NCBI GenBank assembly: GCA_902796225.1
Contig: CADBOO010000155.1
Location: 1-34,307, forward strand
Direction: 5' to 3'
Source of the DNA: an uncultured Ruminococcus sp.
Lineage (GTDB): Bacteria > Bacillota > Clostridia > Oscillospirales > Acutalibacteraceae
Length of the DNA stretch: 34,307 nt
In this document: positions 1-34,307 of the stretch, piece after piece
Position numbering within the stretch: position 1 is the stretch's first letter
How the letters are laid out: each line of letters starts with the position of its first letter
The notes under the pieces: generated by a model
What the model saw: the letters and a program-made list of their open reading frames with translations, nothing else
Told to the model about the DNA's origin: nothing
Databases searched by the model: none
Made by a program: the position numbers and the translations under genes

Positions 1-1
1 T

Positions 2-112
2 CAAACTCTCCGCAAAGTTGTTGATCGCTTGTGTGATACCATCCGCAGTATCTCTGCACACACCATTACGAGCATCACTGCTAGAGACTGGATTGTTAAA
101 GCGTTTAATTAG
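2..112 (+). pseudogene. C-terminal end of a probable IS630-type transposase (partial)
   Basis: An open frame enters from the left edge and runs 36 codons to a TAG stop at 110-112. The readable tail includes VVDRLCDTIRSIS and ends ITARDWIVKAFN. An amphipathic helix followed by a short 'SIT-x-R-x-WI' ending is how many IS630-family transposases finish. The catalytic DDE domain would lie outside the window, so family and intactness cannot be proven here. It converges tail-to-tail with the lipoprotein gene that closes the EPS locus, leaving only 16 bp between the two stop codons. It could be a complete insertion sequence cut by the window edge or a decayed remnant. Confidence 0.5.
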
Positions 113-128
113 AGATTAGTATTATATG

Positions 129-890
129 CTATTTCAGCGAGACTTCGAATTTTTTATCTTCATACAGATTTTGGAGGATCACATTCACATCCTCCTGCAT
201 GGCCTCATAGATGCCGATTTGCGCAGCGTTCAACTTTTTCTTGTCAAAATCAAAGGTTTCCAGCCTTAGCTCTGTACCGTCATAAGTTCCTAAAAGCGTG
301 CCCTTCTCCGAACCGAAGTAGATCGTAAACAACGGCGTTCCGTCACAGGAGAACGCAACTGCTTTGTCGTCTGCTTTTACCGTGACGCTGTCCTTCCATC
401 GCTGAGGATAATACATCGTAACAATCTTGGTCTCAATTGCAAATGTTTTTCCGTCATCCTCCAGAAGCGGCGTGCCGATTGAAAAATCATAATCCTTTGC
501 AAGGTTTTCGGTGATGATATTCACATCGTCCTGCATCGCTGCGAAGTCTTCGTAGCTTTTATCTTTTTTGTCCAGTTCATAAAACCGTACATAGACCCCC
601 ACATTACCGTCGTCAGTAAAAAGTGTTCCGAGCAAGGTGTCCCCTTTGTTAAAGGAGATATCAAAAATACTCTTGCCGTTCGAAGAGAAACGAACCGTGT
701 AAACACCGTCTTCAAGGATGTCTGTCTTGACCTTATCCTCCCATTTTGACGGATAGCGCAGATCAGCGTATTTTGTTTCGATGGTAAAAAACTCGTCGTT
801 GTCCTCTTCGGCTTTTTTGCCGTCACCGCAGGCAGCAAGCAGCCCGCAAATGCACAAAACGACTAACATGATCGCCAGTAATTGTTTCAT
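129..890 (-). CDS. Lipoprotein with two tandem copies of an unknown domain
   Basis: The 253-residue product starts with a lipoprotein signal peptide: a basic start MKQ, a hydrophobic core, and a lipobox LLAAC with the lipidated cysteine at residue 21. It should be anchored to the outer face of the membrane. The mature part contains two similar units of about 100 residues (about 34-135 and 149-249). Each opens with F-x-IETK, then a YP-x-x-W motif (YPSKW, YPQRW), then a GTLLGT or TLLGTL turn, and closes with AMQ-[DE]-DVN-x-I-x-[EQ]-NL. I do not recognise the domain. A GGAGG site lies about 8 bases before the ATG. The gene is 25 bp downstream of the flippase gene and is probably the last gene of the EPS transcript. 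A role in the cell envelope is inferred from location only. Confidence 0.85.
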   Translation of the reverse strand: MKQLLAIMLVVLCICGLLAACGDGKKAEEDNDEFFTIETKYADLRYPSKWEDKVKTDILEDGVYTVRFSSNGKSIFDISFNKGDTLLGTLFTDDGNVGVYVRFYELDKKDKSYEDFAAMQDDVNIITENLAKDYDFSIGTPLLEDDGKTFAIETKIVTMYYPQRWKDSVTVKADDKAVAFSCDGTPLFTIYFGSEKGTLLGTYDGTELRLETFDFDKKKLNAAQIGIYEAMQEDVNVILQNLYEDKKFEVSLK

Positions 891-915
891 ATCATAACCT
901 CCATATATTGGTATA

Positions 916-2220
916 CTATTTTTTTCTGACAGGGAGAACCCCGTCTTTCAGCATGATGCCTGACAGAATCAGCCGCGTCACGGAACGCAAATCCTTCATC
1001 AATAACGGAACTCCGAAAATAGTGGAAATCTGCGTAATCAACGACGCAAGCGCGGCGCCGGTGGTTCCGATCAGCGGAATCAAAAGATAGTTCAACGCCA
1101 CATTAATGGCCGCAGACGCGAAATAGATATATTTAACATACCGTTGCTTCCGCTCGCAGACGATCCAGATATTGCGCGCCACTCCCAGATAAGAGAAGCC
1201 TACATACCATACTACAACACGAAACGGCTGCACGGCCGGGAGATAGGCTTCACCGTATATTATCCCGATAAATAAAGGCGCTATGATACTGAACATAGCG
1301 GAAAACGCAACAGAAACATAAAACACAAGTGCATACAGCCGCCTGTTATACAGCAGATACTTTTTCTTATCTGTATTATGGTACTCCATGATAGTCGGTC
1401 TGAGCGAGTCAATAATAGCGCCGAGAACAAATGCCCACAAAAGGCTGATCTGAACCGCGAGCGAATAATATCCCACGCTCTCTTTGCTCATCATCTGTTC
1501 AAGCATCAGTTTATCGGTCGCAGCGTAGATCGATACCATCAGTCCGGGCAAAATATAATTGTAGCTGTCAGCCAATATCTCTTTCGATTTCCGCATGCTG
1601 AAGCTCAGTTTCGGTCCGTTTTTCTTTTTATAAAAAATATACAGAAACAGGGCAACAAAAAAGCTGTCTACTGAGTTTGAAATTGCAAACCACTCAACAC
1701 TCATTCCAAAAGCCAGCAGCAGCACCTTATACGCTGAAGCAATGCTGTAGGAAACCAGTGTGGCAATGGCAAAATACTTAGAGAGAAGCCGCGCCTGAAA
1801 CCAATAATTGAAGGTATCAAACACCTGAAACAGCAGACTGATTGAATACAGAAAGGTAACAAAAACAGACAGTGGTTCCGAATGATCGATCACACTCACG
1901 ATACCGACAATCGTCATTAACGAGAGAATGCTTGAAATCATTCGCATTACGATCGAAGAACCAAGCGCTTCTCCTTCTTCCTTCGGGTTATCTATAAGAA
2001 TCTTTACGATTACGGAATTGATCCCCAAAGTGCAAAAAGAAGTGAAAAAGGTAGCATACGCTGCAGCATAATTGATGATTCCGTAGTTACTGGGACCCAG
2101 ATAACGCGCCGTCAGTATGCCGACAAAAAAATTAATGATAATATGAAAAATCCTGCCGAGCATCAGCCAACTGGCATTGCGAACCATTCTGTTTTGAATA
2201 ATCCGTTTTATTCTATTCAT
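916..2220 (-). CDS. Wzx-type polysaccharide flippase (MOP superfamily)
   Basis: The 434-residue, highly hydrophobic protein has about a dozen predicted membrane segments. Its N-terminus is typical of oligosaccharide flippases: a SWLMLGRIF helix, then FFVGILTARYLGPSNYGIIN, matching the 'R-x-LG-P-x-x-YG' signature of the polysaccharide biosynthesis/Wzx family. These proteins move undecaprenyl-diphosphate-linked repeat units from the inner to the outer face of the membrane. The start codon overlaps the stop codon of the upstream acetyltransferase gene (ATGA), so translation is probably coupled. Together with the Wzy candidate at 3872-5020, it indicates a Wzx/Wzy-dependent pathway rather than an ABC-transporter pathway. 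Substrate cannot be deduced. Confidence 0.93.
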   Translation of the reverse strand: MNRIKRIIQNRMVRNASWLMLGRIFHIIINFFVGILTARYLGPSNYGIINYAAAYATFFTSFCTLGINSVIVKILIDNPKEEGEALGSSIVMRMISSILSLMTIVGIVSVIDHSEPLSVFVTFLYSISLLFQVFDTFNYWFQARLLSKYFAIATLVSYSIASAYKVLLLAFGMSVEWFAISNSVDSFFVALFLYIFYKKKNGPKLSFSMRKSKEILADSYNYILPGLMVSIYAATDKLMLEQMMSKESVGYYSLAVQISLLWAFVLGAIIDSLRPTIMEYHNTDKKKYLLYNRRLYALVFYVSVAFSAMFSIIAPLFIGIIYGEAYLPAVQPFRVVVWYVGFSYLGVARNIWIVCERKQRYVKYIYFASAAINVALNYLLIPLIGTTGAALASLITQISTIFGVPLLMKDLRSVTRLILSGIMLKDGVLPVRKK

Positions 2221-2717
2221 GGCGTTAAATTCTTCTTCTTTTCAGCCGGAACACCTGCAGCCAGCGTATTGTCGGGAACGTCGTGAATGACACATGAGCA
2301 TCCTGCGATTACACATCCGTTTCCGATCGTAGTATCGCCGATAACAGTCGTTCTGCCGCCGATCCATGTCCCGTTTCCGACTTTTTGCGTGCGTTTCACC
2401 CCCTGACCGGCACGTTGGTTCACTTCGCCGATCATATGGTCGCCGGTCTGGAAGATGACTTCCGGTCCGATATCGCAGTTATTTCCGATCTCAATCGTTC
2501 CGTTACCGTTACCGCAGAAGTTTTTCCCTATCCAGCAGTTTTTTCCTATCGTCAATTCTGCAGAGCTATAAAACGGGCCGACTATCCTTGTTCCCTTACC
2601 GATCGAAAAACCCGCTCTATTAAGCAGCTTTCGCTTGTGTTCATAATTCGACATACCGGCATACAAGTGATTAACCCAGAAGAATGCGTGTCTTCGATAT
2701 AGTGTTTTAAGTTTCAT
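2217..2717 (-). CDS. Left-handed beta-helix (hexapeptide) acetyltransferase
   Basis: The protein has 166 residues. Its C-terminal two thirds consist of hexapeptide repeats of the form [IV]-G-x-x-x-x, for example IGKNCWIG, IEIGNNCDIGPEVIF and GNGTWIGGRTTVIGDTTIG. It ends with the conserved VIHDVPDNTLAAGVPAE block of the maltose/colanic-acid type O-acetyltransferases. The GDH within FQTGDHMIGE supplies the usual catalytic histidine. The reaction would be acetyl transfer from acetyl-CoA to a sugar hydroxyl in the cytoplasm, before export. The length is slightly short for the family but no part of the helix looks missing. It overlaps the flippase gene by 4 bp and lies 10 bp after the GT4 gene. 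Confidence 0.92.
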   Translation of the reverse strand: MKLKTLYRRHAFFWVNHLYAGMSNYEHKRKLLNRAGFSIGKGTRIVGPFYSSAELTIGKNCWIGKNFCGNGNGTIEIGNNCDIGPEVIFQTGDHMIGEVNQRAGQGVKRTQKVGNGTWIGGRTTVIGDTTIGNGCVIAGCSCVIHDVPDNTLAAGVPAEKKKNLTP

Positions 2718-2727
2718 GATGATTGTG

Positions 2728-3870
2728 TTATTCCTTTAGTATTTCAGCCATACTGCATGGGCCGTTCTCATACAGCTGCGGACTTTTTTCTCCTGCCAGA
2801 ATCCGCCTTGAAAGGTTGATCAGTCTCTCTGCGGCTACATCAGCGTTCCACAACTCAGTGATCGTTCGATATGCCTCTTTGCCCATTCTTTTTCGCTCGG
2901 AAGCATTGTCCATAAGGTAACGGATTTTTTTATACAACATCTCCACGTTGCCCGACTGATATGTCAATCCGTTGTGACTATCGCAAATCAAAAACGGAAC
3001 AGCCCCTGCGGCGTTGCTGCCGACGACAGCACATCCGCTGTTCATTGCTTCGTTGATGACCGCTCCCCAGCCTTCTTCCCGGTTGCTGGTAAAGGCAAAA
3101 ATTTCTGCCCGCTCCATATATCGGCGTACCTCATCAGGCGACATGGCGCCGCAAAAAGTGACTTCTTGAGTTATTTCATTCTCTGCGGCTATCCGCTTCA
3201 ACGACTCTTCCATCGGGCCTGAACCAATGATATTCAGAGAAAGGTCATAGCTGTCTTTTTTCAGACGGCGCACAACTTCCAATATGTTTTCCGGGTGTTT
3301 CAGTTCTATCAGTCTTGCCACCCATAGAAGACTGTTTTTTTCTTTTTTTTCTATCAGAAGATCAATGTCCTGATACCGCTTTGTCTCGGTAAAATATGCC
3401 CATCGATATGCCCTGTTTTGAAACATTCCCATTCTGGCATAGTCCCATGCAGCATAGGCGCTTGCGCACAAAAGATAAATCGGCGCATCGGAGGGATACT
3501 GTCGATGCCACTTGATCCTTCTGGGCAGGTATTTAAACGGTTCGATCCCGTGCCTGAGCGGTCGTTCACCGCATTTTATCAGCAGCTTTCTGCTGCGTAT
3601 CCTTTCATTCAAATAAGAATAATCGGCAGAACCGGTCAGCACAACATCTGCATTTTTGATGATTTCCATTGCCTTTTCTTTTGCAGCATTGTCAGAGTAA
3701 GCAATAAGATGATACGGTGCATCCGGCATTACATACCCCAGTTCTCTGCGTTCTTCACGCATCGGTGCAGTAGAAATAAACGTATACTCGCCGTCCGTCA
3801 GATGAAACAATGCATCTGAGAGCGGCTTTTGATGATGATTAAAATAATTCGAGACATAAACTATTTTCAT
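2728..3870 (-). CDS. Glycosyltransferase family 4 (GT-B fold)
   Basis: The 380-residue protein starts MKIVYVSNYFNHHQKPL, a typical GT-B N-terminal strand. The C-terminal half has the GT4 hallmark: NSLLWVARLIELKHPENIL, then IGSGPMEESLKRIA, then SNREEGWGAVINEAMNSGCA with the paired glutamates of the E-x7-E motif. It would transfer a sugar from a nucleotide donor to the lipid-linked growing repeat unit at the cytoplasmic face. I chose the ATG at 3868-3870, because AGGTGA lies 6 bases upstream and the ATG follows the polymerase stop codon by one base. A GTG three codons earlier (at 3879) is possible but would coincide with the ribosome site. Donor and linkage are not readable. Confidence 0.93.
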   Translation of the reverse strand: MKIVYVSNYFNHHQKPLSDALFHLTDGEYTFISTAPMREERRELGYVMPDAPYHLIAYSDNAAKEKAMEIIKNADVVLTGSADYSYLNERIRSRKLLIKCGERPLRHGIEPFKYLPRRIKWHRQYPSDAPIYLLCASAYAAWDYARMGMFQNRAYRWAYFTETKRYQDIDLLIEKKEKNSLLWVARLIELKHPENILEVVRRLKKDSYDLSLNIIGSGPMEESLKRIAAENEITQEVTFCGAMSPDEVRRYMERAEIFAFTSNREEGWGAVINEAMNSGCAVVGSNAAGAVPFLICDSHNGLTYQSGNVEMLYKKIRYLMDNASERKRMGKEAYRTITELWNADVAAERLINLSRRILAGEKSPQLYENGPCSMAEILKE

Positions 3871-3871
3871 T

Positions 3872-5020
3872 TTATTCACCTGACAAAGCAGGCTTTTCCT
3901 GCGATAAATATCTGGCTATCATTCCGTCAAAGAGGGTTGCGGAAATAAACAGCCAAGGAGCTCCATTGAGAACAGGTTCAACATAATACTGCATAAAAAG
4001 AATGACAGAAAATGAAGCAAAAAGGATCTTTGTCGATAAATCATCGACGGTCAGGATGAATCTTATTATTCTGTAAATAAATCCTGCCATGTAAACTGTC
4101 AAAGCAGTAAAAGCGATCCATCCGCCCGAACTCCAGGTATCCAGCCAGATATCATGCGCATAGATACCGACTTCCTCTCGCAAAGCGCCTCCGCCCCAAG
4201 GATAATCGAGCATTTTGGAAATATACATTCCCTTTGCGTCCCATCGCCCTGAATCAATCAGTGACGCGTCATTCGCTTTGGTAAAGCTGACACGAAAAGC
4301 CAGATAGCTGTTATCATACATGGATCTGATTCCAAGCCAGTTGAACTGATACGCCAGTATCACAAACAACAACAGCACGGCGATCATAACGATCATAATG
4401 ATTGCTATTCTTTTCTGTTTGTGAAAAATAGATATCAAAACACCGACAATTGTAGCGGCAATAAACAACACAAGCGTCGATCGGTTTCCGGTCAGAATAC
4501 CGAAGACAACTCCCAACAAGGAAAAAGGAATAAACGTGTAGTATTTTCCTCCTTTTGATAACGCATAAACAAACATGGGCAGAAACAAGACATAATTAGA
4601 CATTAACCCTGTCGTTGTCGTTATCGTACGCGACCATATATCAGTGTATACAGAAACATACCCTGTTCTGATGCCGTTATGTGCCATTGTCAGCGCGACA
4701 CTCAAAATTACATGAGCTGCCATGCCGATTGCGATCACAAGATACGAGGTAACGATATCTTTTTTATCGATTACATCAAAATAATTATAGCCGAGCAAAA
4801 ATGCTAACGGTACAAACAACAGTCGTACCGTAGAACGCTGTCCGGCAGCGATTTCGGGTATCAAATATGCTGTCACAAACGCAACCAGGATCACAGTGGT
4901 AATATTCACTTTTATTCTTTTTTTCTTAATTAACGTTACTCCGAACGGAATTGCTAAGAATGCAGAGCCCCATAGCATGAAATTGATTCCGAATAGGAAT
5001 AAGAATATGTAAAAAAGCAT
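3872..5020 (-). CDS. O-antigen-ligase/Wzy-like polysaccharide polymerase
   Basis: The 382-residue integral membrane protein has around ten hydrophobic segments. A conserved core contains GILTGNRSTLVLFIAATIVG, which resembles the 'G-S-R-G/S' turn before the long helix in Wzy/O-antigen ligase proteins. A large extracellular loop follows with YPWGGGALREEVGIYAHDIW, giving the 'GxG...AHN/D-x-xL/W' pattern of the family. It would polymerise flipped repeat units outside the membrane. The start at ATG 5018-5020 (MLFYIFLF) is supported by AGAGG six bases upstream. A TTG seven codons earlier has no such site. Wzy sequences are poorly conserved, so the call rests on topology, the loop motif and the EPS context. 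Confidence 0.85.
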   Translation of the reverse strand: MLFYIFLFLFGINFMLWGSAFLAIPFGVTLIKKKRIKVNITTVILVAFVTAYLIPEIAAGQRSTVRLLFVPLAFLLGYNYFDVIDKKDIVTSYLVIAIGMAAHVILSVALTMAHNGIRTGYVSVYTDIWSRTITTTTGLMSNYVLFLPMFVYALSKGGKYYTFIPFSLLGVVFGILTGNRSTLVLFIAATIVGVLISIFHKQKRIAIIMIVMIAVLLLFVILAYQFNWLGIRSMYDNSYLAFRVSFTKANDASLIDSGRWDAKGMYISKMLDYPWGGGALREEVGIYAHDIWLDTWSSGGWIAFTALTVYMAGFIYRIIRFILTVDDLSTKILFASFSVILFMQYYVEPVLNGAPWLFISATLFDGMIARYLSQEKPALSGE

Positions 5021-5091
5021 TTCTTCCTCTTTGTTGCGCAATTCCGAAGATTTGCTGCTTCAAGATCTGTGCGAATCTTCTTGGCTGTTTT

Positions 5092-6108
5092 TCAACTGAA
5101 TGTTTTATGTTTATTATTATGGCCCTTCCAGAAAAGAACGCCGCCAAAGTATGACATCAACATAACCGGCGGACAGATATGCTGTGACATCAGACAGATT
5201 ACTTTTATACTGATCGAACAATTGCTGTTCATAATTATGCGGCGATGTGCTTTTGAAAACTGCTGCATCTCGCGGAGCAAATCCCGCGCTTTGATTTTTT
5301 CTTCTTTTGAAAAGCGCCAATAGAATCTCCACATCCTGCCGATGACCGTAAAGAGTTCGTAGAGCGGTTGATCGTTAAAAGCAGGGAGCGCCTTATACCT
5401 GTCATAAAATGCTATCCATGAATCCAAAATCTTCTTGTGCGTTTTGGTATGTGTAATGCTGCTTTTTCGCATACGATAATGAAACAAGGATTTTGTTATT
5501 CTGACAACAGTTCCGTCGGACTCGCTCATACGCAGCAACATCTTCAAGGATAATCGCACATCTTCGGCATCACTCACAATCGGAAAACGAAGATCGGAGA
5601 AACACTCTGCCCGGTACAGTTTATCCCACACTGCGCTGCTGATAGTTCCCATCGCGTAAGGATAAAGGATATCTTTTCCCTTAAAAAACCTGTCCGGTTT
5701 TTCGGTCGTATTGAGAATCGACTGATTGACGTATTCGATGATTCTTCTTGCCGTAACGATATCGGCTTGATACCTGAGCGACGTATTCAGAAGGACCTCC
5801 ACCGTATCCGGTTCTATCCAGTCATCGCCGTCGGCAAAAAGTATATAGGAGCCTTTGGTGCGATCCAATCCAAAATTTCTCGCCCCGGATGCCCCGCTGT
5901 TTTCAATGTGATACACACATACTCTGGGATCTTGTGTTGCATATTGCTCACAGATGGTGCTGCTGTCATCTGTCGATCCGTCATTAATAAGGATGATCTC
6001 AATATTCCGATAGCTTTGGCAGATCACCGAATCCAAGCACTGAACAAGATAGGTGCTGACGTTGTATACCGGAATAATGACCGAAACCAGAATCGTCTCA
6101 TTGTTCAT
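5092..6108 (-). CDS. Glycosyltransferase family 2 (GT-A fold)
   Basis: The 338-residue protein begins with the classical GT2 block: VSVIIPVYNVSTYLVQCLDS, IEIILINDGSTDDSSTICE, and the metal-binding D-x-D region LFADGDDWIEPDTVE. The remaining roughly 200 residues are the variable acceptor region, which is basic and aromatic (FYWRFSKEEK). A short hydrophobic stretch with several cysteines lies near the C-terminus. It would add a sugar from a nucleotide sugar to the lipid-linked intermediate. It is the first gene after the 274-bp gap that follows the large secreted protein gene, so it may start a separate transcript. GGAG lies 9 bases before the ATG. Confidence 0.93.
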   Translation of the reverse strand: MNNETILVSVIIPVYNVSTYLVQCLDSVICQSYRNIEIILINDGSTDDSSTICEQYATQDPRVCVYHIENSGASGARNFGLDRTKGSYILFADGDDWIEPDTVEVLLNTSLRYQADIVTARRIIEYVNQSILNTTEKPDRFFKGKDILYPYAMGTISSAVWDKLYRAECFSDLRFPIVSDAEDVRLSLKMLLRMSESDGTVVRITKSLFHYRMRKSSITHTKTHKKILDSWIAFYDRYKALPAFNDQPLYELFTVIGRMWRFYWRFSKEEKIKARDLLREMQQFSKAHRRIIMNSNCSISIKVICLMSQHICPPVMLMSYFGGVLFWKGHNNKHKTFS

Positions 6109-6382
6109 CCTTGATATCTCCGTTTTTCTCTATCATTATGATGATTGTTTATCTTACTTCAATTCTCCGAAGACCTATACAAAAAAGGACTGGGGTTCTT
6201 TGCGATTGTATTCACTCTTATTCATTTCCTCGAATTGCGCCGCCAACCTCAATGGCCGAAAGACGCTTTTTAACGCAAAAAGCTGGTTTTGAAAAGGAAT
6301 AAGAATACATATAAAAGCGCCGAGATCCGGCGGTATCGCAGAGGCGGAGATATTCCGCCTCTGCGAATTGCCGGTACATTGA
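6109..6382. other. Intergenic region between GT2 and the secreted glycosidase genes
   Basis: This 274-bp stretch is the largest gap inside the EPS locus. It contains the strong hairpin at 6337-6365 next to the stop of the secreted protein gene, with a smaller gccg/cggc stem beside it (6319-6333). On the minus strand that smaller stem is followed by a TTTT-containing run. The rest (6109-6310) is non-coding and should carry any promoter for the downstream GT2-to-lipoprotein genes. I could not identify a convincing -35/-10 pair by eye. Short open frames here have no ribosome site or recognisable content. Confidence 0.5.
6319..6365 (-). terminator. Hairpin pair downstream of the secreted glycosidase gene
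   Basis: The main element is a perfect 12-bp stem with a 5-base loop at 6337-6365 (arms CGCAGAGGCGGA and TCCGCCTCTGCG). It starts 18 bp after the stop codon of the gene at 6383-11254. On the minus strand a second small GC stem (6321-6333) follows and leads into GCTTTTATA, a weak U-tract. The arrangement suggests termination or mRNA 3'-end protection after the large gene. The main stem itself has no immediate U-run, so it may attenuate rather than fully stop transcription. Confidence 0.6.
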
Positions 6383-7830
6383 TTATTCTGTTACTAATGC
6401 GCCGTCGTCGCCGAAGGTATAGTAACCCTCTTCGAGGATTCCGTTACCCTTTGCCGCCGATACATAGCATTTGCCGGTAGCTGCTCGGCAGGATCCCTTG
6501 ATATAATAGATCTTGCCGTCTACATTTACTACGCCTGCTGCGTTTCTCTGACCGTTCTTGAAGTAGTAGGTATTGCCGTCGGACCATACGCCGAAGCCTT
6601 CCCAAACGATCACGCCGTTTTCATCAAAGAGATAATATCCCGCGGGGACTTTTCCGTTGGCATAAGTCTCACTGATGTAGTTAACGCCGGTCTTCTTTGT
6701 GCAGTCACTGCCGATATAGATCAGGTTGCCCTCATATTCGATCACGCCTGCATAATATGGCTGACCGTTCTTGATGTAGCGTTCTTTTCCCTGCCACTGA
6801 CCGAATTCACCATCAACCAATGCGCCGGTCTCTTCATCAAAGAGGTAGTAACCCTCGCTGAGGACGTCGTTTGCCTTTGCGCTCGATACATAATACGTAC
6901 CCTTTGCCGACTGGCAATTGCTGCGGATGTAATACTTCTTGCCTGCCACTTCTACAGGACCCGCCGCGTAAGGCTGGCCGTCCTGGAAGTAAACATAATT
7001 GCCCTGCCAGTAGCCGAACGCATTGTCTGTCAGGTAGTTGTCTTCACCGAACAGATAGGTGCCGTCCTCAAGAATACCGTTGCCCTTGCCGTTTGCTACG
7101 GTTACCAAGCCGTTCTTGATCATGGCGTTGCTGCCGATGTAGTAGATTCCGTTCTCGTCCTGCATGACGCCTGCAAAGCACGGCTGTCCGAGTACGATCC
7201 AGCGCTCTGCGCCTGCCCACGTTGCAAATTTGCCGTCTACCATCGCAAAGTCGTCGCCGAACAGGTAGTAACCCGCGGGCAGCAGACCGTTGTTCTTTGC
7301 CTCTGTGATGTTCTCAAGTCCGCTCTTGGCTGTGAAGGCATTGGTGAAGTAGTAATACTTGCCGTCGATCAGCAGTAAGCCGGTTTGCGAGATACCGTCC
7401 ACCAGATAGTAGGTACCTGCGTCGGTCGTCAGGAAGCCGGTCGAGGTGATCTTGACCGCTTTGCCTTCTTCTCCGAAGTCATACCACTGCGGTGTGTAGG
7501 AGTTGGAGTTGATGACATAGCGCTTGCCGGTGTAGCAGTAACCCGGATCCTTGTTCGCGTCGCCGAAATAGTAATCACTGCCGTCAATGGTCTCCCAGCC
7601 GTGTCTGTAGTATGCGGGACCGTAGAAGTATCTTCTGCCGGCGGAAGTGATGTACCACTTACCCTCTACCAGCTTGCCGTTCTCTTCGAATTCGAAGGTG
7701 ACATATCCGTTGTTCAGGGTCGCAACAGGATTCATGGTAGTCGCGTCGAAGTAGTACCACTCGTCGTCGATCATCTTCCAGCCGGACGTCAGCTCGCCGA
7801 GCTGTGAGTAATAATACTTGCCGTCCTTCT
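6383..7830 (-). repeat. Coding tandem repeats at the C-terminus of the secreted glycosidase
   Basis: The 3' third of the gene encodes short aromatic units of choline/glucan-binding type (for example EWYYFDATTMNP and KYYYSQLGELTSGW). Towards the end these merge into about four longer units of 85-90 residues. Each long unit has the order W-x-G-x-x-x-YF/YI, NGQ-x-x-AGVV, YYI-x-S-x-C, G-x-x-YVS, NG-x-L-x-x-GYYLF. Boundaries are approximate because I aligned them by eye. Confidence 0.7.
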
Positions 7831-10800
7831 GGAAGACGCCGGTGTATACTCCCTTGTTGATGTGATTCTCATCAAACTCGTAATACTTATCACCGATCAG
7901 AACTACGCCTGTGTATTCCTGCTCAACGCCGTCGATGTAGTACTTACTCTCATAGAAGCCGGTGTAGAGAGCGCCTTCCTGATACAGTTTGCCTCCGACT
8001 GCCTCATTGCAGAGTTCGCCGCAGTCTTTACACTTCATCAGACCGTCGGTCTCGTCGATCTCGAAGGTATGACCGGTAGCGGGGATGGGCTCGCTCCATT
8101 GTACGATAGAATAACACTCGTCACAATACAACTCAGCAGTCCAGCCGTCCTCGGTGCAGGTCGGAGCTTTTGCTTCCTTGCTTACGCGAGGCTCAACATA
8201 GTTAGTGGTGCCGTCTGCATAGTAATCGGCATACTCGGGACGGTGATCATGACCGCCGTTCCATGCTGCTTTGTAATCCTTGCCTTCCTGAGTCGCCACC
8301 ATGTTGGCATTGTTTGCCCAGGACTCGGTCCAGCAGAAAACGTCGTCGCCGGTGAAGTATCTGTGAGAGCCCTTATAGTATGCAAGACCCTGCTGTACTC
8401 TGACTTCTACAGCTACCGGCCAGAATTCGTTGGAAGCCAAGAACTCTGCATAGTTCCATTTCTTAGAAGCATTCAAAGCGTTACGTTTTGTCATATTATC
8501 CATTTCCCATGTACGGATCGGGATGGATACGAGCGCCAGCTCGCCTGTCTGAGCAACATCGCCCTCTGCCTCAATGGTAAGCTCAATGACCTTATCGGCA
8601 GCGTCAACAACTTTATAGGAAGCCTTAAAGCCGTCGGCAACTGTCATGTGCTCGATCTCCCACTTCGACATAGAGTCGAGATTGAGGGTGGTGATGACCT
8701 TGGATGTGTTTTCTGCTTCGGTGGTAACAACGTCTACCCAGTAGAGAGATCCGTGAAGGACTCTGTCAAGAGTCGCGTCGTGCGGAACAACCTTGATTAA
8801 TTCTTTTCTGGAAACGTTGGAAACGGTGAATGTACGGGTGATGGAAGAACGGTTGCCCTGATTATCATAAGCAACGAACTTCACGCTGTGCTTACCTTCG
8901 TTGAGAGTGACCTCTTCGCCCGCGGTGATCATACCGTTCTGATAGGTGCAGCCGACGTCGTTGCCGTCGACATATGCCTTACAAGCGGAACCGTTGATAC
9001 CGGTCGCGTTGGTAGCGCTGTAATCAGCGACCTTCGCCGAGAAGCTCAGCTGATTGTAGCCATCGGAATCATAGCCGTTAGTCAGAACCAGAGCATCGTT
9101 GGAGTGAGGTCCGCGGTCGCCGAGAAGAATGCTCTCAAATACGGGAGCGTCGCGGTCTTCTACAACAGAAGAATAGTCAACGGTAACATCGTCCAGATAG
9201 ACGGTGAAGTCACCGTTGATGTTGTGATTATCCTTCGCGTAGTAGCCGTAGGAAGCGCCGTCACGGTCGGAGATATAGAACTGCATATTGTAGTAGTAAT
9301 CTCTCCATGCTAAGCCCTTATACTGGCTCAGATCTGTATGCAGATAATGCCAGCCGGGCTCGTCGAAGCTGTAAACAACACCGGTACCGCCTGCGCCGCG
9401 ATCCATCAAGTTGGATGTAATGCTACCAAGAGTATAAGAGGTCTCACCAGTCTCGGCATCCACGTTGACAGCTGTGATGGGAGATATTGTCCAGCGTACC
9501 CACAAGCCGACATACTCGTCCGGGATATACAACCATGCGCCCATGTCGATAGCGCCTTCGTAATAATCGACATTGCCGCTGACCTTACCCTGATACAGAG
9601 CGATCATCTGATAACCGGACTCCTGAGAGTTGGAGTAGTCGATGTTCAGGCCGAGCGCATAGTCGCCGGAATGCACCTGACCGTTCTCCTTATTGGCAAC
9701 AAAGACCTTGGACTTCGGCAGATAGTAGTTATAATTGCTGTAGTTAAGATTGAAGCCCTGTGTGGTACCGTCCTCAAAGTCGAAGATAACGTCACTGCCC
9801 TTGCCGAAGAGCAGTGTTGTGGAAGCGGTCAACTCGGTGCCGTTAAGTGCTGCGCTCAACGTGGTAGAAGCGATCTCGCTCTCGCCCGCCGCAGTAAAGA
9901 CGAAGCCGTCCAACATGCCGGCAGCAGGATCAGCGAGAGTTAAGGTAAAGTCAGAAGCCTTGACAGCAACCTCGTTCAGACCGTACTTCGCGATAACTTT
10001 GATATCTGAGGATTTGCTGTAAGGAATGGTGTAGGATTCCTGAGCAAACTCAATGCTGTCGGGAACCACAACATGAACGGTAGCGGAACCAACTGTGTTG
10101 CCGTTATACTTCGCAGTGATAACAGCATCGCCTGCAGCATTGCCCGCGGTGAAGATGCCGTCGGCAAATGTGCCGCCGGTAACCTCATAGGTAACTTCTG
10201 CAGGGATATCAGCAGATGCGCCGGAAGTGCTGACGCCCGCAACGGTGACGTCGGTGGATGTGCCGGGAGTGACATACTCGTCGGCAACACTCATCGAAAC
10301 GCGGTCAAATACGTTCGAGGGAGCCGCCAGAGAAGCGATCACAACACCGGAGGAGATGGAACGCTCGGAACCGTCGGAGGGACGGTTGAGGACTTTGAAG
10401 TCGTCCTCGCCTTCGGGACGGGCGCCGAATGTGGTGGAGCCGCCGCCGTCGAGGTTGATAGCGATTTCGCAGCCGGCTTCAAGCATGATCTGAGCCAGCT
10501 CGTGCATGGAACCGCCGCAGGAGAAGGGCTCCTGACGGCCGTCGAGTACCGCACAGACAACCTTGTTGTCAGCGGTAACGCCGATCATGGTACGGCTGTG
10601 ACGGTCGGTGTTGTAAGAACCGGAAGCGTTGGCGGTAACGTCAGCGCCGTCTTTGACGAGCAGCTGAGAGCCGCCGACGGCGTTCTGTACCGCACCGTGC
10701 TCTGCAACAGCCGCGTCATAGTCGGCAGTGCCCGCGCCGCAGGTCGCTGTTCCGTCCTCGAAAACCGCAAACCAGGGGCGATTGTTCGAAGCGTTCATAA

Positions 10801-11254
10801 CCTGACCGTTGATAGCAAAAGCACCCGAGGGCTGACCGGTCTGCATATTGTAGAAGTCGCCGTTGGTGCCGGCTACGACGGTGTAGTTCTCACTGATGAA
10901 CTCAGGGTTCGTCGGATCGGAGAACTTCGCGTTAGCCGCTGCTACCTGCTCCGTCAGCTTGGACATACCCATTGTGTCAATGGATGCATTCAGATAGCTG
11001 CCCTGTACCAGAACGTCATCACGGTTGATGTCCGCTGTGGCAACATAGTAAACCATCTGCTTGCCGTCGTTGCTGTAGGCATAGTTGTTGTAATACTCTA
11101 CGCCGGGAGCGAGTGTCTGCTCCGTGTGTTTGAACACGGTGTGTGTTTCAGACTGATAGTTCGCATTGTATGCCGACGCCGATATCGAGAATACCGACAG
11201 CGCCATGATCAACGCCAAAACTACAGCCAAAACACGTTTTGAGGTTTTTTGCAT
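6383..11254 (-). CDS. Large secreted phosphodiester glycosidase (NAGPA-type) with Ig-like domains and C-terminal binding repeats
   Basis: The product has 1623 residues. Residues 1-28 are a signal peptide ending SISASA. Residues about 40-310 form a phosphodiester glycosidase domain (family of N-acetylglucosamine-1-phosphodiester alpha-N-acetylglucosaminidase), with NGDFYN at 131-136, a GV-x-x-D-N-K block near 225, and the signature NLDGGGSTTF at 267-276. Next come Ig-like segments (310-480), a jelly-roll-like carbohydrate-binding region (about 485-700), another Ig-like segment, and a four-cysteine CxxC/CxxC module with PATGHTF. The last roughly 500 residues are aromatic, glycine-rich binding repeats, the final ones about 85-90 residues each (GYYLF, YF-x-x-GQ, AGVV, YYI). 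It should act outside the cell, bound to wall or glycan. The start at 11252-11254 has AGGAGAG upstream; the 33 upstream in-frame codons overlap the LicD gene. Which phosphodiester it cuts is unknown. Confidence 0.9.
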   Translation of the reverse strand: MQKTSKRVLAVVLALIMALSVFSISASAYNANYQSETHTVFKHTEQTLAPGVEYYNNYAYSNDGKQMVYYVATADINRDDVLVQGSYLNASIDTMGMSKLTEQVAAANAKFSDPTNPEFISENYTVVAGTNGDFYNMQTGQPSGAFAINGQVMNASNNRPWFAVFEDGTATCGAGTADYDAAVAEHGAVQNAVGGSQLLVKDGADVTANASGSYNTDRHSRTMIGVTADNKVVCAVLDGRQEPFSCGGSMHELAQIMLEAGCEIAINLDGGGSTTFGARPEGEDDFKVLNRPSDGSERSISSGVVIASLAAPSNVFDRVSMSVADEYVTPGTSTDVTVAGVSTSGASADIPAEVTYEVTGGTFADGIFTAGNAAGDAVITAKYNGNTVGSATVHVVVPDSIEFAQESYTIPYSKSSDIKVIAKYGLNEVAVKASDFTLTLADPAAGMLDGFVFTAAGESEIASTTLSAALNGTELTASTTLLFGKGSDVIFDFEDGTTQGFNLNYSNYNYYLPKSKVFVANKENGQVHSGDYALGLNIDYSNSQESGYQMIALYQGKVSGNVDYYEGAIDMGAWLYIPDEYVGLWVRWTISPITAVNVDAETGETSYTLGSITSNLMDRGAGGTGVVYSFDEPGWHYLHTDLSQYKGLAWRDYYYNMQFYISDRDGASYGYYAKDNHNINGDFTVYLDDVTVDYSSVVEDRDAPVFESILLGDRGPHSNDALVLTNGYDSDGYNQLSFSAKVADYSATNATGINGSACKAYVDGNDVGCTYQNGMITAGEEVTLNEGKHSVKFVAYDNQGNRSSITRTFTVSNVSRKELIKVVPHDATLDRVLHGSLYWVDVVTTEAENTSKVITTLNLDSMSKWEIEHMTVADGFKASYKVVDAADKVIELTIEAEGDVAQTGELALVSIPIRTWEMDNMTKRNALNASKKWNYAEFLASNEFWPVAVEVRVQQGLAYYKGSHRYFTGDDVFCWTESWANNANMVATQEGKDYKAAWNGGHDHRPEYADYYADGTTNYVEPRVSKEAKAPTCTEDGWTAELYCDECYSIVQWSEPIPATGHTFEIDETDGLMKCKDCGELCNEAVGGKLYQEGALYTGFYESKYYIDGVEQEYTGVVLIGDKYYEFDENHINKGVYTGVFQKDGKYYYSQLGELTSGWKMIDDEWYYFDATTMNPVATLNNGYVTFEFEENGKLVEGKWYITSAGRRYFYGPAYYRHGWETIDGSDYYFGDANKDPGYCYTGKRYVINSNSYTPQWYDFGEEGKAVKITSTGFLTTDAGTYYLVDGISQTGLLLIDGKYYYFTNAFTAKSGLENITEAKNNGLLPAGYYLFGDDFAMVDGKFATWAGAERWIVLGQPCFAGVMQDENGIYYIGSNAMIKNGLVTVANGKGNGILEDGTYLFGEDNYLTDNAFGYWQGNYVYFQDGQPYAAGPVEVAGKKYYIRSNCQSAKGTYYVSSAKANDVLSEGYYLFDEETGALVDGEFGQWQGKERYIKNGQPYYAGVIEYEGNLIYIGSDCTKKTGVNYISETYANGKVPAGYYLFDENGVIVWEGFGVWSDGNTYYFKNGQRNAAGVVNVDGKIYYIKGSCRAATGKCYVSAAKGNGILEEGYYTFGDDGALVTE

Positions 11255-11300
11255 GTTTTTCTCTCCTTTTCTTTTTATAATAATACTCTTTCGAGTAAAA

Positions 11301-12134
11301 CTAACTTGTCTTTTTGCTATTGCAATAATCAGTATATGGATGGGTAAGGTCACATACAGTGAAGTAATGATGACCGACTTTTTCGTTTTCGGGAAGATCC
11401 GCGCGCCAGTCGCCGTATTTTTGTGTCAAATAGGCGTCCGCATCTTCAGGGATCCTGACGGTCAAACCTTCAAAGCGTGCCTCTGCCCCATCGCCGTACT
11501 GCTCGCGTGGAGCATATTCCTTTTTGCCCTGCCAATTGCCGTGATTGCACCATAGCGAAGATGAATCTATCGGGTGCGATGCCACCAGCGTGTCTAGCTC
11601 TTGTGCGTATTTTGCAGAGCGTCGGTGACAACCCATCAATCGTTCGAGAATGAAATATGCCCTCGTCGTCGGCTTCTGTCCTTTCTGAAAGGCGTTGGCG
11701 CAATCCAGTCGGCGTCTTAAAACTCTTTTTCTGCGCTCCAGCCGTTCAGCCTCCCTCTGATCTTCAGGATATCCGTCCAGCGGAAAGACGTCGATATACA
11801 CGCCCTGATTTATTTTTCTGTACTGCATGCTTTTCTCAATGTAAGTCGTACGTGAATCACGGATCTTGCAGTAAAATGCGGGAAATGCGGGATCAGTACG
11901 ATAGGTCTGAACAAAATAGTGCTTTGGCAAAAGCGCCTGTGCCCGATCGATAAAGATCTTGTAATCCTCTCTGGGAAGCGCTACATCGACGTCGTCGTCC
12001 CACGGGATGAATCCGCCGTATTTCACTGCGCCCAGCGCCGAACCGCAGACAAGATAATACTGTAGATCCAGCTTTTTACACACGACGATAAACGCGCGCA
12101 GTATCTCAAGCTCGGTTTTTTGCAGCTCGTTCAT
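11301..12134 (-). CDS. LicD family phosphotransferase (first of two)
   Basis: The 277-residue protein carries the LicD/fukutin-type nucleotidyltransferase core near its N-terminus: YYLVCGSALGAVKYGGFIPW followed by DDDVDVALPREDY, with the metal-binding aspartates of the G-S/T...D-x-D motif. LicD enzymes transfer phosphocholine or related phospho-substituents from a CDP-activated donor onto surface glycans. The ATG at 12132-12134 (MNELQKTELEIL) is preferred because GAGG lies 9 bases upstream. An earlier ATG at 12149 has no ribosome site. The gene overlaps the end of the upstream GT4 gene by 29 bp and lies 46 bp before the secreted glycosidase gene. No licA/licC-type choline uptake or activation genes are in the window, so the substituent could differ from choline. 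Confidence 0.9.
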   Translation of the reverse strand: MNELQKTELEILRAFIVVCKKLDLQYYLVCGSALGAVKYGGFIPWDDDVDVALPREDYKIFIDRAQALLPKHYFVQTYRTDPAFPAFYCKIRDSRTTYIEKSMQYRKINQGVYIDVFPLDGYPEDQREAERLERRKRVLRRRLDCANAFQKGQKPTTRAYFILERLMGCHRRSAKYAQELDTLVASHPIDSSSLWCNHGNWQGKKEYAPREQYGDGAEARFEGLTVRIPEDADAYLTQKYGDWRADLPENEKVGHHYFTVCDLTHPYTDYCNSKKTS

Positions 12135-13335
12135 CGCATAATTCCTCATACAGCGTCACATAACGGCTCAACTGTTTTTTCTCGTCAAACATCGACGCTC
12201 TTCTGATACACGCCTCTTCGGTAAAGGGTTTGTCGTGACAGATCGATTTGATCTGTTTTACCAGCGCGTCAAAATCATCCTTCTCAACGACCCTGCCGCA
12301 GCTGTCATCCGGTATCTCGGGACTACCTCCGGTACAATATGTCAGGACGGGGGTTCCGCAGGCAAGTGCCTCGATATTCACCGTAGGAAAACTATCCTCG
12401 CGCGTCGGATTGATAAACAGATCGGCGGCAGAATAGATTTGCGCAAGTTCGCTGACGTCCTGTGTTCTGTGAATGGAGATCACATTGTCGGGCAATCCGG
12501 CATCGACAGCGTCGTCTGTGCCGACCAATACGATCTGATATTCCTCAGGTAATACTTTTGCCAGTTTTACAAAAACATCCAGACCCTTTCGTTTGCCCCA
12601 GCCAAAAGCAACGCCCAGCAGGATGATCTTGTTTTGCAGACCATGTTCTTCTCTGAAATTGCTTTTTGTCAGACAGAATCGTGACAAGTCGATTCCGTTG
12701 TTGATAACGCTGACCGGATAATCCTTCAGATAAGACTGCTTCACGAGATCCTTCAGCCACGCAGAGGGCGTTACCAGTCTCATATTCTCTATATCTGAAA
12801 AGAGCTTTTTCTTGCGGCGATACATCAACGCAGTATTATCATAAACGCTCTTTGGATATTCCTTGTAAATCGGACAAGCATGACACCCGGTCTTCCATTT
12901 ATCGCATTTGATATTTTCAAAATGCGGACAACCGCCAGTAAAGCTCCAGCAATCGTGCAGCGTCCAGACAGCCTTTATGTGACTATCCCGGATATATCGA
13001 AAGAGCATCGGCAAATTAATATACCCACCGTGGATCGTATGCAGATGTATGACGTCGGGGGAATATGCTTTGATCTCTTTGAGAAGTTTCGCCGTAGTGA
13101 TGTGCGCAAAGCCCCCGTGCAAACCGGTCAGCATTTCAAGCAGAACATTGAATCTGCGCGATTGATAACCGCCGATTTTTATATAGTCGTGATCCGGCTC
13201 CTGCGTGCGGTTGGTTGTCGTGACCGGAGAAAAGCACATGACCTCGTGTCCCGCGTGTGAAAGCGCGTCGGCAATACCGAACATGATCCTTCCCGTACTG
13301 CCGAAAACGCCGCCGTTTATCTCAACTACTCTCAC
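12106..13335 (-). CDS. Glycosyltransferase family 4, WcaC-like
   Basis: The 409-residue GT-B protein starts VRVVEINGGVFGSTGRIMFG, the N-terminal glycine loop seen in colanic-acid-type GT4 enzymes. It has the cysteine-rich segment of that subgroup (WTLHDCWSFTGGCPHF, then WKTGCHACP). The C-terminal donor site has REDSFPTVNIEALACGTPV, containing the E-x7-E pair, followed by GGSPEI. It would add a sugar to the lipid-linked repeat unit in the cytoplasm. I chose GTG at 13333-13335 because GGAG lies 6 bases upstream and the family N-terminus begins exactly there. The longer open frame, up to 13461, reads back through the preceding gene. Its 3' end overlaps the LicD start. Confidence 0.92.
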   Translation of the reverse strand: MRVVEINGGVFGSTGRIMFGIADALSHAGHEVMCFSPVTTTNRTQEPDHDYIKIGGYQSRRFNVLLEMLTGLHGGFAHITTAKLLKEIKAYSPDVIHLHTIHGGYINLPMLFRYIRDSHIKAVWTLHDCWSFTGGCPHFENIKCDKWKTGCHACPIYKEYPKSVYDNTALMYRRKKKLFSDIENMRLVTPSAWLKDLVKQSYLKDYPVSVINNGIDLSRFCLTKSNFREEHGLQNKIILLGVAFGWGKRKGLDVFVKLAKVLPEEYQIVLVGTDDAVDAGLPDNVISIHRTQDVSELAQIYSAADLFINPTREDSFPTVNIEALACGTPVLTYCTGGSPEIPDDSCGRVVEKDDFDALVKQIKSICHDKPFTEEACIRRASMFDEKKQLSRYVTLYEELCDERAAKNRA

Positions 13336-13358
13336 AACATTCTCCAAATCGTCTGAGC

Positions 13359-14168
13359 TCAATCCTTGGTAAAGAATTTTAAGCCGAATTTTCTCATCAC
13401 TTGCTTGATGCGTTTGTGGAGCCACAGCGGCGTATGCCGCGCGACCATCGTCCGGCACCACAAACCGATCTCATATCGCCATGTATTGACCTGACGGGAG
13501 CCGCTGTACAGCTCCGGATGCTTTTTAAAATAGCGCGCCGATTTGTGCAGCAGCTTTCCTTTTCGTACCACATCAAGAATCACGAAGTCCTTATTGTAAT
13601 CGACAGCACAGGATGCGTGATAGCGCATCGCCGCATCCGGCAGCGCAACCTCGAATTCCCACGCGCTGAGCTTGCAGTCGGTACAAAACCTGGCAAAGTC
13701 TGTCTTCCAGATACCGGCGTACATATTGACGCAGTAGGCGATCGAAGTATCCACCCGGTGCAAACCCTTATGCTCTCCGAGCTGTTCTCTGGTCGCTCGC
13801 TTCGGGCGTTTATAAAGCCGGATATAATCGAGCTCATGCTCTTTCATGATATCGACCATTTCGTTGATACGGTCGTTATCGACCTGCTTGATCAAAAAGT
13901 AATCATCCAGTGTGATGAATACATATTCGGTTTTCACGGTATCCAGCGCGGCTTTCAGCCGCTCTGACCACTCGGCGTCAGCGCCGGCAGCCATGACCGT
14001 GATCCCATCATATTTCCGATCGGTCGGCTTGTCCGTCAGGAGGATCGTCTGCTCTGCGTCCCGGTCATGCCAGAAGCGCTCGAGCTGTTTGATGTGACCG
14101 TCCCACAGATCGGAGAATTTATCACACGATGAAATAATCATCGACAGATCATATGTTTTCTTTGTCAT
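13359..14168 (-). CDS. Putative GT-A-like glycosyltransferase of EPS loci
   Basis: The 269-residue protein starts MTKKTYDLSMIISSCDKFSD. The N-terminal beta strand followed by a short 'SCDK' loop, and a central strand YVFITLDDYFLIKQVD, resemble a GT-A nucleotide-sugar fold, with the acidic pair of LDDY in the place of D-x-D. The middle contains an aromatic and acidic segment around CKLSAWEFEVALPDAAM. The C-terminus is strongly basic. I do not recognise an assigned family, so donor and activity are unknown; the assignment is structural analogy plus context. The ATG at 14166-14168 is chosen because the protein fold begins there and the gene then overlaps the upstream gene by only 20 bp. Confidence 0.65.
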   Translation of the reverse strand: MTKKTYDLSMIISSCDKFSDLWDGHIKQLERFWHDRDAEQTILLTDKPTDRKYDGITVMAAGADAEWSERLKAALDTVKTEYVFITLDDYFLIKQVDNDRINEMVDIMKEHELDYIRLYKRPKRATREQLGEHKGLHRVDTSIAYCVNMYAGIWKTDFARFCTDCKLSAWEFEVALPDAAMRYHASCAVDYNKDFVILDVVRKGKLLHKSARYFKKHPELYSGSRQVNTWRYEIGLWCRTMVARHTPLWLHKRIKQVMRKFGLKFFTKD

Positions 14169-15465
14169 TTGTTCCACTCTTATCAATCGCCGCATCGATG
14201 ATCCGCCGGGCGGTTGCGCAGCTTTTTTCAAGGCTGTGATGCTCGCGGGACACCGTTATCTGACGGCGATAGTATTTCTCCTGCAGCGCTGCATCCCCGA
14301 TCAGCTGTCGGATACATTCTGTCAGCTTAGTGGGATCCGTACAGACCATCGCGGCATCGATGCTTTTCATATACTCAATGATCCCGCATTCGGACGAACC
14401 GTAAGCAAGGATCGCACATCCGCTCGCCAGAGCATCGGCCGCCTTGGTAGACAGCGAATACCGCGACAGACGGATATCCTTTTTTCTGAAGCCTTCAACA
14501 ATGACGGTGATATCGCTCTGCGACATCATCCGGCATACCTCCCGATACGGCACAGAGCCGCCGTAAAGGATATATGGATTTTCCTGCAGGGGGCGAATAT
14601 AGGAGGGGTCGTTCTCATTGGAGTAGACCTCAAGCCGATACTGCGGATCGATCTGAGCAAGGCTTTGTGCAATATCGACGAGCGAGAGGTTCCTCCCCAT
14701 GCGGATATTTCCGAAATACGTGATCTTCGGCGCCGAGCGATCGATCGGCGCAAAGGGTTTTCGTTCTATCTCCGACGTCAGATAAACCGTATCTCCGTCA
14801 AGACCGAACGCTGCGTTATACTTATCGCGAATCTTATCGCTGATATAAACGGCGCTTCCCGGATGACGGAACAGTTTTCTGATATAACGGCGGTATAATA
14901 GTTTATAGATCCAATAAACAGGATTCAGAGAAAACCGGAGATTAAAGTAGTAGTCGTCTCCGATACACGAAACAATGGGAATGTTATAGCGCTCGGCGAC
15001 GTATAACGCGATCTGAGGGATAAAAAAATCATCGGAAAATGCAAGGAACACACATTCGGGACGAAAACGATCCAGCCAGCTGATCAGTTGATCGGTACAC
15101 CAGTTCCCTTTTCGCCAAAGCATCGCTCTGAGCAAATGTGTTCCGGCGCTGTGTCTGGAACCGATTCTGTATGCTTTTGCCGCCTTCCCGCCGACCTCCA
15201 GATCGTTATTGAGCCACGATTCGGGCAGATCGTCGTAATAAAAGATCTTCCCTGTCTCGATCTTCTTTCCGAAAAAACGTTTCAGCATGCGCTGATCGGT
15301 TATCTGGTAAAGCTCTGCGCAGTGCCCCTTGCAAGGTGTTTTTGCATTGGAAAAGACCTGCGCAATATTCTCCTTTTCCCAGTCATGGAAGTAAGCGTCA
15401 AATGCCCGGGACGTCGATTTTTGATTGTAGGGTACCGTCCCGACGATCAAGACGCGATGATGCAT
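14149..15465 (-). CDS. GT-B glycosyltransferase (CgeB/GT4-like)
   Basis: The 438-residue protein begins MHHRVLIVGTVPYNQKSTSR. It has the two-domain layout of GT-B enzymes: an N-terminal domain ending in PECVFLAFSDDFFIPQIALY and a C-terminal domain with KITYFGNIRMGRNLSLVDI, LEVYSNENDPSYI, and KAADALASGCAILAYGSSEC, the last at the place of the GT4 donor loop. The usual E-x7-E pair is not clear, so it sits at the edge of the family. A GAGGTGAG ribosome site precedes the ATG. It lies 19 bp after the second LicD gene and overlaps the next gene by 20 bp. It is expected to act on the lipid-linked repeat unit. Confidence 0.82.
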   Translation of the reverse strand: MHHRVLIVGTVPYNQKSTSRAFDAYFHDWEKENIAQVFSNAKTPCKGHCAELYQITDQRMLKRFFGKKIETGKIFYYDDLPESWLNNDLEVGGKAAKAYRIGSRHSAGTHLLRAMLWRKGNWCTDQLISWLDRFRPECVFLAFSDDFFIPQIALYVAERYNIPIVSCIGDDYYFNLRFSLNPVYWIYKLLYRRYIRKLFRHPGSAVYISDKIRDKYNAAFGLDGDTVYLTSEIERKPFAPIDRSAPKITYFGNIRMGRNLSLVDIAQSLAQIDPQYRLEVYSNENDPSYIRPLQENPYILYGGSVPYREVCRMMSQSDITVIVEGFRKKDIRLSRYSLSTKAADALASGCAILAYGSSECGIIEYMKSIDAAMVCTDPTKLTECIRQLIGDAALQEKYYRRQITVSREHHSLEKSCATARRIIDAAIDKSGTNDKENI

Positions 15466-15484
15466 TCTCTCACCTCAGCGTGAT

Positions 15485-16327
15485 TCAGCGCTCCAGATAG
15501 GAACGCTCCAAATCCAATGAAATAAAATCATGATGCGACTCTCGTTTATCCTCGGGCGGCAGCTGCCGCCAGTCGCCGTAGATATGTGTCAGGTATTCTT
15601 CATATTTTTCAACGCCCATGACAACGATATCTTCAAAGGGGTAGTCCACGGGTTCTCCGATGATCTCTCGGGACACCAGCTCGCGCTCGCCCCATGCGCC
15701 CAACAGATTTCCGACCCACAAAGAGCGATCATAATCATACCGCCTGCACATTTCGTCAAGCGAGATCCGGACCTTTGTCGGATCGGCGATAAATCTTGGG
15801 ATCGCCCGCGCCGCGATAACAGCGGCGTTCTTGTAAAAGCTCCTGCCCTTGCGGACGCCGCCCGTCAACGACAGGTACAGATGATATCTGCCGCTGATCC
15901 GCTTCAGATGATCTCTGCCGGTTGTTATGTCATCGCCGATCCCGTCGAGCGGAAAGATGTCCAGAAAGACGCCCCTTACCAACGGGCGGCGCTTGTTTTC
16001 GATCAAAGTAGTTGTTGTATCATACAGCTTGGAAAAAGGATAACAAAAGCTGTCGTCGGCATAATTCGGCGACTCAAAGACATAGTCTCCGAACCGCTGA
16101 CCTTTCAACAGTTCTGCCAGCTTCTCATAATCGGGTCTCGGAAGCGCCAGATCGATATCGTCGTCCCACGGGATAAAGCCCCCGTGCCGGACAGCTCCCA
16201 GCAGCGTACCGCCGACAGCGTAGTATCTCAGCTGATGCTCGCGGCAAAATGCGTCGAACCACCTGAGCATTTTTAACAGTTTGATTTGAACTGCCGACAG
16301 CTTATGCTTTGGATTCTCACCCGCCAA
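15485..16327 (-). CDS. LicD family phosphotransferase (second of two)
   Basis: The 280-residue LicD protein is related to, but clearly diverged from, the one at 11301-12134. The core reads YYAVGGTLLGAVRHGGFIPW then DDDIDLALPRPDY, and a second conserved block is RGVFLDIFPLDGIGDD, found at a matching position in the first copy as QGVYIDVFPLDGYPED. It likely attaches a phospho-substituent to the glycan. The start is TTG at 16325-16327, supported by AGAGGTG eight bases upstream. That ribosome site overlaps the stop of the acyltransferase gene, leaving a 7-bp gap. Two non-identical LicD genes suggest two different acceptor positions or substituents in one repeat unit. Confidence 0.9.
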   Translation of the reverse strand: MAGENPKHKLSAVQIKLLKMLRWFDAFCREHQLRYYAVGGTLLGAVRHGGFIPWDDDIDLALPRPDYEKLAELLKGQRFGDYVFESPNYADDSFCYPFSKLYDTTTTLIENKRRPLVRGVFLDIFPLDGIGDDITTGRDHLKRISGRYHLYLSLTGGVRKGRSFYKNAAVIAARAIPRFIADPTKVRISLDEMCRRYDYDRSLWVGNLLGAWGERELVSREIIGEPVDYPFEDIVVMGVEKYEEYLTHIYGDWRQLPPEDKRESHHDFISLDLERSYLER

Positions 16328-16334
16328 CAGCCAT

Positions 16335-17363
16335 TCACCTCTTTTTTTCCGGTTTGCCGAATAATATCAGGTTCAGATATCTGTTTGAGCTCAAGAGCTT
16401 TGCCGCTGTCGACGTCAATACCACCGCGATCAGATAATTCGCCGCGACCATCGCCAACCCCTTTGCCGTCATCAATTCCGGCAAAGCGGAAACAGCCGCA
16501 AGATTCAAAAAATAATAGTGCAGCAAGTATACTTCCATAGAATGGACGCCGATCCACTCCACAAAACGGAATACCGGACCTGTATTCCCGAACGCACTAA
16601 AAACGCCGGATACAAAGATACATCCGCACAGCGATACTCCGGCACGTATCAGGATATCCGTGATACGCGTATCGGACAGAGAAAAGAGGTCCAGTTTTAT
16701 GATCGAAACGATCCATGCCAAACCGCAGATCGCTGTGATAACCGAAATCGCAGATGAAAACCGCGCCGTGACGCTGTCCCGAAAGCAGCCGTACAGATAT
16801 CCCAAACAATAAAACGGCATATAGTACAGCGTCAGCTTGATGCACCAGAAGTCAAATCCGGCTAAAAAGCCGATCCCGCCTAAAAGCGCCATTCCGATAA
16901 GGTAAAAGCAAAGAGTCACAAAAGGTACGGCTTTTTCTTTGCGGCTGAGCTTCAAAGCAACGAACCGCGCCGGAATAAAAATCATGCTGATCGTCCATAA
17001 TGAGAACAAAAACCAATAGCCGCTGTCCATGTGAAAGAACAGCGCTCCCGGCGCCAACTCCTGCTTGCCCAGAACGATTCCGTTCAGCAGTACGGTAAAC
17101 ACGAACCACGGCAAAAGATACGCCAATGAGCGTTTACCCAACAGGCGGAATAATCCGCGGGTATCATCCGGGATCCGGCTGTAACGGGTCACATAACCGC
17201 TGATCAGGATAAACATCGGGATCTGCAGCGACCATACGATATTAAAGAACACACTCTCCTTAGAGCCGGACGCCGAGCCGGTCATCGTATGACCGAGAAC
17301 AACGATCAGCATCGCGACACCGCGCAGGAAATCTACATATGTATTCCGCTTCTTTTCTGTCAT
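16335..17363 (-). CDS. Acyltransferase family 3 membrane protein (sugar O-acetylase)
   Basis: The 342-residue polytopic membrane protein opens with the acyltransferase-3 signature YVDFLRGVAMLIVVLGHTM, including the arginine and the histidine of the G-H-x motif. PMFILISGYVTRYSR follows, matching the family's 'P-x-F-x-x-S-G' block. It resembles the fucose-4-O-acetylase branch. These enzymes acetylate or otherwise acylate sugars during transit through the membrane. It is one of two acyl-decorating enzymes in the locus, the other being the soluble hexapeptide enzyme at 2217-2717. AAGGAA lies upstream of the ATG. Confidence 0.92.
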   Translation of the reverse strand: MTEKKRNTYVDFLRGVAMLIVVLGHTMTGSASGSKESVFFNIVWSLQIPMFILISGYVTRYSRIPDDTRGLFRLLGKRSLAYLLPWFVFTVLLNGIVLGKQELAPGALFFHMDSGYWFLFSLWTISMIFIPARFVALKLSRKEKAVPFVTLCFYLIGMALLGGIGFLAGFDFWCIKLTLYYMPFYCLGYLYGCFRDSVTARFSSAISVITAICGLAWIVSIIKLDLFSLSDTRITDILIRAGVSLCGCIFVSGVFSAFGNTGPVFRFVEWIGVHSMEVYLLHYYFLNLAAVSALPELMTAKGLAMVAANYLIAVVLTSTAAKLLSSNRYLNLILFGKPEKKR

Positions 17364-17400
17364 AATCGTTCCTTATTTTACGTATTTGCAGAGGAAAACA

Positions 17401-18210
17401 CTATTCTCTCAACAGCTTATACACTTTTTTCCGAGCAAAGTTCGGTATGATACACACGATAGCGTGCGGTAAGGCGCAGGTCAAAAGACTGCTCCTCCTG
17501 CTCCACCCGATATGCGTCAGATATCGGTGAAAGCGCAAAATATCCTTCGCAAATAACGATCCGCCTCGCCGCAGATAAAAATCATAAGATACTCTCATAT
17601 AGAGTACAACATCCCGGATATTATACCCGACAGCCCCGTTCTGGAACATTCGGATCCAAAGCTCATAATCCTCAAAACGATGATAATCATCATGATAACC
17701 GCCGATAGCAAGAACCGCGGATTTTTTGAACATCACCGCAGGATGATTGAACGGGTTCCGCGTCTGACTGAACCGAACGATCTCATCCTGTGTTTCCGGC
17801 AAAATTCTTTTCTTCTGTAAGCCCTCGCCTTCAGGCTCTCCGATAAATTCCTGTATAGTACCGCTGACGATCGAAATATCGGGGTTTTGTTGAAAAACTC
17901 GAAGCTGTCTTTCGCACCTGTCAGGCACACTGATATCATCGCTGTCCATTCTTGCGACAAACTCGTGCTTGCAGTTATTTAACCCGAGATTAAGCGCATT
18001 GCTCAATCCGAGCTTAATCTCGGAACGAACAACATTCAGCCGGTCGGCGTAGATATCGATCACCTGATTCAGTTTTTGGTTCAACAGTCCGTCACATACC
18101 AGCACAAAGTCATCGGTCGGTATGGTCTGGTTAAGCATACTGAGGATCGCCTGTTCCAGATTTTCCGGCAGTTCCTTATCGTACACTGTCATAAGAACAG
18201 AATAATCCAT
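17401..18210 (-). CDS. Glycosyltransferase family 2 (GT-A fold)
   Basis: The 269-residue protein begins MDYSVLMTVYDKELPENLEQ, followed by FVLVCDGLLNQKLNQVID and LGLSNALNLGLNNCKHEFVA, and the metal-binding MDSDDISVPDRCERQ. The later motif FEDYELWIRMFQNGAVGYNI supplies the E-D-x-x-L-W block common in GT2 enzymes that build cell-surface glycans. It would act in the cytoplasm on the lipid-linked intermediate. It follows the kinase gene by 28 bp and is probably co-transcribed with it. Confidence 0.93.
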   Translation of the reverse strand: MDYSVLMTVYDKELPENLEQAILSMLNQTIPTDDFVLVCDGLLNQKLNQVIDIYADRLNVVRSEIKLGLSNALNLGLNNCKHEFVARMDSDDISVPDRCERQLRVFQQNPDISIVSGTIQEFIGEPEGEGLQKKRILPETQDEIVRFSQTRNPFNHPAVMFKKSAVLAIGGYHDDYHRFEDYELWIRMFQNGAVGYNIRDVVLYMRVSYDFYLRRGGSLFAKDILRFHRYLTHIGWSRRSSLLTCALPHAIVCIIPNFARKKVYKLLRE

Positions 18211-18238
18211 ACTTTCTCTTTCCTATCGTTACATTATT

Positions 18239-18961
18239 TTACTTATGACTCTTATAATACTTGTATTTATAATAGTATCCGCTTTTCTTATAGTATTTCT
18301 TTGGCGTTCCTTTGCAATTGTACGCCACTCCGATCACTCTTGCTTTGGTAAGGCGCAGCTGCTGCAGCATCTCATCAATCGTTTTATTCTCGGAAAAATT
18401 GTGTCTCATGACAACAAGATAACCGTCAACCTGATCGGACATCATCACAGCGTCGGAGACGACGTTGACCGGAGGAAAATCAAAGACGATAAAATCATAT
18501 CTGCTCTTTAATAAGGCAACCAGGTTCTTCATCTCTTCCGAATCGATCAAAGCGGTCGTATCGGGGGGGATATTTCCGGACGGGATCACATCAATCCCCA
18601 ACTCTTCCACATGAACGATCGGGACATCCGAACAGTCGCCCGAAAGATAATTAGACAAGCCGGGGACGGATTGTATTCCGAGTTTGGACGCAACGGTCGG
18701 CAACCTCATATCACAATCGATCAGCATGATCTTCTTATTCAGCTGTGCAAGTGAAAGCGACAGATTAGCAGCAATCGAGCTTTTTCCCTCTCCCCGATTT
18801 GCAGAGATAATGCCGATGCACTTGCAGCCCTTTCCCGGCAGCGAGAAAATGATATTGGTGCGCATCGTTTTGTATGCTTCCTGCATAGCAAAAGATGAGG
18901 AGCCCGAAAGGAGCATTTTTGAAGCATCAAAAATCGGAGCAGATGATCTATTCTTTTTCAT
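18239..18961 (-). CDS. Bacterial tyrosine kinase (CpsD/YwqD-like) controlling polysaccharide synthesis
   Basis: The 240-residue cytoplasmic P-loop kinase has Walker A ANRGEGKSS (about 54-62), the BY-kinase Walker A' IMLIDCDMRLP (about 78-88) and Walker B FIVFDFPPV. The C-terminus is a tyrosine cluster with eight tyrosines in the last 18 residues (SGYYYKYKYYK), the usual autophosphorylation tail. In Firmicutes this kinase needs the membrane partner encoded by the preceding gene, and their cycle controls chain length and output. The ATG at 18959-18961 has GGAG 11 bases upstream and lies 16 bp after the partner's stop. The longer frame from 19027 overlaps the partner. No CpsB-type phosphatase is seen in the window. 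Confidence 0.92.
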   Translation of the reverse strand: MKKNRSSAPIFDASKMLLSGSSSFAMQEAYKTMRTNIIFSLPGKGCKCIGIISANRGEGKSSIAANLSLSLAQLNKKIMLIDCDMRLPTVASKLGIQSVPGLSNYLSGDCSDVPIVHVEELGIDVIPSGNIPPDTTALIDSEEMKNLVALLKSRYDFIVFDFPPVNVVSDAVMMSDQVDGYLVVMRHNFSENKTIDEMLQQLRLTKARVIGVAYNCKGTPKKYYKKSGYYYKYKYYKSHK

Positions 18962-18977
18962 TGCTGTTATCGCTCCT

Positions 18978-19751
18978 TTACGAAGATTTCTGACGATAGG
19001 CATATTCATATTTTGAATTGTATCCATAACCCTTTGTTTCCAAATGATTCACGTCCGGTATGACGCCGAGAATCGGAATGCCAAAGCGTTCTTCAACTTC
19101 GTTTTCGTTTTTAACCGTATCGTCAGAATAAAACCGAATGATCAGTATTACGATTACCAAAGCCATGCCGATCAACAGACCGAGAAGAGCATATCTCGAA
19201 TAACTCGGCTTATATTTTGTATCGTTGTATTCGGGATAGTCGATAACCTTCATCGAACTTCCTTCAACGATATCAGCCATATACTGCGGCGATATTTTCG
19301 CTATCTCATTCGCAAGATCATATGCTACCTTCGGATCCTTATCTACGACATAAACCGTAATGATCTCAGTCTCATTCTGTATCTCAGTCGTCACCATTCT
19401 CTGCAGCTGAATATACGAATTCTTCAGTCCCAGATTTTTTGCAGCATTCATCAGGATCGTCCTGCTCTTAAGTATCTCTGCATACGTCTTAACAAGCTCT
19501 TTCGACGCCAAAAGATCGGAATTGGTGAGAGAACCGTCATTTGTTTTCATTTGCTGGTTGTTGACGTAGGCTTTAAAGCTGCTGCGGTATGTCGGTTTGA
19601 TCGTCATCTTTGTCACGCCGAAAAACACTACCGCAAAGACCACGCCCACTATAGCTATGATCCATGATTTTTTAAGCATTTCTTTTAAGAACGGAATCAG
19701 GTTGATCTCCCACTCAGAAGAACGCCTTTTACTGTTTTTGCTGTTTGTCAT
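18978..19751 (-). CDS. Wzz/YveK-type chain-length determinant and kinase adaptor
   Basis: The 257-residue protein has two membrane helices, IIAIVGVVFAVVFFGVTKM (about 33-51) and LLGLLIGMALVIVILIIRFY (about 189-208). They flank an extracellular domain that includes TIKPTYRSSFKAYVNNQQ and the segment YPEYNDTKYKPSYSRYAL just before helix two. This is the Wzz-domain topology of Gram-positive CapA/YveK proteins. The short cytoplasmic C-terminus activates the separate tyrosine kinase encoded next. It lies between the initiating transferase and kinase genes, as expected for an EPS regulatory pair. Confidence 0.92.
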   Translation of the reverse strand: MTNSKNSKRRSSEWEINLIPFLKEMLKKSWIIAIVGVVFAVVFFGVTKMTIKPTYRSSFKAYVNNQQMKTNDGSLTNSDLLASKELVKTYAEILKSRTILMNAAKNLGLKNSYIQLQRMVTTEIQNETEIITVYVVDKDPKVAYDLANEIAKISPQYMADIVEGSSMKVIDYPEYNDTKYKPSYSRYALLGLLIGMALVIVILIIRFYSDDTVKNENEVEERFGIPILGVIPDVNHLETKGYGYNSKYEYAYRQKSS

Positions 19752-19808
19752 AATAAACCTCTACTCTTCATAATTACAAAAGGTAGTATCATAAACACTC
19801 CTCGTGCA

Positions 19809-20423
19809 TTATTCTTTTGTATGATTGGATACACCGGCAACCCCGTCACGTCTTAACACCGGCAAAACAGAACCGAAAAAGCATCGAAAATCCATCGCGA
19901 ACGCTTTCCATCCGCCCTGTTTCAGCTTGATCGTATAATCGCCGTCCAGCTTTGCCTTAACCGGTATCTCCAACTCATCGCGCCCGTTGATCTGCGCCCA
20001 TCCTGTTAATCCAGGCTTGGCGTCATTCGCCCCATACTTGTCACGCTCAGCGACCAGATCATCCTGATTCCAAAGCGCAGGTCGGGGACCGACAACACTC
20101 ATCTTTCCTGTCCAAATGCAAAACAGCTGAGGAAGCTCATCTAATGAAGATTTCCTCAAAAACTGCTGCCATCGGGACAGCGTCATTTCCTCTGTCATCA
20201 AATGGGTAGGAAGATCCGGATTAGCCGATACCGGCATCGTGCGAAACTTAAATATATAAAAAAATGATTTATGTATCCCGATCCTCTTTTGCTTAAAGAT
20301 CGCTGGACCCGGTGAATCGATCTTTGTAATAATTACAATTATCGCCATAGGGATCGCCGTAATTATGATACCAACGGTAGAAATGATAATATCAATCAAT
20401 CGCTTTACATATCGCTGATACAT
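19809..20423 (-). CDS. Initiating undecaprenyl-phosphate sugar phosphotransferase (small, PglC-like)
   Basis: The 204-residue protein has one N-terminal membrane helix (LIDIIISTVGIIITAIPMAI region) followed by the bacterial sugar transferase domain: FYIFKFRTM, SLDELPQLF with the catalytic Asp-Glu pair, VVGPRPALW, and KPGLTGWAQINGRDE. It transfers a sugar-1-phosphate from a UDP-sugar to undecaprenyl phosphate, the first committed step. Its size fits the short monotopic class rather than the large WbaP/WcaJ type. I chose ATG 20421-20423 because AAGGAGG lies 5 bases upstream; the longer frame adds 24 residues without a site. This is the first EPS gene, 85 bp after the helicase stop. Confidence 0.95.
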   Translation of the reverse strand: MYQRYVKRLIDIIISTVGIIITAIPMAIIVIITKIDSPGPAIFKQKRIGIHKSFFYIFKFRTMPVSANPDLPTHLMTEEMTLSRWQQFLRKSSLDELPQLFCIWTGKMSVVGPRPALWNQDDLVAERDKYGANDAKPGLTGWAQINGRDELEIPVKAKLDGDYTIKLKQGGWKAFAMDFRCFFGSVLPVLRRDGVAGVSNHTKE

Positions 20424-20508
20424 TTCCGCCTCCTTGATATCCTTTCTGTTTGTTATTATCCGATCCAAACACATCCTTTTGCAGTTGAACGTCAACCGTT
20501 TTTCTCAG

Positions 20509-22845
20509 TTAATAGGCTCTTTCTGATTCAGCAGTCTTGTTCCACCACATTCCTATTGTGTCAAGTTTCTCTTTTTTATCTGAAGATAGCTTTCCTTTGT
20601 GTTGCATGACCCTCTGAAAGCTGAGCCATGCATTAAGCCGTACGCCCTCGGCTTTGTAGTCGTGAGGCACTCTTAGATTACCGTTTTCCAAATAGTATCT
20701 TTTTGCAAGGAGGAAGGATTCATCCCATGTATGAACCAGTCGATTGCTCCAATTAGGATCGAGTTTGTTCAGTCGTTCTACATACTTTTTCTCTAATTGC
20801 CCTTTGCTATACTTGGTTCGCTGCTTGCAAAGCCAAACGCCCAATCCAAATCCGTTCTTTGTTCTGTACCGGTTTTGTATATCGATATTTCCATGGGTAC
20901 TAAAGTATTCAACAAGCAAACCATATGCTTCGTCCCATTGGATCTCTTGACGGGTTCGCCATTCCATTCCAATCTCATTGAGAGCAGAAATCCGTTCTTC
21001 GGATAAACGAGTGCTTGTAGTTTCTCCGGACTGGACTTTCCGGTACTCAATCCTTACCTTAGTCAGCCACTCATATAACCTGATGCCGTCGTCATCCACA
21101 TAGCCTTTAGGAACCGACAGATTTCCAAACCTTTCATAATACTTCATTGCAGAAGAATAATTGCGATCCCAAATGTGGTCGTTTCCGCTCCAGATCATTC
21201 CTATTTCATCCAACTTTTTGATGTGCCAATCAGAGAATACAGCAGTTCTGATTCCGTTCTTTCTCCATGCTCTCAAGTTGCTGATCCATACACCTAGTCT
21301 GATACCGTCCTCAGTGATATACGAGGCAGGTATTCTCAAATGACCGTGTTCACGGAAAAAGGCACAAGCTGCTTTATAGTTCTTTTCCCAATTACGCTGC
21401 TTTTTGCTTTCCCAAACAATCCCGATTAGTTCTAACTTTTTGATCTGATCATCAGTAAGTATGCCTCCCTGATACCCAGCATACACTTGCTTTTGCGTTT
21501 GCAGCCATATGCCGAGTGTGTATCCCTCAGGGGTTCTGTATTTTGCGGGTATCTCCAGATTACCGTATTGCTCATAATACTGCTTTGCATACATATACAT
21601 AGTTTCGAACGGAACTGACAGAATATCGTTCAGCTCGTCAAAGATCTCTTTGGCGTCTCTGACCTCATCGATCACTTCAAAATGCTCGTTAACAATATAA
21701 TTATCAGCGCCGATCGAGCGATAATAACCGGCTGCAATTTGTATTTCCTGTTGAATGGTACCGATAGAATAGAGGTTCTCAATATTATTTACAATATCAA
21801 AAATCACAGAAACGTTATTTTTTCCTGCTGCCAAAGCGCGTCCAATCTGCTGTTTATAGATGATCGGAGAAACCGTCGGTCGAAACAGTATCACACCGCT
21901 GATGTCATCTACATGGATGCCTTCGTTAAGCATATCAATGGCATATAGAAGTTTCAAATGACTACTGTCATCATTCTTAAAATCGTTGAACTCTTTGCTG
22001 GTAGTCGGATCCTCAGAATATGCAGTATAGATATGCGGATCGGGATCGACCGCCCCAAACCAATCTTTTGCTTTGCTCTGCATTTCACGCAGGTGCGCAA
22101 TATTAGAACAGAACACGATGTATTTTCCCGTCCTGTTATCCATATGTTTATCAAAAATCTTGTCCAGTCCCTCGGACATCTCCAATGCCCGCCGCAATGC
22201 TTCTAAATACTTTTCCGCTCGATCCCTGACTGCTTTTGTTTTTGCACCTTTTACACGACGCTTTATCCGATCATAATCTTCCTGATAGGTGAATACAGAA
22301 AGAACATATTTCGGAGGATTAAGAATTCCTCGAACGATTGCTTCGCCTAGTGACATTTCGGATGCAATATTACCGTCAAACAGCTCGTCAGCCATATTGC
22401 GTTGGTTATCCAAATAACGGATCGCAGTTGCCGACAGACCAAGAATAGGTGTGTCCGGATACATGGAGAGCAACCGATCGACACCTTCGCCCCACATTTC
22501 AGCGCCGCAGCGGTGAAATTCATCGAGGATAATGTAATCAGGATTAATCTCCAACAGATCGGTTTCATCCATCAGCATCAGCTTTGCATAGGTAAAGAAG
22601 ACCACGTTATCCGGAGTCCAACCATCAGTGTCTGCTTTCAGGTTTTCAAGCTGCGTCTTAAAGATATACTCAGAAGGAGATAACCAACAAACAGTCTTGT
22701 CGGGATATTGCTCACATAGCTTAAATGCTATATAAGACTTACCCGTTCCGGTAGGGTGAACGACAGCGGCCTTGCCGGTATCTGCAAGCATTTCAATCAC
22801 TGCGTTGTAAGCCGCCTGATTGTGTTCAAATAATGATATGCTCAC
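20509..22845 (-). CDS. DEAD/DEAH-box helicase with five helicase-associated repeats
   Basis: The 778-residue protein has a superfamily 2 core in its first roughly 400 residues: Walker A VHPTGTGKSYIAFKL near the start, the II/DEAH-type box ILDEFHRCGAEMW (DEFH, about 108), GLSATAIRY, and motif VI QQIGRALAAGKNN. Residues about 410-775 are five helicase-associated (HA) repeats of about 65-70 residues, each with W-x-x-x-[YF], then [YF]-x-x-x-GN/GH-L-x-[IV]-P, then G-x-x-L-x-x-W-[LI]. It is probably an ATP-dependent nucleic-acid translocase; its target is unknown. The GTG at 22843-22845 has AGAGGAG eight bases upstream; the TTG seven codons earlier has none. It lies upstream of the EPS genes with no obvious terminator between. 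Confidence 0.9.
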   Translation of the reverse strand: MSISLFEHNQAAYNAVIEMLADTGKAAVVHPTGTGKSYIAFKLCEQYPDKTVCWLSPSEYIFKTQLENLKADTDGWTPDNVVFFTYAKLMLMDETDLLEINPDYIILDEFHRCGAEMWGEGVDRLLSMYPDTPILGLSATAIRYLDNQRNMADELFDGNIASEMSLGEAIVRGILNPPKYVLSVFTYQEDYDRIKRRVKGAKTKAVRDRAEKYLEALRRALEMSEGLDKIFDKHMDNRTGKYIVFCSNIAHLREMQSKAKDWFGAVDPDPHIYTAYSEDPTTSKEFNDFKNDDSSHLKLLYAIDMLNEGIHVDDISGVILFRPTVSPIIYKQQIGRALAAGKNNVSVIFDIVNNIENLYSIGTIQQEIQIAAGYYRSIGADNYIVNEHFEVIDEVRDAKEIFDELNDILSVPFETMYMYAKQYYEQYGNLEIPAKYRTPEGYTLGIWLQTQKQVYAGYQGGILTDDQIKKLELIGIVWESKKQRNWEKNYKAACAFFREHGHLRIPASYITEDGIRLGVWISNLRAWRKNGIRTAVFSDWHIKKLDEIGMIWSGNDHIWDRNYSSAMKYYERFGNLSVPKGYVDDDGIRLYEWLTKVRIEYRKVQSGETTSTRLSEERISALNEIGMEWRTRQEIQWDEAYGLLVEYFSTHGNIDIQNRYRTKNGFGLGVWLCKQRTKYSKGQLEKKYVERLNKLDPNWSNRLVHTWDESFLLAKRYYLENGNLRVPHDYKAEGVRLNAWLSFQRVMQHKGKLSSDKKEKLDTIGMWWNKTAESERAY

Positions 22846-22873
22846 AGCCTTTTCTCCTCTGCTCAATATGATG

Positions 22874-22896
22874 TAATGAAGTATTTCACTTCATTA
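22874..22896. repeat. Left recombinase-like inverted site
   Basis: Two perfect 9-bp arms, TAATGAAGT and ACTTCATTA, flank a 5-bp spacer ATTTC. The first 18 bases (22874-22891) recur in inverted orientation at 24326-24343. Short inverted arms around a 5-8 bp spacer are the usual layout of tyrosine recombinase core sites. It lies inside the predicted 5' leader of the helicase gene, so it could also form an mRNA hairpin. Confidence 0.65.
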
Positions 22897-22943
22897 TAAT
22901 AGGTTTTTCAATAATACCCCATAATAACTCTATTATCTTATTT

Positions 22944-22972
22944 ATTATAAACACTAATTCAATCAAAGTCAA
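22944..22972 (-). promoter_or_regulatory. Consensus vegetative promoter towards the helicase gene
   Basis: On the minus strand, TTGACT (22967-22972) and TATAAT (22944-22949) are separated by exactly 17 bp, a near-perfect sigma-70/sigma-A promoter. Transcription should start near 22937, giving a leader of about 90 bases before the helicase GTG. That leader includes the palindrome at 22874-22896. The promoter lies inside the candidate invertible segment. Confidence 0.75.
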
Positions 22973-23083
22973 TATAGAAAATACGGACAGAATAGCAATT
23001 ATTCTCATTTTTTGCATTGAAACTATTATTTTTTAGTAATATTCGCTATTTTTATAAACAAAAGGAGTTTTTTTAGAATAAGA

Positions 23084-23124
23084 TTGACGGAAGTTCAATG
23101 AGCTTTGAATCTATTCTCCGTCAA
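23084..23124 (+). promoter_or_regulatory. Leader hairpin or operator upstream of the recombinase gene
   Basis: The outer arms TTGACGGA (23084-23091) and TCCGTCAA (23117-23124) are perfectly complementary. An inner pair TTCAA/TTGAA (23094-23098 and 23105-23109) extends the structure. It ends 28 bases before the recombinase ATG. It could fold in the mRNA leader or be a protein-binding palindrome. Confidence 0.45.
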
Positions 23125-23152
23125 ATACCATTATTAAAAAGGAAGTGCAGTT

Positions 23153-24247
23153 ATGCCCCGAAAAGGAGAAAACATCTACAAACGTAAAGATGGCAGATGG
23201 GAGGCCAGATACATACACCATTATGAAGACGGAAAAGCAAAATATCGTTCCGTCTATGATTATTCTTATCTTGACGTAAAAGCCAAACGCATACAGGCAG
23301 TCGCGAAGATGGATTCCCTCCATACTTCGACCGTAAAGCAACACGCGACTATCGATGAAATCTGCAGCCTTTGGCTGGAGGAAAGAAAAGCGGACGTCAA
23401 AGAATCAACCTATACGCGATATGCTCGCACTATCAAAAAACACATTATCCCCGGGTTTGATAATCATCGTTTAGATCATATTAACGCTGACAAAATCAAC
23501 GATGTTCAGAGACATCTTAGAGAAAACCTCTCGGATAAAACTGTTACAGATATTATGTGCATTTTTAAAAGTATATGGAAATACGGTCAAGAAAACAATT
23601 ACCCCTGCTGTCAATGGAATCAGGAAAGAATCAAGCTGAAGAAAACAAGTAAAGTGACAATTATTCCTACAAACGTTCAAAAAGGCATTGTGTCCGCTTT
23701 GAATAATTATAATGAATATGTATTTCTCGGAGTGCTTTTCTCGCTGTTAACCGACGTAAGAATCGGAGAGATATGAGGCTTGAGATGGGGAGATATTGAT
23801 TTGGATAACGGATATGTAACTATTCGCCGCACGATTGAGCGGATCGCCGATCTGTCAGTTGATACAGATAGAAAAACAAAGGTAATTATTACTGAGCCAA
23901 AGACAGACAACTCCATCAGGACGATCCCTTTACCGGAATACCTTGTTACTCGTATAAAACCCTTTCAAAAAGACGACAACTTTTATGTGTTGACCGGCAG
24001 TTTAAAGCATACCGAGCCTCATACTTTTTATACCAGATACAAGACTTTTCTGAGAAAAAACAAACTCGGTGACTATACCTTTCACGAATTACGGCATACC
24101 TTTGCTACGATGTGCGTAGATCGCGGCTTTGATATAAAGTCACTGTCTGAGATCCTGGGCCATTCTGATGTGAAAACCACTATGAATCTTTATGTTCACC
24201 CGACCTTACAAATGAAAAAAAGGCAAATGGATACACTGTCGTTGTAA
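23153..24247 (+). pseudogene. Tyrosine recombinase (phage-type integrase) interrupted by an in-frame TGA
   Basis: The reading frame is continuous from ATG 23153 to TAA 24245-24247 except for one TGA at 23774-23776. The first part (207 residues) has a basic DNA-binding start (MPRKGENIYKRKDGRWEARY), the SAM-like core-binding domain (TYTRYARTIKKHIIPGF), and reaches catalytic Arg I in DVRIGEI. The second part (from 23777) resumes GLRWGDIDLDNG and has the HELRHTFATM box, LGHSDVKTTMN and the tyrosine in MNLYVH. Relatives commonly read R-I-G-E-I-C-G/A-L-R-W here, so the TGA replaces a cysteine codon (TGT or TGC, one base away). All catalytic residues survive, implying a recent nonsense mutation or a sequencing error. 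The break splits the catalytic domain, so neither fragment should be active. A GGA-type ribosome site lies about 10 bases upstream. Confidence 0.88.
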
Positions 24248-24274
24248 TATCGATTTGCCGTCAAAAAAACCGTC

Positions 24275-24319
24275 AAGCTCCTAAAGCGTACTGATGAACA
24301 GTGGCTTCGGGAGCTTTTT
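24275..24319 (+). terminator. Rho-independent terminator after the recombinase gene
   Basis: Arms AAGCTCC (24275-24281) and GGAGCTT (24310-24316) can pair, with extra AAG/CTT pairing inside. A TTTTT run at 24315-24319 follows on the plus strand. It starts 28 bases after the recombinase stop codon and ends just before the right inverted site. Confidence 0.6.
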
Positions 24320-24320
24320 G

Positions 24321-24343
24321 TCATAAAGTGAAATACTTCATTA
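24321..24343. repeat. Right recombinase-like inverted site
   Basis: It reads TCATAAAGT, spacer GAAAT, ACTTCATTA. The right arm is identical to that of the left site and the left arm matches 7 of 9 positions. The spacer is the reverse complement of the left site's spacer. Positions 24326-24343 are an exact 18-base inverted copy of 22874-22891. An 11-base direct match (ACTTCATTATA at 22888 and 24335) also exists because the sites are themselves palindromic. Confidence 0.65.
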
Positions 24344-24370
24344 TATTTTCGTGTGTTGACTTCCAGATTA

Positions 24371-25507
24371 TTAATAATAATTACTTATTCGACAATTACC
24401 ACCTTGCACATCGTAACGCAAAACGTATCCATCTATGAAAAATACAACACACGCACAGTGACAGCCCGGCTCAAGGATGTTGGTGTATATATTATAGGTC
24501 ATAATTGATGTTTTATCGATTTGATTTGGATATAGTAGCATAGATGTCAATTCTAAATCACGTGCTGCATAAGCAACATAATCTGCCCCAATATTGCAAT
24601 ACACTTGTGCGTAGGTATAATTCTTCGCCACATATTGAGCAAAAGCTGATAGTTTTTCCTGATTAGACATACCACAAGTCCAGCATTTCTTTTCGATCTT
24701 ATGGACTTCTGAAATGGGTCTTGCAATATTGGGGTTATTCTCTGTCATATCTACGGTGATGTTACAGCGCTTGATCAATGATCCGTTATAGAAAAACTCT
24801 ACCGGGAAGGTGAATGATTTCGCTTTAAATCCATAGATCTTAACTCTGAAAGGTTCGCTCCAACCATCATAGTAATGTGCCTCTACCCATGCGACCGCTT
24901 CACCTCTCGGGTTTTTGACAAGACAGTCATAACCAAAAGTCTGTTTGCCGCCACAATACATCAGATACGGTTCCTTGAATTTATAATCGGAGTATTCGAT
25001 TTTATCGAAATAATCGCCGTTGTTCACCTGAATTGTTATATCATCGGGCGCGAGATTCTCTTTTGATCTCAAGATTAGTGCTTTTGTATTATTGCCACTG
25101 TTGTTGATTGTAATACTGTCTGGTATTGAAGATGTATCGAAAGAAACACGTGGTATTGCTTCAGTATTCGGTTCTGAAGCCGACGCCGCTTCATACAAGT
25201 TGCTTTTCGTAACACGACAGCCGATGGGATACGCCAAAGACATCTTTGCAAGCCACCTTTGTATATGTGTTGCGTCAAGAATACAGATCGTTCCGTCTAA
25301 ATCTATATCAGACGAATCCTTATTCTTCTCTGCGATTTCAGACAGCCCTGCAATCTCACGTTGTATAACAGTACAATCTGTAATTGTAATCAACCCATCG
25401 CCATCTGAATCTCCGAGCAGAAATGTATCTTCAGCGCCCTTTACTGGTATACTAAAAGCCATTGAAAGGATAATAACCACACTAATAACTCTGAACAGAT
25501 CCTTCAT
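24371..25507 (-). CDS. Secreted dockerin and transglutaminase-like protein
   Basis: The 378-residue protein has an N-terminal signal peptide (about 1-24, ending PVKGA). Two calcium-binding dockerin type I repeats follow: LGDSDGDGLITITDCTVIQR and SDIDLDGTICILDATHIQRW (about 31-93). They would dock the protein onto a cohesin of a cellulosome-like scaffold. The middle region (about 110-260) looks like beta-sandwich modules. The C-terminal part resembles a transglutaminase/papain-like fold: Cys304 (VYCNIGADYVAYAARDL), His350 (EPGCHCACVVFF) and Asp366 (LRYDVQGG) are correctly ordered for a Cys-His-Asp triad. Protein crosslinking or proteolysis outside the cell is possible. It has its own promoter and strong GGAGG site. 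It may be chromosomal or conjugative-element cargo. Confidence 0.82.
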   Translation of the reverse strand: MKDLFRVISVVIILSMAFSIPVKGAEDTFLLGDSDGDGLITITDCTVIQREIAGLSEIAEKNKDSSDIDLDGTICILDATHIQRWLAKMSLAYPIGCRVTKSNLYEAASASEPNTEAIPRVSFDTSSIPDSITINNSGNNTKALILRSKENLAPDDITIQVNNGDYFDKIEYSDYKFKEPYLMYCGGKQTFGYDCLVKNPRGEAVAWVEAHYYDGWSEPFRVKIYGFKAKSFTFPVEFFYNGSLIKRCNITVDMTENNPNIARPISEVHKIEKKCWTCGMSNQEKLSAFAQYVAKNYTYAQVYCNIGADYVAYAARDLELTSMLLYPNQIDKTSIMTYNIYTNILEPGCHCACVVFFIDGYVLRYDVQGGNCRISNYY

Positions 25508-25519
25508 GCAAATTCCTCC

Positions 25520-25544
25520 GTTATGTTTTTCTTTAACATAACGA
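25520..25544. promoter_or_regulatory. Perfect palindrome (putative operator) at the dockerin gene promoter
   Basis: Two perfect 9-bp arms, CGTTATGTT and AACATAACG, are separated by 7 bases. On the minus strand the palindrome covers the predicted -10 element and the start-site region, and it abuts the GGAGG ribosome site. Only part of it would be transcribed from the predicted start, so a repressor-binding operator is more likely than an RNA hairpin. Confidence 0.6.
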
Positions 25545-25564
25545 ATTATGGAAAGATATGCAAT
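25536..25564 (-). promoter_or_regulatory. Promoter of the dockerin gene
   Basis: On the minus strand, TTGCAT (25559-25564) and TATGTT (25536-25541) are separated by exactly 17 bp. The expected start near 25529 would give a leader of about 20 bases containing the ribosome site. The -10 element is part of the palindrome at 25520-25544. Confidence 0.5.
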
Positions 25565-25612
25565 GCTGCGATTTGGTTAATCGCAAATAATCAATACTAA
25601 TGATAAAGCAAA

Positions 25613-25649
25613 AATCACGGCTCCGGGAACAATCCCCAGAGCCGTGATT
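25613..25649 (-). terminator. Strong terminator ending the conjugation operon
   Basis: A perfect 11-bp stem (AATCACGGCTC and GAGCCGTGATT) has further GGGA/TCCC pairing in the loop. On the minus strand it is followed by a T-rich run (GATTTTTGC). It lies 35 bp after the stop codon of the CHAP/lysozyme gene. An AATAATC stretch on the other side makes it weakly bidirectional. Confidence 0.85.
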
Positions 25650-25683
25650 ATTTTGATTATTGCTATGCTTGTGAACTATTTGA

Positions 25684-27912
25684 TTACGTATGAAAACGAT
25701 TATACGCTACCTCGGCATTATTCGCTCTGCGATTATCTTCAGATGAATAACTGCCGCACCGTTCATACACACGCTCAAACGCAATTGCTGCCGTTCGCGT
25801 ATCGCTTCTCAAAAATTCATCATAGGTTATACCGCCATAGTTCCCTCCGTAGGCAGCAAATTCAGATTGAATTGTCCGTTTCAAATAATCACATTGTACT
25901 GTAATTGGTGAACCTTTAAATCCAACAGGAGTATATCTTAGACACCATTGACATAAGCCATAGTATTCATCTCCGTTATAGTTTCCAACAATACTCCAAT
26001 CAAGGTCAAGTGTATCTCCACCACATTCTCGCATCATATTTCCCATGATACCTGCAACTACGCTGTCGGAATAGCCATAGCTTTTCAGGCGCGTCCAAAC
26101 CTGTGACGCAGTATCTCCGGTTCCTGATACAGAAGAGTTGTTCTGTGTATAAAAGCCATAGCCGAGGATCTCATAATGACCAACCGAATAATGATTCTCT
26201 TTACAGGCGTCGCCTGAATTACCTTCGATGGTATATACAATACCATTCTCGACTTTTTCAACGATTCCGGTGTGATCGCCGCTGCCGTCTAAACCGTCAT
26301 ACTCCCAATCAAAGAAGATGATCATACCGGGTGATGGGGTTTCGTTTCCGTCCAACCATTGATTCTTTCCTTTGAACCAATTGGCCCCGTCATCTACTAC
26401 GGAATAACGAGGGATTATTCCGGAGTCAATGTAACCGCACTCATTTGCACACCACGATACAAAGCAACAGCACCACTCTACACGGGAACTGAATCCATAC
26501 CATGACCAATACGGCTGACCTCCGACGTTTCCGAGCTGTGCCTGAGCCACTGCGACAATATCGCTGTCACCGGATATGGTAATACCGTGAAGCAGCGACG
26601 ACCATAAAGCATCGTTACTGCTATCAAGCAGCTCGTGCATACTGTCTATCTGGTCTTGCGAAAAATGATATTGCGACGCCATCTCATCAGGGGTCTTGTG
26701 AGTTACCGTGATGTGAAGCGTTCTGGTTACTCTTTCTGTAGCTGTGGTACTGCTAGTATTGCCGCCGGACGATGATGAACCGGAAGAAGTAACATTGTGG
26801 GAGATTTCATTCATATCCCAGAAAACCTCTTTGAGCTTTCGCTTTTTGGATTCATCCATCGTCACAACCTCGTCAGGGTCATCCGGATCCATATTCATCT
26901 TCGCAGCATAGACTGCCAGTACATTTTTCCATTCTGCGCGAGCGCCCGACATATCCAACGCGTCATAGGTGTTGGATGACTTAATATCCTCGATTTTCTG
27001 ATTGTACTCATCATTGATTTCCGTTATAGCGTCCCGCATGGTCATTCCGGTTCCTGAATCTTCACCGGAGTAAAAGATGCCAAAAACAGAAGCCAGAAGC
27101 ATTGCAATCATTACAATTACTAGGATAATAACTACCACAATCCAACCTCCTGCGGCAATTGCTGCAATCAAGCTCTTTGTTGCCGCAATGATTGCCTGAA
27201 TAATTTTGATTGTGATCTTAGCAATAGCTTGGGCGGTTTTTGCCGCAGCCTTCGCTGCGGCGCGAGCTGCCTTTACAGCTGTGCGAGCTGCTTTCTCTGT
27301 TGCCTTCGCGGTTTTCTGCGCAACCTTTGCCGCCTCTTTAGAGGTCTTGATAGAAGACTTTGCCGTCTGCTGTGCAGTACGAATACCGTGCTTTGCCGTT
27401 TTGACAGATTGTTTACCGGCGGTTTTGACAGTTTGCTTCGATGCTTTTGCCGCATTATCCTTGATCGTCTTTTTCGTGACTTCGGACGTTTTGGTACGGA
27501 TGGCTTTTGTGTTGGTTTCCGCCGTTTTTACAGCATTGGAGTTTTGAGCTGCTTTTGTCGCAGTACGACCGTTGGATTGCGCCTGTCGAACCGATTTCTC
27601 CGCTTTCTTCTGACGGCTTTTCCGTATAGCTTCTTTTGCTTTTGACTCAACTTTATCAACGCCCTTTTTGGCAGCTTTCTTAGTCAGCTTTGCGGATTGA
27701 TGTGCTGTTTCGCTTGCGCCATTTTTGACGCCGCTTTCAAAGCTGTCGGCGTTGCGGGCGTTGTAGCTGTCCTCAGACGTCGACTGTGCGGCTTCGGCTG
27801 AATGCTTCTCAGTGACCTTTACACCGGTACGAATACGCTGTGCCATATTCTCAGCGCGGTTGAGTGTCTTGACAGGTGTTTTGTGGCTATCTTTCGTTCT
27901 GATCTCAGCCAT
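25684..27912 (-). CDS. Membrane-anchored CHAP plus lysozyme-like peptidoglycan hydrolase of the conjugation machine
   Basis: The product has 742 residues. Residues 1-235 are a very basic, Lys/Ala/Thr-rich helical region with recurring 'K-A-A-K-T' steps. Residues about 255-280 are one membrane helix (WIVVVIILVIVMIAMLLASV). After a Ser/Gly linker, residues about 450-590 form a CHAP amidase/endopeptidase domain (WCCCFVSWC with the nucleophilic cysteine, GDHTGIVEKV with the histidine). Residues 604-742 match a phage-tail-lysozyme type domain (GIMGNMMRECGG with a likely catalytic Glu, YYGLCQW). In conjugative elements such VirB1-like enzymes open the wall locally for the secretion channel. The ATG at 27910-27912 follows the sortase stop by 10 bp; the longer frame starts at TTG. 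It is the last gene before the terminator. Confidence 0.9.
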   Translation of the reverse strand: MAEIRTKDSHKTPVKTLNRAENMAQRIRTGVKVTEKHSAEAAQSTSEDSYNARNADSFESGVKNGASETAHQSAKLTKKAAKKGVDKVESKAKEAIRKSRQKKAEKSVRQAQSNGRTATKAAQNSNAVKTAETNTKAIRTKTSEVTKKTIKDNAAKASKQTVKTAGKQSVKTAKHGIRTAQQTAKSSIKTSKEAAKVAQKTAKATEKAARTAVKAARAAAKAAAKTAQAIAKITIKIIQAIIAATKSLIAAIAAGGWIVVVIILVIVMIAMLLASVFGIFYSGEDSGTGMTMRDAITEINDEYNQKIEDIKSSNTYDALDMSGARAEWKNVLAVYAAKMNMDPDDPDEVVTMDESKKRKLKEVFWDMNEISHNVTSSGSSSSGGNTSSTTATERVTRTLHITVTHKTPDEMASQYHFSQDQIDSMHELLDSSNDALWSSLLHGITISGDSDIVAVAQAQLGNVGGQPYWSWYGFSSRVEWCCCFVSWCANECGYIDSGIIPRYSVVDDGANWFKGKNQWLDGNETPSPGMIIFFDWEYDGLDGSGDHTGIVEKVENGIVYTIEGNSGDACKENHYSVGHYEILGYGFYTQNNSSVSGTGDTASQVWTRLKSYGYSDSVVAGIMGNMMRECGGDTLDLDWSIVGNYNGDEYYGLCQWCLRYTPVGFKGSPITVQCDYLKRTIQSEFAAYGGNYGGITYDEFLRSDTRTAAIAFERVYERCGSYSSEDNRRANNAEVAYNRFHT

Positions 27913-27922
27913 AGTATCACCG

Positions 27923-28693
27923 TCACTTTCTCTTGGCAATCACAATGAATCGCTCGTTGTCGGCATTGTATTCCGAGGTTGCAAGAGTAAGGAGTTTATC
28001 TCCGTACTTAGCATTCACTCCCGTATCATAGAGGGACAGCTTTTTGCTGTTAGATACAAACTGATTGAAAGAGTTCGGATCATAGGCGTCGACAAAATCT
28101 TGAAACTTGAATGCTTTATCATCATCTGTTGTGAACGGCTGGACGACGACGGACATGATCTCATATTGATTGACCTTTCCGTCAATCTCAAAGGTAATAG
28201 TCTTATGTTTATCGTAAAACTTCTTATTCTTATACTTCTCCAGCTCAGCAAACATAGTACCGTCTTTCATATAGTGCGAGTATATGATTATATTGTCCGA
28301 AGGCTTCTTTACGTCACAGTTTGACTGAACATAGGGGCAACCGTATACAGAATGATTATTGAAGAAATCCCTGACCAGATAATAGTCGGGATAATCGGGT
28401 GTTTGCATGACCGGATACTCTATACTGGTACCATCGATATTCAGCCACCCGATCATATCTTTGTTCTCACCATAATCCAGAGCGTTTTTATCCGTATAAG
28501 GATACTCTGACACTTGGTCAGTAGTTACTTCTGTCGGCAAAAGTGTAAACGTGCCTTCTGTTGATAGTGTCGGTTCTTCTGTCGCCAAATTTTCATCGAT
28601 ATGATGGGCGGCTATGGTAATCACAAAGAACATACCGACAAAGAAACCGACTGCCAGAAGTATAATTAACGCAAGTAATACTTTACTTCTCAT
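27923..28693 (-). CDS. Class B-like sortase with serine at the catalytic cysteine position
   Basis: The 256-residue protein has an N-terminal membrane anchor (VLLALIILLAVGFFVGMFFV) and a sortase domain: IDGTSIEYPVMQTPDYPDYY, IIIYSHYMKDGTMFAELEKY with catalytic His140, and LLTLATSEYNADNERFIVIA near the end. Class B sortases normally read T-L-x-T-C-x-Y at that end block, but here Ser240 (codon TCG) takes the cysteine position. Arg248 is in the expected place for the catalytic arginine. Class B sortases are frequent in Tn1549-like elements, between virB4 and the cell-wall hydrolase. An AAGGAG site precedes the ATG, and the gene lies 28 bp after virB4. Activity may be lost or altered. Confidence 0.87.
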   Translation of the reverse strand: MRSKVLLALIILLAVGFFVGMFFVITIAAHHIDENLATEEPTLSTEGTFTLLPTEVTTDQVSEYPYTDKNALDYGENKDMIGWLNIDGTSIEYPVMQTPDYPDYYLVRDFFNNHSVYGCPYVQSNCDVKKPSDNIIIYSHYMKDGTMFAELEKYKNKKFYDKHKTITFEIDGKVNQYEIMSVVVQPFTTDDDKAFKFQDFVDAYDPNSFNQFVSNSKKLSLYDTGVNAKYGDKLLTLATSEYNADNERFIVIAKRK

Positions 28694-28721
28694 TATTTTC
28701 TCCTTTCACCAAAGGCGAGGG

Positions 28722-31055
28722 TTATTCACCCTCGCCCGGTTTTGTTGTCATCAGTTTATAGAGTTTATTGTCCTTCGGAAATCGGTTGACAAAGGGTACA
28801 AGCGCACTGCCCACCTTAATCAATCCGCTACCTGCTTCGGCGTTTGTGATATAGCCGAGCTGATTGTTGGAGATATTCAGCAGTTCAGCCAGCTTCTCTC
28901 TATCAGTAGGAGCCTGATTCAGCATGATCAGGAACTCGGAGTTTGCGAGCATGGTACGAGCGGTATGGCTCTGGAGCATATCCTCGACGTTCTGGGTAAT
29001 ACCTGTTGCAAATGCGCCGTATTTACGAACACGCTTCCACAGCGTGAACAGGAAGTTAGCGCTGTATTCGTGTTGGAACAGCAGGTAGATCTCGTCGATA
29101 AAGATAAAGGTGGAACGTCCCCTTGCGCGGTTCTGTGTGATGCGGTTGAGGATGCTGTCGAGTACGACAAGCATACCGATCGACTGGAGCTGTTTGCCGA
29201 GGTCGAGAATGTCGTAGCAGATCAGGCTGTTCTTTGTATCCACATTGGTCTGCTTTGCAAACGTATCAAGTGAACCATTGGTAAACAGTTCCAATGCCAG
29301 CGCGATCTCCTGTGCTTCGGGTTCGCTCTGCTTCATTAGTTCTGCGCGGAAATCACGCAGGGTCGGTACGGTACCTGTATAGTCATTCTGCTGATAGGTA
29401 CGATATACCGAGGCGGTACAGCGGTCGATGATCGACTTTTGTATAGCTCCCAAGCCCTGCGACCCGATCAACTGCTCACAGAGCGACATGATGAACTCGG
29501 ATTTGAGGATGACCGGGTTTGCGCCGTCGCCGTACTCAACGCTCATATCCATCGGGTTGATATGATTCTGCGATGTTGCCGAAATGTGGATAACCTCGCC
29601 GTTCATTGCCCTGACCAACGGCGAATACTCACGCTCGGGATCAATGATGATAATGTCGCAGTCCATCGAAAGCTTCAGCGAAGTTACATCCAGTTTTGCC
29701 ATGAATGACTTACCGCCGCCGGATACGCCGAGCACGAATGCGTTACCGTTCAACAGTTCTCTGCGGTCAGCCATGATCAGGTTGTTCGAGATAACATTCT
29801 GACCGTAATAAATACCTTTGGCGTGATGAATGTTCTGAACACGGAAGCCGTGAAGTGCGGTCAGGGATTCCGTGGTGAGGGTACGGTAGTTCTCGATCTT
29901 CTTCGCACCGATAGGCAGGGCTGTATTCAACCCGTCCATCTGCTGAAATTTCAGAATACCCATCTGACAGCGATCACCTGATGCGGCATTCATCAGCGCT
30001 TTAGTATCGCTGTCGAGCTGCTTCTTGGTATCGGCTGTATGTACCAGCGTTACGGTAGCATAGGTCACGCGGCGGTCTCTGGTCGTCAAGTCGTCAAGCA
30101 TTTCCTTGATGTCGTTCTTCTGCTGTTCCATATCATAGGGAACGGTCGCGGAAAAGTTGTTATTGTTGTTCTGACGGCGCTGCCAGTTGGTGATATTGGT
30201 CTCGACGCCGAGCAGACGGTTCTCCGCTTCTTTTACAGATTCATCAATCGGAACGGGGATGATGTCCACGGAAAGCATGATGTTGCGGTTCAGAGCGGTA
30301 AGATCCGCAAGGATTGTATCTTTGATGTAAGTACCGTATTCTCTCAGGAACAGTACACGACCGTAACGGTCGCCGATCTTGAAATAATCGCCTTCGAACT
30401 CAAAGGAATCGGGAGCGATATAATCCTTGAAGCTGTGTCCGCGTTTGCGGTTGGTCTTGATGTCAAAATCAAAGTTTCCTTCCTCGCCGACACGGTAGAA
30501 GTCGTGCAGAACATGAAGCCGCTCGGTCGTATCCATTTCCACACAAATGCTGCCAAGTTTTTTCAGACGGGCGGTGATCTCCGCACCGGCACGGTTGAAG
30601 TAGGCGCGGGCTTCCTCGACGGTTTTCTTGAATACGGATAAGGTGAAATACTTATCCTGTACCATCGCGTTTGCCCCCGTCGCCTTGTCAAGCAGCATAC
30701 GGTTGTATTCGTGACGATAATCGTCCAGTCCGTCTTCCTTGTCGGAAAGGAGCAGGGTTCGCTCGATATCGAGGCGGTTGATGCGGCGGTTATTGATGGT
30801 GATCTTCGTCGGGACGCCTGCGTCGAGCGTACTGAGGAAGTCGGCATACTCCTGAAGCATATTCTGCTTGTCGTCGTAATCGGCGACAGCATAGTTGATG
30901 TCGGTGAACTTGAAAGACTTGGAGAACAGTTCTCTGCCGACCTGAAAGATACCGTCGTCATAGACGCGCTTGATCGGAATAGCGTCCTGACAGGACTTCG
31001 GTGCGACAAACGGTTCCCTGTTCTTCTTCATAATGCTTAATAGTGTTTTACTCAT
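28722..31055 (-). CDS. virB4: VirB4-family ATPase of the type IV secretion system
   Basis: The 777-residue ATPase has Walker A GVSGGGKSFMAKLD (about residue 445) and Walker B STFIFIDEIYLLF (about residue 652). The C-terminal segment FATGITQNVEDMLQSHTART contains the glutamine-bearing motif of VirB4/TraC-type motors, followed by MLANSEFLIMLNQ. The N-terminal half is the usual all-alpha/beta non-ATPase domain. It powers assembly and substrate transfer at the inner face of the conjugation channel. Its ATG overlaps the end of the PrgI gene by 8 bp (ATGAGTAA), so translation is coupled. Length is normal for Firmicutes elements. Confidence 0.95.
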   Translation of the reverse strand: MSKTLLSIMKKNREPFVAPKSCQDAIPIKRVYDDGIFQVGRELFSKSFKFTDINYAVADYDDKQNMLQEYADFLSTLDAGVPTKITINNRRINRLDIERTLLLSDKEDGLDDYRHEYNRMLLDKATGANAMVQDKYFTLSVFKKTVEEARAYFNRAGAEITARLKKLGSICVEMDTTERLHVLHDFYRVGEEGNFDFDIKTNRKRGHSFKDYIAPDSFEFEGDYFKIGDRYGRVLFLREYGTYIKDTILADLTALNRNIMLSVDIIPVPIDESVKEAENRLLGVETNITNWQRRQNNNNNFSATVPYDMEQQKNDIKEMLDDLTTRDRRVTYATVTLVHTADTKKQLDSDTKALMNAASGDRCQMGILKFQQMDGLNTALPIGAKKIENYRTLTTESLTALHGFRVQNIHHAKGIYYGQNVISNNLIMADRRELLNGNAFVLGVSGGGKSFMAKLDVTSLKLSMDCDIIIIDPEREYSPLVRAMNGEVIHISATSQNHINPMDMSVEYGDGANPVILKSEFIMSLCEQLIGSQGLGAIQKSIIDRCTASVYRTYQQNDYTGTVPTLRDFRAELMKQSEPEAQEIALALELFTNGSLDTFAKQTNVDTKNSLICYDILDLGKQLQSIGMLVVLDSILNRITQNRARGRSTFIFIDEIYLLFQHEYSANFLFTLWKRVRKYGAFATGITQNVEDMLQSHTARTMLANSEFLIMLNQAPTDREKLAELLNISNNQLGYITNAEAGSGLIKVGSALVPFVNRFPKDNKLYKLMTTKPGEGE

Positions 31056-31413
31056 GGTTCTTCAGAACCTCCTTCTTTTTCTTTTCCAGATATGGTTTAG
31101 TCATCTCATAGTAGAGATTGGTGGATTTATACGAGAGCTTCTTGGGGGTGAGGATCTCCGATTTGATCCATGCCCACAAGAACTTTTCCGCCGTCATGCC
31201 GTTGTATTTCAGAAAGCCTAACGCGGCAAACGGAGCGGCGGCGAGAATACAGATCCACGATACGGTCTCTGTCCCTAAGATCGGTTTAAGGACAAAGATA
31301 ATAGAGCCTGCTACGATACAGGCAAGGGCAGAAAAAATGAGCTGACGTAACGACAGCCCAAAGAATACAGCCTCCGAGTAATTTCGGATCTCTTTATTGA
31401 TTTTTATTTCCAT
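31048..31413 (-). CDS. PrgI family conjugal transfer membrane protein
   Basis: The 121-residue protein begins MEIKINKEIRNYSEAVFFGL, followed by LRQLIFSALACIVAGSIIFV and a second hydrophobic helix WICILAAAPFAALGFL. GMTAEKFLWAWIKSEI and a basic tail come next. This is the PrgI/VirB3-like family that is nearly always encoded directly before virB4 in Gram-positive conjugative elements. It probably links the VirB4 motor to the membrane channel. A strong AAGGAGG site precedes its start and its stop overlaps the virB4 start. Confidence 0.92.
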   Translation of the reverse strand: MEIKINKEIRNYSEAVFFGLSLRQLIFSALACIVAGSIIFVLKPILGTETVSWICILAAAPFAALGFLKYNGMTAEKFLWAWIKSEILTPKKLSYKSTNLYYEMTKPYLEKKKKEVLKNHE

Positions 31414-31423
31414 AGTTGCCTCC

Positions 31424-32260
31424 TTACAGACCCATCATTTCACGAACGATACGGTCGGACATTTTTACGGTTCCTACAAGGACAAGCATATTGAATACCA
31501 TCTGTCCTATGTACTCCCATACTTGGTTGACGGCTGATGCGTCGGAACTCACACTCGGCGAACTTGACGCAATCAGAGAGAAAATAATACAGCCGAGAAC
31601 AATAACAGCGCCCTCCAGACAGACGGCGCAGTAGCTTTTCAGGAATTGTTTGCCGACATTCTGTGTGGGCTCACCTGCAAAGGTCGAAAGCGGCAGCGGA
31701 GCGATAGCCGTATACATATACAGCTTAAAGAATCTGCCATAAACGGTCAGAATCAGCACAAGTGAAATGACCGTAACGACCAGACTGCCTATGAGGGATA
31801 CCGCCCAAAGCGGGATGCTTTCGAAGAATCCGCAATCTTCTATCGCGTCCACGATACTGTCGGGCAAGGTCAGGTTATTGGGATTGGTGATACCGGATGC
31901 CGTCATAATCGTATTGATCGTACCTTGTATGATGTTGAACAAGGTCAGCATCAGTTCCATGCCTTGCGTAATAACAGCTTTTGCCAATATGAATCGGACA
32001 AACAGTTTTAATGCGTGTTCGGGTTTCTTCACATCAGCAAAGCTGCCGCAGGTTTTTACCATGCCGACAACAAAGAACAGTACCAGCAGACCTAAACCGA
32101 TACCCTGAACAGCGGTGTTGATATTCTCGATAACGGACCAAATCGTCCCTCCATTGAAATTCTTGGGCGTTTGTGTGATTAGACTCCATATCTTGGTCAG
32201 ATAGCCGTTCCACGTAGACAGAGCGCTTTCCAGATTCTGAACAACCCAGTTATCAGACAT
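31424..32260 (-). CDS. TrbL/VirB6-like channel protein
   Basis: The 278-residue polytopic protein has an N-terminal amphipathic part (MSDNWVVQNLESALSTWNGY) and about six membrane segments, including GIGLGLLVLFFVVGMVKTCG and LWAVSLIGSLVVTVISLVLI. The family-typical block YMYTAIAPLPLSTFAGEPTQ and a following KQFLKSYCAVCLEGAVIVLG are clear. It corresponds to the conjugal transfer TrbL family of Tn1549-like elements and would form the inner-membrane channel. GGAGGTGCAAAT precedes the ATG. It is separated from the Maff2 gene by a 58-bp gap carrying the hairpin at 32284-32311. Confidence 0.92.
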   Translation of the reverse strand: MSDNWVVQNLESALSTWNGYLTKIWSLITQTPKNFNGGTIWSVIENINTAVQGIGLGLLVLFFVVGMVKTCGSFADVKKPEHALKLFVRFILAKAVITQGMELMLTLFNIIQGTINTIMTASGITNPNNLTLPDSIVDAIEDCGFFESIPLWAVSLIGSLVVTVISLVLILTVYGRFFKLYMYTAIAPLPLSTFAGEPTQNVGKQFLKSYCAVCLEGAVIVLGCIIFSLIASSSPSVSSDASAVNQVWEYIGQMVFNMLVLVGTVKMSDRIVREMMGL

Positions 32261-32283
32261 ATTTGCACCTCCTTCGGTTTATT

Positions 32284-32311
32284 AGGGGTATGCGTTGATG
32301 CGCATACCCCT
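32284..32311. other. Perfect 11-bp stem-loop between the Maff2 and TrbL genes
   Basis: Arms AGGGGTATGCG and CGCATACCCCT are fully complementary around a 6-base loop. No U-run follows on either strand, so it is not a normal intrinsic terminator. In the operon mRNA it would sit just downstream of the small Maff2 gene, where it could stabilise the upstream message or act as a processing site. Confidence 0.7.
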
Positions 32312-32318
32312 CGTTTGG

Positions 32319-32672
32319 TTATGAGCCGGTAATCAGGTTGAGTATTTCTTTGGCAAAGGTAATAATAATACCGCCCGCAAGGGTCAGAAAACCATTGGCA
32401 CGCTGAGACGGGTCATGGCTCTTGAACGAAAGACCGACCTGCACGATACCTAAGCCCAGCAGGATCAAACCGATGGCGCGGATCAGACCGAAGATGAAAT
32501 CGGACAGGTTATCGATAGCAGTCAGCGGTTCAGATGACGCCGCGAATGCTGTTACGGCAAAAGTGCTGAACAGTAAAACAGCCGCCATGATAACGGCGAC
32601 ATAGATCTGAAAGCCCTTCTTTACCTTCTTAGGCATAGGAAGTTTTTTGGTTTTGTTGTTTTTGATATTCAT
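32319..32672 (-). CDS. Maff2 family small membrane protein
   Basis: The 117-residue protein has a very basic N-terminus (MNIKNNKTKKLPMPKKVKKG), one helix followed by an AFAA-type cleavage-like site (VTAFAASSEP), then two further hydrophobic segments with GLIRAIGLILLGLGIVQVGL and GFLTLAGGIIITFAKEI. The GLGIVQVGLSFKSHDPSQRA segment is typical of Maff2 proteins, found between virD4 and trbL in Tn1549-like elements. By size and topology it may be the VirB2-like pilin or channel subunit, which is inference. An AAGGAGAAAT site precedes the start. Confidence 0.9.
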   Translation of the reverse strand: MNIKNNKTKKLPMPKKVKKGFQIYVAVIMAAVLLFSTFAVTAFAASSEPLTAIDNLSDFIFGLIRAIGLILLGLGIVQVGLSFKSHDPSQRANGFLTLAGGIIITFAKEILNLITGS

Positions 32673-32686
32673 AATGTATTTCTCCT

Positions 32687-34307
32687 TTATGATTGTTTTT
32701 TCATTTTGGCTTCAAGTTCCTCCTCAGTGAGCAACTCAAAGTTGGTTTCGGGAATATCGTCGACATAGGTACCGACGACATTACGGTGAATTCTCACAAC
32801 TTCACATATCGCGATATCATCGTGCGTTTCACCGTGTAAATACGGCGGAGTACCGCCGTCAGCGCTTAGCGCTATGTTGGGGTGTTTGAGGATATCGTAT
32901 TTCAGATCGAGGATAGGGCGCTCACCGCGGATAAACAGGATCGCGTACTGATTATCAAGTAATCGCACTTCATCCGGCGTCATCAGCTCACGACCGCTGA
33001 TCTGATAATTGGTCGAGTAGTTACCGCTTCTGCCGGAGGATTTTCCGTAGGTATTGGTATCGATCGTTTCCTTACCGAGCAGCTTAGACACATATTCATG
33101 GGTCGACTGTTCATTGCCGCCGAGGTAAAGGAACTCGTCACAGTTGCCGACGATACTTTCCCACTGCTTTTCAAAAAGCGTTTTCAGCTGTGCAAGGTTC
33201 TGCAAAATGATACTGACGAACACTTCACGCGAACGCATGACCGACAGGATTTTATCGAAATCATCGGGTAATGAAACGTTGGCGAATTCATCCATCAGAA
33301 AGTGAACCGGCACAGGAAGCGCTCCGCCGTGAACATGATCGGCGGAATAGAAAAGTTGCTGGAACAACTGCGTATAAAGGATAGATACCAAGAAATTGAA
33401 CGAAGAATCGTTATCCGGTATCAAGGCGAACAAAGCAACCTTTTTCTCACCCATGTCAGAAAGGTTCAGTTCATCGACCGCGGTCATAGAAGCAAGGCTC
33501 TCCAGATTGAACTTTTCCAGTCGTGCCGCAAGCGTGATCTGAATCGATTTCAGTGTTTTCGGCGAACCGGAATGATAGTTGCGATAATACTTGACCGCGA
33601 TATGGTCAGGGTTTTCAAACTCTAAGCGGTCAAATAAGTAATCTATCGCTGACGGTTGGGGATGATCCTCGTCCTCTATGTTGGCGGCTCTGAGCATTTC
33701 CATGACCATAGAGAAGTTCTGTTCATCCTCCGGTGCTTCATAATGGAGATAGTAAATCAATGCAGAAAGGAGCATCGAAGCGGATGTATCCCAGAACGGG
33801 TCCTGACTCTGCGCGCCCTTCGGTGTGGTGGACTTGAACAGGTTTGTTACCAGCCGCTGCACATCGTTATCGTTATGGATATATACGAACGGGTTGTAAC
33901 AGTGACTCTTATCCATGTTGATCAGGTCAAGCACCCTGATTTCATATCCTTTTGCTTCAAGCAAAGCGCCTGTATCACGGATGATTTCTCCCTTTGGGTC
34001 AAGGATAACAAACGAAGTGTTCGCCTGCATCAGATTCGGCTTACAGTAAAACCGTGTTTTACCTGCACCCGATCCGCCGCATACCAGCGTATTGAGATTG
34101 CGTCGGTGCTTCTTGGCGTTCACGCCGACGCAGACATTCTGTGTCATCAGCTTATTGTTGTTCTCAGGTCGTTGATGATAGCGCCGATTGATCTTTGATG
34201 CCTCACCCCATTTGGCAGATCCGTGTTCCTCGCGCCTGCGGTAATTCTTGCGTGTGGATAACAGAATACCGATTGTCATACCGTATGCGAGAAGCAAAAC
34301 GAGGACA
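32687..34307 (-). CDS. virD4: VirD4-type coupling protein (5' end beyond the window)
   Basis: The frame is open to the right edge, so the N-terminal membrane part is incomplete (visible start VLVLLLAYGMTIGILL). The visible 539 residues contain EEHGSAKWGEASKI, the Walker A CGGSGAGKTRFYCKP, FVILDPKGEIIRDTG, Walker B VHFLMDEFANVSLPDDF, and the terminal SGRELMTPDEVRLLDNQYAI. This is the TraG/VirD4 coupling ATPase that brings relaxase-bound DNA to the secretion channel. An acidic C-terminal tail (ELLTEEELEAKMKK) follows. It is the first gene of the visible transfer operon, 14 bp upstream of the Maff2 gene. The relaxase gene should lie further right. Confidence 0.95.
   Translation of the reverse strand, partial: VLVLLLAYGMTIGILLSTRKNYRRREEHGSAKWGEASKINRRYHQRPENNNKLMTQNVCVGVNAKKHRRNLNTLVCGGSGAGKTRFYCKPNLMQANTSFVILDPKGEIIRDTGALLEAKGYEIRVLDLINMDKSHCYNPFVYIHNDNDVQRLVTNLFKSTTPKGAQSQDPFWDTSASMLLSALIYYLHYEAPEDEQNFSMVMEMLRAANIEDEDHPQPSAIDYLFDRLEFENPDHIAVKYYRNYHSGSPKTLKSIQITLAARLEKFNLESLASMTAVDELNLSDMGEKKVALFALIPDNDSSFNFLVSILYTQLFQQLFYSADHVHGGALPVPVHFLMDEFANVSLPDDFDKILSVMRSREVFVSIILQNLAQLKTLFEKQWESIVGNCDEFLYLGGNEQSTHEYVSKLLGKETIDTNTYGKSSGRSGNYSTNYQISGRELMTPDEVRLLDNQYAILFIRGERPILDLKYDILKHPNIALSADGGTPPYLHGETHDDIAICEVVRIHRNVVGTYVDDIPETNFELLTEEELEAKMKKQS

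Follow-up and report, generated by a model that had tools for sequence, protein, structure and literature searches.

The invertible Hin segment contains a promoter that reads out into its target operon. The invertible promoters of Bacteroides and C. difficile, with the enzymes Mpi and RecV, serve surface polysaccharide and surface protein targets. To our knowledge, the inverted piece in systems of this type holds no recombinase gene. A further class of enzymes, the Int proteins of the Tn1549/Tn916 type, has arm-type direct repeats on both sides.

In the flagellar switch of Salmonella, the gene for Hin lies inside the invertible segment (PMC5903667, available portion). Hin belongs to the serine recombinases and has an enhancer to which Fis binds (PMC3798978, available portion). 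Mpi is one enzyme that serves at least thirteen regions (PMC5903667, same portion). Promoter-bearing invertons with invertase genes nearby have been described in a defined gut community, where restriction-specificity genes also overlap invertons; the available portions of that paper place invertases near invertons and do not describe promoter cassettes that contain a recombinase (PMC11892184). According to the available text of a 2025 review, the PhaseFinder survey looked for invertible intergenic regions, which means that cassettes containing a gene could be missed (PMC11868660).

The locus described here is in our judgement a real invertible-promoter switch, in a self-contained variant with a tyrosine recombinase. 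Going by its sequence, there is little doubt that the feature is a self-contained invertible promoter cassette. Like the Hin segment, it has the recombinase gene within the invertible piece. Unlike Hin, it has a tyrosine recombinase and arm-type repeats, and the design is found at many loci, with differing sites. With the invertible promoters of Bacteroides and C. difficile it shares inverted sites around a promoter and surface targets, but each cassette of this type carries its own recombinase, unlike the regions served by Mpi. Proteins of the Tn1549/Tn916 Int type are the nearest solved relatives by sequence, and the probable arm-type direct repeats on both sides resemble that class, but here the sites are inverted and the unit measures only about 1.4 kb. 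Within the portions of the open-access literature consulted, no description of a tyrosine recombinase cassette of this design was found.

The window cassette and its reversed relative

The window, which is the whole 34,307-nt stretch of DNA that was analysed, is contig G000:C155 of an assembly (G000) of 2.18 Mb in 166 contigs that is 89.7% complete. It contains a cassette of roughly 1.45 kb in front of a helicase-led cluster of exopolysaccharide (EPS) genes. The cassette has an outward promoter and its own recombinase gene, the sole long gene of the unit.

Two inverted arms of 29 nt delimit the cassette, at 22871-22899 (plus strand) and 24318-24346 (minus strand). They are 86% complementary (4 of 29 positions mismatch), with a gap of 1,418 nt. 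Their longest exact run is 18 nt, as the original prediction had it, whereas the flanks, shuffled 400 times, give 9.1 nt on average and 14 nt at most. Read by eye from the letters, each site is a dyad, with arms of 8 nt (TAATGAAG and CTTCATTA) around an asymmetric spacer. On the left, the arms are 22874-22881 and 22889-22896, with the spacer at 22882-22888; the core of the right site is 24321-24343. The spacer matches between the inverted sites as predicted, but the letters favour a length of 7 nt, TATTTCA, over the 5 nt of ATTTC first proposed. Inverted sites with an identical core and spacer are what an inverton has. A search of the 89.7% complete assembly for the 17-nt site core, allowing up to 2 mismatches, gives two places only, and these are the two window sites.

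The predicted signals just inside either site also stand. The left one is a near-consensus outward promoter, TTGACT-17-TATAAT, on the minus strand at 22944-22972, reading left into the helicase. It ranks best of the 12 promoter-like matches in 2 kb, where shuffles give 6.8. Such a candidate promoter inside the segment, apparently aimed at the flanking gene, is again typical of an inverton. On the right, the intrinsic terminator of the recombinase gene occupies 24275-24320 on the plus strand. Its hairpin (24275-24316), followed by a T-run, folds at -21.5 kcal/mol with a z of -4.8. A simple terminator scan did not report this hairpin, and the scan used for the family chose another one in the window, which overlaps the right site. 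Rfam has no match at gathering score over 19500-26000.

The recombinase gene, at 23153-24247 on the plus strand, has 364 codons and lies between the sites, inside the invertible unit, as had been claimed. Its Pfam domains are Phage_int_SAM_3 (SAM-like) and Phage_integrase, the latter of which sets it apart from serine recombinases of the Hin type. Residues R203, K250, H311, R314, H337 and Y347 are invariant among 15 aligned recombinases. We take this R-K-H-R-H-Y set to be catalytic, as in tyrosine recombinases of the lambda-Int/Tn916 type. The nearest solved structures by sequence are 6en0 and 6emy, both named 'Int protein' and presumably from Tn1549.

Two plus-strand features flank the gene. 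To its right, at 24258-24275, there is an arm-type direct repeat, GTC-N9-GTC, with a period of 12 nt. To its left, at 23119-23125, one of the two GTC units is kept. The N-terminal residues are conserved among the aligned recombinases, and Pfam has no arm-domain match in the two family recombinases scanned. The GTC repeats are probably arm sites, one 12-nt-spaced pair on each side of the gene, that the N-terminal region of the recombinase would bind.

The proposed mechanism is that the recombinase encoded by the cassette brings the two inverted sites together and inverts the intervening 1.45 kb, its own gene included. In the ON state, which the window would represent, the left-end promoter would read into the helicase and the EPS genes. 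In the OFF state, the terminator end of the recombinase gene would face the helicase instead.

This second arrangement is found within the genus. At E <= 1e-100 the helicase occurs in 3 of its 161 genomes: that of the window, G185 (locus L117) and G037. All three have a site directly upstream of the helicase, 25-41 nt from its start. L117 has a complete cassette with exact 19-nt sites, a recombinase without an inner stop, and a promoter, TTGACA-16-TATAAT, in the left end. Its recombinase is 58.8% identical to that of the window, the closest among the loci compared (the next is at 44.7%). The terminator end of this cassette, and not the promoter end, faces the orthologous helicase, which is the opposite orientation to the window.

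When the native window is aligned to L117 with BLASTN, there is one match of 1,440 nt at 68.9% and a second, on the opposite strand, of 1,214 nt at 64.9%; helicase and cassette match on different strands. If 22871-24346 is inverted in silico, the result is a single collinear alignment of 2,691 nt at 66.7%. The distance from the cassette to the helicase match is 30 nt in the window and 43 nt in L117. The original prediction had proposed looking for both orientations in related genomes, and held that flipping would put the recombinase terminator in the place of the promoter. L117 has exactly this arrangement beside the same helicase, and the relatives do not all share one orientation.

In G037, the site upstream of the helicase lies only about 30 nt from the start of the contig. 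A break at this point fits an assembly broken by two orientations, as would be expected if both are present. A search in G037 for the missing part of the cassette gave, apart from the site at the helicase, no more than two places, both with 3 mismatches; a reversed control pattern also gave one.

A family of cassettes

Homologs were gathered from 98 genomes including the window's own (95 with a match), from 161 genomes of the genus (97, at 1e-40) and from 394 of the order (133, at 1e-55). From the stronger matches 99 loci were chosen, which together with the window makes 100 loci examined. Inverted repeats with a score of at least 15 are present in 84 of them, versus 5 of 250 mismatched-locus pairs; 16 loci have no repeat of score 15. 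Spacing limits that were set after inspection of the data leave 80 cassettes, near-duplicates included. The site sequences vary widely among cassettes and yet match within each, as a dyad with an asymmetric core.

If at most 1 mismatch is allowed, 41 of the 80 cassettes have an outward promoter in the left interior (shuffle mean 1.1). With at most 2 mismatches this becomes 62 (shuffles 11.7), which leaves 18 without. Inward promoters at the same end are rare, with 3 cassettes at up to 1 mismatch (shuffles 0.5) and 10 at up to 2 (shuffles 8.9). The right interior, counted without a shuffle control, has promoters in either direction in 0 of 80 at up to 1 and in 2 of 80 at up to 2 mismatches. The GTC-N9-GTC pair at a period of exactly 12 nt is present on the coding strand in 58 of 80 left and 44 of 80 right ends (shuffles 1.2 and 1.6), versus 2 and 0 on the opposite strand. 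The right side has an additional peak at 13 nt, with 17 cassettes. A pair spaced 11 or 12 nt is found on both sides in 38 of 80 cassettes, the window not among them. Right ends are terminator-like in 42 of 80 cassettes, versus 11.3 in shuffles and 16 for left ends.

Four of the 20 excluded loci (L048, L105, L121, L172) have good repeats at another spacing or length. At the left end of L105 (G195) there is a 112-nt inverted repeat, about 92% identical, and it looks as if the right end, terminator included, is duplicated there. L048 (G059) has a shorter recombinase, matching from residue 66 on, between inverted repeats of 131 nt, and adjoins a secreted-looking protein of 1,661 aa; it is possibly a second type of cassette.

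A second set was taken from named genomes and consists of the best 80 of 536 confirmed relatives. Within these, repeats scoring at least 15 are found in 40 of the 56 closest and in 0 of the 24 more distant loci, a split that was chosen by rank afterwards and without a spacing filter; a few of the 40, being AT-rich or very long, are unconvincing. The 40 include loci from Butyricicoccus pullicaecorum DSM 23266, Ruminococcus sp. YE71, a Ruminococcus flavefaciens assembly and Lachnospiraceae. Enterococcus has 7 of its 8 loci from the best 80 of 536 among the 40; the right spacing of these loci, 125-296 nt, mostly exceeds that of the main set.

Orientation could be compared for alignable cassettes of at least 600 nt that share a flank within 1.5 kb. 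Among the locus pairs, which are not independent of each other, 18 are in opposite orientation, in about five groups, and 34 in the same. Besides L117 and the window, the opposite groups are L041 and L102 versus L106 (with a regulator of the AraC type in L041), L125 versus L126, L128 and L135 (a signal peptidase gene in L125), L105 and L133 versus L123, L124 and L127, and L161 versus L164, L165, L166, L168, L169 and L171, of which L165 and L168 lack a good repeat. L161 and L169 come from one genome (G439). Their cassettes are 85% identical, and their neighbour gene, a recombinase 93% identical between the two, is on opposite sides: its start lies 34 nt away from the left site at one of the two loci, and at the other 32 nt away from the right site.

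Both orientations, as in invertons, are therefore seen between related species and between paralogous loci; we infer that switching would also go on within present strains. Flipping may be rare or biased, since the 34 pairs in the same orientation include most of the closest ones (L139/L140/L141, L109/L110, L126/L128, L146/L152).

According to a gene finder, an outgoing gene is present at the promoter end only in 16 of the 80 cassettes, at the terminator end only in 36, at both in 15 and at neither in 13. Because the terminator end is the more frequent one, the assembled state would more often be OFF. Pfam was run on 18 chosen neighbour proteins. It finds glycosyltransferases, UDP-galactopyranose mutase, S-layer-homology, LRR (BspA-type) and Big_2 proteins, a carboxypeptidase-regulatory-like repeat protein, trypsin-FHA proteins, signal peptidase, a recombinase, and regulators (AraC, TetR, SpoVT). 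Four of the 18 (L044, L113, L051, L034) have no Pfam match.

At L161, L164, L166, L169, L171, L177 and L178, the gene right next to the cassette also looks like a recombinase, of about 304-310 aa; for L169 this reading comes from Pfam. These cassettes may control another recombinase.

Three loci from three different genera (L139, L140 and L141, in G500, G488 and G270) are 99-100% identical over cassette and flanks, which makes recent horizontal transfer likely. A gene lies 400-450 nt beyond their right site, and we take its start to resemble an rRNA methyltransferase.

Such data could also come from a transposable unit with terminal inverted repeats, in which case opposite orientations would be independent insertions. 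Related recombinases do adjoin unrelated genes, with several family matches per genome, and the near-identical cassettes in three genomes would fit as well. However, paired-site recombination calls for sites of the kind seen here, which vary from cassette to cassette, agree inside each one and consist of a dyad around an asymmetric core. Flipping is a likelier cause than insertion where a cassette lies both ways at the same place, as in the window and L117 and in about four further groups, and the excess of outward promoters and of terminator-like hairpins at the 3' end also argues against this reading, which we consider improbable.

The chance is slimmer still that a conjugative element used this recombinase and these sites for its attachment. 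The right neighbours, on the minus strand at 24371-34297 and outside the switch, do look like the remnant of such an element, with dockerin, CHAP/phage-lysozyme, sortase and TraG-like ATPase genes, and the best matches of the recombinase profile are 'Int protein' entries. But the two sites are inverted and not direct, as they would be at the ends of an integrated element, which also speaks against the attachment site that the original prediction had named as the competing reading of the left site. A third copy of the site was not found in the incomplete assembly (89.7%). L117 has the cassette and the helicase without the window's right neighbours; its other neighbour is a different gene of 553 aa, recombinase-like by eye. 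Most of the 100 loci have a recombinase between inverted repeats and differ in their neighbours.

The dockerin-domain gene, at 24371-25507, is convergent with the cassette and adjoins genes of the conjugation type.

With the invertible cassette as the preferred reading, we lean slightly towards a wider one. There would be a large, previously undescribed class of portable, self-inverting cassettes of about 1.2-1.6 kb, each equipped with a tyrosine recombinase and inverted sites of its own, with arm repeats, an outward promoter and a terminator. These would be spreading among Clostridia and perhaps Enterococcus, and would make the control of EPS, surface-protein and regulator genes, and even of second recombinase genes, stochastic. 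Decay would have left some of them as locked-ON promoters, those of the window and G247 included, and in phase-variable EPS operons the HA-domain helicase would act as a dedicated leader gene. The cassette design itself offers a simple, testable architecture for phase variation in cultured and uncultured gut Clostridia, and recombinases with differing sites could be used as compact switches.

State of the window copy

The recombinase gene of the window has an in-frame TGA at 23774-23776, which is codon 208. The original prediction was right about the gene and did not report this stop. The window copy does not have the intact recombinase of an active self-contained cassette, and because of this interruption it is filed only as a probably inactive copy. 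It is also among the 22 of 80 cassettes without a left GTC pair at 12 nt.

An interrupted recombinase and one altered arm repeat make it probable that the switch is locked ON. Together with the 4 of 29 mismatches between the sites, these two changes suggest decay in the ON state, and the copy may flip no longer. It is conceivable that the TGA is a sequencing or binning error, or that a recombinase supplied in trans acts on the cassette.

Broken copies do occur: in-frame stops are present in five of the recombinase matches at E <= 1e-104, as TGA in the window and as TAA in the other four. Among the matches listed, neither the L117 recombinase nor most of the strong relatives have an inner stop. 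A possible route by which a switch gets fixed in one state is suggested by the window's in-frame stop and by the truncation in G247.

Read-through of the TGA, by selenocysteine or suppression, would leave the window recombinase active, and the stop does sit at a position identical in 14 other aligned relatives, in a frame that stays open past it with the catalytic residues kept; but this is very unlikely, given that the best sub-threshold tRNA match (anticodon loop TGA) fits the general tRNA model at 60.5 bits and reads as a serine tRNA, that broken copies occur elsewhere and that the left arm repeat is changed too. Selenocysteine decoding as such was rejected, as no tRNA-Sec above the cut-off was found in the G000 genome (89.7% complete).

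The helicase and its EPS loci

The presumed target of the window cassette is a helicase of 778 aa with five HA (helicase associated) stretches, on the minus strand at 20509-22845, the first gene of the putative EPS operon. Its most likely start is the GTG at 22845, 25 nt from the left arm, with AGGAG, which resembles a ribosome binding site, in between. The first EPS genes follow at 18239-20495 on the same strand, with Pfam domains of a sugar transferase (Bac_transf), Wzz and an AAA_31 ATPase. The helicase stop is 13 nt from the Bac_transf frame.

At 1e-120, the helicase is found in 11 of the 394 genomes of the order, window included. Apart from the window and G532, which is treated below, these are 9 genomes, and in all 9 polysaccharide-type genes come after the helicase (by eye, from leading residues). 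The original prediction made control of the EPS genes depend on co-transcription with the helicase, and the 13-nt gap together with this gene order in relatives makes co-transcription plausible.

A family recombinase adjoins the helicase in the promoter-facing direction in G389. In G247 the recombinase is truncated, and site and promoter still face the helicase (by eye). In G485 the frame of the helicase itself is broken, and a site-like dyad and a promoter are present without a recombinase (by eye). The stretch examined has no family recombinase (tblastn, 1e-15) in 6 of the 9 genomes, in one of which (G494) only 128 nt of contig precede the helicase match. Four of these six have a different, shorter recombinase-like gene upstream (by eye). 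Several kinds of recombinase accompany these EPS loci, so the helicase is not tied to the window-type cassette alone.

In L204 and in G532 the helicase is at the terminator end of the cassette. Two tandem HA-domain helicases lie between the cassette and polysaccharide-type genes in the latter (L172/L269, G532:C6), and these are 55% and 51% identical to that of the window.

A role in defence was also considered for the helicase and appears less likely. Its PADLOC matches are to parts of other helicase/nuclease proteins, mostly the helicase core, with best E values of 3e-18 for the window helicase and 1e-20 for that of L117. Its position ahead of polysaccharide-type genes speaks more for an EPS role than for a defence role.

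At four loci (L289, L292, L293, L294), EPS genes led by an HA helicase come after a different and shorter recombinase-like gene of 280-297 aa in the same direction (by eye), which is perhaps a conventional switch with an adjacent recombinase. L290 (G347:C6) has a GTC-N9-GTC pair and then a hairpin and T-run some 150-260 nt upstream of the helicase, with no recombinase match nearby. This stretch resembles the right end of a cassette and is perhaps a remnant of one.
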